64,000 nt of DNA from Sialis fuliginosa (taxonomy: Eukaryota; Arthropoda; Insecta; Megaloptera; Sialidae), in the NCBI GenBank assembly GCA_961205875.1, contig OY540817.1, forward strand, positions 930,001-994,000. The letters run 5' to 3'. The position numbers and the translations under genes are program-made. Position 1 is the first letter of the stretch, and each line of letters opens with the position of its first letter. Under the pieces are notes generated by a model. It did not search any database and was not told the DNA's origin. It saw only the letters and a list, made by a program, of their open reading frames with translations. Below are positions 1 to 64,000 of this stretch, one piece after another.

Positions 1-1032
1 AATATCGGTATGGAGAACCATACATGACTTCCATGTTCTTTCTATCTTTTTAAATAATTTTTAAATATACATTTTTTTTAATATCTTATTTATATAACCT
101 ACTACTATGAATAGATATACATATCGTAATACATTTAAAAAACATATATACTTACGACGATTACAGCTCTTTTTGCCATTTGTGTATAAATATTAGTTTT
201 CTAATGTCAAAAATAGAATTCACATTCGTAGAAAAACTAATTTGACAATTTGAATTTAGTTGCATTTGTTTCCAAGGCAACATGAATTAATGACATATTA
301 GTTGTAAACAAAGTTTGAATTGCGCGCCAGACGAACTACAGACGGTAAAGAGTAGGCGACGGCAGTATGTATTGTTTTACGAAAAATACGAGAAGTCTGT
401 CACATACGGTGTACAGAATACGTGTGTTAACTACGTTTACGAGTGTTACGGGTAGAACGAGACTGTTACGGTTGTCCATTACGAGTGTGTGTCGCGTACG
501 AGTGTTTTGTTGTAATTATTTCGAGTAATTTTGTGTTTGTAAATTATATGTTTTATGTGTTAATAAATCTGTAAAAACTTAAGTAAATTATTTTAATTTA
601 CATTAGTATTTCAAATTCAAATTTTAAGTGTGTTTTTCACCCTTTTAATGGCTGTTTGGGCAAAATTTTTATCAAAATTAGTGAGATAATATTCGCAATA
701 TTCACTTTTTAGACGAAAAAAGTTGCAAAATTTCGAATATTTCCAAAACCCCTAATCCGATTAGCACCAAAATCAATAGGTCTGGAGTACTCACTGAGAC
801 AAACATTTTTCCCAAAAATAATTCAGATCGGTGTATTTTTACAGTAGTTATCGTGAACGAAAGAAAATTCTACATCCGCACAGACTCACAGACACACGCA
901 CAGCCGCCATGCGGAAATTAACTTTTCTTTAAGATTTGAAGTTAGTACAATCAGAATTTGTCATTTTCTCGGACACGATTTTTCGATGGTATTACAATAC
1001 TTCCATTTCTTTCAGAACATGGAAGTAATATA
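1..1032. repeat. Dispersed repeat R1, copy a (cut by window start)
   Basis: This copy starts with AATATCGGTATGGAGAACC and ends with TTTCAGAACATGGAAGT. The same unit recurs at 1033-2076 and 37015-40716, and its first ~42 bp recur alone at 32228-32270. The outer sequence ACTTCCATGTTCTTT is partly inverted at the far end, so the unit may have short terminal inverted repeats. It carries a (CACAGACA)n-like stretch near 885-900. Superfamily is not recognised; a non-autonomous DNA element or Helitron is possible. Comparing copies gives empty-site evidence for later insertions into each. Confidence 0.75.
303..602. mobile_element. Solo LTR, 300 bp, with 5-bp target duplication
   Basis: The segment begins TGTAAAC and ends TTTACA (TG..CA), and is bounded on both sides by TTAGT (298-302 and 603-607). 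The other R1 copies read straight through GACATATTAGTATTTC with a single TTAGT, so this is a bona fide insertion. An AATAAA-type signal lies near 563. A 5-bp duplication fits Ty3/gypsy, BEL or copia LTRs. No internal coding region remains, so it arose by LTR-LTR recombination. Confidence 0.8.
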
Positions 1033-2076
1033 AAATATCGGTATGGAGAACCACACATGACTTCCATGTTCTTTCTATCTTTTTAAATAATTTTTAAATA
1101 TTTTTTAAATATACATTTTTTTAAATATTTTATTTATATACTACTCATGGGCGCCGGGAAGGGGGTGCAAGGAGGTGCACTTGCACCCCCCTGGCAAATG
1201 AAATAATTAAGAAATACAATTGTTATTTTAAAATTTAATACATTTGCACCCTCCTGGCAAATTGGAAAACGTTATAAATGTGAAAATATAAAACTGAGGA
1301 CCTTTTTTTTTTTTTTTTATCATTTTAACTTCCATCAAATTTTTTTTTCGTGTATATTTGCACCCCCCTAAAAGAAATTCTGCCGGCGCCCATGAACCTA
1401 CTACTATGAATATACATATCGTAATACATTAAAAAAACATTAATACTTACAACGGTTACAGCTCTTTTTGCCATTTGTATATAAATATTAGTTTTCTAAT
1501 GTCAAAAACATAATTCACATTCGTAGAAAAACTAATTTGACAATTTGAATTTAGTTGCATTTGTTTCCAAGGCAACATTAATTAATGACATATTAGTATT
1601 TAAAATTCAAATTTTAAGTGTGTTTTTCACCCCTTTATTGGCTGTTTAGGCACGTACAAATAATAAATGTCCCTTAGATTCAATTGAACTGCAAATGTAC
1701 CAAATCTTATCAAAATTAGTGAGATAATACTCGCAATATTCACTTTTTAGACGAAAAAAGTTACAAAATTTTGAATATTTCCAAAACCCCTATTCCGATT
1801 AGCACCAAAATCAATAGGTCTGCAGTACTCACTGAGACAAACATTTTCCCCAAAAATAATTCAGATCGGTGCATTTTTACAGTAGTTATCGTGAACGAAA
1901 GAAAATTCTACATCCACACAGACACACGGACACACAGACACACGCACAGCCGCCATGCGAAAATTAACTTTTCTTTACTTTTTGAAGTTAGTACAATCAG
2001 AATTTGTCATTTTCTCGGATACGATTTTTCGATGGTATTACAATATTTCCATTTCTTTCAGAACATGGAAGTAAAA
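1033..2076. repeat. Dispersed repeat R1, copy b
   Basis: This second, directly repeated copy of R1 abuts copy a. It is interrupted by the 249 bp element at 1146-1394. It keeps a block at 1652-1700 that is missing from copy a but present in the 37-41 kb copy. A 110-codon open frame (1771-2103) lies in it. The same block is spread across R1 copies without keeping an open frame, so it is not called a gene. Confidence 0.75.
1146..1394. mobile_element. Small inverted-repeat element (MITE) nested in R1
   Basis: The ends are CATGGGCGCCGG and CCGGCGCCCATG, a perfect terminal inverted repeat. The interior repeats the motif TTGCACCCCCCT, seen twice in one orientation and once in the other. The segment is absent from R1 copies a and 37 kb, confirming insertion. 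The target duplication is blurred (CTACT on both sides, with a small deletion on the left). Superfamily unknown. Confidence 0.7.
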
Positions 2077-2945
2077 TGTATAAAAGTTTATAATTTATTG
2101 TAATAATATAAAAATTTAAAATCTCGCCAATTTATATTAATTGCCAGCTGTTTGGAGAGATGGATACAAAACAGAAATAAAATAAAAAACACGTAAATTA
2201 AGAAATTTTTAATAATATAAATTTTAAAAATCGCGCCATTCTCCAAATGAAGTTCGCCCCGCCCACTTTATGTATTTATGTTATCTATGACTACACTGTT
2301 ATTTTCTCAGATTCATTAGAATTAGTTATCGTAAACTGCAGTTCAACCGAAGATAAATTATAAATAAATATTCTGGAAGTGCTTATAAGCTGCTATATAT
2401 GAGAACATTATAAGAGGTGATCCTATGGACAATACGGGAGGTAAAACAAATGATAGGGGACAATATGAAAAGGATAACTATAACTTCAAGTATGAACAAA
2501 TTAATTTCTTTGAATTTTTCAATGAGATAGCAATCTGTTGTACTTACAGCTTTTGGTACGAATGAGAGATTAACATCATTGTCTTAGAAGTCTTTGTTCA
2601 TGGTAGCCTCGTCTAGTTTGTTTCTTCCATTTATAACGTAATGAATTTGTATAAAACCCAGTGTAAAAATTAAGAAAAATAATTTATTATAAGTAGGATT
2701 ATTAAAATACAAAATTACCTTAATAACATAGAAGTATTATACAATCATAGTTGATCTTAACGTAATCCAAAAACAACAACAAAAACGAACCGTGCACAAT
2801 CGTAACAAATGTAAAAACAAAATAAAATAAAAAAAAGTGAAATAAATAATGTAATATCAAAAACACTATTTTAAAAACTAAATAGACGAATTATAGCGTA
2901 TCACTGATGATTTTATTATTGAAGTACACCGAAATAATTATATCT
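2077..2945. repeat. Unique-looking flank duplicated at 40717-41571
   Basis: From the end of R1 copy b to about 2945 the sequence is nearly the same as 40717-41571 and then diverges abruptly. It is therefore a segmental duplication that includes R1 and an exon-like frame. Small indels distinguish the copies, for example loss of ~25 bp near 40880. Confidence 0.8.
2548..2730 (-). pseudogene. Decayed copy of the exon-like frame at 41178-41360
   Basis: The frame matches 41178-41360 on the minus strand: a hydrophobic stretch, then an Asp/Glu-rich tail ending at a GTAAGT donor. Here the codon after Lys-Asp-Phe has become TAA, so the reading frame is closed, while the 41 kb copy stays open. The gene is not recognised. 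Confidence 0.45.
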
Positions 2946-5490
2946 ACTATACATAACGAAGTGCCCTGACTGATAATCATTTTTTAGACCATTTCCACTC
3001 ATCGGAGAACCTTGAAATTTGGTATATACATTCCTTGAGGGTAAAAAATAACAACTAGTGGGCCTTTTTTAAAAATTTTTATAAATGGGGTAACAAGGGC
3101 CCCCCAATTTTTCAAAAAAAAAGTTACAATTTTTTAATTATTTTTTTTATATTCTTTGGGCGATATAATGTAAGGTTCAAATTTGAGATTTAAAAAAAAT
3201 GAAAAAAAAGGAAAAAAAAAGTTTTGATGTAAAAAAGTATCAAAACGAAAACCGATATTAGATTTTTTTAATTTTTTTCAAATACTTTGGTTAATTGACA
3301 ACCATGAACCCGTGTCTGATTTTTGAAAAAGATATGTTAACGGTGTGAAAATATTGCCCCAAAGTTACATCTAATCTATTTTAACTCATCTACTAAATTA
3401 ATTTCAAATGTCATTGCTATAGAAACAATTTTTTTATGGACTATTGACAAAAATTTGACAGGTCGCCATTTTTAATTTTATGCTTTAAATACATTAGAAA
3501 TACAAGTTAAAGTATCTATAAAAATATTGTAAAGCAATTGTAATTGTTATTATACTCAAGAACTCAAGATTATAGACAAGGTTGGTAAAATTTAAACTGT
3601 CAAAATAGTTTCAGATATCATTTATGGAGCCTTATTAAAGCATACAAAATACAATACATATAATTTTAGTGCAGGCAGTCATGTAAAACTAAATAAAAAT
3701 TAGTTTGAATTAAGAGAATCGACCATTGCGTAAAAATATATTTATTGCTGCATACTAAATACAAAACATAATTTTATTGCAGGAAGCCATGTAAAACAAA
3801 TTAGAAATGGGTTAGAATGAACAAAATCGACGTGTTAATATTTTTATTCTTACCGCGAACTTACTAATAATTCGGGCAAGACATACACGAGTGTATGCCA
3901 TAAGGGTTCCGAAGTACGTACTCGTGAAATGTTTGGAACCACTTACAGGTGCATTTTTAAGTTAAAGTTAAAATATAAAAAAGCGTCAAGTTCTACTAAT
4001 TGAGATCTATATTTTGACATACCACATGCCTAGATATAAAAAAAAAATATTTATGACGCCCCTCCCTATAATTCCAAAATTTAAAATTATATTGTTGACT
4101 TTAGTATTTGTCGTTGGTAGTTCCACCAAAACTTCGTTACCAAATTTTTTTCAGATTTTTTGAGCCAGTAGTTACAGAGATAGAGAGGGGGGGGGGGGGA
4201 CAAAATAAAACACTGCTTTTAGCCCCCTACAGGCGCCATTTTTGAGTTAGAAAAAAATAAAAAATATGGTCATGTTCTATGAATTGAGATGTACATTTTG
4301 ACATATCACATGCCTAGATATGAAAATAAATTTTTTTAATTCTCTTACACCCCTCCCTATTATTCCAAAATTTAAAATTATATTATTGACTTTAGTATTT
4401 GTCGATGGTAGTCCCACCAAAACCTCGTTACCAAATTTTTTTCAGATTTTTTTAGCCGGTAGTTACAGAGTTAGAGGGGGGGGGACAGAATAAAATACTG
4501 CTTTTATCCCCCTACAGGCGCCATTTTTGAGTTAGAAAAAAAATAAAAAATAGGGGCATATTCTACTAATTGAGACGTAAATTTTGTCTTGGTATACAAT
4601 TTTTTTGTTTTTTTTGGATTTGCTTTAAAGCCTCCTACAGGCACCAGTTTTGATTTAGAAAAAAAATAAAAAAAGGGTCAAATTCCGCTTGTTTGGTTAT
4701 ACATTTTAACGTGCCACATGCCTTGGTATAAAAAAAAATATTTTTTTTACCTAGCTATAGCTCCTTATTGCCCCCCCTGAAAAATTATTTATTCAATAAA
4801 TTTGTACATATTTTACTAGAGGGTGTCATTTTACATGTTCAGTAAAAATTTCAAGTTTCTAGCTTATACAGTTTACGAGCTATTTAGCTTTGAGTGAAAA
4901 GGACGGACGGACGGACGGACGACAAAGCGATATTAATAGGGTTTCTTCGGAACCCTAAAAATCTTTTTATTTAAAAAAAAAACGACCCATACTAATTATC
5001 CCATGATTCATAGATCCTTATTGAGGTTTATTAAATACAGTATACATACTTTTAGTGCAGGCAGCCATGTCAAACAACGGCATTTTTAAATCATCAAAAT
5101 CGTGTTTAAAGGGAAAATATGACATCCCAAAATATTAATGTTTTCTAGATATCTCAAGAGTGACACATATTACGTGAAAATTTTATAATAGAATCTTTTT
5201 TGTAGAGCATTCAATTACCTATAATATAGGTTTCTTGTTAATTATTTATTTACAAAGATTTATCTCAATTTGTTTTAATAATTGCTATTTGGTTTTTTAA
5301 ATTGATATTTACTTTGACATATTAAATACCATTTTGACATATTAAATGTCATTGTGACGTTTTAAATGTCATTATGACGTTTGCATAACTTGGCAGATGT
5401 TTTTTTAAATGATTTCTGAAAAATAATTGTGTACATAATTTTAGGGTCAAATGTAATAAATACTTGATTTAAAATATTGGTTTATATTTT
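2946..5490. repeat. Repeat-rich stretch with a ~280 bp tandem unit
   Basis: No gene is visible. A unit containing GCCTAGATATAAAA, ATTCCAAAATTTAAAATTAT and a G-run is repeated in tandem at about 3975-4250, 4251-4540 and (partial) 4541-4740. A (GGAC)n microsatellite at 4898-4922 precedes GGAACCCTAAAA, the type of 3' sequence common in insect retroelement or Helitron debris. 5090-5310 resembles 44330-44530. Confidence 0.6.
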
Positions 5491-5824
5491 TTATATGATT
5501 TTATTTATATTTACATATAATAACACTATTGGCTCAATTATACAACTTTCTTTTATATCGATTGGTTTTTTTGTTAAGTCATCAAACATTGTCCACCTAC
5601 AGTTACCCCTTCTGTAACCATACGTGATATAATGTCCACTCATGTGTAGCATTTCATCATTGGACTTGTCTATCCTTAGTTTTTTGTGGCGTGTAGCTTT
5701 AAATGCAATCGCTCCGACTAAAAGCAACTCTTTTTTTCATCCAATCGATTTTTTAATCTTGTTGGTATTTCTGTAAGTTTTACTGGATTGTTATTATAGG
5801 TCACCTCAAATATGACGCATTCGC
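5491..5824 (-). pseudogene. Element A, USP-like domain exon 3 (His box) and C-terminus
   Basis: After a TTTTCAG acceptor (phase 1, matching the previous donor) the frame runs to a run of seven A residues near 5733-5740, where a one-base shift occurs. It continues in the neighbouring frame to the stop at 5491. The end carries GHYITYGYRRGNCRWTMFDD, matching the GHYxxY...W..FDD His/Asp box of ubiquitin-specific proteases, followed by a strand-rich tail. The frameshift means this copy cannot make the complete domain. Confidence 0.55.
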
Positions 5825-6393
5825 CTGAAAAAAATTTGACAACATGAAATCATATAATCCACAAAAATCATATTTTTTTCCAAGTTACATATTAAGTATT
5901 ATTAATAATTTCCGTCGACACTTAAAAAAGTACTGAATATATATTTAGAAAATTTTTTCGCATTTTTTTTGGAATAAAAGAATAAATACACTGATTTCTA
6001 TATTTTATTATTTTTGTAATTGTGGTTTAGAAGTTAAATTCTTTTTGTTAAAGGGCATATGAAAATTGCCCCCGAAAGATATTGGATTGAAATTTTCAGG
6101 ATATGTTGATACTATAAAAATACTATGATCTTGAAAATTTCAGCTCCGAAACTTAACTGGTTTTCGGAAAATAAAAAAAACGTGAAAATCAAAAAAAAAA
6201 AATTTTCTTCGGATTGGATAAACCGATTTTGATAAAAAATTTATATGTTTCAGAGGCCTATAGAAGCTTCTGAAAAAAAAATTAAAGCAATATTTATTGG
6301 TATTAACCCCGCAAAAAAATTATTTTATGTTTTTTTAACTATGATGCTTTTAGAACACAATTATGAAATAATTTTTTTTTCAAAGCTCATGTA

Positions 6394-7150
6394 CCTCTAG
6401 ATAACATAATTTATTCAGATTTTTGTAAGGGTTAGATCAAAGTTTATAAAAATGAAAACCATTTTTTTTGTTAAAAAATTCACTTCTTAATTATTATTTT
6501 CTATTCGTAATCTTTTTGATATCATTTTTTTCTGTAAATTTATCATTTTTAATCAATCCAACCATCGAAGAATATTGAAAAAAATAATTTGTTTCACTTT
6601 CGATTTTCAATGTAAAAATATTAATACTAATTTTTATGAATTATTTACTTTTTTTATTAGTAGGAATAGGTACATTTAAAACTAATTGTAAGTTATGATA
6701 GTTATTGATAATTTTATTGACAGAATATTAAAAATCAATTGAGTAGAAAAAAAATACTTTTTCAATTACATACCAAATGATGAAGACTATAATATAGTGT
6801 TGGTATGTAATTGAAAAAGTATTTTTTTTTCTATTCATTGATTTTTAATTTTCTGTCAATAAAATTATCAATAACTATCATAACATCAATAATTTAGTTT
6901 TAAATGTACTAATAAAAAAGTTAATACTTCATCGAAAATGAAACAAAATTTTTTTTTCCCAATATTCTTCGATGGTTAAATTGATTAAAAATGATAAATT
7001 TGCAGAAAAAAATGATATTAAAAAGATTACGAATAGAACATAATAATTAAGAAGTGAATTTTTTAACAAAAAAAAATGGTTTTCATTTTTTTAACTTTGA
7101 TCTAACCCTTCCAAAAATCTGAATAAATTATATGTTATCTAGAGGTATTG
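6394..7150. repeat. Foldback (long palindrome) in element A intron
   Basis: Arms of about 370 bp read GTACCTCTAGATAACATAA at the left and the inverted form at the right, with the centre near 6775. It lies 40 bp inside the intron between the last two protease exons. The target duplication is not clear. A transcript would fold into a long hairpin. Confidence 0.75.
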
Positions 7151-7190
7151 TAGGTATTATTGTAGACAATCGTGAAATTTTACTACTCAC

Positions 7191-7575
7191 CGATATTTAT
7201 AACGTTACATGTTACTTTTTTTTCGCAAGTTTTGCATAGTCCACTTTCAGTTTTCATTAAATGCTCTGTTAAATTTTGTGCTGATTTAATTAGATCATCT
7301 TTTATTTGTTTCGCTATCAATGTAATTAATCTTGTATTCTTACATTGTAGACATATTGATTCTTCTAATGTAGTAGGTATACTCTTAAATAATTTCCTTA
7401 TTAACCAAGGTGATGCGACATCGCATGGGAGGTTATCAATAAATTCATTTGCTTTATTATATTTTATAATACTATACAAGATATCTGCACGTTTTTGATA
7501 GGTATCCTTGTTTATGCCTTTTTCTATTATATAAATGATTAATTGAAAGAATTTATCATCCTTGAATGATGCAAC
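7191..7575 (-). pseudogene. Element A, USP-like domain exon 2 (with CxxC pairs)
   Basis: The exon is open for 128 codons from a TTTCAG|GTTGCA acceptor to a GTGAGT donor at 7190 (phase 1). It has two Cys pairs, CLQC and CKTC, about 45 residues apart. They sit between the Cys box and the His box, as the zinc-binding 'finger' insertion does in many ubiquitin-specific proteases. The predicted structure is mostly helical, with many Lys and Ile. Confidence 0.5.
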
Positions 7576-8235
7576 CTGAAATATTATAAAATTATTTATT
7601 ATTTTAGCACTTTAAGCATATATTTTTTAATTGATGAAATTCTCTCCCATAATTACTTTAAAAGTCGTACACTTATTTGTCTACTAGAAGCTATAAGAGT
7701 TTTTTCGATCAATGGTTTTTTAACGTAACCTTTTTAAAAGTAAAAAACATGTAGATATGTCACCCGATTTTCAATTGGTTTTCAATTGCTATTGTATTTA
7801 CTGTAGAGTTACTCATAGTAAGAGTTCTGACAGCTCGAATCGATTTCTAATTAATTGTAGTAGTCAAGTCTCACTCAGAGCTGTATTTTCTCATTTTATC
7901 AATAAATATCATTAAATATACTTGTCTTTTATTATATCATATTATTATATTATGTCCAATATTAATATTATTGCTTCCTCGCAATATCGAAGATACGAGA
8001 AGCTATTTTTTATGCTTGTTAAAAATAATACATAATTGAATGAATTTTTGAATAAATCGCGTCGGTTTAGTTTAAAAATAGTGATGCTGTCATAAGTCAT
8101 CTTATTAGAATTAGCTGTAACTACTTTTGTTGCTTTAAATAATTAAATAACACAGAACAATAAAATCTAAATTGTATAAAAGTTAATCATTTTAGTATTT
8201 ATGTTTAACATGTCAATTTATTAAACGAATCATAC

Positions 8236-8556
8236 CTTTTGATATACCTCTGGATAATCAAGAGCTGCAATAAGAGTTATGTGCACAATTGAGTCAAAAG
8301 AACACGTAGACGATAATGAAACACTCTTTCCATCAAGTGTAGAACATGCAAGTTCTAGACAGCAGCCATTTCTAAGTATAGGTATTTTTGAGTGTTTGTC
8401 CCAATTTAAAGAGTCTTTTATCTCATCTTCTCTTTTGCCTAAAAATTTTGCCGGTTTTCGAGTATTATATTCTTTTTGATAGTTACATAAAAAATTTTGT
8501 TTTTTTGTTCTTAAGTTTGAGGTTTCAGAAGTTTTTTGAATCGATGCAGATTCCAC
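8236..8556 (-). pseudogene. Element A, USP-like domain exon 1 (Cys box)
   Basis: This 107-codon exon is in phase 0 on both sides (TTTTTAG|GTGGAA acceptor, AAAAG|GTATGA donor). After a basic lead it has the motif ILRNGCCLELA and then SSTCSFDSIVH. A Thr-Cys-x-x-x-Ser box after a turn is the layout of the catalytic Cys box of ubiquitin-specific proteases (GNTCxxNS in canonical members). The Asn before Thr is replaced by Ser here. The frame is open across the exon. Confidence 0.5.
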
Positions 8557-8865
8557 CTAAAAATAATTTCATTGCACATATTTCAACAAACTTCAAATTA
8601 AAAGTAGTAGTATGAGATTATAAAGCATAAAATCTTATTTTTGAATTCATGAAAATGAGTTACAAATTTTTATTAATTTGTGATATCAATTCAAATAATA
8701 ATTAAAGAATAAATTTAAAAAAAAAATACTGAATGACTGACTTTTAACTCAGACTTTGATCTCAAATAATATTATAAAACAACTTAATTAAAAACATGAG
8801 TACTGTAAAAAAATATTTATATGATTAACAGTTTTTAAGAAATAAAATATATTTTTTAATATTAC

Positions 8866-9119
8866 CTCCATTTCATTTTTATTTGTGTATCCATTCTTCT
8901 TAACTACGTTAGTTTTATTTTAGCAATCAAAGCAGATTCTTTGTTGGCCATACCCTTCTTCAGAATTTTGTAATGGAGTTGAGCATTGTATAAATATATG
9001 CACTGCTTTTTTACAATTAATACAAGAGTGAGCTCCATTTGGTAAATCGCCATTTGAACATGCAGGGCATTTAATTGATGATATAACCAATTCATTCATT
9101 GAATAATTTTTTCTTGCAT
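8866..9119 (-). pseudogene. Element A, zinc-binding Cys/His exon
   Basis: The frame contains CPAC, then HSCINC, a His-rich turn, GYGQQRICFDC, giving a C-x2-C..H-x-C-x2-C..C-x2-C pattern likely to bind one or two zinc ions. A TAA at 8920-8922 immediately follows the last Cys, after which the frame is open again to a GAG|GTAAT donor at 8866/8865. Acceptor AG lies at 9121-9120. The exon sits between the transposase core and the protease-like exons, so it may be a spacer or DNA/protein-binding module. Confidence 0.55.
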
Positions 9120-9251
9120 CTGAATTTCAACATAAAAATTTATTTAAAACTTAAGAATAAGGACGATAAAATTTTGATTATATTTCCGATTAAAAAATTA
9201 CATTCATCTCAAAATTATTACATTTTTATAATAAAAATTTCGTTTTATTAT

Positions 9252-10614
9252 GACGGATTCCACGGTCGATCAGACAGAGCGCTCGCGCTGGCCTTTTTTA
9301 ATGTATCGCTACTTTTCTATCTCGCTGTGTCCAGCGCTTACGGGGCTACAAAAAAAATCTGCATACGCAATTGGATAGATTTTTGTCTGCTCTTTCTAAT
9401 GGTGTCCTCATTTTTCCCGGAAAATGCATTTTTCACCGAGAAAATCGACTTTAAAGTTAAAGCGATTTATCGGAAAATATGTATCTTTCGAACCTGGCTT
9501 AAGTTATATCAATCGATAGATAATCTAATGATGAACATCTGTACGAAATTTCAGGATGGAGACTTTAACGGTTCAAAAGTTATTAACGAATGAACATCGA
9601 AAAACGTGGTTTTGCGGCCGCGCGTGCTGCTACAAACAGCGCTACAACGCACGTAATGTTTAGATTTAAAAGTATTTTGCATTTTTGAATTCGTGCAGAG
9701 GCGTATTTACCATGGGGCCATGGGGGCCATGGCCTAGGGCGGCAGGTCGAGAGGGGCGGTAGATTTTTTTAGTTTAATATAGCACATTTAAAAAAAATAA
9801 TAGGGAAACAAAAAATGAGTAGCGTGACTAAAAAAAAAGGCCATCAGTTTTTTATGTACATTATATCATATATTAAACATACTAGTATGTTTAATATATG
9901 ATTATATTTTCCATTATTTGCAAAAAAAATTATCACTTTTCAGTTCATATAGGAATTTTGACTGTTAAAAATATATTATATTTTCCCATGGTATAGGGGC
10001 GGCAATTTTTTTTACCAGGGCGGCAATTTTTTTTTGACCAGGGGGACAATTTTTTTGCCCAAAGCGGCAATTTTTTAAATGTGCTATATTAAACTGAAAA
10101 AATCTACCGCCCCTCTCGACCAGCCGCCCTAGGCCATGGCCCCCATGGCCCCATGGTAAATACGCCTCTGCATGAATTCAAAAATGCAAAATACTTTTAA
10201 ATCTAAACATTACGTGCGTTGTAGCGCTGTTTGTAGCAGCACGCGCGGCCGCAAAACCACGTTTTTCGATGTTCATTCGTTAATAACTTTTGAACCGTTA
10301 AAGTCTCCATCCTGAAATTTCGTACAGATGTTCATCATTAGATTATCTATCGATTGATATAACTTAAGCCAGGTTCGAAAGATACATATTTTCCGATAAA
10401 TCGCTTTAACTTTGAAGTCGATTTTCTCGGTGAAAAATGCATTTTCCGGGAAAAATGAGGACACCATTAGAAAGAGCAGACAAAAATCTATCCAATTGCG
10501 TATGCAGATTTTTTTTGTAGCCCCGTGGGCGCTGGACACAGCGAGATAGAAAAGTAGCGATACATTAAAAAAGGCCAGCGCGAGCGCTCTGTCTGATCGA
10601 CCGTGGAATCCGTC
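9252..10614. mobile_element. Foldback element, 1363 bp, with GACGGATTCC termini
   Basis: Terminal inverted repeats begin GACGGATTCCACGGTCGATC, and TAT flanks both ends (possible 3-bp target duplication). Arms of ~540 bp surround a ~270 bp centre. It sits in the intron between the transposase core and zinc-binding exons of element A. Open frames in each arm (9099-9593 plus, 10539-10273 minus) are inverted copies of each other and do not look like a real protein. Confidence 0.75.
9696..10170. mobile_element. hAT-like ends inside the foldback
   Basis: CAGAGGCGTATTTACC at 9696 and its inverse ending at 10170 are typical of non-autonomous hAT elements. They are followed by CCATGGGGCCATGGGGGCC and a CCGCCC-rich zone. 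No clean 8-bp duplication exists. The flanks are instead inverted (GAATTCGTG versus CATGAATTC), so the segment may have been part of the palindrome when it formed. Confidence 0.5.
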
Positions 10615-10734
10615 TATACATGTACAGAATAAACCATTTTACGAATAAAATAAATTGCAACGTTTAAACATTCTCGAAATCAAGTTATAATTATATAAAA
10701 ATATCGAAATAAATTCTATTCGATTACAACATAC

Positions 10735-12266
10735 CTGATATTCAGAAAAGGTATTTTTTTTGTTTGATATCTTCTCGTTCGTATTTTTTCTTTTTTTCTT
10801 TGGTATTCCTTTACCCTTCCAATTTTCTATCTCATTCAATGCTAATCTTGTTTTTTGGCTGCTTGCTTCTTCGATAAATTCACATTTATCGTCTAGATTA
10901 GAATTAATAATTTTTGTTTTTCCGGTCAAATACTTTAAGTATACTCTTATTGGGTATTTGATATTGTGAAGCACACCATTTTTATATTTATTTATTTCTC
11001 CCTCCACTGGAGCATTAGTTGCTGGAATACGACAATTTCTAAAAATTTTACTTAAAGTATTTGACCACAATGGAAATAATCCTAAGTCATCTTTCAGCTT
11101 TTTTGTGAATTTTAATTTATGGATGTAGTAGGGATTATCATCAGTTCCATTTTCTTCAAAAAATTTTGAAGCTGATTCGTATATATCTTGTCCCCACTGA
11201 GTCCAATAATTTTTATTTACATTAGTTTGCTCCGATTCATTTTCCATTTTTATTTATTTTTCGTGGGCCCTATCTATTAAATCCCTACAAGCTGGTGAAC
11301 TGGACTCATCGTCCGAGCTTTGTCTGAGTGAGTACTTCAAAAAAACCACAACGGCAGATGGTTGTTAAATCTACACCGATTTTGCAGCTGGCTCCTATAC
11401 TATTATAGTTAAATAAAATATTTTAACTGCACGCCTTAGAGATGAGAAAAGTGTTGTATATTTTTTTATGAAATGTGCGACGTCAATGCGAATTCTTGTT
11501 GATATATTTTGTATATTTAAAAATGCATCTGCATATTCATAAATGTCAGAGTATTTATTAGAAAAACATAAAACCGAAGCATTCAGTAGAGCTTTGTTTT
11601 GATCGCAAATAACCTCAGTGGGCACTTTTGCTCCTGACATAGTCCACTTGTTTAAAAAACCTCTTATTTCTTCTGTTCTATGTCTTTCGGATAACATCTG
11701 TGCTACAGAGAACTGCCCTTCAAAGCAGTTCACGACTATTAAATATAAAAATATTGTTCTTTTAAAACTATCATATTTATTTTGAATTGTTTGTACTTTC
11801 GCCCCTGTGGAATCTATACATATACTACCTCCGTACATTGCATGGACTTTATTCCACGACTGAATTTGTGTATTAGTCCAAAAGTGGACAAATAATGGCG
11901 ATTTCCCAATGTCGTGAATACAATTTAAATATTTAGTAAATTTCATGATTGTGATGGCTTCTATCGGATCGCTATCAAGATATGTTCTTGATTTATCTTG
12001 TGATTTCGCAGTATGCAAAACTGCACTACTGTATAGATGGGGTGCCTCAGAGTCGCCTTCTCTCATTAGTTCATTTCCTAGGTTTGCTCTGTATATATCT
12101 ACGGGTATATTAGTCAGATTTTGAACCACTTGAGACCTTCTTGAACCTCGTAGATATCGTTTACCGCATACTCCAGAACCAGGATTATATTTAAATATAC
12201 AATTGATGTTATTGTTTTGTAATTTTTCCATTTTGCAATTAACAATTGATCCACATTTACAATAAG
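10735..12266 (-). pseudogene. Element A, MULE-like transposase core exon
   Basis: The exon starts after a TTACATAG acceptor with a Cys-Lys-Cys-Gly motif (possible zinc ligands). Motifs in order are: the block YLDSDPIEAITIM; a first catalytic-type Asp in ICIDSTGA; then QMLSERH; a second Asp in EVICDQNKALLNA; and RIDVAHFIK, which corresponds to the C/H..H region of MULE transposases. After two or three stops near 11260-11400 the frame resumes with FPLWSN and the block NAPVEGEINKYKN, then a Lys-rich tail, ending at CAG|GTATGT (10735/10734). The 41.9-43.8 kb relative has every one of these blocks. The order of catalytic motifs fits the MULE/MuDR group (known); the exact family is inference. Confidence 0.6.
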
Positions 12267-12600
12267 CTATGTAAAAAATAAAATAAAATTGTTTATAATA
12301 ATAAGATAATTTGTTACACGGCTCAATTTATTCAGGGGAATAAGTCAGAGGAAGAATAGCAAAAAAATTAAAAATTAAAAACATTATCGATAAAACTTGA
12401 ACGTGAACATTAAAAAGTTACATATGTTTTTATCATCTTCCAATCATTATATAATAAAATATAATTTTCTTTAAACAAGGCTATAGTCGGATTGCTAATA
12501 TTTTTGAGTATTTTATGAAATTATTTTTAGAAACATTTAACGAGATCGTTTCACGAAATCTGTATAGTAAAATAAAAATAAATATTTTATATAATCTTAC

Positions 12601-15274
12601 CATTAAAACGTCCAGACTCTCCTTCAAGTGCTAAAGTGTGGTTTTTAAAATTAAAACCACACTTTACTTTAATAACTGCCCAAATTTTGTTCGTAAATAG
12701 ATTTTCCCATTTCTCTGGTATGAAATTGAGACGTGATCTTCTTTTTATTTTCCCTGAACGCATTTTCTCGTTCCGCTTCACTTTGTACGTAATGTTTGAA
12801 AATTCTTCCCACGTCAAAATAAAACTAAAATCTGTTTCTACACTCACGGAAAAAATTAAAGGACCACTTTTATTTTTCGAAAAAATTGCTCATTTTCAAA
12901 GTAATGCCGATAGGTCAAATATGATCCATTTTTTACTTATAGGATATGAAAATTGAAGGAAATTTTATCATCTTTTCGAATTTAAGGGTATATTTGTTTT
13001 ATTAAACTTATTATTGTGACCAAATCGCGGTTTAATAAAAAATAAAAAAATTGATTTTTTTTTGCAATTTTGAAAGATACCCACGGGGATGTTAAATTTT
13101 TTTTCTAAAATTTCAAGATAACCATTTTGTAGGAAATTTGTTCAGCTTTAAAACGCTGTTTCAAATTTGTTTTATAATTTTTTGGTGTTACGATATTCGA
13201 GTTTGAATGAAAAAAGTACCAAAAAGTTTTAAACGACCATAAAGAGCCTAATGTTAGTCGCACAGAAAAGAAATTAAAAGAATATTAAAGCTTAAATAAT
13301 CACCTATTGTCTAGTAGCATTTATAAAATGTTTAATTTTAACTTAACCCTTCAAATACGAAAAACAAAACAGTGTTCGAATTTAAATAATCCTGTAAAAA
13401 TAACCTTTTTTTAATCATAGATCTAATGTTTAGAATGTATCCAGAAATTAAGTTCTATCAAAGAATATGAAAATTAGACTTATTACCTTCTATGTGAACA
13501 AAGGTTCCAGTAAAAATCTTTTAATTTGGCTGAGAAATTGCATTTTGAATTTTTTGTATACGTTTAGGATTTGACCGTACTTTTTATAACAAGTTTTTCT
13601 TTGGGATTTTTTTTTTGAAAAACAATCAATTTTTGAGAAAAATTGTAAGAAGGAAAAAGTTTTTCTTTCTTGTTAAAGAATATTCATAATTTTTTTCAGA
13701 TGTTTTATATCAATATTATGGGATTAAATTTATTTTTAATAGGGTACTTTTTCATTCAAACTTGAATATCTTGGCATCAAAAAATGTGACAATCATTTTT
13801 TAAAAAGCATTTTGAAGCTGAGAAAATTTACTAAATGATGAATATCATGGAATTTTGAAAAAAAATCATACATCCCCGTGTGAAATTTCTATAACTGCAA
13901 ATAAATAATTAATTTTTTTTAGTCAACTACGTGTGGACCAAAAAAATCAGGTACTTTGAACGAATAAGCGGTGAAAATGCAATGAAAATTAATTTAACTG
14001 TCGAAATCAAGAGTCTTTAATATGTTGTTGAACGTTTTTTCATGACCACACGCAGTTGACTGAAATTAAAAATTGAAATTTTTTGTAATTATGGAAGTTT
14101 CACACGGGGATGTATGATTTTTTTTCAAAATTCCATGATATTCATCATTTAGTAAATTTTCTCAGCTTCAAAATGCTTTTTAAAAAATGATTGTCACATT
14201 TTTTGATGCCAAGATATTCAAGTTTGAATGAAAAAGTACCCTATTAAAAATAAATTTAATCCCATAATATTGATATAAAACATCTGAAAAAAATTATGAA
14301 TATTCTTTAACAAGAAAGAAAAACTTTTTCCTTCTTACAATTTTTCTCAAAAATTGATTGTTTTTCGAAAAAAAAATCCCAAAGAAAAACTTGTTATAAA
14401 AAGTACGGTCAAATCCTAAACGTATACAAAAAATTCAAAATGCAATTTCTCAGCCAAATTAAAAGATTTTTACTGGAACCTTTGTTCACATAGAAGGTAA
14501 TAAGTCTAATTTTCATATTCTTTGATAGAACTTAATTTCTGGATACATTCTAAACATTAGATCTATGATTAAAAAAAGGTTATTTTTACAGGATTATTTA
14601 AATTCGAACACTGTTTTGTTTTTCGTATTTGAAGGGTTAAGTTAAAATTAAACATTTTATAAATGCTACTAGACAATAGGTGATTATTTAAGCTTTAATA
14701 TTCTTTTAATTTCTTTTCTGTGCGACTAACATTAGGCTCTTTATGGTCGTTTAAAACTTGTTGGTACTTTTTTCATTCAAACTCGAATATTGTAACACCA
14801 AAAAATTATAAAAAAAATTTGAAAAAGCGTTTTAAAGCTGAACAAATTTCCTACAAAATGGTTATCTTGAAATTTTAGAAAAAAAATTTAACATCCCCGT
14901 GGGTATCTTTCAAAATTGCAAAAAAAAATCAATTTTTTTATTTTTTATTAAACCGCGATTTGGTCACAATAATAAGTTTAATAAAACAAATATACCCCTA
15001 AATTCGAAAAGATGATAAAATTTCCTTCAACTTTCATATCCTATAAGTAAAAAATGGATCATATTTGACCTATCGGCATTACTTTGAAAATGAGCATTTT
15101 TTTCGAAAAATAAAAGTGGTCCTTTAATTTTTTCCGTGAGTGTATTTCATCGAAAATATTGTGTGTATTTACAGACGAATCAGTGCTTGAATCAGTTGAA
15201 GTTGATTCATGTAGGCTTGTACAGTCATTTAAGGAGTTTAAGCCTATAGCAGCTTTTTCTCCGTGTCGATTCAA
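12601..15274 (-). pseudogene. Element A, N-terminal exon split by a foldback insertion
   Basis: The exon has two parts, 15274-15145 (Ser/Thr/Asp-rich) and 12840-12601 (basic, with WEEF and WENLF motifs), separated by the 2302 bp palindrome at 12841-15142. If the palindrome and one TA are removed, the frame runs through from Phe-Asp-Glu-Ile into Glu-Thr-Asp-Phe without a stop. It ends at a GTAAGAT donor after 12601. The joined codon with exon 2 gives Ala-Tyr-Cys-Lys-Cys-Gly, in frame. The true start is uncertain; an ATG at about 15337 is followed by a T-run frameshift. Confidence 0.55.
12841..15142. mobile_element. Foldback element, 2302 bp, TA target duplication
   Basis: It has near-perfect arms of ~1098 bp and a ~105 bp centre (13939-14043). 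The terminal sequence is CACTCACGGAAAAAATTAAA and TA is present on both sides (12839-12840, 15143-15144). The TA target suggests mobilisation by a Tc1/mariner-type transposase. It interrupts an open exon of element A, and removal with one TA restores the frame, so it is younger than that element. No protein is encoded. Confidence 0.85.
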
Positions 15275-15739
15275 TAAGATAAACGAACGTATTGATAGCG
15301 CTTTATATTTGAAAAAAATAAGTTTTAGCTATTTCCATGTATATCGACGAAATTGAAAATGGTACAAGGTCATTGTTTAAAATTAGACGGTTAGCATACT
15401 GTTTAATAGTTGTTAAAAAAAATCTATATCAAGCGTCCTCGAGGCATTTTTGTTTAAATCTTGTTAACACACTTGTTTAACACTTATTAGTTTATTTCAG
15501 CGCACAAGAAAAACAAAATTTCAACGCGAATATAATAATTAATTATTAATTAATATAGTAATTAAGAATATTAAGACGGATAATTGCTTAACGCACTGCA
15601 GATCCAAGAGTAGTTACTACAAAAAGTATACGAGGACTGATATTTTTTCTAAGATAGGGTAGAATTAAATCATTGATTTTGGAGATGGTAAAGTTAGTTA
15701 AAATTAGTTGAAATTGGTTTGTATCAAGTAGAATATTAT

Positions 15740-15862
15740 CATATATTAATCAACTAATATGACCCATCCTGAATTATTTGATTAACCAACTGAAATGTAG
15801 GTGGCAGTACCAGTACTGAATATTGTATTTAGCCAGCAAACAAACCTTCAAGGTTATACAGT
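15740..15862. repeat. Solo terminus of the 50248-54488 element family
   Basis: It begins CATATATTAATCAACTAAT and continues with CCCATCCTGAATTATTTGAT and GGTGGCAGTACCAGTACTG. This is the inverse of 54370-54488 with few differences. Only one end is present; the rest appears to be lost. Confidence 0.65.
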
Positions 15863-17418
15863 GCGTTCACGATGAAAGGAACAAATTCGTTTAAAATTCA
15901 GGTAATTATTTTGTGGAAAAACGCTCGGACCCGTCGATTAGTATTTTTAGTTGCGGATTTTTTGACATAAGAAAATTGTATACAGGGTGTCTGAAAAAGA
16001 ACATATGCAGTCATCATTGATTTTTTTAAATGTAACACCCTATATATTATACCATTTTTGAATTGTGCGATAAATTCTGAACACTTTTTGTACAGTATAT
16101 CATATCTCTAAAATCAGTGGTTTTTGGGATAATGACGTTTGAAAATTGACATTTTGAAATACACACAAGTCAAATAAAATGTTTAAATTGAAAAAATAAA
16201 CTTTTAACATTTTTTTAAATGCCAACAAAAACATCCTGGTATTGCAAAAAAAAGAAAAAACATTGAACTTTTTTTTCCTTTTTTTTTCTTTTTTTTGCAA
16301 TACCAGGATGTTTTTGTTGGCTTTTAAAAAAATGTTCAAGGTGTATTTGTTCAATTTAAACATTTAAGTTAGCAGTTTGGGGTTTTCTCGGAAACGGGGT
16401 AAGATACAAAATTAATTTTAGGCGTACAAAATTGGTACAAAAAAGCTACAAAATCTCCAACTATTTTTTTTGCAGGCTGCTATAAAGGCATTTCCAGCTT
16501 AATATACGTGGACATTTGCAAGATATCATTTATCATACATAAATTGTAGACCCTTTACTACATATATCAATAAACAGATGATGATTTTCCATTCAAAATG
16601 GGTGTTTAATTTTAATTTTAAAAAGAAACTCGAACTTGAAAGACCCTGTATATGTAATATGTACGTATATGTTAGGTATATCACAAACCGTATACATAAA
16701 ATTAACGTATCTACCTGAATTATACGTATCTTATACGTGAGTGTGTTGTGTGGGAGCAACCCTCGTATTACCAAAAACCAAACAATTTGATTCTATGCTG
16801 GTAATAACAAGAAACAAATAAATTGTAGGTCCGTGTTCTGTGTTTTCTTCTGGACGACATTTCGGTCGAATCCCATCGGCCATCTTCAGGTCTGGTCTGA
16901 AGATGGCCGATAGGATTCGACCGAATCTTCGTCAAGAAGACAACGCAGAACGCGGAGCTACCCGGAATTTTTCACCAGCATCTACTTCAGCCCGCGAAAT
17001 ACAATATTTCAACAAATAAATTTTAAATTATACTTTTACTAATAGGTGGCACCATCACCACCAACAATATTTTTTGTTGTATAAAAAATAAAATATACAA
17101 CACAGATTATTAAAGGATAAATAAAATTTTCTTACATAAAGGTTAGTGAAATAATTTGTTTGAATTGTTTTAGTTTGTTTATTACGATACATTATACAAT
17201 TAACAACAAAATAACAACAAATTCACTAAATTATTTTTTTAGACATACATGAAATACATATAAACACGGAGAAAAATGGAGCCGATTTTTCAATAAAAAT
17301 TACAGTTACCGATTAAAAATTCCAATTTTGTATCAAAAAATACTATCGATTTTAACATGTACTGTCAATTGACTAACTTTTACAATCTCCATTGTAATTT
17401 GTATAATTTTTTTTACTA
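15863..17418. repeat. Gene-free repeat debris with two short palindromes
   Basis: A TACAGGGTGTCTGAAAAAG fragment lies at 15983-16050. A palindrome at 16160-16372 has ~75 bp arms around CAACAAAAACATCCTGGTAT. A hairpin at 16835-16945 has arms containing GAAGATGGCCGAT and GATTCGACCGAA, a sequence type often repeated in insect genomes. No coding region is supported. Confidence 0.55.
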
Positions 17419-17702
17419 CAGTTGGACTCCTATAAGTTCGAACCATTTAAGTTCGAGTTCCCCTACATTGGAGGAGAAGTTGTTTCCCTCACTCCTTACG
17501 CATGTGCAAACGGTGACAAAATAATTATTAAAGTGGTTTCACAATTATATAAATGGAAATATACGTACAACGTTATTAAACAGACAAAAAAAATAATATG
17601 CAATCAAATACCTACATTAATATTCAAATAAAACTCAAATATAGTCAATATACCTTTTTATGAAGACGCCATATATTACAAATGATAAACTGTCAAATAA
17701 CT

Positions 17703-17900
17703 TCACTAAACTAAAAATACACCTTAACCACAAAAATTTATGTCACTCGACACGTGTTTCGACTTCACAAGAAGTCCTCATCAGGAGCCTAACGATTCCA
17801 GTCTGGAATCGTTAGGCTCCTGATGAGGACTTCTTGTGAAGTCGAAACACGTGTCGAGTGACATAAATTTTTGTGGTTAAGGTGTATTTTTAGTTTAGTG
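17703..17900. repeat. Palindrome carrying two inverted hammerhead-like motifs
   Basis: Near-perfect ~98 bp arms meet at CCAGTCTGG around 17800. Each arm carries the same hammerhead-like core in opposite orientation. It looks like a head-to-head insertion of a Penelope-like or SINE-like terminal repeat into the pogo MITE. Confidence 0.75.
17815..17862 (+). ncRNA. Hammerhead-ribozyme-like motif
   Basis: The invariant CUGAUGA (17820-17826) and GAAA (17844-17847) flank a GACUUC/GAAGUC stem II with a UUGU loop. Stem III is the very short ACA..UGU, and the predicted cleavage site is after the C at 17855 (GUC). Stem I pairs CUC (17817-17819) with GAG (17856-17858). One unpaired G between CUGAUGA and stem II departs from the consensus, so activity is doubtful. 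Short-stem-III type I hammerheads are known from Penelope-like elements and retrozymes. A mirror copy is on the minus strand of the left arm. Confidence 0.45.
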
Positions 17901-18264
17901 ACTAAGAAACCACAGTTTCTTCGTTTTTCAAGTAAAAAATGTCAAATAACTTATCAATGTTACCACCTGGGAATTATGTTAGATCGCTCTGAGTCGTTCT
18001 AAGTAATGTGTACGAGAAAGAGAGAAAGCTATCCCCATCTCATTTGATTAGATCGGTATTGCGATAGAAGGGGTACCCTGTACGTTCTAATTCCGAGAAT
18101 TTTTGGTCCCGTAGCTTAGAACTTATAGGAGTTCTACTGTATATTCGTAAATATCATTTACTTACATGATTTATTCAACTGATTATTCTTAAGTTGAATT
18201 ATTTGTTATTATTTATTAAGTGCTATACAAATTATTTCATTTCAATTGTTAGTACATTTTTCTA

Positions 18265-20331
18265 TTATAAAGGTCGCTCATTAGAATGGGTTAATTTATG
18301 TGAATCTAAACGACTTTTTAGTGTACAACTATATTTACATTGATCGCATTTAAATGGTCGCTCTTTAGAATGTGATAGTATATGTGTATTTAAATGTCTT
18401 TTTAGTGTACAACTATATTCACACTGCTCGCATTTAAAAGGTCTCTCATTAGAATGTGTCAATTTATGTAAATTCAAATTACCCTTTTGTACACATCTAT
18501 ATTCACATTGGTCGCATTTAAAAGGTCGCTCTTTAGAATGTGTTAGTTTATGTGTATTTAAATGTATTTTTCGTGTACAACTATATTTACATTGATCGCA
18601 TTTAAAAGGTCGCTCTTTAGAATGTGTTAGTTTATGTGTATTTAAATGTATTTTTTGTGTACAACTATATTTACATTGATCGCATTTAAATGTTCGCTCT
18701 TTAGAATGTGTTAGTTTATGTGTTTTCAAATAAATTTTTTGTATACAGCTATATTCACATTGATCGCATTTGAAAGGTCGCTCATTAGTATGTGTTAATT
18801 TATGTATTTTCAAATTTCTTTTTTGTGTATAACTGCATTCACACTGGTCGCATTTGAAAGGTCGCTCATTAGTATGTGTAAATATATGTATTTTCAAATT
18901 TCTTTTCTGTGTATAACTACATTCACATTGATCGCATTTGAAAGGTCGCTCATTAGTATGCATTACTTTATGTGTTTTCAAATTACTTTTTTGTGTACTA
19001 CTATATTCACATTGGTCGCATTTAAAAGGTCGCTCGTTAGAATGTGTCATTTTATGTGTATTCAAAACACTTTTTTGTGTATAACTGCATTCACACTGAT
19101 CACATTTGAAAGGTCGCTCATTAGTATGTGTTAATTTATGTGTTTTCAAATTTCTTTTTTGTGTATAACTACCTTCACATTGATCGCATTTGAAAGGTCG
19201 CTCATTAGTATGTGTTACTTTATGTCTTTTCAAAGTACTTTTTTGTGTACTACTATATTCACATTGGTCGCATTTAAAAGGCCGCTCGTTAAAATGTGTC
19301 AATTTATGTAAATTCAAATGACCCTTTTGTACACATCTATATTCACATTGGTCGCATTTAAAAGGTCTCTCATTAGAATGTGTAAATTTATGTAAATTCA
19401 AATTACCCTTTTGTACACATCTAAATTCACATTGGTCGCATTTAAAAGGTCGCTCTTTAGAATGTGTTAGTTTATGTGTATTTAAATGACTTTTTAGTGT
19501 ACAACTATATTCACACTGCTCGCATTTAAAAGGTCTCTCATTAGAATGTGTCAATTTATGTAAATTCAAATTACCCTTTTGTACACTTCTATATTCACAT
19601 TGGTCGCATTTAAAAGGTCGCTCTTTAGAATGTGTTAGTTTATGTGTTTTCAAATTTCTTTTTTGTGTATAACTGCATTCACACTGGTCGCATTTGAAAG
19701 GTCGCTCATTAGTATGTGTAAATTTATGTATTTTCAAATTTCTTTTCTGTGTATAACTACACTCACACTGATCGCATTTGAAAGGTCGCTCATTAGTATG
19801 CATTACTTTATGTGTTTTCAAATTACTTTTTTGTGTACTACTATATTCACATTGGTCGCATTTTAAAGGTCGCTCGTTAAAATGTGTCATTTTATGTGTA
19901 TTCAAAACACTTTTTTGTGTATAACTGCATTCACACTGGTCGCATTTGAAAGGTCGCTCATTAGTATGTGTAAATTTATGTATTTTCAAATTTCTTTTCT
20001 GTGTATAACTACACTCACACTGATCGCATTTGAAAGGTCGCTCATTAGTATGCATTACTTTATGTGTTTTCAAATTACTTTTTTGTGTACTACTATATTC
20101 ACATTGGTCGCATTTTAAAGGTCGCTCGTTAAAATGTGTCATTTTATGTGTATTCAAAACACTTTTTTGTGTATAACTGCATTCACACTGGTCGCATTTA
20201 AAAGGTCGCTCGTTAGAGTATGTTAAATATGTATCACTGTATTTTATATCTTCACTAAGATCTTGATTTTCTTGTTCCTCATTTTGAATGCAAGTTTCTG
20301 ACAGATTTTCTTCTTTTATTTCCAAGTCTTC
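18265..20331 (-). CDS. C2H2 zinc-finger protein, large last exon (23 fingers)
   Basis: After a TTTTGTAG acceptor the exon opens with an acidic lead (DLEIKEENLSE) and then 23 consecutive 28-residue C2H2 fingers, C-x2-C-x12-H-x3-H, with linkers of the TxxERPFKCDQC type. It ends four residues into a further linker. The product should be a nuclear, sequence-specific DNA-binding regulator. Finger residues vary at the helix contact positions (QKSNLKT, QKGNLNL, LKSHLNT). Fingers 1-3 and 4-6 are almost identical, a recent 252 bp tandem duplication. The frame is intact over 2.06 kb, unlike everything around it. It joins in phase 0 with the exon at 29191-29090. Antisense open frames are artefacts of the 84 bp periodicity. 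Transposon-driven spread of the family is possible; function is inferred from the fold only. Confidence 0.9.
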   Translation of the reverse strand, partial: EDLEIKEENLSETCIQNEEQENQDLSEDIKYSDTYLTYSNERPFKCDQCECSYTQKSVLNTHKMTHFNERPLKCDQCEYSSTQKSNLKTHKVMHTNERPFKCDQCECSYTQKRNLKIHKFTHTNERPFKCDQCECSYTQKSVLNTHKMTHFNERPLKCDQCEYSSTQKSNLKTHKVMHTNERPFKCDQCECSYTQKRNLKIHKFTHTNERPFKCDQCECSYTQKRNLKTHKLTHSKERPFKCDQCEYRSVQKGNLNLHKLTHSNERPFKCEQCEYSCTLKSHLNTHKLTHSKERPFKCDQCEFRCVQKGNLNLHKFTHSNERPFKCDQCEYRCVQKGHLNLHKLTHFNERPFKCDQCEYSSTQKSTLKRHKVTHTNERPFKCDQCEGSYTQKRNLKTHKLTHTNERPFKCDQCECSYTQKSVLNTHKMTHSNERPFKCDQCEYSSTQKSNLKTHKVMHTNERPFKCDQCECSYTQKRNLKIHIFTHTNERPFKCDQCECSYTQKRNLKIHKLTHTNERPFKCDQCEYSCIQKIYLKTHKLTHSKERTFKCDQCKYSCTQKIHLNTHKLTHSKERPFKCDQCKYSCTRKIHLNTHKLTHSKERPFKCDQCEYRCVQKGNLNLHKLTHSNERPFKCEQCEYSCTLKRHLNTHILSHSKERPFKCDQCKYSCTLKSRLDSHKLTHSNERPL

Positions 20332-21082
20332 CTACAAAACGACAAAAATAAATAAAAATAAAATAGAAAATGTTTGCTTTAAAAATGCAAGGTGGCAGTC
20401 GGTACTTTGATACGATATCTTTTAAATCGCGAAAAGGCCGTAAAAAAGGAAAAAAATGTTTATTAAAATCAAAATTTTATATAATCTTCAAATGAACCTT
20501 TACAATAAGTTATACTTCAATTTCAAGATTCACTGGTTCTAACCTGCAACCATTTTTATTTTAAATAACAATTACGCGCGTTCATTTGCCCTCTCACTCA
20601 CACTCCCATTTGGGCAAAACAGTTATTTACAAAATTTAAAAAAATTAAATTCTCTATCAGAAATATATTTTTCGACAGATTCGTATTTCAACGAGTAACG
20701 ATTATCTGAATTTTATAAAAACATTATATCTAATTGTACACGCCAAGCATGCTATGCCTGGAAGTGCGCTCTATTTAATAATATTACTAATGTTATCTTT
20801 TCATTGAAACACTTGATCAATAATTTTAATAAATGAAGACACTCTGTACTCGTTGAAATACGAATCTGACGAAAAATATCTATTATCATTTTATTTTTTA
20901 TTTAATACATTTCCTAATATTATTTTGGCATTCTATAGAATGCTTAGGTGTTCTATATAATGCCTAGGCAAAGTATATAATAAATTTCTACTAAACAAAT
21001 ATTTCATACTTTGCCTAAAAACGTTAGACATTGTATAGAATTCCTAGTAAATATATAGAATGCCTGAATTATATGTATATAC
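20332..21082. repeat. Intron start with a short inverted repeat
   Basis: This is the 5'-distal part of the zinc-finger intron. An inverted repeat at about 20668-20885 has arms containing GACAGATTCGTATTTCAACG. Short direct motifs (TATAGAATGCCTAGG-like) recur at 20930-21070. No gene is seen. Confidence 0.5.
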
Positions 21083-21964
21083 AGCGTATTCCAAGTTGAT
21101 CAAGACATAGGTTAACATGGGGACAATTAGAAGTGTTATAGTAGTCTTTGGTTAAAAACGATGTGTTCATAGTGTATTTTGAAATGCCGTCACAAAATTT
21201 AATAAAATAGTCATTAGTATTTTGTTTTCAATTTTATAACTGACAAAAATTGACATATAATAGTAAACTAAGTGTGTCATCTAACGCACGAATGCAGGTT
21301 CAGAACTGAAAATAAAATTGAGTGAAAACCTAGTAAAAAAACGATATATTTAAACAATTTTAAAGTGTTTAAAACATGATGTAAACGTTTTATTGGATTT
21401 CAAATAATTTATTAATAGTTGCATTACACCAGTACATTAACAAGAATGTACTTTATTTATTAATCCGGTCAAAATAGACATTTCAAATTACAAAAATTCC
21501 GACAGAGCTAAATTTTGGTGGAGACCTTGGGTACACCATTAGAAATAAAGTGTCAAAAGGCCTCATCGATCCCATGTGTGCTAAAAAAAGTTATTCGGGG
21601 TCAAAGGTCAAAATTTGAGGATATTTTGGATTTTTTTCGAAAACGGTAAGTTTTATCAAAAAAGTAGCCTAGACAAAAATTATAGATCTTAAAATTATCT
21701 ACAAAAATGGTCCTTATACTTTTTTTTCTAAGAATCACCATATATCGCGATTATAAAAGTTGAAGGAGTCACATTCTAAGTAATATGCATATATTTCCAC
21801 ACCACCTGTGAGGTAGTGTACTTTGGCGCGTTTTTTTTAATGTGGTTTCCCCGGTAGGCCGACTCCACGAACTATTATGACGGAATTTTCGGGACATAAC
21901 TCTTAACTGCATGATGATTATTGATATTGATATTGGTTTTTGACTTTAACTGTAGTTCTGATTT

Positions 21965-22245
21965 CTTTTGATATTTTAATCTGATTCATACTCTTCAAAG
22001 TCGACTTCAACAGTCATGTCTTCTTCGATTTCTTATTAGATTGAATATCTTCACGAACAATTGCTGCCGCAGCTTTCAAAATTTTTAACCGTTCTTCTTT
22101 TTCATTCAGGGATTTTTATCGGACCAGGCTTTACTTAAAATGTCTTGGTAATTGTCGACGAAACAAATGAATGTTAATTTTCCAGACTTTTCTGTAATAA
22201 TAATTCTTTTACGATACTTCAACTTCAATCTTACTTTTAATAGTT
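21965..22245 (-). pseudogene. C-terminal remnant of the same transposon protein
   Basis: On the minus strand a frame with KSGKLTFICFVDNYQDIL shifts near 22110 into NEKEERLKILKAAAAIVRED. After one more shift it ends with an acidic EVDFEEYESD and a stop. It has no ATG of its own. Its position immediately downstream of the 22267-22824 frame and inside the same terminal repeats suggests one gene with an internal deletion. Confidence 0.4.
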
Positions 22246-22266
22246 CTGTTTTCTAAAGCTATTTAT

Positions 22267-22824
22267 TTATAATTTTACCGCCACCGCCAGTATCAGGAAA
22301 GATTTATAACAATTGTCATGATATTTAGCTTCAGCAGCAACTAAATCATACTCAAAATTAATGCGTGCAATAACAGCTTTTGATACATCATCAGAACGAT
22401 CTTTAGCCACTTTCAAAAGGTATTCTTTGAATGTAAGTGTAATAACTTTATAAATTTTTCTTCGAATATCCTGCGCTCGTTTTTTCTCAGACTCTTCATT
22501 CGCTTCATCGCCACAAAATAAGCAGTATTTTTCAAAACAAAAGTCGGATTCACTTACTCGTGCTCTAGTACGAGGTGGACTTACTTTTGAAGTACTGGCC
22601 TCTTCATCCTCATGTTGTCTTTTTACTGCAGCGATTAAACTTTTCCGGGTATACGATTTTCGGCATTCCACGTGTATTGTAACGGACTTTTCACTTCTTA
22701 AATAATCAGCAAACTCATCACCTCTTGTGATACTTGCATCGATCAAAGTTTGCATTCCACGACTAACTATAACAGTTTCACCGCCAGTCAAAAGTTTATT
22801 GCAAATAAAGCAAAATTGAGACAT
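22267..22824 (-). pseudogene. N-terminal fragment of a transposon protein (zinc-binding, Academ/Kolobok-like?)
   Basis: 185 codons start MSQFCFICNKLLTGGE and contain CFIC, a later YCLFCG, and VAAEAKYHDNCYKSF near the end, giving C-x2-C...H-x3-C pairs that suggest zinc binding. Proteins with this layout recur in many animal DNA transposons; I cannot fix the superfamily (Academ is one candidate because of its 3-4 bp target duplications). The frame stops at 22267. The likely C-terminal end of the same protein lies beyond it at about 22245-21960, so the catalytic middle is missing. Confidence 0.55.
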
Positions 22825-23123
22825 TTTTTAAAAATATTGATCAACACAAACTATAATGGTAGACACTAGTAATAAATACGTATATTCACTCGAAAGGAAC
22901 GTCTAACACTAACAGTATTTCATTTATACCACTCGAAAAGAAGCAGGTATATGAGCGTCGCCACGTGGACAATAGAGTAGCCAGATGTTATTCAAGGCAA
23001 TGCGGGTAGAGGGGATTGACTAAGGGACTGAGTTTCTTTTGAGTGTATATTCTCAGAATAGTATAGTTTATAGATACTAGAGATACAAATAGGCATTTTT
23101 ACTTGTATTAAGTGCCTGACTAT

Positions 23124-25320
23124 TAGTCCAGTAATTTTAGATATTAAAACACCTAATCTGGGAAAAAAATAGCAGATAGCTGAATTTTTGTATACACCTT
23201 CGTTATAGTGTTATAAATAACGTTTAAAAAGTCCCCAAAGATATCGCGCCGGCGTTGCGAGATATTGAAGGTCTAACGTGACGAAAAACGGTTATTCGTG
23301 AATATCTCACTTCCTATGACTCGGAGGTCAATGGGGGTTATTATATAAAAAGTGTATTATTAAATTCTTAAGAAAAAAGGTTCTTTCCATTTTTTTTTTT
23401 TAAAACAACCGTTATCGTGATAGAGCGCGGAGAAAGTATGGCTATATATTTGCATACGGTATGACGCACTCTATGGCAATTGACTATTTACATATGACTA
23501 TTTCTACGTGAAAAAATTACAGGACAAAAATTAAAGAGTAGCAAATAATCTATAAGGTGTGTCATTTGGATATATTAAAAAAACATTTTTAATCAATTTT
23601 AATCACATTTAGTAGAACTACAAAGAGCGATTTATGAGATATTACCATTCTTGTTCAATTTTGTGTTCAAAATCTACACCTAAGCTTTTGTAAAGTTATT
23701 TAATGGTTCTACTAAAATAAGCTTTGGACATATTGAGTAGAAAAGAGAGAAAAAATGTGTTAAATTGACCTGCATTTAACAATAGGTATACGTCAAAAAT
23801 TAAAATTTCGAAAAAAAATTATTTTATTATAAAATCCACCCTTTTTTAAATGTTATGTGTACTTATGTTATAAATATGACTAAATAGTAAAATTATAAAT
23901 ATTTTTGGGCTAAAAACATGTTTTTTATTATTTTTTTGCTAGAAAAACTTCTATTCATATTACCGCAGGATCTCTTGATAGCTCCTATTTGATATGCAAA
24001 CGTTCAAATTAAAAAAAAAATTAAAAATAGATTCGCCATAAAATTTTGAATAATAAACAATACATTATATTTTACTTAATTTTATATTGTCCGTGTAATG
24101 GGAAGCCAAAATCAACGAATATTGGACGATAACAAAAAAATTGGTGTCCGCGGGATTCTTTTTTGTTTTATAAAATAAGGACTGCATCGAGATAGGAACA
24201 TGAAATTCGGTATTATTGTACATCAAACTCTCCTCTTCAAAAGCATATGTGGCGGCACTCTCAATTCTTATTTGGCCCCAGTTTTATAAAACAAAAAAGA
24301 ATCGCGTGGACACCAATTTTCTTGTTATCGTCCAATATTTGTTGATTTTAACTTCCCATTACACGGAAAATATAAAATTTAGTAAAAAATAATTGATTGT
24401 TTATTATTCAAAATTTTATAGCGAATCTATTTTTATTTATTTTTTTTAATTTGAAGGCTTGCATATCAAATAGGAGCAATCAAGAGATCCTGCATATGAA
24501 TAGAAGTTTTTCTAGCAAAAAAATAATAAAAAAACATGTTTGTAGCCCAAAAATATTTATAATTTTACTGTTTAGTCATATTTATAACATAAGTACACAT
24601 AAAACTTTAAAAAGGGTGCATTTTATAATAAAACTATTTTTTTTTCGATTGTTTAATTTTTGGCGTATCTATCGTTAAATGCAGGCCAATTTAACACATT
24701 TTTTCTCTCTTTTCTACTCAATATGTCCTAAGCTTACTTTAGTAGAACCATTAAATAACTTTGCAAAAGCTTAAGTGTAGATTTTCAACACAAAATTGAA
24801 CAAATTGGTAATTTTTCATAAATCACTATGTTTGTAGTTCTACTAAATGTGACTAAAATTGATTAAAAATGTTTTTTTAATATATCCGAATGACACACCT
24901 TATAGATTATTTGCTACTCTTTAATTTTTGTCCTGTAATTTTTTCACGTAGAAATAGTCATATGCAAATAGTCAATTGCCATAGAGTGCGTCATACCGTA
25001 TGCAAATATATAGCCATACTTTATCCGCGCTCTACCACGATAACGGTTGTTTTTTAAAAAAAAATGGAAAGAACCTTTTTTCTTAAGAATTTAATAATAC
25101 ACTTTTTATATAATAACCCCCATTGACCTCCGAGTCATAGGAAGTGAGATATTCACGAATAACCGTTTTTCGTCACGTTAGTCCTTCAATATCTCGCAAC
25201 GCCGGCGCGATATCTTTGGGGACTTTTTACACGTTATTTATAACACTGTAACGAAGGTGTATACAAAAATTCAGCTATCTGCTATTTTTTTCGTAGTTGA
25301 AATCTAAAATTACTGGACTA
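23124..25320. mobile_element. TAGTCCAGT foldback, 2197 bp
   Basis: The terminus is TAGTCCAGTAATTTTAGAT, and TAT is duplicated on both sides (23121-23123 and 25321-25323). Arms of about 1050 bp meet near 24222 with a ~100 bp loop. Open frames inside are inverted copies, so non-coding. A single arm of the same family lies at 26694-26896. Termini match the element at 37345-38636. Confidence 0.8.
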
Positions 25321-25768
25321 TATGTATATACGTGGCATATATGTGCATATCATGTAGAACGTGACTCCTTCAACTTTTAGAATCGCGATATCTCAGGAAT
25401 GGTGATTCTTAGAAAAAAAAGTATAAGGACCATTTTTGTAGATAATTTTAAGATCTATAATTTTTGTCTAGGCTACGTTTTTTATAAAACTTACCGTTTT
25501 CGAAAAAAATCCAAAATATCCTCAAATTTTGACCTTTGACCCTGAATAACTTTTTTAGCACACATGGGATCGATGGGGACTATCGACACTTTATTTCTAA
25601 TGGTGTACCCAAGGTCTCCACCAAAATTTAGCTCTGTCGGAATTTTTGTAATTTGACCACTATTTTTATGACTAATTTGACCGGACTATATAAGGAAATC
25701 TAAGTATTGTTTATCAATACTTCAACAATACGTGTGAATCAGTTAATGTGTAAAAAAATATTCTATTA

Positions 25769-26434
25769 CGAGGGTTGCTATTTATATTTCTTGCCTAATA
25801 ATGAAAAAACGAATATTGGTGATCGAAATTGGTTTTATTATTTTTCAAAATATTCTCCATGAAGATCAATACACTTTTGCATGCGTTTAAACCAATTTTC
25901 AAAGCACTTTTTCCACTCCGATTGAGGTTAGCCTTCTTATGAGCGTTTGTCAGATTATGCGTAAACCAACGCGAACAAATCTTTTATTAGGGCCAAATGA
26001 TCATGCAATATCTTATTGATGACTGTCATACTAATACCCAAAGATAACGCACAGCATCGATGTTTTCTGACACAACAACCGATTTTGGACGACCTTCACG
26101 GAATTCGTCTTAGAGCGAACATTGACCACGATTGAATTCGTTATACGAGTTTTTTTACAGTGCTGTAGGATGGTGCTTTATCACCGTATAAAGAATTAAG
26201 TTCGTCGATACACGCTTGTCTTGAATGTTATAAAAAATAATCGCACGAAAATGTTCACGAGTTAATTCCATTCTTTACCCGAGATGACTTTTTCAAGTAA
26301 CACAAATCGAGGTCAATTTACAAAATGTTCTGAAGAAGGTTATATTCAATAATGTCTAGTTTCCAATGAAAACGACAGATGGCACCTGGTACAATCAATG
26401 CTGCCAAGGCCATAAATATAAATAGCAACCATCG
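25769..26434 (-). mobile_element. mariner-like element, internally deleted, 666 bp
   Basis: Inverted repeats CGAGGGTTGCTATTTATATT and CGATGGTTGCTATTTATATT are flanked by TA (25767-25768, 26435-26436). Minus-strand remnants begin at an ATG near 26271 with MELTREHFRAI, followed by helix-turn-helix-like motifs (KAPSYSTVKN, FREGRPKSVVV) broken by shifts. A second region near 25850-25990 reads FTHNLTNAHK. A full-length mariner is about 1.3 kb, so this copy lost roughly half and is inactive. Confidence 0.75.
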
Positions 26435-26439
26435 TATAA

Positions 26440-26690
26440 TTAGGGGTGTACCGGAGTTCCGGTCCGGCCGGAATTCACGATTTTATTCCGGTTTCGTACG
26501 GAACTAGCAAATTCCGGCCGGACTTGCCGGAATTTTTAAATTTCATTACTACTTTAATAGGTACGTTATTTTTTCAAACCTAAATATAATAATTATGAAA
26601 AAATAACATTTTACAAAATTTTTAATGGACAAAAATCATTTCATAACACAATTACAGTTTTTTAACATTTTGTTCAGCATAAGTATAATT
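26440..26690. repeat. CCGG-rich repeat end
   Basis: Starting at GGGGTGTACCGGAGTTCCGG, about 100 bp is rich in CCGG/TTCCGG motifs in both orientations, unlike the AT-rich surroundings. It may be the end of a hAT-type element. No partner end was found. Confidence 0.35.
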
Positions 26691-26693
26691 GAA

Positions 26694-26896
26694 TCCGAGT
26701 CATAGGAAGCAAGATATTCGCTAATAACCGTTTTTTGTCACGTTAGACCTTCAATATCTCGCAACGCCGGCACGATATCGTTGGGGACTTTTTACACGTT
26801 ATTTATAACACTGTAACGAAGGTGTATACAAAAATTCAGCTAACTGCTATTTTTTCCCCAGATTGGGTGTATTAATATCTAAAATTACTGGACTAT
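26694..26896. mobile_element. Solo arm of the TAGTCCAGT foldback family
   Basis: CCGAGTCATAGGAAGCAAG to ..ATTACTGGACTA repeats the outer ~200 bp of the 25320 end of the 23124-25320 element, and is followed by TAT. It has several base differences, so it is an independent copy. Confidence 0.75.
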
Positions 26897-26930
26897 ATGT
26901 ATAATTAATTAATAGTTTAATCCGTTATAG

Positions 26931-28767
26931 TACGTCTGGTACGTAAAAAAAACCCCTGCACTTTTTGATTGGGGTATGACACTTTCTGTGCTCATATATA
27001 AGGTCAAAAGAAAGATTTTCAGATAGGGAGCCACTTTAAAATCCATGTAGAACACTGTTATATCGGCTATTAAAGATGCCCCTCACCGTTTTTATTAAAT
27101 TGGCTGTATCTCAGCTCCTAGTCATCTGATTTCAATTTTCTTTTCTTTGTTTTAAAGTTCTTATTAAGAAGATTATTTTTTGTCATTATTCATTTTTCTC
27201 TAAATCTTAAGGGTTCCCCACAATTTTCGAAAATCTGAAAATTTTACTTTTCTTACGAACTTAATTTTTATATAACTTTTCTATTGTGCCCAATATCATT
27301 TTTTTACCTCATATAAAAAAGAAATAAATTTTTTTCTGCGTTCCATTGATAACAAAATAATACTGTTTTAATTAACAACTTCTTTGGAAAAAGCGTGTTA
27401 AACTAAGAAAAATAGACTATTTTTGGATCATTCCATGTTAAGTTTACCTTTTATCATATGAAATTTTATGTTGGGATCAATTTTCTCATATGGCATAGTT
27501 AAAAAATTGTAAAATCTGTCATGGATGTCACTGAACTTTCTTATACAATAAAAAAATGTACGTGTATCTACTAATATAAAACAAATAATTTTGGCTTATT
27601 GATGACAGATATCAAAAAATTAATAGAACATAAACTATAGATAATAACGTTCTCTACATTTTTTGTTATAAACATTTCATTCTGTCATGAACTTATTCAA
27701 ATAAAATGGAAAAAAATTAAAAATATAATTAAAAAGATTTTTTTTTAATTGGTAAGAGATACAAAAAAACTAATGGTACATAAACTATAGAAAATAACGT
27801 ACTCTACAACTTTTATTTCAATGATTTCTTTCTGCTTTAAACCATTTCAAATATAATTGAAAAAAACTATTATAACCTCAAAAACTTTTTTTTGGAGAAA
27901 TTGAACATCACATAAATTATAAATAATAATATTCTAAACAAATTTTTCTTTAAACATTTTCTTCCAACATGTACCGTTTCAGAAATAATTCGAATAATTA
28001 TAAAAATTACAAGAGAAACATCCGTTTCCGGTTTTAAAAAATCAGGTTTTCTTTCTTAAAACAAATTAATCCTAAATTTAAAATTTTATCCCTCTATGTA
28101 CTGTCATTTTTGAGTTACAGCGTTTACAGACAAACAGATACACAGACAGACAGACATGATGACTAAAATAGTCAGAATTGATTCAGGGAAGGTATAAATG
28201 GACATTTCCATCAAAATCTTGAATCCGAGAAACCAATACAGGTAAACTTGACAGGGAATGATCCAAAAATAATCTATTTTTCTTAGTTTAACACGCTATT
28301 TCCAAAGAAGTTGTAAATTAAAACAATATTATCTTGTTATTAATGGAACGCAGAAAAAAATGTCTTTCTTTTTTATATGAGGTAAAAAAATGATATTGGG
28401 CACAATAAAAAAGTTATATAACAATTAAGTTTGTAAGAAAAGTGAAATCTTCAGATTTCGGAAAATTGTGGGGAACCCTTAAGATTTAGAGAAAAATGAA
28501 TAATGACAAAAAATAATCTTCTTAATAAGAACTTCAAAACAAACAAAAGAAAATTGAAATCAGATGACTAGGAGCTGAGATACAGCCAATTTAATAAAAA
28601 CGGTGGGGGCCATCTTTAATAGCCGATATAACAGTGTTCTACATGGATTTTAAAGTGGCTCCCTATCTGAAAATCTTTCTTTTGACCTTATGTATGAGCA
28701 CAGAAAGTGGCATACCTCAATCAAAAAGTGCAGCGTTTTGGCTTTATTTGCCACGAACCAGACGTAC
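26931..28767. mobile_element. Foldback element GTACGTCTGGT, ~1837 bp
   Basis: Ends GTACGTCTGGTACGTAAAA and the inverse of GTACGTCTGGTTCGTGGCA are flanked by TA. Arms of ~500 bp surround an ~800 bp centre that includes a (CAGA)n tract at 28140-28160. A single arm of the same family is at 57484-57733. No protein is supported. Confidence 0.7.
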
Positions 28768-29089
28768 TAGTACTATTACTTGCACCAATGACTGAATTAC
28801 AAATTCTGCAATTAAAATGTTTTAATTATGATTATTATCATGATTTTGACAGATACAAACTAAAAACAAATCCTAGACTTTTTTATAAAATTTTTTGGCG
28901 GCATTTCAAAATGCACCAACACTTCTAATTGTCTTGGAATACACTGTATATTTAATATGATTGTTTTAGAGCCGCTGTTTTTCATTTACGCATGCGCGGC
29001 GGCATATGTCAAATATTACGATCTACCAACACCACCTTTATTTACTGTAAAACTATAAATTACTCAATATAAACACTGTTTTTCATTAC

Positions 29090-29191
29090 CTGGAATTCTT
29101 GTTTATAATATACTGAAAATTCATCATTAATTTCACAATCTTGCAGATGGTCGATATCTTCTTTCACGTCTTCTTGTTTTATATGAAACAT
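29090..29191 (-). CDS. Zinc-finger protein, first coding exon
   Basis: An ATG at 29191 opens 34 codons, MFHIKQEDVKEDIDHLQD.., rich in Glu, Asp and Lys with a KQED motif. They end with CAG|GTAATG at 29090/29089 in phase 0. Insect zinc-finger genes often start with such short acidic, sumoylation-motif-bearing exons. Phase 0 matches the acceptor at 20332, giving an 8.76 kb intron filled with transposons. Additional exons between cannot be excluded. Confidence 0.65.
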
Positions 29192-30159
29192 TTTTATATA
29201 CTTTCAATTTTGAAGTTCACTCTAACAATATAAATCAAATTACAACTCTCGACTACGTTACTCAAATAATAGTAACAGATTCACTCAGAACTAACACAAA
29301 GTATTAAACTCAGAAATAGAATACAACAGCGAAAGTTTAACTACATATTATATTAGTTCTCTGATCACGCGTCAATCGTTAGCTGTCAGGTAGATTCAAA
29401 GATGCTACATACCAGTGTTTCTCAACCGGCCGCTGCACAGGCCATAAGCTAAGGGCATGGCGGCCCCGGTAGGTTCGCCAATCCCTAACTACAGCAATGT
29501 TTATATTGTGAAATAGATATTTTGTAGTATTTATTGCAATATACGGAAAATATGGAGAGTCTGTCAAAAACTCTGAAAATCACGTGTTGATGTGTTAGAA
29601 TAGAGTAGAGTATGTTGTATCTATGTTAATATATTATTTAGTGCATAGACAGAAATTCATAAACCTAACCTAACCCTACCTGAAAACGAACCAATCTATC
29701 TGGACTACTCTAACTTAAATTAAATAATTAAATATAATACAGCTAAACGTGACCAGTCGTTTTATAAAATGCGTGATTTATAAAAGTTATTAACACTGAT
29801 CTAGTCACGCATGCGCGTCAACCCTATTCTGAATAACTATATACGTGATTTTTCACAAATCTGACAGAGGACCCCCAGACTCTCCGTATTAGCTCAATAT
29901 ACTTGTGTAGCTTAGAAACAAACTAATGCCTTTTCCACTTTTTGAAGAAAAAAAGTTATTGATGAGGTCTTCTTCCCTTTATTGAATGCAATAAATATAA
30001 TAAATAACATTTTTACAAAACAACTGTTTTCCCTGACAAAACGGCAATGAAAAAGTAAACCTGGTTGCAAAATAGTTCTATTTCTTCCTTGTGTGTAATT
30101 CAAAATAGTTCTATTTAGAGTTAGGCATTCTAGTTGATGACAGAGAGCGCTCCCTTTAG
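29192..30159. other. Upstream region of the zinc-finger gene; no gene seen
   Basis: The putative 5' flank of the zinc-finger gene. A hAT-like terminal motif CAGTGTTTCTCAACCGG occurs at 29412, with no partner found. No coding frame with recognisable motifs is present. Confidence 0.4.
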
Positions 30160-31115
30160 TTCAGTGGTCTTTAATGAACTAGTTCGTTCTTCTAGTTCTT
30201 TTAGTTCATAGAATTTTTTTCCGGACTATACGATAACAATTTATTGATTTAGATATATTGGATTGTTGAACGTGGACGTAGTAGTTGTATGTTTCCTTTG
30301 GGATGCTTTTTTAATGTGAGTCCTCTTGCCTCTTACTTTTAAAAAGCATCCCAAAGGAAACATACAACTACTACGTCCACGTAGTTGTTTCTGGGTAATG
30401 CTAAAAGTAGTTTGAGCTAATAGGTGCAACTTTTTTTCAGATATTTGAGTTCGTTGATAAATCTTACAGCGCCCTCCACCAAGAGAAGAAAGCATTTTTA
30501 AGAAAAAATTTTACTTTTAAAGATTCTCATTTTTTCACGTAGAATACGAATATGCAATAAAAAAAATATAGGTTTCCATTTAAAAAATCAAAGTTGACCT
30601 TGATTTGACTTTAAAAATGGTTTGAAGGTCAACCGCAAGGTCACCATTGTTTGACCCCTTGAAACCAAGTAACTTTTGTTTGAAACGTTTTTCTCAATTT
30701 CACTTACTTTTCGAGATATTTGACTGCGTTGATTAAAATGACTCATCCTGTATATGAAAATATTGGCAACATACATATTTCAATTTAATTAAAATCTGTG
30801 ACATTCTTTTCTGTTGATTATGATAAAATAATATACAAATCACGTGCTTTTAATAGACATATTGCACTCATGTGAACAAAAAAAATCAATATATCTTTAG
30901 TAAAATAAAATTAAAATTGATAATAAAGTATTGCAAACGTAAATTATTAAAGATAAAAATCGTACAATCTCATTTTTAGAACAGTGTATTTGAAGTGTAT
31001 CGTAAACTTTTGAACTAAAAGAGCGGAGCGCATACGAACTAGTTCCTCTAGTTTTCGTGTGGGAGCGCTCTATTGAACTAGTTCTTTGTGAACTCACAAG
31101 TCTAGTTCTATTCCG
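30160..31115. repeat. hAT-like repeat with CTAGTTC-rich ends
   Basis: The ends are rich in GAACTAGTTC motifs: 30160-30215 on the left, and 31030-31110 (inverted) on the right. The right end, from about 30880, is repeated inverted at 35088-35231 plus 36467-36520. A TCATCCTGTAT fragment at 30740-30755 matches 36513-36530 inverted. No coding frame is supported. Confidence 0.5.
30270..30384. repeat. Compact hairpin with ~43 bp arms
   Basis: CGTGGACGTAGTAGTTGTAT..GGATGC is perfectly inverted across a ~28 bp loop, ending ..ACTACTACGTCCACG. The arm pairing is uninterrupted. It lies inside the CTAGTTC repeat. It could be a MITE or a small-RNA precursor; no target duplication is obvious. Confidence 0.6.
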
Positions 31116-32844
31116 TATCTGAATTTGTTAGCATTTTAATAAGATTCATAGCAAATCGTTCTTATTCCTCTTTCGCGCCAATTACGAATTTAGTTTTTTT
31201 CACAACAATTAAATTATAATTTAACTGTTGTGATTAAAATCTTATTATATTGTAGTTATTATGAAAGTAAAAAACACATTAATATATTTGTTTTTTAAAG
31301 GATTAAAGGATAATTTTTAAAAAGCAAATTTTTTACGATTTTTCAGCGAAAAATGATTGGATTTGCCTGATCCAAAGCTCATTCGTAAGCTTGTACTTTC
31401 TAGTTTTTGAATCAAAAACTCAATAATTTTTATCATCTCCTGCCGCTCTGTGCCAAAAATTTTTTAAATAAAATTAAAAATTTTCTTAACAAAAGTTGTT
31501 AATTTAAATATATTTTTTAAGATAAAGTACTAATTGACATATCATTCCATTTAAAAATTTTGAATTATCCCCAATTGAAGTTCTTAATTTTTGATATGTA
31601 GCGTATGACACTTTAAATTATCCGAATCTCAAATAATCATACATCATTAGAAAGTTCATTATTTCTACTTTCAAATAAAAATTTAAAAATAAAATTTCAT
31701 TAACATTTAACGAAACTAGAGCACTTTTAGTAAAACTCTAAAATTTTGAAACAAGTCGCCATATTTTCTAAATAATTGAATGTATGAAAAAAATTTTTTT
31801 ACAAAAGTTTCTTACTTTTTTATGATCTTTAAAATTATCTACTTTTGGATATACCATTCAATTTGATTTTGCTGAGAAACGAGCATGTATCTCTCAAACT
31901 ACCCCCCAAGGGGGAGTTTTAGGGGGTTGAAAATGTTTTCCTGAAATTCTTTAGGGTCGTTATATATAGTAAATTTTTTATCATAAAACTCTATCTTCAA
32001 TAGTTTGGGCGTAAAACATAGTGGACGGGTGGTCTGGAACACAGACTTGTGTTGGGTGAATTATGAATATTTTAAATTTTGAAAATTGCGCCAAACATTT
32101 AATTAAATCTTTGGTAATCTATGTTAACAGTTATGATGGCTGAGACAACCAAGTGCAAAAATATTCATAACTCACCCAACACAAGTCTATATGCATCAAA
32201 TATTAAAAATACATTAATTTATTATAATCAAAATATCGGTATGGAGAACCATACATGACTTCCATGTTCTTTGTAAAATTGTATAAAAATTAAATGGTTA
32301 ACCAATTCCAGGCAATTTATCTAAACACTATCGGTTTTTATTTAAATTGTTGAATAATTAATTACCTTTGGTAGATTCATAAAATAATATAAAAATCACG
32401 TGCTTTTGACAGACATATTGCATTCTTTTAAACAAAAAAATTCAATAATTATTAGTTATTAATGATATATAATAGATAGTTTAGAATTTAGGGTGAGGGG
32501 AGCGCTCTGATAACGACATTTAAATGCAAATATATCGTGACTGAAGAGTTAAAATCAAAAGGTCATTTAACATTTTTTATTGCATTTTAGGAGACCTAAT
32601 ACTTAATGGATTAAGTGAAATTTTTTTTGAATATACTTTTCAGTCTATCGAAAGGGGGTCAAAAAAAAATTTTTTTTTTCAAAAATCTTATCATTTCTGT
32701 TTTTTGGGTTTTCAGTCTTCGTCCGTATACCAAATTTTATCTTAATCTGTCTAAAATTTTTGAGGACAGACGGACGGACATGGCGAAACTATAAGGGCCG
32801 GTGCGATCCTTGAGATGTCAATGGAGCAGACGTCATTCGTGTGA
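31116..32844. other. AT-rich stretch with one inverted repeat; no gene seen
   Basis: An inverted repeat at about 32040-32190 has 30 bp arms containing ACTTGTGTTGGGTGA. A solo R1 end (AATATCGGTATGGAG) lies at 32228-32270. 32690-32790 resembles insect retroelement 3' debris with a GGACGGACGG motif. No coding region is supported. Confidence 0.45.
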
Positions 32845-33465
32845 TGGTGGGCTTCTCGGTGGAAGCTGTGCTGGGCGTCATGAAGATGACGGCGGGCTTC
32901 TCGGTGGAAGCTGTGTTGGGCGTCATTGATATGACGGCGGGCTTCTCGGTGGAAGCTGTGTTGGGCGTCATGAAGATGACGGCGGGCTCCTTGGTGGAAG
33001 TTGTGTTGGGCGTCATGAGTATGACGGCGGGCTTCTCGGTGGAAGCTGTGTTGGGCGTCATTGATATGACGGCGGGCATCTCGGTGGAAGCTGTGCTGGG
33101 CGTCATTGATATGACGGCGGGCTTCTCGGTGGAAGCTGTGCTGGGCGTCATGAAGATGACGGCAGGCTTCTCGGTGGAAGCTGTGTTGGCGTCATGAAGA
33201 TGACGGCGGACTTCTCGGTGGAAGCTGTGTGGGGCGTCATGAAGATGACGGCGGGCTTCTCGGTGGAAACTGTGTTGGGCGTCATGAAGATGACGGCGGG
33301 CTTCTCGGTGGAAGCTGTGTTGGGCGTCATGAAGATGACGGCGTGTTTCGCGGTGAAAGCTGTGTTGGGCGTCATGAAGATGACGGCGTGCTTCGCGGTG
33401 GAAGCTGTGTTGGGCGTCATGAAGATGACGGCGTGCTTCGTGGTGGAAGCGGTGTTGGGCGTCAA
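32845..33465. repeat. GC-rich minisatellite, 45 bp unit
   Basis: About 14 tandem copies of a 45 bp unit (core GGCTTCTCGGTGGAAGCTGTG, GGGCGTCATGAAGATGACG) stand out from the AT-rich window. Because 45 is divisible by three, long frames stay open in several registers on both strands: AGFSVEAVLGVMKMT on plus, MTPNTASTEKPAVIF and DAQHSFHREARRHLH on minus. One shorter unit near 33190 shifts them. A Ser/Thr-rich secreted repeat protein on the minus strand cannot be ruled out, but no signal peptide or splice context supports it. Confidence 0.85.
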
Positions 33466-33559
33466 CGGTCAGAGTTCTTGTCTGAGCGGCAACGGCTTTG
33501 GATCCGGAGACGGCGCTTGTCTTCGGGTGCGTGCCTGTGAATTTGGGCGTCACAGCTGC

Positions 33560-33890
33560 AGCGGGCGTCTCTGGTGAGCGTCAGCGGTCCTCAACGTGAG
33601 GTGACGGCGGCGTCCTTCGGCGGGCGGCAGTGGTCCTCATCGTCAGGCGATGGCGTCTCCTTCGGTGGTCGGCAGTAGTCCTCAACGTGAGGCGGCGGCG
33701 TCCTTCGGCGGGCGGCAGTGGTCCTCAAACGTGAAGCGGTGGGCATCTCCGGGAGTCGGCAGTGGTCCTCAAACGTCCGGTGGTGGACGTCTCCTTCGGC
33801 GGGCGGCAGTGGTCCTCAACGTCAGACGGTGGGCGTCTCCTTCGGCGGCGGCAGTGGTCCTCAACGTCAGGCGGTGGCGTCAGTGGTCTT
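33560..33890. repeat. Second GC-rich minisatellite
   Basis: Imperfect tandem units of roughly 50-60 bp contain GTCCTTCGGCGGGCGGCAG and TGGTCCTCAACGT. They directly follow the 45 bp array through a transition at 33465-33560. All frames are low-complexity, and none is accepted as a gene. Confidence 0.75.
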
Positions 33891-34151
33891 CAACCAGCGA
33901 CACTGGAGTGGTATCTCGATCACCTCTGCTGCCAAGTATTAACTCGGTAGCAGAGTGACAGTTCCGCTACCAGTGGTAGGTAGGGCACTTGACCCTGGAG
34001 TTGACTTTGAGTTAACTGACTTTTTCATAAAAATCGGGAGGCTTTATACAGTCCACGATTGCGCTTCGTTGGTGAGAGCCAACTCGCGACTTCACCCTTC
34101 TCCATTTCATTAAGGAAGGATGAACTGACGTTTTGGCATTCGGATGGCGGT

Positions 34152-34825
34152 TTACCCTGGTTTTGGGTTTTGCCGGCGATCCGTTTGGGCTAGAATCGTC
34201 GGTGAGGTGTCATTCGACAGCTGGAAAGATTCTTCAGTGCGTGGCGGACGAAATTTCATTGTCGGATGAGGGGGGGGGGATATCACACATTTAAGACATG
34301 TAATTAATAATTCTGCTATTCTTACTTTATTCTCCAAATCGTTCCTTGGAGGTTCAGGTTCATTATTGGGTAACGCTACACTTTCCGACTCCTTCAACTT
34401 TTCTCTATATCATTTATCTATTTGATTATTAGCGCTTTTAAATTTAACAGTGATCCTAAAATAAATTTACGGACTTTTATTAAAACTAATCACATTTTTA
34501 TATTTCACAAATCACGTACATTGTTCTCAAAAGCGCTGCTTCAGATTCTGTTATTCGATATTTTAACCTGTTATCTAGCTCTTTGACAATGACAGACCTT
34601 TCATGGACTGCCAACTGCGGTTGATATTCTGCAAAATAGATCATCAACATTATCCAATTCACAACAAAACAATATTCAGTATTGAGTTTCTATATAAACT
34701 GACATACCAGTTGCGACGCCATCTGAATCCAAAATAATTGTCCTCCCAAGCGATCAGGTCCTTGGTTATTTAATATATAATTTACTATTACTTTATCTTC
34801 ATCATCTTTATATGATCTACTCATT
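34152..34825 (-). pseudogene. Rap1/Myb-like domain gene, broken
   Basis: Exon 1 (34825-34709) starts MSRSYKDDEDKVIVNYILNN, then GGQLFWIQMASQL, and ends at a GTATGT donor. Exon 2 (34630 to ~34500, TTTTGCAG acceptor) begins NINRSWQSMK and must shift frame by one base to continue HERSVIVKELDNRL. A third block (34397-34152) is Pro/Glu-rich. The pattern 'acidic helix, GGxxxW..M, RSWQSMK' is that of the Rap1 Myb domain (TERF2IP family), a helix-turn-helix DNA or protein-binding fold. The frameshift suggests a pseudogene or transposon remnant. Insect Rap1 function is not assumed. Confidence 0.5.
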
Positions 34826-35231
34826 TTGATTTTTATAAAAACGTTATATTTAAAAACTTATTGTGTATAATATGTACACCAGTACTGTGAAACAAAATAT
34901 TAATTACTTTACAATAACGATATTATTTAACTTGTGTTTTGTAGGAAATACTAACAATTTATTTGTTGTTGTAAATGATATTTTGAGATGAAGTAATGAT
35001 TAATTAAAATATATACATACTGTATGGCCTGTTATGACCGGTATTATAAACACATAGATAAGTAAATATACATACTGTATAAACACTAGACTTGTATAGT
35101 TCACGAACGGACTAGTTCAAAAGAGCGTTCCCAAACGAGAACTAGACGAACTAGTTCGTATGCGTTCTTAAATTCACTGTTCTAAAATGAGATTGTACGA
35201 TTTTTATGTTTAATAATTTACGTTTTCAATA

Positions 35232-36466
35232 CCCGGGAAAAAATTTCAGATCTGAAGTGATCTCGGTTGATCTTCATTTTGGAACAAATCAGATCTTTTT
35301 AGATCTTTGTAGGTCTTTGCAGATAGTTGTAGGTCTTTGTAGATCTTTGTAGATCGTGATCTTTGCAGATCGTTGTAGGTCTTTGCAGATAGTTTTAGAT
35401 ATTTGCAGATCGTTATAGATCTTTGTAGATCGTGATCTTAATAGATCGTTGTAGATCTTTGCAGATAGTTGTAGGTCGTTGCAGATCTTTGTAGATCGCT
35501 ATTGATCTTTGTAGATCGTGATCTTTATAGATCGTTGTAGATCTTTGCAGATCGTTGTAAATCTTTACAGATCATTGTTGATCTTTGTAGATCGTTGTAC
35601 ATACATGCAGATCGTCGTAGATCGTGAGATTGAAACGTATTGTTTGTATTTTAATCAATTTAAAAAAAAAATGTGTATTTGTTATTTTAACAATACGGGC
35701 CTTAAATATCAGTTAATATGTGTCTGGACTTTTTTTCTTCATTTTATTAAATTTAATAATAATATCATATGTTTCTATGCTGTATTAACAGTAAATATTG
35801 AATTTTTCTCTGTTTCGCTACTTATGTTATTCATTATAGAAAATCGTAAATATCTCGACTCCTGTGCTAGATAGAGGGTTGTTTTGCCCCCCATACCTCT
35901 AGTATCCCGAAGTATTTTTCCCGCTGGATCGAATGAGACCAATTACAACCTTTCATCTGTAACAGGGGGTGAGTTGTGAATTTATTTATTAATTTAATAC
36001 ACGGGTCTCAAATATCATTCAGTACCGTTTCTGTACAATTTTTTTAAATTGATTAAATTATAAACAAGGTTTCTATATAGTATATGTGTATTTGTTATTT
36101 AAGGTAGACAAAAGTTTTTTTATGAATAAGTACATATTATTATGTATGTATAATATATAAATATCGCAACATAGCTCTCGCCAACACAGTATTTTCACTT
36201 TCATTCGTATATAAGCCAAGTCGGATCAGTTAGTAATAAGGTAATACAATACATATATGGTGGTTCTCTTCTCCAGGATTGCTCTTCGAACCCAGTTACT
36301 GCGGGAAGTCAAGCTGTGTGTGTGTACAAAAACATAATCAAATCCTCGATCTACCTACGCAGATCTGTGTTGATCTGCGTTGATATGTTCCAAAATGGAG
36401 ATCAAAACAGATCTGTAAAAATGCAGATCTGATTTGATCACTTTAGATCTGAAATTTTTTCCCGGG
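35232..36466. mobile_element. CCCGGG-ended element, 1235 bp, TA duplication
   Basis: Terminal repeats are CCCGGGAAAAAATTTCAGAT (inverted at the right end), with TA on both sides. The uninterrupted site is at 30940-30950 in inverse. The left third is the agatc array. A 118-codon open frame (35518-35874) starts inside the array and shows no known motif. The TA target hints at a Tc1/mariner-type transposase acting in trans. Confidence 0.75.
35280..35640 (+). repeat. Short-period agatc(tttg/gttg)tag array
   Basis: About 20 units of 15-20 bp, AGATCTTTGTAGATCGTTGT-like, are repeated with variations over ~360 bp. AGATC (or its palindrome GATC) recurs roughly every 9 bases. The right end of the element (36340-36450) has a few more AGATCTG motifs. 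No spacers of uniform length, so it is not a CRISPR array. Confidence 0.8.
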
Positions 36467-36530
36467 TACTTTATTACCAATTTTGAATTTATTTTACTAA
36501 AGATATATTATCTACTATACAGGATGAGTC

Positions 36531-37014
36531 ATATCAGGTGGAACAAACTTGAACCGTGGATTGAGAAAAATATTTTAAGCAAAAAACATTATATAAACAT
36601 GTGTCCGGAAATTTGTCATGAGGAGGCTACAGCCCTCCAAAAATTTTATTCAAAATTAGTTTTTATTTAATATCTGGAGAACCCATTATGCTAAAGTTAT
36701 GAATTTTGATATGAGGTTTAGTATTAATAAGTGTTATTGATTTCCAGTATTAACCAATTATAATTTAGACCAGGGCTGTATGGGGCCAGTAGGCCCATCG
36801 ATTTTTATCTATTATTTTTTTGTTCTTTAATTTTTTCCTGTGTTAGACATTTGAATAAGATTGTATGACACAAAATACACAAAAATATACTTTGCTTATT
36901 TATCATAGGATAAACCGTTTACGAGAAATATGGATGCAAAAGAAAGGATGCTGAATTTTACTTAATACGGATGCTTCAAATTACAAAAAATATTTTTATA
37001 TTCTTGTTCTATAA
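36531..37014. other. No gene seen
   Basis: AT-rich sequence between the CTAGTTC repeat and R1. It begins with a GGATGAGTCATATCAGG fragment of the type repeated in arthropod MITEs. No further structure is recognised. Confidence 0.4.
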
Positions 37015-37344
37015 TAAAAATATCGGTATGGAGAACCATACATGACTTCCATGTTCTTTCTATCTTTTTAAATAATTTTTAAATATACATTTTTTAAAAT
37101 ATCTTATTTATATAACCTACTACTATGAATAGATATACATATCGTAATACATTTAAAAAACATATATACTTACGACGGTTACAGCTCTTTTTGCCATTTG
37201 TATATAAATATTAGTTTTCTAATGTCAAAAATAGAATTCACATTCGTAGAAAAACTAATTTGACAATTTGAATTTAGTTGCATTTGTTTCCAAGGCAACA
37301 TGAATTAATGACATATTAGTATTTCAAATTCAAATTTTAAGTGT

Positions 37345-38636
37345 TAGCCCAATCATTTTAGATTTTTTCACGAAAAAAACTGCCTAGTCGAAACTTTTGA
37401 CGCAGTTGTGTGTCCTCGGCGGAGTAGATGATGAAATCACATTCTTGCCCATAAATTAGTTACCGAAAGTGTCCGCCATCTTGGATTTTGTGTTTTTGTC
37501 GATTTGAACGCGTATTTTGCATTTTTCGATAAAAAGGTTATTAACAATTTTATAGAGAATTTAATTCTTTACAATCTTTATAGAGTCAATATTGTTGAAA
37601 AAATATTATTTATTGCTAATAATAAGCAAAACTGTTAAAAATTAGAAGAGTGGCGCAGTTTTTTCAACTTTTATACCATTTTTATTGAAAATAAGTGGCA
37701 CATTTAAATGACAAAGTTGTAAAGGACTCAATTCCCAACCGCTTTTGTACAAACAAGTTTTTCGTATGACGTGTAAATGACGGTCGAGAACGCGCTCAAC
37801 ATAGCTACGATTTGAATCTGAATATGGATTATTTTTCAGAAAAAAAATAATAATTTGGCAACACTGTCACTGAATCAAAAAATTAATAGACGTTAATGTA
37901 GAGGTTAAAAAATGACATGGAAAGACTTAAAACATTATAGGGTGTTCCATTTAAAATTTTGTTTGTTTTTGTTATAGAACAAAAATGGAACACCCTATAT
38001 TGTTGAAAATAATTTTACGACGTTGATCTTTTCGAACCAATAATATTATGTACCAAACTTTTTTTTCTATCTCCTACGGGAAGTGCGCTAAGAAAGCCGG
38101 ACACACTATTGAACTATTGTGTATTGAACTGTATTGTTTTCAACAGCGCGATTTTCCCCATACCGCTGTGTTGAGCGCGTTCTCGGCCGTCATCTACACG
38201 TCGTACGAAAAACTTGTTTGTACAAAAGCTGTTGGGAATTGAGTCCTCTACAACTTTGTCATTTAAATGTGCCACTTATTTTCAATAAAAATGGTATAAA
38301 AGTTGAAAAAACTGCGCCACTCTTCCAATTTTTAACAGTTTTTGCTTATTATTAGCAATAAATAATGTTTTTTCAACAATATTGAGTCTATAAAGATTGT
38401 AGAGAATTAAATTCTCTATAAAATTGTTACTAACCTTTTTATCGAGAAATGTAAAATACGCGTTCAAATCGACAAAAACACAAAATCCAAGATGGCGGAC
38501 ACTTCCGGTAACTAATTTATGGGCAAGAATGTGATTTCATCATCTACTCCGCCGGGGACACACAACTGCGTCAAAAGTTTCGACTAGGCAGTTTTTTTGC
38601 ATCTTACATCGAATTTGATCTAAAATGATCGGGCTA
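37345..38636. mobile_element. TAGCCC foldback, 1292 bp, 3-bp duplication TGT
   Basis: The termini are TAGCCCAATCATTTTAGAT and TAGCCCGATCATTTTAGAT (inverse), flanked by TGT (37342-37344 and 38637-38639). R1 copy a has a single TGT there. Arms of ~580 bp surround a centre near 37940-38040 holding a TAGGGTGTTCCATTT..AATGGAACACCCTAT inverted motif. Termini resemble those of 23124-25320. No coding frame is accepted. Confidence 0.85.
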
Positions 38637-38655
38637 TGTGTTTTTCACCCTTTTA

Positions 38656-40287
38656 TAGCCCAGTCAAGGAAGCAGTGAAAAGTGAGAAAAAGGGAAATTT
38701 AGAGGGCAAGCAATTTTATGATTGATTCTTATAGATTTTGAACCGGAGAATTCGAAAAAAATAACCCGGACAAGAGAAAAGTGGTGCAACACCTTTAAAA
38801 ATGGGGTTTAAGGGTGAAAACCCCATTTCCAACCGTTTTTTCAATTTATCACAAAATCTAAAGCGACGATGGTATATTTTGATGGTTGATATATGTTCAG
38901 GACACGAATCGATTGTGATCACATATACTAAATTTGACCAAAAATTACCTCTTTCAGAGGGCTTAAAAGACAGAAAAATGCATATTTTCGGGGAAATAGT
39001 TTAAAAGTTAATACCTTTTGTTAACATCATCCAAATGACTCGTAATTAGCGTCAAATTTTTCCTGAAGTTCCAAAGAATAATGACCAACCATAATTTAAA
39101 AAAATATTAATCGTTTAACCAATAAAAATTGCCAATGTTTAAGGGTAAGTAACGTAATTTTTTGAAAAACTACATTTTTACTAAAATTTAAATAAAAACA
39201 CCAGAGTTAAATATTTTTTAGTGAAACGAATTGATTCTTATAGATTTTGAACCGAAGAATTCGAAAAAAATAACCGGGACGAGCAGAAAGTGGTGCAACA
39301 CCCTTAAAATGGGGTTTAAAGGTGAAAAGCCCATTTCCAACCGTTTTTACAAATTATCACAAAATCTAAAGCAACGATGGTATATTTTATGATTGATATA
39401 TGTTCAGGACACTTAGACGAATCGATTGTGACCACATATACTAAATTTGGCCAAACATTACGTCTTTTAAAGGGCTTAAAAGACGTAAAAATGCATCTTT
39501 TCGGGAAAAATAGTTTAAAAATTAATAACTTTTGTTAAAATCATCGAAATGACTCGTAACTAGGCTCAAATTATTCCTGAAGTTCCAAAGAATAATGGTC
39601 AATCAAAATTTAAAAAAATATTAGTAGTTTAACTAATGAAAATCGCTAATGTTTAAGGGTAAGTGCATTTTTACGTCTTTTATGCCCTTTGGAAGAGGTA
39701 ATAGAAGGTATCTACCTTGGTTTCACTAAAAAATATTCAACCCTGATGTTTTTATTTAAATTTTAGTAAAAAGATAGTTTTTCAAAAATTTACGTTACTT
39801 ACCGATAAACATTAGCGATTTTTATTGGTTAAACTATTAATATTTTTTTAAATTATGGTTCATTATTATTCTTTGGAACATCAGGAACAATTTGAGCCTA
39901 GTTACGAGTCATTTGGATGATTTAAGCAAAAGTTATTAATTTTTAAACTATTTTCCCCGAAAGATGCATTTTTAAGTCTTTTAAGCCCTCTGGAAGAGAT
40001 AATTTTTGGTCAAATTTAGTATATGTGATCACAATCAATTCGTCTGAGTGTCCTGAACATATATCAACCATAAAAATATACCATCACCGCTTTAGATTTT
40101 GTGATAAATTGAAAAAACGGTTGGAAATGGGGTTTTCACCTTTAAACCCCATTTTTAAGGGTGTTGCACCACTTTTCGCTTGTCCGGGTTATTTTTTTCG
40201 AATTCTCCGGTTCAAAATCTATAAGAATCAATCATAAAATTGCTTGCCCTCTTAATTTCCTGTCAAAATGCTTCCTTTACTGGACTA
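38656..40287. mobile_element. TAGYCCAGT foldback, 1632 bp, 3-bp duplication TTA
   Basis: The termini are TAGCCCAGTCAAGGAAGCA and the inverse of TAGTCCAGTAAAGGAAGCA, flanked by TTA (38653-38655, 40288-40290). The interior has three ~500 bp copies of one sequence, two direct (from ~38715 and ~39225) and one inverted (~39730-40240). It inserted only 19 bp from the previous foldback. Similar short open frames in the copies follow from the duplication. Confidence 0.85.
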
Positions 40288-41177
40288 TTAATGGCTGTTT
40301 GGGCACGTACAAATAATAAATGTCCCTTAGATTCAATTGAACTGCAAATGTACCAAATATTATCAAAATTAGTGAAATAATATTCGCAATATTCACTTTT
40401 TAGACGAAAAAAGTTGCAAAATTTCGAATATTTCCAAAACCCCTAATCCGATTAGCACCAAAATCAATAGGTCTGGAGTACTCACTGAGACAAACATTTT
40501 TCCCAAAAATAATTCAGATTGGTGTATTTTTACAGTAGTATCGTGAACGAAAGAAAATTCTACATCCGCACAGACACACAGACACACGCACAGACGCCAT
40601 GCGGAAATTAACTTTTCTTTAAGTTTTGAAGTTAGTACAATCAGAATTTGTCATTTTCTCGGACACGATTTTTCGATGGTATTACAATACTTCCATTTCT
40701 TTCAGAACATGGAAGTAATATAAAAATGTATACAAGTTTATAATTTATTGTAATAATATAAAAATTTAAAATATCGCCAATTTATATTAATTGCCAGCTG
40801 TTTGGAGCGATGGATACAAAACAGAAATAAAATAAAAAAACACGTAAATTAAGAAATTTTTAATAATATAAATTTTAAAAAGTTCGCCCCGCCCACTTTA
40901 TGTATTTATGTTATCTATGACTACACTGTTATTTTCTCAGATTCATTAGAATTAGTTATCGTAAACTGCAGTTCAACCGAAGATAAATTAAAAATAAATA
41001 TTATGGAAGTGCTTATAAGCTGCTATATATGAGAACATTATAAGAAGTGAACCTATGGACAATACGGGAGGTAAAACAAATGATAGGGGACAATATGGAA
41101 AGGATTACTATAACTTCAAGTATGAACAAATTAATTTCTTTGAATTTTTCAATGAGATAGCAATCTGTTGTACTTAC

Positions 41178-41360
41178 AGCTTTTGGTACGAATGAGGGAT
41201 TAACATCATTGTCTTCGAAGTCTTTGTCCATGGCAGCCTCGTCTAGTTTGTTTCTTCTATTTATAACGTAATGAATTTGAATAAAACCCAGTGTAAAAAT
41301 TAACAAAATTAATTTATTATAAGTAGGATTATTAAAATACAAAATTACCTTTATTACATA
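41178..41360 (-). CDS. Exon-like frame with a hydrophobic segment, gene unknown
   Basis: An open minus-strand frame of about 60 codons runs into a GCT|GTAAGT donor. It contains NKLILLIFTLGFIQIHYVI, long enough for one membrane span or signal anchor, followed by a charged tail (NRRNKLDEAAMDKDFEDNDV). No ATG is seen in the frame; the upstream exon is not found. The copy at 2548-2730 has a stop in the tail. It could be a captured exon of a type II membrane protein. No function is claimed. Confidence 0.3.
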
Positions 41361-41872
41361 GAAGTATTATACAATCATAGTTGATCTTAACGTAATCCAA
41401 AAACAACAACAAAAACGAACCGTGCACAATCGTAACAAATGTAAACACAAAATAAAATAAAAAATGTGAAATAAATAATGTAATATCAAAAACACTATTT
41501 TAAAAACTAAATAGACGAATTATAGCGTATCACTGATGATTTTAGTATTGAAGTACACCGAAATAATTATATGAATGTATAAATGTTAATAAATATAGCG
41601 AGAGAACGCACAATCAAGAATTTACAATATAACACTAGGAATTACGCAAATTTAAAACTCAATCACTGGAAGGATAGGTTAAAAGGAACTCCCGTTCAGT
41701 TATTATTGACTTGATTTCAAGAACTCCGTAAACTATATGTTATCTTGCTTCGGAAGCCAAAATTATACTGTTGTCAGTTGCTTACGTTTTCAAAAAATTG
41801 TTCAATTCCCCCCTCTACGGGGTTACGTGCGTATTTATTGTATGCGGAATTTCTAGTTAGATAATATCGTTA

Positions 41873-43834
41873 TACATTGATATATTCCAGATGAAAGTCA
41901 ATGAACTCATTAACACGTTTTCTCGTTTTCCGCATGAGAGTTGTTTTAGTTTTATTGAATACTCCCTCGCTCGATGCAGAAGTTGCAGGAACTCGACCAT
42001 ACCCAAAGACAGGGAAAAGCTTCAAATCTTGCAACACTTTTTTGATCAAATGCAAACAATAGAGACCGTTGACGTTACGCCCAGTTTCTTCGGTGGCGAG
42101 TTTCTTGGCCTCCTCTTTTACTAATATACCATACTCGTACCAAGTTCCGGACTGTTTCTCATAAACATTTTCTTCGTTTGGAACTTCCAAATCTCCATTG
42201 ATAGTTTCGTCTTCAATGCTCTCATCAGGAGCGCTATCGTTTAACTGTTCACTTCCTTCAACCTCAGTAAACGACAATGGATTTCCTACAAATATATACA
42301 TTCAGCTTCAGCAAGTGAGTATTTCCAAAAATCTAATCTTGTTTCCATGTATTTATTTGGTATACAAAATATTACAGGGATGGGCATATTTTTATCATTT
42401 CGTTAGTCGTTAAAATATTAACGAACCAAAGTAACGAATTGTTAGAATAACAGGAAAAGTAACGACTAATTACCATATCGTTATATCAAGGGATGAATGT
42501 TTCGCCACTTTGTTTTCAACAATGCGCGCGATAATTAAAATTTCTATACGATGTTTCGAGAACTAAACGCCCCCACTCCCTGTTACACTTAGTCTCAAAT
42601 TGCTGACATTACTCCCCCCCCCACCTCCTCAAGATGCTTTACGTAAAATGGTAACGGCCCTTTATATCAGAATCTACAGATTACGTCTAGATTATAAATA
42701 CTTTTTTAATATATTGAACCTTTGATAAATCCATCTAGCATTTCTTTGTGTTTTTCACATGAACTGCTTTCATTGTTTGAAAGGAATCCTGCCGTTGGAC
42801 TCGCTGCAACAATAAACAAGCTCCGCAGGATTTGTTTAGCTACTTCTTCATCTTAGCACACGATGAGTTGTCCAATAACAGCGAGCCAAAAAACCTTTTT
42901 AAGAAGGTCTTCTCTTTTTCTCCCAAACAATTTGTTATAAGTATTTATGAAGTGCGCCACATCCAATCTTATATAACATTATGGCATTCCATCTTCTGTC
43001 AAAGAGTCCGCATATTCGCCTAGGTAACAAAATACGTTTACAAAATACACATTATGACACAGTTTTTCAAAATATTTAAAATTAACACAATATAGATTTT
43101 ACCAATGTCTTTGTAAGACGTAAATATTCTCGTTACTCCATTCAACAACGCTCTGGAAGCGTCGACGACAACTTCATTTGAGCCACTTCTAATCCACATT
43201 TCCAGAAAATATTGAATATCGTTAGTATGTATATGTACGATGGCAGCATTTGTCCAATTGAAAATTGTTTGACGCAATGGACCACAATTTGATACAAAAA
43301 AATGTGTTTCGAGTTTAAGTCATGAAAAAGTCCGCCAGTTGCATCGATCATGACTTTATTCATTCCAGCGTGGAAACATTTCCGAAACATATGTATTTGT
43401 GAATTTGTCCAATAATGGACACAAAAAGGATCGTACCAAATGCTTTGAATGGAGTTAAGATGTTTTTCTCGTTTCATGATTGCGATTGCTTTGATAGGGT
43501 CCGGATCTAAGTACATTACATTCTTTTGCTCACTTTTCAGTACGTGCAAAACATTTGCTGAAGGCAAAATCGCAGGTTCGGGATCTTTTTGATCCATTGT
43601 TTCGTTTGCTTTCTTTGCTCTATAAAGTTCAACATGAACATGCTCCAATTCTTGCCAAATCATTTTCCTTTCCGCTTGTCGTACGTAATTTTTTTTACAA
43701 TTCGCTTTGCAAAACCTGAGATTGTTTTCCATAGTAAACTGCCAGTCGATTGTGATATTATCAATATCATTGCTACTGACGATATCATTCAATTTGCGTC
43801 CACATCGAGTGTATCCTATGACAGTTAAAAACAA
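41873..43834 (-). pseudogene. MULE-like transposase, element B (diverged relative of A, broken)
   Basis: Three exon-like blocks correspond to the core of element A: 43834-43103 (YLDPDPIKAIAIM, VHYWTNSQIH, first Asp in VMIDATGG, QFSIGQMLP, second Asp in VVVDASRALLNG), 43019 to ~42720 (EYADSL, RLDVAHFIN), and 42285-41870 (FPVFGYGRVPATSASSEGVFNKTK, then a stop). Donor GTAAAAT and acceptors CCTAG and TTTGTAG border them. A frameshift lies near 43240 and at least two stops lie in the middle block. No zinc-binding or protease exons follow; the gene ends or is truncated at 41870. Identity to A is clearly partial, so these are separate lineages of one superfamily. Confidence 0.6.
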
Positions 43835-43839
43835 TATCG

Positions 43840-44520
43840 ATAATGATTCGTACTTAAACCAAATTTGAAACTCATTTGTGATTCGGATATTGGTTACCGT
43901 GCATAATAAAACCTTTAAACGGTTTTCTGAAAATTCTCGTTTTTTCTATTAGTTAATAACGATTAAAATTTTGAATAATATTTCACTGGAAAATGAGTAA
44001 CTTATTATGCTTCCATAGCAAATTATTGAAAATTTGCCAAGGAGTTCAACGATTCAACAAAGAAGATACGAGAAGCTTTGTGATCGTTTCAGATTGAGAC
44101 AAAAAAAATGTTCTCCGATTTCAAAATTTTAAATTGATTTATCCGTTTCACGACAAGGTAAACACTTTTCGTTCCGTGTCTCTCTGTCTGTCCGTCCGTC
44201 TGTCCCCTGAATCCTTGTCACACGTATAACTAATGAACCACTGAACCGATATTATTGAAACTTGGTCGGATGGTTCGGTCTGGCTTGAGGACGGTCCCAT
44301 TTCAAAATCGTATGTAAGGGGGAGGAGTGACACCCCAAAATATTTATTTTTTCAAGATAACTCAAGAACGACACATGTTACGTGAAAATTTTATAGAATA
44401 TTTTTTGTAGAGCATTAAATTTCCTATAAAATGGGTCTACAACGTTTGTTGTAAAATATTCCCTTACAAAGATTTATTTCAATTTATTTTAAAAATTCGT
44501 GTTTTGTTTTTCTAAATTGA
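43840..44520. repeat. Gene-free repeat debris
   Basis: A CTGTCTGTCCGTCCGTCTG stretch at 44185-44206 and the following 300 bp are of the retroelement 3'-debris type. 44330-44530 resembles 5090-5310 (CACCCCAAAATATT.., ACATGTTACGTGAAAATTTTAT). No gene is seen. Confidence 0.45.
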
Positions 44521-45506
44521 TGAGTGTATTCGGGAACTATCGTTTTTGCTTATTTGAAGTTGGCAAAACGTAAATTGGACGGGCTCGTGTTCGGACTTGA
44601 AAACGCTCGTTTTGTAATTCAAAACAAAAGAGCAGTGATCTGATAAAACACTGTCAAAATAATTATTAAACTAATACGTGTGTACAAGTTTATAGCACTT
44701 GGACATTTTAGTACTGTCAGTAAGTGAAAATCACTCAGCCTTATATATTCATTAATTTGCAGAAGTTTGAAAATAAAAAAATTATAAAAGATGTAAGTAA
44801 AATTCTTAGATTAGGAAAGACTATGGATACATAACAACCAATGCTAGTCTGTATATAAAAGTGTTACCAAAATTTGTCGACGGCCATCTTTTTTTAACTG
44901 TCAAAATTGCATATTACCCCAGAGGCGTCAGTTGAAAATTTATAATATGCAAATATGCTTTAAATTACAATTGAATTTAGTATGTATGAGAGATGATAGT
45001 TCCAAATAGACGTTTCTCTGTTAATCAATTATCACTGAAATAATTTTTAGGACAATATAAAACATTTATTATTAATTAATTTCATAATTCAAAAGAATTG
45101 ATATTTATTTTAAAATCTGAATGATACGCCAATGATTCGTGGAGCGATTTTTCATGGTGCGATATGGTAACAATGCTAGGTAATGTGTTATTTGTCCTTT
45201 ATCTTTCCTTGTCTAAGGTAAAATTAATAATTTTAACCTGAAATATTTTTTCATAAATAATTTTTTTCTAGAAAAACGATGATAAATTAAAGTATGGCAA
45301 TAGAAGAAATAATTCAATCAATTGGGTACGCTGTTGAAGATTTCCTTGTTCTAGTTACAATATGTAATTAACCAAAAATTTTAATTCATATAATAAATAA
45401 AGATTAATTTTTTTTTCAAATTGCAGCTTGTTTACAATGATAAATTGGAGATTTTACGTTTTGCCAACTTCAAATAAGTAAAAATGATAGTTCCCGAATA
45501 CACTCA
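44521..45506. mobile_element. Inverted-repeat element TGAGTGTATTCGGGAAC, 986 bp
   Basis: The termini TGAGTGTATTCGGGAACTA (left) and its inverse (right) extend about 50 bp with few mismatches, including TTTGAAGTTGGCAAAACGT. The target duplication is not clean (AAATTGA / TTTGCTT). No convincing coding frame is inside. Superfamily unknown. Confidence 0.65.
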
Positions 45507-45827
45507 TTTGCTTTAAGATTTTTTAAATAACTACTCATTGATTTTTTATAAAATCACACTTAAATTCAATCTTCTGCCTACCTACCCTATAATGTATTTG
45601 TGTTTTTCAACATACGGTACCGTTGTATACAGTGTTTATTACCCATTTTGTAAATTTCACAATTTTATATTTACGTATTTTCTTTGAATTAATTAATTAA
45701 TTGTCAATACAGCTTGCCATGGAGCGAACCCGTTGAAAATAGAAAACAAAAATTTAAAAACTGCCAGAAGTAATTATTCCTATAAAATAATTACGTATTC
45801 ATTTATTACTCTGATTTAAGTAGTTAA

Positions 45828-47049
45828 GTGTATATAATAATCCAACCCCAATCTTTAATGGAGTTAAAGGACAACTGCGCTGTTTGTCGAGTGTCAATGT
45901 TAAGAAATCCAGTGCTAATGCTACTACCATGCAAACATCTACTGCACGTAAAGTGTGCTCAACGTATAAATGATGAACTGGATGCTACTTGTCCAATTTG
46001 CAGAACTGCTCTGACTATAGAAAGAAAAGAGTACAAGAAGCATACAGAAAAAGACCGCGAAAGAATAGTTGCTTGTGCCAATAGAGGTGATGACTGGGTT
46101 GTTTTAGCCGAGACGTTAGCTATCTAGTACAAGACTGCATTTCACTGGATCCGATCTGGGCGATACAAAATGTTACAAAAAAAGTGGCAAAAAACAAAAA
46201 ATGTTACCTGAAGTACAAATTAACACGATGGTTGCATGGATAGAAGAAGATTTCAGTTACACACTAAAACAATTAAAAGAAAAAAACTTCCACATTTTCC
46301 ATACAATTGTATCTGTGTCAACCATAGGAAATTACCTAGAAAGCAGGCTGTTTACAATGAAGAAAGTGCACAATGAAATGAACCCATTATCATAAAAACT
46401 GAACAAAACAAAAGAAAACGAGCAGAATATGTGCAGATTTTGAATCAGTGTATATAACAGGGTAAACAAATTGTTTGGATGGACGAAACAAATTATAACT
46501 TGTTTTTCCGTCGAACGAGGGGCCGTGCCTATTCTGGTGTTAGAGCAGTCCAACAACTCCCAGCAGCATGCGGCCCTAATGTTCACCTAATAGGCACAAT
46601 TTCTGCTACAGGCGTTGTAGCTATTGAAAGAAGGAGAGGATCGTATACATGGCAGTTGGCAAATAGTTGGGTAACAACGATACTGCAACAATGGCAAGAT
46701 ATGGGGAACCAAATGGCAGATTTGGTTATTGTTGCAGATAACGCGCCCTGTCATGGAAATAGTCTTGAATGACACAACTGCAACATTGTCGCGTCTAGGG
46801 CCCTACTCTCCGATGTTAAATCCCAAAGAGACTATTTGGTCAAAAGTGAAGACTTACACCAAAATGAATCTACGAGTGCCAACTGTACAAACTCCAGGTC
46901 TTATGGCACAAAGATTGGTATATTTAGAAGAAATCATCGACCAAGCAAAGGACAATATAGTCGGATGTGATTGTGCCCGTGCAGTACAACATACTACGAC
47001 ATATCATCCTACTGCTTTGACAATGGGGGATATGCCAGTTGGGCGTTAA
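45828..47049 (+). pseudogene. RING-H2 / IS630-Tc1-like transposase fusion, broken
   Basis: Residues 18-60 form a canonical RING-H2: CAVC, 14 residues, CKHLLHVKC, then CPIC. The same frame continues without a stop into GDDWVVLAETLAI, the start of the helix-turn-helix region of an IS630/Tc1-type transposase. A TAG at 46125-46127 replaces one codon, and the homology resumes at once (YKTAFHWIRSGRY). Frameshifts near 46200 and stops near 46393 follow. Catalytic motifs remain readable: first Asp in WMDETN (46479), second Asp in VADNAPCH (46735), Glu in LNPKETIWSKVK (46827). The D-E spacing is shortened by a deletion near 46770. Terminal repeats were not found. An N-terminal RING is unusual for this superfamily as I know it. 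Confidence 0.7.
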
Positions 47050-47137
47050 TTAATTAATTATTTATTTATCCATTAATTAATTTAGGTTAACAAATAAAGT
47101 ACTGGTAACAATCTTGGCTAACGTTGTTTAGTTAAAT

Positions 47138-47574
47138 CAGCGTTGCCAACTGTATCATAATTATGAGCTTGTATATTATTATGATACGCATAATATATCA
47201 TAATTTTCACTTCCCTGTTAAGTCATAAAATTGTGTACAATAAAACATTCTAATAAAATGTACAGTATAATTTCCAAAAAGTGAAATAAAAATTACAATT
47301 TTAATATTAATTTGTAGTATCTGTTTCAAAATTTTTTACAGTAATAAACAACAGTTTATATTTGCCGAATACTTCGTTAAAGTTCGTATAAGAATTAAAA
47401 ATTTTAATTAAAATTGTAATTCTTATAATTTTATAATATAAGCATGTATATAATTAATAAAATTAAGTTTGCAATTCTTTTTGAAACGTGATACGAGTAA
47501 TATAATTTTTTTGTAAATATCATAATTTTTAAAGGATAATATCATAATTTCTCATCGGACAGTTGGCAACGCTG
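47138..47574. mobile_element. hAT-type MITE, 437 bp, 8-bp duplication
   Basis: The ends are CAGCGTTGCCAACTG and its inverse, with a perfect 8-bp duplication AGTTAAAT (47130-47137 and 47575-47582). The interior has (A)TATCATAATTATGATACGC inverted motifs. Related single left ends (CAGCATTGCCAACCGTATC) lie at 55685 and 62333. Confidence 0.9.
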
Positions 47575-47582
47575 AGTTAAAT

Positions 47583-48204
47583 GTACTATGTAAATAAGAA
47601 ATATAGTTACTTGATTACTGCTATTACTGAATCATAATCTGTAGACACTTAACTGTAAAATAGCTTTTAAACTAATTATTGGTATAATCTATTTATTAAT
47701 TATTATTATATTATCATAGTATCTGTTTTGCATTGTTTCAAATTTTACGAGTCTTTATTTTATAATTTTTGTGTCGTAGTACTTATCATTTTGTAATCAT
47801 TAGAATGTGTTCATCACTGGGTCTCCATTATTGTTTTTACTTTGCCCATTACCGGAGAAAAAATATAAACAAAATAAAAAAAACATGTTATTTGCAGATT
47901 TTGGTAATTATATTGATTTAATAAAGAGGTACATGTTTTATTAGCATCATGACTTAATCAATTACAAAAAAATAAGACCATTAATACCAAAAAACAGTGT
48001 ACCTTACTCCTAAAGCGGCCAAGACTGGTACTGATACAGATCACGTACTATGCTTTATACTGCGGGGATTGAATAAACGTTGAAAACAAACAATTTCATT
48101 TTATTCTTCACAATCCATAACTACACAACCACTGAAGACACTAATTACAGAAAACATTGACGCTGTACACCAGTACACAGATTTTAAAATCATTTGTTCT
48201 GTGA
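47583..48204. other. AT-rich stretch, no gene seen
   Basis: No repeat partner or coding frame was recognised between the hAT MITE and the P-like fragment. Confidence 0.35.
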
Positions 48205-48760
48205 GTGATCTTAAGTCAAAATGTTGATTTTGTTTATAACATAAATAATAATCAAATCATTCATTTATTCGACCATTCACATTTAATTAAGTGTGTAAGG
48301 AACAATTTTATAAAAAAAAAACATATAATATTCGATAACCGAATAGTCAAGTGGGAGATTAAATCATTCTATGAGTTAGATGGATTAAGTCTTGATACTA
48401 AAATTTGCACTAAATTAACAAAAATGAAAATAAAATTTGCGGCGCAAATATTTAGTAATTTTGTTGCAGCGGGTTTGAACTTAGCAACAAACTGTAGAGT
48501 AATTGATGCTGGAGAAACTGCGAACTTTTGGTTTATGAATAGTGTTTAATTCCTTAAATGGAACAAAAAAATCGAATAAACCTCTAAACGGTCGTTTGAG
48601 CGATAAATCGCCCATATGGAATTTTGATAAACAGCAAAAAAGCATTTGTATAACATGAGTTTCATTCAAAATGGTGTAATTATACCATCACTCCCATCAA
48701 TTAAAAATTTTATAACAATAAGAAATACAAAAAGACCTAGGGGTGTTTTAAAAAAAATTA
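48205..48760 (+). pseudogene. P-element/THAP9-like transposase fragment
   Basis: The frame contains IIHLFDHSHLIKCVRNNF, then a spacer, KMKIKFAAQIFSNFVAAGL and DAGETANFWFMNS. This is the order of blocks in the catalytic region of P-element-type transposases (VHLFDPPHLLK..RNN, KV.YAAQVFS..VA, TA.F). At 48545 a one-base shift moves the frame to VFNSLNG, a block conserved just after, followed by FIQNGVIIPSLPS in yet another frame. N-terminal THAP domain and the rest are absent. It runs into the BEL/Pao remnant around 48770. Confidence 0.6.
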
Positions 48761-49253
48761 AATTTTACATAACTGTCAACACGATCATTAAACCAAAATA
48801 TTTTAAATTGTTGGTTCAAATAAAGAATGTTATAAATCAAACCAAACACCCTGAAATTTCTAACTCTGAAACTTCAATCAGTCAAAACTTATCTCAACGG
48901 AATAGTAATAATTACGAATCTTTGTATTCACCTGTAAAGTTCTCAACTTTCTCGGGAAAAACAAATGAATACAACTCTTTTGTAAATTTATTTATAGCTA
49001 TTATTGATCAAAATGTCTATCTGCTGTACAGAAACTGTATTATTTGAAATCATATCTCTGTAAAGAATCGCTACACTACTCTATCGCTTTAGATATCATA
49101 AAAAAAAATGAAAATAATTTATCTCTAATAAATTCGCATCTAAAAACTCTTTTAGATTTACCTAAATTCGTGAATTTTATGCCACAATCAGGCAAAACAT
49201 TAATGTTTTAAAAATCTTACAAGTTCCAGTGGATTACTGGGACTTAATAATTA

Positions 49254-50230
49254 GGGGAAGTCGGGGCAAAGTGAAAGGGCGGAGCAGAGTGAAAAATGTA
49301 TTTATCTCCTTTTAAATTTGGCGGGTAAATATTCTATAGATTCAATATGTTTGTTTCAATAGTTGCCACCACTGACGTTCATAAATGGCGGATCGGCCGC
49401 GTAATTATGGTGTGTAAAATTTTCTGTGTTGCATCATTAAAAATTGTAAGTATGGGAGTTCTAATTTAAGAATTTTTATTTTTGTTTATCAAGATAAATA
49501 TATAAGTAATATGTATGATGTAAAGCAGTGTCTTCAGAGCAAACATTGATAAAAAAATTTAATTGTTTACATTTTAATTTTTTGAGGAATGCTATTTAAA
49601 TCAAGTGCTGTTTGTTGGGGCAAAATGACAAATATTAATGGGGGCAAAATAAAAATATTTTGACTTTGCCCCAAGTAATTTTATTTGAAATAATTAACAA
49701 TTAATAAAGAATTAGTATACTTTGAAGACATGATACCTTTGTGATACCATGTAAAAACAATTAAAAATTAATAAGCCAAGAATTAATATAAATATTTACA
49801 ACGTAAAAAAACTACAAATGTAAATTTCGTAGATTCAAACAATATGGTGCGAGAATACAAAAGAAAATCCTTAGTTTATAATGTTTTTGTAATGTCCATA
49901 AAATTTTTATTGTTTGATTTCATGTCACTACTTTTCAATAAAATTTGCAAAAATAAATGTTTATATAATCTATAACCTTATGAAAACACAATAATAAACC
50001 ATGCTTCCAATATTTCACTTTGCTCCTACAGGTGGGGCAAAGTAAAAAAAGTGCAGCCCTTAATTAAAGGTCATTTAAAAAAAAAAGATTTATGGAAGAG
50101 CAAAACTGTTTATAAGCAAATTGGAGGGTAAGTATGGGTAATCATGTTGCAAAAGCAGAATTTTAATAATGAAAATAGAGCAATGGGGATGGTCCAAATA
50201 TTAACCATTTCACTTCGCCCCGACTTCCCC
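49254..50230. mobile_element. GGGGAAGTCGGGGCAAAG element, 977 bp
   Basis: Inverted termini GGGGAAGTCGGGGCAAAGTG and GGGGAAGTCGGGGCGAAGTG are flanked by TA (49252-49253, 50231-50232), inserted in the BEL/Pao gag. The interior repeats GGGGCAAA(A/G)T in both orientations (49618, 49672, 50032). Non-coding. Confidence 0.8.
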
Positions 50231-50976
50231 TATATGTATCATTTCAGCATATATTAATCTACTAATATGTCCCATCATGAGTTTCAAATATACAGAATAC
50301 TAGATGGCGCCACACAGGGTTCCAATCTATGAATATGATTACAAAAAAAATACCTAGATGGCGACACGTCTTGAAATTTAATTCCATCTATGGTCAGCAT
50401 TCTCAATATTTTATTTTATCTATGGTATAAACATAGAGCAGTTATTGTCTATTGTAAGTAAGCATAAAGCAAAATAAAATAAATATTGGAGAAGAATGCG
50501 ATGTTGGTGCGGGTGAAAAATATGGAATTATACGTCACGTCAGTTTAATTTGTATATGTATGGAATTCGTTCTTATGTTTATTGTTGTCATTTATAGTAA
50601 ACAATTAAAATATATTTGATTTCATTGTAACAATTATTAGTAGATTAATATATGATAATATTTATATATTTCTGATTAATACTGATCTTAATTCGTTAAT
50701 TTTTGTTGCTAATCTTTTAAATAATTAAATTCATATTATATCGTATTTACATTTTCCTTATTTTTAGTTCGATATTTAATTTATATAATTTTCAGTTTTT
50801 TAAGATTCTGTCCGTCCGTCTGTCTGTCTGTCTATATAAATTTTATATCTATTAAGATGAAATTTGGTATACAGACGTAGATTGATAACCCAAAAACATG
50901 ATGAGATTTTTTTTAAATTAATTTTTTTGAAACCCCTTCCCATATACTGAAAAGTATACTCACATTTTTTTCCTTA

Positions 50977-53900
50977 ATATATATAAAGCTCAACGTCTCT
51001 CTTTCTGTCTGTCTGTCCGTTAGTGCGCTTATCACTCAAGAACCACTTATCCGATTTACGTGGTTTCTTTTTTAATTCATAAGTACATTTTCTGGCCAGG
51101 TAATAGGCTATATTTTGTTAGGTAACATAACAACTAAGTAGATAATAGTAAATCAAGTCGGAAAAAATTTTGCCGTCGGCGCGCTGTTTTGCAATACGCT
51201 GCCTAAACCGTTCAATATTGAACAAAATACTGAATTAAAGAATTGTGTGGAATCAAAAGTTCTACAATAAAGTCAGCGACACCATATGTCTAACTTTTAT
51301 ATTTAAGCCACAATGACTGATTTTATATTACAAAGAAAACATAAAATATTTGGGTTCTATTTACATGGACTTATGACCTGCAAAACATTAATCCTTATCG
51401 AAATAAATGATTTAATCGTCATAAGTACTTAATGTAGATAAAACAGCGCGCCGACGGCAATTTTTTTTCCGACTTGATTTACTATTATCGTCACTGCTTA
51501 ATTGTTATGTTACCTTACGTAACAAAATATAGCCTATAACCTGGCCAGAGAATGTACCTATGAATTAAAAAAGAAGCCACGTAAATCGGATAAGTGGTTT
51601 TCGAGTGATAAGCGCACTAACGGGCGGACAGACAGAGAGACGTTGAGCCATAGATTGCGTTGGCTTTATATACAGGGTGGGGCAATAGTGTGTGGAAGTT
51701 CGATAGCTCGTAGACCATAACAGATAAAAAAAAATTCTAATGCAGATGGAAACTGTGGGTAAATGCGCATACATAGAAATTATTTTCAAATGTACAGGGT
51801 GCTACAAAAAAGTGTGGCACGCTTAAGGTAATTTTTTTTAAATGGAATGCCCTGATTATTTTTGCATATTTAAAACTTCTCTTGGGATGTTTATTCATAT
51901 CAAAAATATTAGCCCCATCTGATGTCCGGTTTAGACGTAATAATATATTTTTCAAAAAAATTGACTTTTACATTACTCCACTTAAAAATTCACCACTTCC
52001 GCGGCCGCAGCTTTGAAGACGAAATTAAATATGGACCTTATTGTAGGAGGTTGGTGTGTACTTTTGTTTCAATATCTTAGAGCCACCATGTACAGGGTGT
52101 TCAAAATTAATTTTCAAATTTTGAGAACTTCAAAGTTATTTTTTTCAACTATTTCAAATGGAACACCCTATATATTTTTTAATGATGTTATGTAGAATTA
52201 CATAACGAACATTTTTTGTTTGTTCATCCTTATGGTTATTTGTAACCATTTTTGAATTATTGAGCAAAAAGTACAAAATTCAGCAATATTTACTTAAAAA
52301 AATTAATTTTTTTTCAAATAAAATAAAACACCATGTACAGGATCTTCATGTTGCCCATAAAAACAGCTTGAATTTTTTTCAGCTAGCAAACAGACCCTTT
52401 ATTGTTTTATTGAACACAAACAACCAAAATAATTTACAATCATATAAATTCATTAATGAGCAATGTGAAATTGAGACAGAAACATAAAATGCTGTTTTTA
52501 TTGGCAACATGAAGACCCTGTACATGGTGTTTTATTTTATTTGAAAAAAAATTAATTTTTTTTAGTAAATATTGCTGAATTTTGTACTTTTTGCTCAATA
52601 ATTCAAAAATGGTTACAAATAACCATAAGGATGAACAAACAAAAAATGTTCGTTATGTAATTCTACATAACATCATTAAAAAATATATAGGGTGTTCCAT
52701 TTGAAATAGTTGAAAAAAATAACTTTGAAGTTCTCAAAATTTGAAAATTAATTTTGAACACCCTGTACATGGTGGCTCTAAGATATTGAAACAAAAGTAC
52801 ACACCAACCTCCTACAATAAGGTCCATATTTAATTTCGTCTTCAAAGCTGCGGCCGCGGAAGTGGTGAATTTTTAAGTGGAGTAATGTAAAAGTCAATTT
52901 TTTTGAAAAATATATTATTACGTCTAAACCGGACATCAGATGGGGCTAATATTTTTGATATGAATAAACATCCCAAGAGAAGTTTTAAATATGCAAAAAT
53001 AATCAGGGCATTCCATTTAAAAAAAATTACCTTAAGCGTGCCACACTTTTTTGTAGCACCCTGTACATTTGAAAATAATTTCTATGTATGCGCATTTACC
53101 CACAGTTTCCATCTGCATTAGAATTTTTTTTTATCTGTTATGGTCTACGAGCTATCGAACTTCCACACACTATTGCCCCACCCTGTATATTAAGGACTAG
53201 CAGTGCCCACGCGGCTTCGCTCGCGTAGACTACGGAATTATTGTTTAGGATTTTTGAAAAATATAGTTTAATTAATTAAGTACAAACACGATTAGTTATT
53301 ATTGTAATAATAACATATCAAAACCTAAATTACCTAACAAAAACGAATCAGAAGAAAAAAGTACAAATAATTTGTGTTCTGTTTAAATTTAAATGTTAAT
53401 TATTGAAAACAAAATAAACTCACGACGATCAGCCGAGGGAATCCGAATATCTACCGAGCGTAAGCGAATCCAGTCTGTTGTACATCGCTTCGACCAAATT
53501 GGATGCTGTAAAGGGCAAATTATATCTACATTAAGTGCTTATGACGATAAAATCATTTATTTCGATATGGATTAATGTTTTGCAGGCATAAGTCCATGTA
53601 AACAGAACCCAAATATTTTGTTTTCTTTGTAACATAAAAGCAGTCATTGTGGCTTAAATATAAAAGTTAGACATATGGAGTCGCGGACTTTATTGTAGAA
53701 CTTTTGATTCTACACAATTCTTTAATACATATTTTGTTCTATATTGAACGGTTTAGGCAGCGTATTACAAAACAGCGCGCCGACGGCAAAATTTTTTCCG
53801 ACTTGATTTACTATTATTGTTACTGCTTAGTTGTTATGTTACCTAACCTAACAAAATATAGCCTATAACCTGGCCAGAGAACGTACCTATGAATTAAAAA

Positions 53901-54003
53901 AAACACGTAAATCGGATAAGTGGTTCTCGAGTGATAAGCGCACGAACGGACAGACAGACAGACAGACAGACAGAGAGACGTTGAGCTTTATATATATTAA
54001 GGA
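50977..54003. repeat. Nested inverted-repeat complex
   Basis: 50977-51440 (starting TTAATATATATAAAGCTCAA) is inverted at ~53510-54003. 51443-51655 is an additional copy in the orientation of the right arm. The arms carry (TCTG)n/(CAGA)n tracts and CCGTCGGCGCGCTGTTTT. 53195-53230 holds GTGCCCACGCGGCTTCGCTC, a sequence type common in insect non-autonomous repeats. No gene is supported. Confidence 0.7.
51674..53188. mobile_element. Near-perfect palindrome, CAGGGTGGGGCAATAGTG ends, 1515 bp
   Basis: Arms of ~690 bp are almost identical: 60- and 72-codon frames in one arm are repeated exactly in the other. The loop is ~124 bp (52367-52490). TA/TATA flanks both ends. Each arm contains further TACAGGGTG..ACACCCTATA motifs at 51795, 52090 and 52168, so it is built of smaller MITE pieces. 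Such high identity means a young insertion or ongoing gene conversion. Confidence 0.85.
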
Positions 54004-54506
54004 TAGATTAACATAGTAACAAGTATTTCATTGTGATGTGATTGATAAGTCTTAACAAGTTTAATTAAACCAAATATTAATCTAATAGTATATACTTGTA
54101 TAATTAAACTATCGAACTTTATCGAAGTAAAACTATAAGTACTTAAATTCAAGTTATTATACGTGAAAAGGAAATTAATAAAATTTAAAACAAAATTAAG
54201 TAGTAAAAATCAAATAAAAATGGTAAGAAGCAACAGAAATAAACAAAATAAATTAATAATATAGTTGAACATTATATGCTAAGCATTTTTTTACATAGAT
54301 ATTTACTGAACGCTCACTAAGGTATACAAACATTGAACATGATTGAACGAATACCAATTCAAATAAATATATGACCTTGAAGGTTTGTTTGCTGGCTAAA
54401 TACAATATTCAGTACTGGTACTGCCACCTACATTTCAGTTGGTTAATCAAAAAATTCAGGATGGGTCATATTAGTAGATTAATATATGATTTCAGCAAAA
54501 TTAGAC

Positions 54507-55017
54507 TTGTTTTGGCAGGTATTGCAGATTCCTGCACAAAGTGCATCCATAATATGTATTATTTTTGACAAAAAACCACCAATTAGCACTAATAAGTTCT
54601 GCAACGGATTTGTTTAAACCTGATTATTGCATTTTCAGAGTGATAACAGAATTATTGTCGTGTTCGTACGTTCCGTATTTTTCATAATTTTTTTTGTTAT
54701 ATAAATTCACCAAACCACCAAAAGTGTTACTTCAAAAGTTTATCGTGTAGTTTTGTTTTTGTGTATTTTTAATTATTGCCCCTCAAGATTTCTCTGGGTT
54801 GAATATAGACGGATCTTAGTGAAAACGTGACGATCCTAACCTCCATTTGACCTAAAATTTACCCGTCACGCTGAAGCTGAATCCATCACAGATATCGATT
54901 GAGATTTCACCGGAGTTTCAAAGGTATGTTCCAAAATATTCTTTCAGATAAGTGTTATTATAACGATACAGTTCACTTTTCGATAAATTACCACAGTGCC
55001 CAATCCGGCAAAAACAA
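54507..55017. mobile_element. TTGTTTTGGC element, 511 bp, 3-bp duplication GAC
   Basis: The ends TTGTTTTGGCAGG and the inverse of TTGTTTTTGCCGG are flanked by GAC (54504-54506 and 55018-55020), inside the gag remnant. No coding region. A 3-bp duplication suggests CACTA, PIF/Harbinger, Academ or Zator-type mobilisation; the ends are not diagnostic. Confidence 0.7.
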
Positions 55018-55419
55018 GACTTTTCTACTCATCGTGAATATGTGATAGAAAGAAGCAAATTAACTCTACCCACGTTGAAAGAATTTATATATTTTCTTGA
55101 AAAAAGAGCAATACATTGCTCTAGAAAACGTATTAACTCCTAGTAATAACAATAAATTTCCTAGAGTTTCTACCGTGGTTTTACAAAAACAAAATCACAA
55201 TTTAATACATAGTAATTTTGTTAGCAGTTTTTGTAATTCTTCTCACAAAAATATAAATGTTTTAAATTTAAACAATTACAGTCACAAGACAAACAGTCTT
55301 TTATAAAGAGTAAGAACCTTTCTGTGAATTGTTTAGGAAATATACATTCTCTTTTAGAGTGTACCTCTCAAATCAATTGCCACTTGTGAGGGAAAAAACA
55401 CAACACTCTTTTACATGAT

Positions 55420-55960
55420 GATAATAGTCAATTTATTCTGTTCTTCGAGATAGGAGAATAATTCTTCTAGGAAAAAATATGCCGGTTTTACAAAATACTA
55501 GTTTTGGTAACATTGTAAGTAACTTCGTCTTTGTCTCATTATTCAATTCATTCGTTTTGGTGATTCATAGTATAACAGGTAAATTTTAAAAATCTATTTG
55601 TTGGCAAAAATTGCCAACAATTAAACATTAAATTTATTTGTTAACAAAAATTGCCAACAATTAAACATTTATGCTGTTTTATCAGCATTGCCAACCGTAT
55701 CATAATTATGATGGGTATACCATAATTTTATCAACATATGAATAAAAATAATTAAATGTAATTTTCACAATATTGACGGTTTCCGAATAAAACAAAAAGT
55801 AGAATTTAACAATTGGTAGGCTTGTTTTTAAAACCTTTCTGTAGAGACAAAGGTGGTGGCAGTTATTTGAATTTTCAATTTGTTGCTTTAATTGCAAGAA
55901 TTAAGATTTAAGAATACAAGTTTGCAAGTTAATGCAAGTGGACGTGTTAGTTGTAAGGGT
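55420..55960. repeat. BEL/Pao protease scrap plus repeat, duplicated at 61350-62680
   Basis: 55430-55530 carries the same protease-region scrap as 61345-61430 but with an extra four bases. 55530-55960 repeats 62160-62640 (ATTGCCAACAATTAAACATT twice, then a hAT left end CAGCATTGCCAACC at 55685). It is a duplicated block, not a gene. Confidence 0.7.
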
Positions 55961-57483
55961 CCTGTCTTTCTTACAGGGTATGATTTTGACAGTACCGTAC
56001 AAATAAAAAAAATATATAATAATCTGAAAAATTGGGATTATTTCAATAATAAAAGGACTTCCTTCTAAACTGAATTTATTTGAAAAATCTTATACAACAA
56101 AAAAAAATGAAATGTAAATATTATTTAGATACACAACTCTCCTACTTTTAACCTATTTCTTTCATTCATTCCCTTTCATAACGACTTTCTCTAATTTCAA
56201 CTTAAACTAAATTATATTCTTAAACAAACTACTCTTAAAACTAACCTTACCTTATTATTACATATGACTTTATATCTTCTTTCTTCAATTTTCGATATTT
56301 CTGTTGAAGTATTTATATTTTACTTATACTGGTCTGCTGTATTTATTACGGCGTCACGTACATGTCTATCTGTATACTGGTCTACTGTTTTCTTTCTTTA
56401 ACTTTAGTTTGTATATCTTCAACGTCCAACTCCCTCGCACTTATCACCTTTGCTTTTAAAATTGTGACAATAGCTTTTTTTTCTGTTTTATATTTAATGT
56501 TACTAATTTTAATTCGTTGATGTTTCATTATTTGTTATGATTTTTAAATTTGTTGTCTGTAGCACTTATTAACTTTATCAATTTTAATATAACCTTATTG
56601 TCGTTGTTTTCATTTGTTATTACGCATAAACGCTCATTGGCCATCTTCATCGTACTTTCTTTAAACGATATATATATATCTTTCTCTCTCTGCTTCATAT
56701 ATTTATTTATTTGTTAATTTTTTATTGTTTAAATTTTTTACTTATTTATTTATTAATATATTCTCGTTGATTTCTTTTTTTTAATACTTGTTTAATTTAC
56801 TATTATTTTATCGAACTTTAATCTTCTTACACACTCATGCCCGGTATTATAAAGGACCTAACAAAATTTGTTAGCTAGCAATTACATTCAAATGGGGTAT
56901 TAATACTGTACTAGTATCTATGGATTAGTTATGGAATTTAGAGCAGTGACACTTCAACTAATTGTAACACAGTTGGCATCTTTGACCGTACAAAATAATT
57001 TTCATAACATCACCACTGTTTTAATACCGTTTGTATTTACCTTCAACGCGTGCGCGAAACTTGTCAAAGTCATCAACAAACTCCAAAAGAACTGTCATAT
57101 AAGTTTGATATCTCAGTTGTGTGTTTGTTAGCTAACAAATTTGTTAGGTCCTTTATGATACCGGACATCAATCTATTAAACACAATATATTTATTTCTTC
57201 TTCTATTTATGTCGTTTTAACTTTATTTTATACTCTTGTTATTCGTCGCGTAACTTTATTTATTTCTTATGTTATTTTATTACTATTATCTTTCTTTTTA
57301 TTCACTATTATTTTATTATATCATTTGTTTATTTTAAACTTTTAATTGTTAATTTTATTTTGCTATATCTGTTTTTTCAACACCGCCTTGTTCGGCAACC
57401 AAACTCCTTTTGCTCCTGACCTCATTCCCACAGTCAAACTTAAATCTTCCCCTGTCCCCTCACACACCTTGTCTTTTACATTA
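55961..57483. other. Pyrimidine-rich stretch with one MITE; no gene seen
   Basis: About 56100-57470 has a strong T+C bias on the plus strand and no recognisable frame. It is interrupted by the inverted-repeat element at 56837-57172. Confidence 0.5.
56837..57172. mobile_element. Inverted-repeat MITE, ~336 bp
   Basis: The ends CCCGGTATTATAAAGGACC and the inverse of TCCGGTATCATAAAGGACC continue into CTAACAAAtTTGTTAGCTA-like palindromic sequence. The interior has no motif. Target duplication not resolved. Confidence 0.65.
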
Positions 57484-57733
57484 ATAGTACGTCTGGTACG
57501 TAAAAAAATCCTGCACTTTTTGATTGGGGTATGACACTTTCTGTGCTCATAGATAAGGTCAAAAGAATAATTTTCAGATAGGGAGCCACTTTAAAATCTG
57601 TGTAGAACACCATTATATCGGCTATTAAAAATGCCCCCCACCGTTTTTATTAAATTGGCTGTATCTCAGCTCGTAGTCATCTGATTTCAATTTTCTTTTG
57701 TTTGTTTTAAAGTTCTTATTGAGTAGATTATTT
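57484..57733. repeat. Solo arm of the GTACGTCTGGT foldback family
   Basis: It matches 26931-27180 over ~250 bp (TTTTTGATTGGGGTATGACA and onwards) with scattered differences, then stops. It interrupts or abuts the LINE-like frame on its right. Confidence 0.75.
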
Positions 57734-57739
57734 ATAACA

Positions 57740-58090
57740 ATCAGTGGTTCTTAAACAAAATAAAATGAAAGGGCCTGAATCATTGGCTTGAAAAAAACAT
57801 GGCAAATTGGGTTTCTTCTTTTCTTGGTCTGTAGATTTGGGTGTCTTATTCTCTATACTAATTATATCTACTGCCTTACCTTGTTCTGTTTGCGTGGGCG
57901 AGGACTTACGTATACGTTTTCGTTTCCTTTCTTGAATCTTAAATTCGGTTTCCATCGAGTCGTCCAGTAATGTGTTTAGGGCGTTTGAAATAACTTCTCC
58001 TGTTCCTCTTCCTGGGTCGGGATCTATCTCACTTAAGGTATCTTCATCCATTGAAGAACTATCACTCATTTCACTATTTTTAACTACCAC
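57740..58090 (-). pseudogene. Retroelement ORF1-like N-terminus (non-LTR type?)
   Basis: A minus-strand frame from ATG at 58090 (or 58069) is acidic and Ser-rich (MSDSSSMDEDTLSEIDPDP), then very basic (ERKRKRIRKS). It ends with NLPCFFQANDSGPF, resembling the start of the RNA-binding part of Jockey/I-type ORF1 proteins. It is cut by the solo arm at 57733. No downstream RT is attached. The family call is tentative. Confidence 0.4.
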
Positions 58091-58639
58091 TTCACTGATA
58101 ACTCACTTTTTAACTTATTTTTCGTAATAAATTGTTAACATTGTATAGTTAATAATTTAATAATTCTACACACACCGCAAATGCTAATACGTCCGTACTT
58201 GCTCGCTGCAATGCTAGAACTGACGCTTACGTTAAATGAAACAATCACGACTTCATTGAAATTGTCATAACAACAATGTAACAGTCTTACCAACTGCCAA
58301 AGTCACGCATTGTTAACCGGGATCTGCATTGTCGACGGTCACAAGTTTCAGCGATTAATTAAAATATGAAAGCCAAATGGTGGTTTTACCCCACGACAGT
58401 TTTACCCCACCCTACTCTATAATAAAATAATTAATAAAGTTTATAATATTTCATCAAATCATTTTATAATATCTGCTGCGTTGGCCAATAGTATGTTTTT
58501 TTAGTTGATCGAATGCCTCCGGTATTTCGTCACTGGCTAGAAATGCTAAGGCCCCAATTTGCCTCATTAATAAACACAATAATTCGTTTTCTCCATATTC
58601 GATACTTTTTCAGTACTTTTTTTTAATTTTCCGCTTAAT

Positions 58640-58909
58640 ATTTTGACAGAAGTGAAAAAACCATCCTTTATTGGAATTATACGAAGACAAAACTCCGTCG
58701 CTCTTTCGTCAACGGAAGCAGAATACGTTGCGCTAGCTAATGTAGCAACAGAACTACTCTGGGTCGAAACGCTTCTTGTCGACCTTAGAGTAAATTGCCA
58801 AACTCCACTCATCATCTACGAGAATAATCAAGCCTGTATCCGCTTGATTTATAGATGGAAACATAAACGATTGAAGCATGTCGACGTGAAATGTAATGTC
58901 AAAGAATAG
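58640..58909 (+). pseudogene. Ty1/copia RNase H fragment
   Basis: The frame reads RRQNSVALSSTEAEYVALA, then ELLWVETLL, and IIYENNQACIRL, ending KHVDVKCN. These are the copia-type RNase H blocks. The Asp of the usual YEDNQ motif is Asn here, so a catalytic residue is lost. No LTR or other pol domain was found nearby. Confidence 0.75.
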
Positions 58910-59412
58910 GCATCAAACGTAAAATGTGAAGTGTAAAACTCTCAAGTGTGAATGAAGTAAATATTGTGTATTTTGTTATGTACTTAAATTGAGAAGGAGT
59001 GTTAAAATGAACAATGGTATATTGATGTTTAGCGGGCAATTTAAGTGTGTCGCTATGACATTTTAATAATAAATAGATAATTGACAGTTCTTGTACACAG
59101 CAGTGGTTTTTACTTTACTTGTCATTTCCACAGTCGTTGTGTACATAATATCTCCTAGGTCTCGTGGCGGAGTATCGCTACAATTTGCAACCGATATATC
59201 ATCATACATATTGGATAACGACCTAATGTCGGAAAGCTTAATCGCGTCGTTCCACTCGATCTTATCCTCTTTTTTAGGTAATAGCTCTTTCGAATTTATG
59301 GAATTCATTGACGTATTACGTTCGCTGAACGAGGTGCTTGTATCTTCGAATAGATTGCGGGACTTTCTGACGGAGGAGTTTTTAGAGAGAGCTGAATCTC
59401 CACCTACATTCA

Positions 59413-59947
59413 AGAACAGCAAAATAGTTTAGAACAAACACCTCTTCTTGGTAGGAAAATGAAAGTACCTTATGTTTTCGTCGCCGATGATGCATTTCCC
59501 CTTCAACCACATATAATGAAACCATATCCATTTCAATGTCAAGGTTCCAGAAGAATTTTCAACTACAGGCTTTCTAGAGCAAGAAATATTGTTGAAAATG
59601 CATTTGGTCTTATGTCTAGTGTTTTTAGAGTACTGAGAAAACCAATTCTTGCTTCAAAACGTGTCGATAATGTAATCTTAGCTACATGTTGTTTACACAA
59701 TTATTTGCTTTCTGATAAATCTTCCACTAGTGCGTATGCTCCAGAAGGAATATTTGATAGGGAAAATAATGAAACGGGTGAGATAGAAAATGGAAGTTGG
59801 CGAAATGATGAAACAACACAAAGCCTATTGCGTCTAGGATATCATGGTAGGAATAATTATTAACAATTATTATCAATGAATGCAAAAGATATTCGAGAGG
59901 AATTTAGAGAATATTTTGTCAGTACTGAAGGAGAGTTAATTTGGCAA
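59413..59947 (+). pseudogene. PIF/Harbinger transposase, C-terminal part
   Basis: The frame begins after an AG at 59412 with TPLLGRKMKVPYVFVADDAF (second catalytic Asp) and continues with YRLSRARNIVENAFG (catalytic Glu) and ATCCLHNYLL. It is the C-terminal half of a HARBI1-like DDE nuclease. A TAA at 59861-59863 splits it from an in-frame tail (AKDIREEFREYF..). The N-terminal half and first Asp are absent. The associated MADF gene is convergent on the minus strand. Confidence 0.75.
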
Positions 59948-60323
59948 TACAAGTTATTATAAAAAAAACTTATTACATGCAAATAAAATCTTAAATATGA
60001 AATTTATCGTTTGATTGACACTCGATCCCTGCAAATTGACCTCGTATACTTATTGTAGAGTTTCCAGCAATGGTTATGAACAGAATCATATTAACCTGGC
60101 GTACTAATTTTTTATTAATTAATTTTAGGTGTAATCGTATTTGTACTCAAACCATATTCTCCGGAATTAGATAATTTTATTAAATTATAATGCAAGTGAA
60201 TAAAATAAGGACCAAATTTAATGTATTTGTCATATTATGACGGCACTAGGAGAAAATGGGTTAAGTATATTTTTTTGTACTTTCGCCATCACTCATTTAA
60301 ATAAATATAATTTTTAAACTTAC

Positions 60324-60670
60324 TGTTGGAATATTTCCTTTTGTTAATCGGGATAATGCACATTCTTGTAAAAAATGGAGTGATTTGAAATAAGGCCACT
60401 TTGACAAATAAACTTCATCAGCTCCTGATCCAGAAATTATTTTTTTTGTTACCTTTTTGAATTCACTGTTGTATTGATTTCTTATGTTATGTATTTTTCT
60501 TGTTATTTCTTCTGTTGTTGAACATTTTCTGCTATTTCTGTCAAAGAAACTTGTTTCTTCCCCCTGTCTTTATATTCTTTTGATTTGATATCCCATAATT
60601 CTGGCTTAGATTGATATAAATTAATAATATCGTCAATATCTGCTTTCAACCATTCTTTCTTTTCACTCAT
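60324..60670 (-). pseudogene. MADF-domain protein, probably the Harbinger partner
   Basis: From ATG at 60670: EWLKADIDDIINLYQSKPEL followed by WDIKSKEYKDRGKKQ, then (after a one-base shift near 60525) a middle helix and SGSGADEVYLSKWPYFKSLH. It ends at a GTAAGT donor. This is a MADF/Myb-like DNA-binding domain; PIF/Harbinger elements encode such a second protein that assists the transposase. A Ser-rich frame at 59403-59190 after a TGTAG acceptor may be its next exon, though phase does not agree. Confidence 0.6.
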
Positions 60671-61010
60671 TTTATTAAAATTTAAATCTACTGAGCTGTC
60701 AGACTTGGACTAAGCCTGCTGACAAATTTGTGAAAAAGCAAAACAATTAATGCAAAAAGTATCAGACACAAGATATAAAAGTAGACGACTGCTCAACTTT
60801 TGCAATAAGTGTCGGAGAGTCTGAATATATTGCTCACTCAGTGTTTACATCAACGTATATAAATGTATCGATAGAAATATCAGCAAGTGCCAGACGTATA
60901 TTCTATAGAGTTTACATTAGTCAAAAATTTTGACATTTAAAATATCTGACATTTATTTTGACTCAAAATAAATGTCAGATATAAATCGCATGTAATAAAT
61001 GTCAGATGTA

Positions 61011-61430
61011 AACGAGGCAAGGCCATATTAGATTCAGCTAGTCAAATGTGTTTTGTAACTCAGTATTTAATGAATACATTAAATCTAATTTGCTATCAAG
61101 ATAATACTGAAATTTCAGGAATATCAAATGTTAGAACGAATGTAACGATGTTCTATCATGGTTTCCAATCGCAGGAACGTAAAATAAACTATTAAGTGCG
61201 CAGTTGTAAATAAAATTAGTTCAAAATTACCTAGTTTATTTATATGTACTCAATCTCTCAATATGCCAGATAATATCAAGTTAGCTGACACTACATTTAC
61301 CTAATGTAACTTCAAATATAGACATTTTGCTCTCGACTGATGTATTTTATTCTGTTCTTCGAGATGGGAGAATTCTTCTAGGAAAAAATATGCCGGTTTT
61401 ACAAAATACCAGTTTTAGTAACATTGTATA
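61011..61430 (+). pseudogene. BEL/Pao aspartic protease-region fragment
   Basis: The frame reads LDSASQMCFVTQYL, the degenerate D-S/T-G-S active-site box (Gly is Ala here), then ISGISN. After stops it resumes with a short block typical of the end of the BEL/Pao protease (IDILLSTDVFYSVL). It is broken at 61430 by an LTR-like insertion. It is the same family as the scrap at 55430. Confidence 0.6.
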
Positions 61431-62158
61431 ATATTACCAATAAACATATATTATGAGTTGAAATAATCTCTTTCCAATGCATTGTTGGTTTAAAAGAATT
61501 CTCAAGATATTATGTGTTTTTACAGTCTATAGTATAATAATATTACTTAACTGGAAACCCGCGTAAGATAAATACGCACGTAACATCGGAGAAAACGGAA
61601 TAGCCGGATGCACGAAGTGTCGTCAGTTGAAATTTGGAGTTTCGATCGAAAACACCTTGGATAATCTAAAGTCACAATCACAAGTAGAGGAGTCCTGTAA
61701 CCTTCCTTCGAAGTGATTGGTGTTTAGTTATTATTTGTGTATATATTTCGCTATTTTGCCTTTGTGTTTTACTTATTTGTTTACTCTTTCGGAATTTTGT
61801 GTATTAAGTATTATTTTCTTAATGTGGGACGTTTGTTTACGAATAGTGCCAAATATAATAATTTGTGAAACATACTATTTTATTATTAGCGTGTGCTTAG
61901 TGTTGTTATTTTTTTGTGTTCATTAGTTCTTTAATTTTTCTTATGTTCTTTAGAACTGTATAATTATAACCATTCCAGCAGTATTTTATTAGTGAGCTGG
62001 CTATGGTTCATTTGTTGATCGTATAGTTAAGTTATGTATTGCGTTTTTTTGGTGTGTAAAGTATTAATTGGTATGTAATTAGAATAAAGTTTACTATTGA
62101 GTATTATTTTTAGAAAACAGTTTTGGGTTTTTTATTTCTAATATGTTATTTCCACGTT
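61431..62158 (+). mobile_element. LTR-like insertion, ~730 bp
   Basis: The related site at 55520 reads through AACATTGTAAGTAAC, while here ATTG(TA) is duplicated around a ~730 bp block. The block ends CCACGTTACA, contains a late AATAAA (62082) and is GT/T-rich downstream. This is what a solo LTR with a 4-6 bp duplication would look like. The exact left border is ambiguous. Confidence 0.5.
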
Positions 62159-63000
62159 ACAATTGTAAGTAACTTCGTCTTTGACTCATTATTCAATTCA
62201 TGAGTTTTGGTGATTCATAGTATAACAAATAAATTTTAAAAATCTATTTATTGGCAAAAATTGCCAACAATTAAACATTAAATTTATTTGTTGACAAAAA
62301 TTACCAACAATTAAACATTTAGGCTGTTTCATCAGCATTGCCAACCGTATCATAATTATGATGGGTATATCATATTTTTCAGCTTGTTATAATATATTAT
62401 TATGATACGCATAATATATCATAATTTCATCAACATATGAATAAAAATAATTAAATGTTATTTTCACAATATTGACAGTTTCCGAATAAAACAAAAAGTA
62501 GAATTTAATAATTGGCTTGTTTCTAAAACCTTTCTGTGGAGGCAAAGGTGGTGGCAGTTATTTGAATTTTCTATTTGTTGCTTTAATTGCAAGAATTAAG
62601 ATTAAATAATACAAGTTTGCAAGTCAATGCAAGTGGACGTGTTAGTGCGACTCTTACATTAAATAATAATCATTTTTAAAAATTCTTAACGTTTTTCCTG
62701 TGTATTTTGTGATTTTGAGGTAAGTAATTTATGTTCCAGTTTATATTCAAAAGTGTTAGATAGTTATTATACCTATTATTACCTACATATATTAAATTTT
62801 ATAAGTTGAAAAGAACAAGAAAATCTAATACTAATATTTTATGTTTATTATTTGTATGAACAAAAATTACAATACATATAATAATATATTAATTATAGGC
62901 AAATATATTGCATAACTTTTATAATATATAAATAATATATAATTTTTATTACTTTTTTTATTAATTTTCAATTTAACAATAAGATTACTTTAATAAGTTG
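62159..63000. repeat. Duplicate of 55530-55960, then AT-rich DNA
   Basis: 62159-62645 repeats the 55.5 kb block, including the hAT left end at 62333, with an added ATAATATATTATTATGATACG stretch. 62650-63000 shows nothing recognisable. Confidence 0.65.
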
Positions 63001-63245
63001 AGTGATTTAATTCTTCTTCTTCTTCATGGGTTTTGTGTCAAGTGGATTTTCTCCTTTTCTGACAGCTCCTTCGTGTTATTTAATTGGGTGTTGTGTGTTT
63101 AGTGTGTGAGTTTTTGCCTAGTTACACAGGGACACAAGATGGAATGTGGATGTGCTTATGGGCCGATCATAGGCACAAACAGGGTGGCCATGTACATAGG
63201 TTTGAGGAGGGGGGCTACTTAGGTTTGTAGACATTGAGGGGCATT

Positions 63246-64000
63246 TTAGATACTTAGTTTTGCGTCCATTATGAACTCCATGATGAATTTGTAGTTCTTT
63301 TGTTCAATCAGAATACTTTTCAGTGTAGGGGTAACATTTTCTATTTTTAATTTTTCTTTCAAAACTCTCCTTTCCTTGTTATGTCTGGGGCACTTGAAGA
63401 ATATATGGTCAATATCTGCCACTGATTTTTTGTCGCATACACAGAAAGGGTTAGGTAGTGATTTTATTGTGTGTAGGTATTTGGGAGTGCACGTGTAGTT
63501 TGTTCTGAGTTGGATCATTGCTGTTATTGTTCTCCTGGGTTGTTTAACTTGATGAAACCATGTATTTCGCATAACTTTAGGTTGTATGGCTCCGTAGAAT
63601 TGCCCTTTTTTGGTTAATGACATCTCGTGTATTCTTGTTGCCATTTATGTCCTGCTTCTCTGAATAGATGTGCTTTGATATCTACTTGTGGGATGGGTAT
63701 TTCCAGAGTAGTCTGTAGAGTTCTTGCTTGGCATGCGAGCTCATCCGCTATTTCGTTGCCCCTTATTTGCGCAAAAATAAAATTACACCAAATAAAAGTG
63801 ATTTTTTTGTTGATTTTCTTGTGAATATCTAGTTGTATAATTTCCATTATATAGTTGTTCTTCACTATTGAGGGGTATTTTATGTTATTGAGAACGCTCT
63901 TTGAGCCGCTGATAATTATTATGTGTTGGGAGTTACTGTTTACATAATCTTCCAGGGCTTTTTTATAGCTATGGCTTCAGCTCTAAAAATAGTCATGTGT
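63246..64000 (-). pseudogene. Non-LTR retrotransposon RNase H and C-terminal region (cut by window end)
   Basis: From the right edge leftwards: RAEAIAIKK and IIIISGSKSVL (RNase H blocks; Ser replaces the usual Asp of TDSxS), then RGNEIADELA near 63740, a PRRTITAMIQLRTNY block and finally a zinc-knuckle-like FCVCDKK...DHIFFKCP. It ends at 63246. At least two frame changes (near 63640 and 63870) break it. The order RNase H then Cys/His tail fits I/Jockey/LOA-type LINEs. The reverse transcriptase would lie beyond the window. Confidence 0.7.

Follow-up and report, generated by a model that had tools for sequence, protein, structure and literature searches.

A decayed transposon gene in Sialis fuliginosa with a MULE-like core, a SCAND3-type zinc finger and a candidate USP-like protease region

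In the stretch of Sialis fuliginosa DNA that we analyzed (64,000 nt, here called the window), a broken multi-exon gene runs on the minus strand from approximately 15274 to 5491. Its parts follow one another as a Ser/Asp-rich N-terminal part, a MULE-like transposase core, a zinc finger and a USP-like region (Table 1). We favor, with moderate confidence, the reading that this is the decayed gene of a cut-and-paste transposon of the MULE clade, possibly near Rehavkus, and that the element carried its own deubiquitinase. The spliced product would be a single polypeptide, with the transposase core first, then a zinc finger of SCAND3 type and, at the C-terminus, a cysteine protease resembling the USPs (peptidase C19-like). 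Our hypothesis is that the protease of a living copy would act at the transposition complex and free proteins there of ubiquitin or a similar modifier. Its most likely substrate would be the transposase itself, which would then be spared from the proteasome, while chromatin factors or repair proteins acting where the DNA is cut could be alternative substrates.

Table 1 Features of the decayed gene and of the second core copy (positions within the window).
Feature	Positions	Strand	Basis or remarks
Exon 1, first part: Ser/Asp-rich N-terminal block, 5' limit uncertain	15145..15274	-	open frame 15059-15328
First inverted-repeat insert, within exon 1, 2.3 kb	12839..15144	.	arms 1066 nt, 99% complementary; TA on both sides
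Exon 1, second part: coding block with donor G/GTAAGA (slash, exon end), phase 1	12601..12838	-	open frame and junction test
Exon 2: MULE-like transposase core	10735..12266	-	catalytic residues; sub-threshold Pfam MULE
Second inverted-repeat insert, most of the exon 2-3 intron	9249..10618	.	later insert
Exon 3: Znf_SCAND3-type zinc finger	8866..9119	-	PF23663
Exon 4: Cys box TCSFDSI, Cys codon at 8304	8236..8556	-	motif in USP-like region
Exon 5: finger-like CLQC and CKTC pairs	7191..7575	-	motifs
Exon 6: His box GHYITY and W..FDD, stop codon 5493-5491	5491..5824	-	PF00443 UCH, sub-threshold
Second, divergent broken core copy	41870..43945	-	tblastn, 37% identity, E 5e-36

The initial annotation had described six phased exon-like blocks, and the motifs it named are all present on the minus strand in the order given there. 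Phase is kept at four of the five junctions tested (exon 1 to core, zinc to Cys box, Cys box to CxxC pairs, and CxxC pairs to His box). The junction from the core exon to the zinc exon is the only one that is out of phase as the sequence stands, and the block at 12838-12601, here the second part of exon 1, had been overlooked. Five open frames of at least 200 amino acids occur in the window, two of them within the gene region, compared to a mean of 0.0 across 40 shuffled windows. Inspection of the first exon by eye revealed no start codon, and neither part of exon 1 gave a Pfam match. A FLYWCH/WRKY-like module spanning the exon 1-2 junction was also considered and, being without a Pfam match, was dropped. 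Rfam, tRNA, NCBIfam and PADLOC scans returned nothing meaningful.

This copy of the gene is dead and decayed. The core exon is broken by frameshifts and stops (about 11254-11400), the zinc exon has a TAA in frame near its end, and the His exon contains a frameshift near 5730. The gene is also interrupted by two inverted-repeat inserts, the first of which separates the acidic block from the second half of exon 1. The single out-of-phase junction could indicate that the MULE-like core is one relic and that the zinc finger and protease come from another, unrelated gene placed next to it in the same orientation. However, the gap between core and zinc exons consists mostly of one later insert. Without it only about 250 nt would separate the two exons, which share a strand and are bordered by a consensus donor and an acceptor where splicing would require them, and we consider this alternative unlikely.

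Terminal inverted repeats and an 8-11 bp target duplication are marks of the MULE superfamily, and some MULEs are without such repeats. A search of 2500-5490 against 15250-18260 for terminal inverted repeats (20 nt) with target duplications of 8-10 bp gave five candidate pairs in the real flanks, compared to one to five in each of eight shuffled flanks. Comparison of 1-5500 with 15200-24000 yielded only AT-rich short matches among the 60 matches listed. Just beyond the stop codon, at 5313-5378, lies a 20-bp minisatellite of 3.3 copies.

The catalytic positions of the core are found in exon 2 as D (11814), D (11604), D(2)H (11475) and E (11004), plus a W, with the spacing D-70-D, D(2)H, W-21-E. 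These residues point to the MULE-type DDE core that had been proposed, but the Pfam MULE model scores only 15.2 bits on the core, compared to a curated cut-off of 27.6 (E 0.029). DUF5382 slightly outscores MULE on the core frame and is likewise sub-threshold (E 0.0081). A structure prediction of the core from a four-row alignment had a pLDDT of 33, too low to be informative. The window contains a second copy of the core, about 40% identical, near which (43.8-41.9 kb) no zinc or protease part was detected, and which gave no Pfam MULE match. This second copy may simply be truncated, and a different repeat begins about 300 nt past its last exon. Scans of viral and prokaryotic contig collections with core parts gave no relative confirmed by tblastn, and plasmids and phages contained no tblastn match to the core.

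The Cys/His zinc module of the initial annotation is confirmed by Pfam Znf_SCAND3 (PF23663), which matches above its cut-off with an E-value of 7.5e-10, or 6.4e-12 when the exon is read past the stop. The PHD model also matches the zinc exon, below its cut-off (E 0.13 and 2.4), through the same cysteines that match Znf_SCAND3.

Beyond the finger, the motifs TCSFDSI, CLQC, CKTC, GHYITY and W..FDD appear in the order found in USPs; in the joined frame the Cys-to-His distance is 215 and the Asp is at H+17. A profile search showing no USP fold had been named beforehand as a result that could overturn the protease reading; the search proved positive but weak. The Pfam UCH model matches the His exon at 19.1 bits, below the curated cut-off of 23.9, with an E-value of 0.0011 and over the last 44 model positions, and longer joins score 18.4 and 16.5 bits (E 0.0066 over the whole joined region). 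The UCH match is missing in nine of nine scrambled or reversed controls, and an unrelated immunity-protein model nearly equals it on the His piece (E 0.0032). In hhalign comparisons with a small USP profile, the region scored 35.1 with a probability of 41%, above all 200 shuffles (maximum 28.7). By itself, the Cys-box piece was matched or exceeded by 50 of 100 shuffles and the finger piece by 8 of 100. Judged from sequence, the putative USP assignment is carried by the His-box end at the C-terminus, which beats the controls, whereas the UCH score is sub-threshold and neither the Cys box nor the finger region reaches significance by itself; the USP-like domain initially annotated is upheld to that extent.

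Eight motif patterns, all composed after the sequence was seen, were counted. The long His pattern and the zinc pattern were each found a single time in the window and in none of 200 Markov shuffles. By itself, the Cys-box pattern was about as frequent as chance predicts (1 seen, 0.87 expected), and so was the short His pattern (2 seen, 1.5 expected). GHFVMY at 2966 was rejected as a His box, its frame being broken by stops and 1.5 such motifs being expected by chance. hhalign did not yield a global alignment of the protease region, structure prediction of the CxxC exon alone had a pLDDT of 45, again too low to be informative, and a scan of the viral contig collection with the protease gave no relative confirmed by tblastn.

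With significance limited to the His-box end, the C-terminal region could be part of the transposase and yet not an active ubiquitin protease. It would then be either a decayed pseudo-enzyme that binds ubiquitin or a cysteine-rich domain of other origin whose His box resembles that of USPs. USPs usually have an Asn at a set position before the catalytic Cys, and at that position here there is neither an Asn nor any other polar residue except Ser. We nevertheless find an inactive region improbable, because the Cys, the two CxxC pairs, the His and the Asp are all present in USP order, and a forced alignment, albeit of low confidence, places them on their USP counterparts. Another possibility is that one MULE copy captured a host USP-like gene or fragment, or lies beside one (cf. 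plant Pack-MULEs), so that the protease would not be a regular part of the family. This would fit the second core copy without a visible protease and the statement that MULEs tend to pick up pieces of host genes (PMC6446971, in excerpt). We rate it as decidedly unlikely, since the introns of the protease part continue the reading phase of the zinc exon, and the second copy may be truncated given the other repeat nearby. In addition, no PDB chain matched the region and UCH stays below cut-off, a distance from known USPs that speaks against recent derivation from an ordinary one.

The composite transposase-protease architecture, as first proposed, stands in part: core, finger and USP-like end lie on one strand with junctions mostly in phase, whereas both key labels fall below their cut-offs and the copy is dead. 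We propose tentatively, giving it slightly less than even chances, that in a lineage of animal MULE-clade transposons the transposase always ends in a USP-type deubiquitinase, with a SCAND3-type finger as the link. No USP-type protease in a MULE was found among the literature matches listed. Automated insect gene models may already show such an order of parts without comment.

Different ubiquitin or SUMO proteases have been acquired by transposons that are unrelated to one another (Helitrons, Ginger1, and plant and animal Mutator elements). If true, a MULE with a USP-type protease would be an independent case and would lend weight to the view that transposition is held in check through ubiquitin. 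It would also provide a testable model of cis-protection, in which transposase level and excision are compared with and without the element's own protease. If the protease is indeed fixed in a lineage, DNA transposons would have acquired one more class of ubiquitin protease in addition to Ulp1, OTU and VTD, and USP-like genes domesticated by hosts might have come from such elements. The apparent pairing of the core with a part resembling a ubiquitin cutter suggests a way in which such elements might protect themselves against the host cell.

Among known systems, Muta1 of Aedes aegypti is an active MULE with a 504-aa transposase (PMC5225508). Its core has the arrangement D-69-D, H, W-18-E, compared to D-70-D, D(2)H, W-21-E here, but the second D is 24 from the H in Muta1 and 43 here, and 136 from the E compared to about 200 codons here; the available excerpt of PMC5225508 mentions no protease, in contrast to the USP-like end of our gene. 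Rehavkus, placed beside the MULEs and found in insects and annelids, has a PHD finger and a minisatellite near its 3' end, before the terminal repeat (PMC6446971, in excerpt). In our gene the cysteine finger matches PHD marginally, and a minisatellite with a 20-bp unit lies just past the stop. The terminal repeats and 9-bp target duplication of Rehavkus were not found here, and the comparison uses its published description; again, the excerpt of PMC6446971 does not mention a protease, unlike the USP-like end seen here.

Mutator and Ginger1 elements bearing Ulp1 or OTU domains, including some in animals (hydra and lancelet), carry a C-terminal ubiquitin/SUMO cysteine protease on the transposase (PMC2836005, in excerpt), and an OTU-bearing hydra MuDR is tabulated in PMC6446971. 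These belong to other protease families, in contrast to the USP-like motifs described here. A C19 domain together with a transposase is already in print: a Trichomonas protein combines transposase_11 with peptidase C19, the USP class (PMC2836005), but there the transposase family is a different one and the host a protist, compared to the MULE-like core in this insect. Finally, the VTD deubiquitinases encoded by Helitrons are transposon-borne cysteine proteases shown to cleave ubiquitin (PMC9741609, in excerpt). They belong to rolling-circle elements and have an Asp-x-His motif, whereas in our gene M-S-G precedes the His and the Asp follows at H+17.

The minus strand between ~15274 and 5491 carries a broken multi-exon transposon gene, read as a MULE-like core (exon 2), a zinc finger (exon 3) and a USP-like region (exons 4–6). 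Its splice sites were located in the sequence, and four of the five junctions tested are in phase, the exception being that between exons 2 and 3. Exon 1 showed no start codon. This copy of the gene is dead, with frameshifts and stops in exon 2 (~11254-11400), an in-frame TAA in exon 3, and a frameshift near 5730, inside a run of A, in exon 6. Part of this damage could be assembly error in single-base runs; the exon 3 TAA lies outside any such run. The whole reading of the gene is drawn from this single broken copy; scans of viral and prokaryotic contigs yielded no relative confirmed by tblastn.

Features in the window, in window coordinates
Feature	Position	Strand	Remarks
Exon 1, two parts	to 15145, and 12838-12601	-	splice sites in sequence; 5' limit uncertain
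Exon 2	12266-10735	-	splice sites in sequence
Exon 3	9119-8866	-	splice sites in sequence
Exon 4	8556-8236	-	splice sites in sequence
Exon 5	7575-7191	-	splice sites in sequence
Exon 6	5824-5491	-	terminates at TAA
Inverted-repeat insert, 2.3 kb	12839-15144		TA either side; splits exon 1, a coding exon
Second inverted-repeat insert	9249-10618		occupies most of exon 2-exon 3 intron
Third inverted-repeat insert	6392-7147		within exon 5-exon 6 intron
Further long inverted repeats	23124-25320, 51664-53194
Minisatellite	5313-5378		20-bp unit, 3.3 copies
C2H2 zinc-finger frame	18265-20331	-	688 aa, ~23 fingers
Second core copy	43945-41870	-	divergent
RING finger and DDE_3 piece	45828-46772	+	zf-RING_2, E 3e-8; DDE_3, E 6e-7
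DDE_Tnp_4 transposase piece	59396-59863	+	E 1e-14
zf-RVT retroelement piece	63246-63644	-	weak, E 9e-4, below cut-off
45-bp tandem arrays	32842-33881		GC-rich; rest of window 31% GC

The long inverted repeats, both those inserted in the gene and those elsewhere in the window, are near-perfect and foldback-like, with arms of ~185 to 1066 nt. The C2H2 frame, which lies upstream of the gene and shares its strand, is built by an 84-bp tandem repeat. Judged by its repeat content, the window probably comes from an animal.

Joined, exons 4–6 present the motifs TCSFDSI, CLQC, CKTC, GHYITY and W..FDD in that order, with 215 residues from Cys to His and 17 from His to Asp (an X being placed at the frameshift). 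The Pfam UCH model matched over its end (positions 211-254 of 254), scoring 19.1 bits (E 0.0011) with the His frame by itself, 18.4 bits with a fuller exon 6 and 16.5 bits (E 0.0066) with the entire joined region, against a cut-off of 23.9. The His frame also drew a match at E 0.0032 from an unrelated model, Colicin-E5 immunity protein; with the His piece shuffled (eight times) or reversed (once), UCH gave no match and no model fell below E 0.06. We also built a three-row USP profile from an approximate consensus, USP8 and USP21, the USP sequences having been retrieved from the PDB with that consensus. Local hhalign of the protease region to this profile scored 35.1; the reversal scored 16.0 and none of 200 shuffles exceeded 28.7, but hhalign itself assigned a probability of only 41%. 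The signal sits in the His box and the stretch that follows (equalled by 0/100 shuffles), while the Cys-box piece alone (50/100) and the two finger pieces alone (8/100 and 15/100) were not significant. Global alignment to the profile failed, and the region had no direct match among PDB chains; forced extension of the local alignment placed the Cys box and the CxxC pairs at or close to the corresponding USP positions, with low confidence. Together, the Pfam, hhalign and control results give good support to a USP-like C-terminal end and make an entire USP-like domain probable, though short of proof.

Three Pfam models matched the main open frame of exon 2, each under its curated cut-off: DUF5382 (E 0.0081), MULE (15.2 bits against a cut-off of 27.6, E 0.029) and PFU (E 0.056). 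Residue spacing is the stronger argument that the core is MULE-like. Exon 2 contains D-70-D, then D(2)H with the His at D2+43, D2 being the second catalytic Asp, and 21 residues from W to E. In Muta1, an active mosquito MULE with mutation-tested residues D214, D283, H307, W401 and E419, the corresponding spacings are 69 (D-D), 24 (D-H) and 18 (W-E), versus 70, 43 and 21 here, and D2-to-E is 136 (PMC5225508), whereas it is longer in exon 2, at ~200 codons by genomic distance with frameshifts ignored.

The second core copy is 37% identical to the first across a 203-column match (E 5e-36), and 40% identical in a separate alignment. The pattern LFP...R[IV]PAT.A..EG, composed after both copies had been seen, surrounds the E in each, occurring twice in the window and in 0/200 shuffles. 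By eye, an acceptor directly 5' of the Y..CG motif matches the first copy in position and phase. The second copy is likewise broken, with no Pfam MULE match and no zinc or protease part found at it; it may be truncated, since a different repeat begins ~300 nt past its last exon.

In a living element, a single spliced protein would use its core to cut and join the transposon ends and would carry, in cis, a domain that cleaves ubiquitin. Sparing the transposase from the proteasome would be the simplest benefit; alternatively, ubiquitin could be cleaved from chromatin or from repair proteins at the break. This predicted role parallels ideas published for other elements, namely activation of repair factors (PMC2836005) and blocking of proteasomal degradation of proteins required for transposition (PMC9741609).

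Elsewhere in the window, a RING finger immediately precedes a Tc1/mariner or IS630-like DDE_3 piece. This may be a RING-transposase fusion, because the RING frame continues across one TAG (46125-46127) into a stretch that by eye is helix-turn-helix-like; if so, it would be a second ubiquitin-transposon link within the window.

Protease-bearing transposons are already known. Ulp1 domains have been described from Mutator elements in hydra, lancelet and plants, and either Ulp1 or OTU domains from Ginger1 elements; a Trichomonas protein combines transposase_11 with a C19 domain (PMC2836005). A hydra MuDR bearing OTU is listed in PMC6446971. Helitrons carry VTD and OTU domains, and ubiquitin cleavage by VTDs has been shown (PMC9741609). 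A VTD identity was rejected for our protease region because the Asp comes after the His. Among the literature matches listed, none showed a USP domain in a MULE, and words starting 'ubiquitin', 'peptidase' or 'protease' are absent from the main texts of the MULE surveys PMC6446971 and PMC13359780; prior notice in Repbase or eukaryotic protein databases is possible.

Exon 3 matched Pfam Znf_SCAND3 at 39.1 bits, exceeding the cut-off of 27 bits, and at 45.7 bits when translation was continued beyond the TAA. A PHD match on the same cysteines was marginal (E 0.13 in one search, 2.4 in another). Rehavkus, an outgroup to MULEs in one survey, is described with a PHD finger and a minisatellite preceding its 3' terminal repeat (PMC6446971), a feature to which the minisatellite just past our gene's stop codon may correspond. 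Judged by the marginal PHD match and this minisatellite, Rehavkus is, on anatomy, the nearest named kin we can suggest, a relationship as yet unproven.
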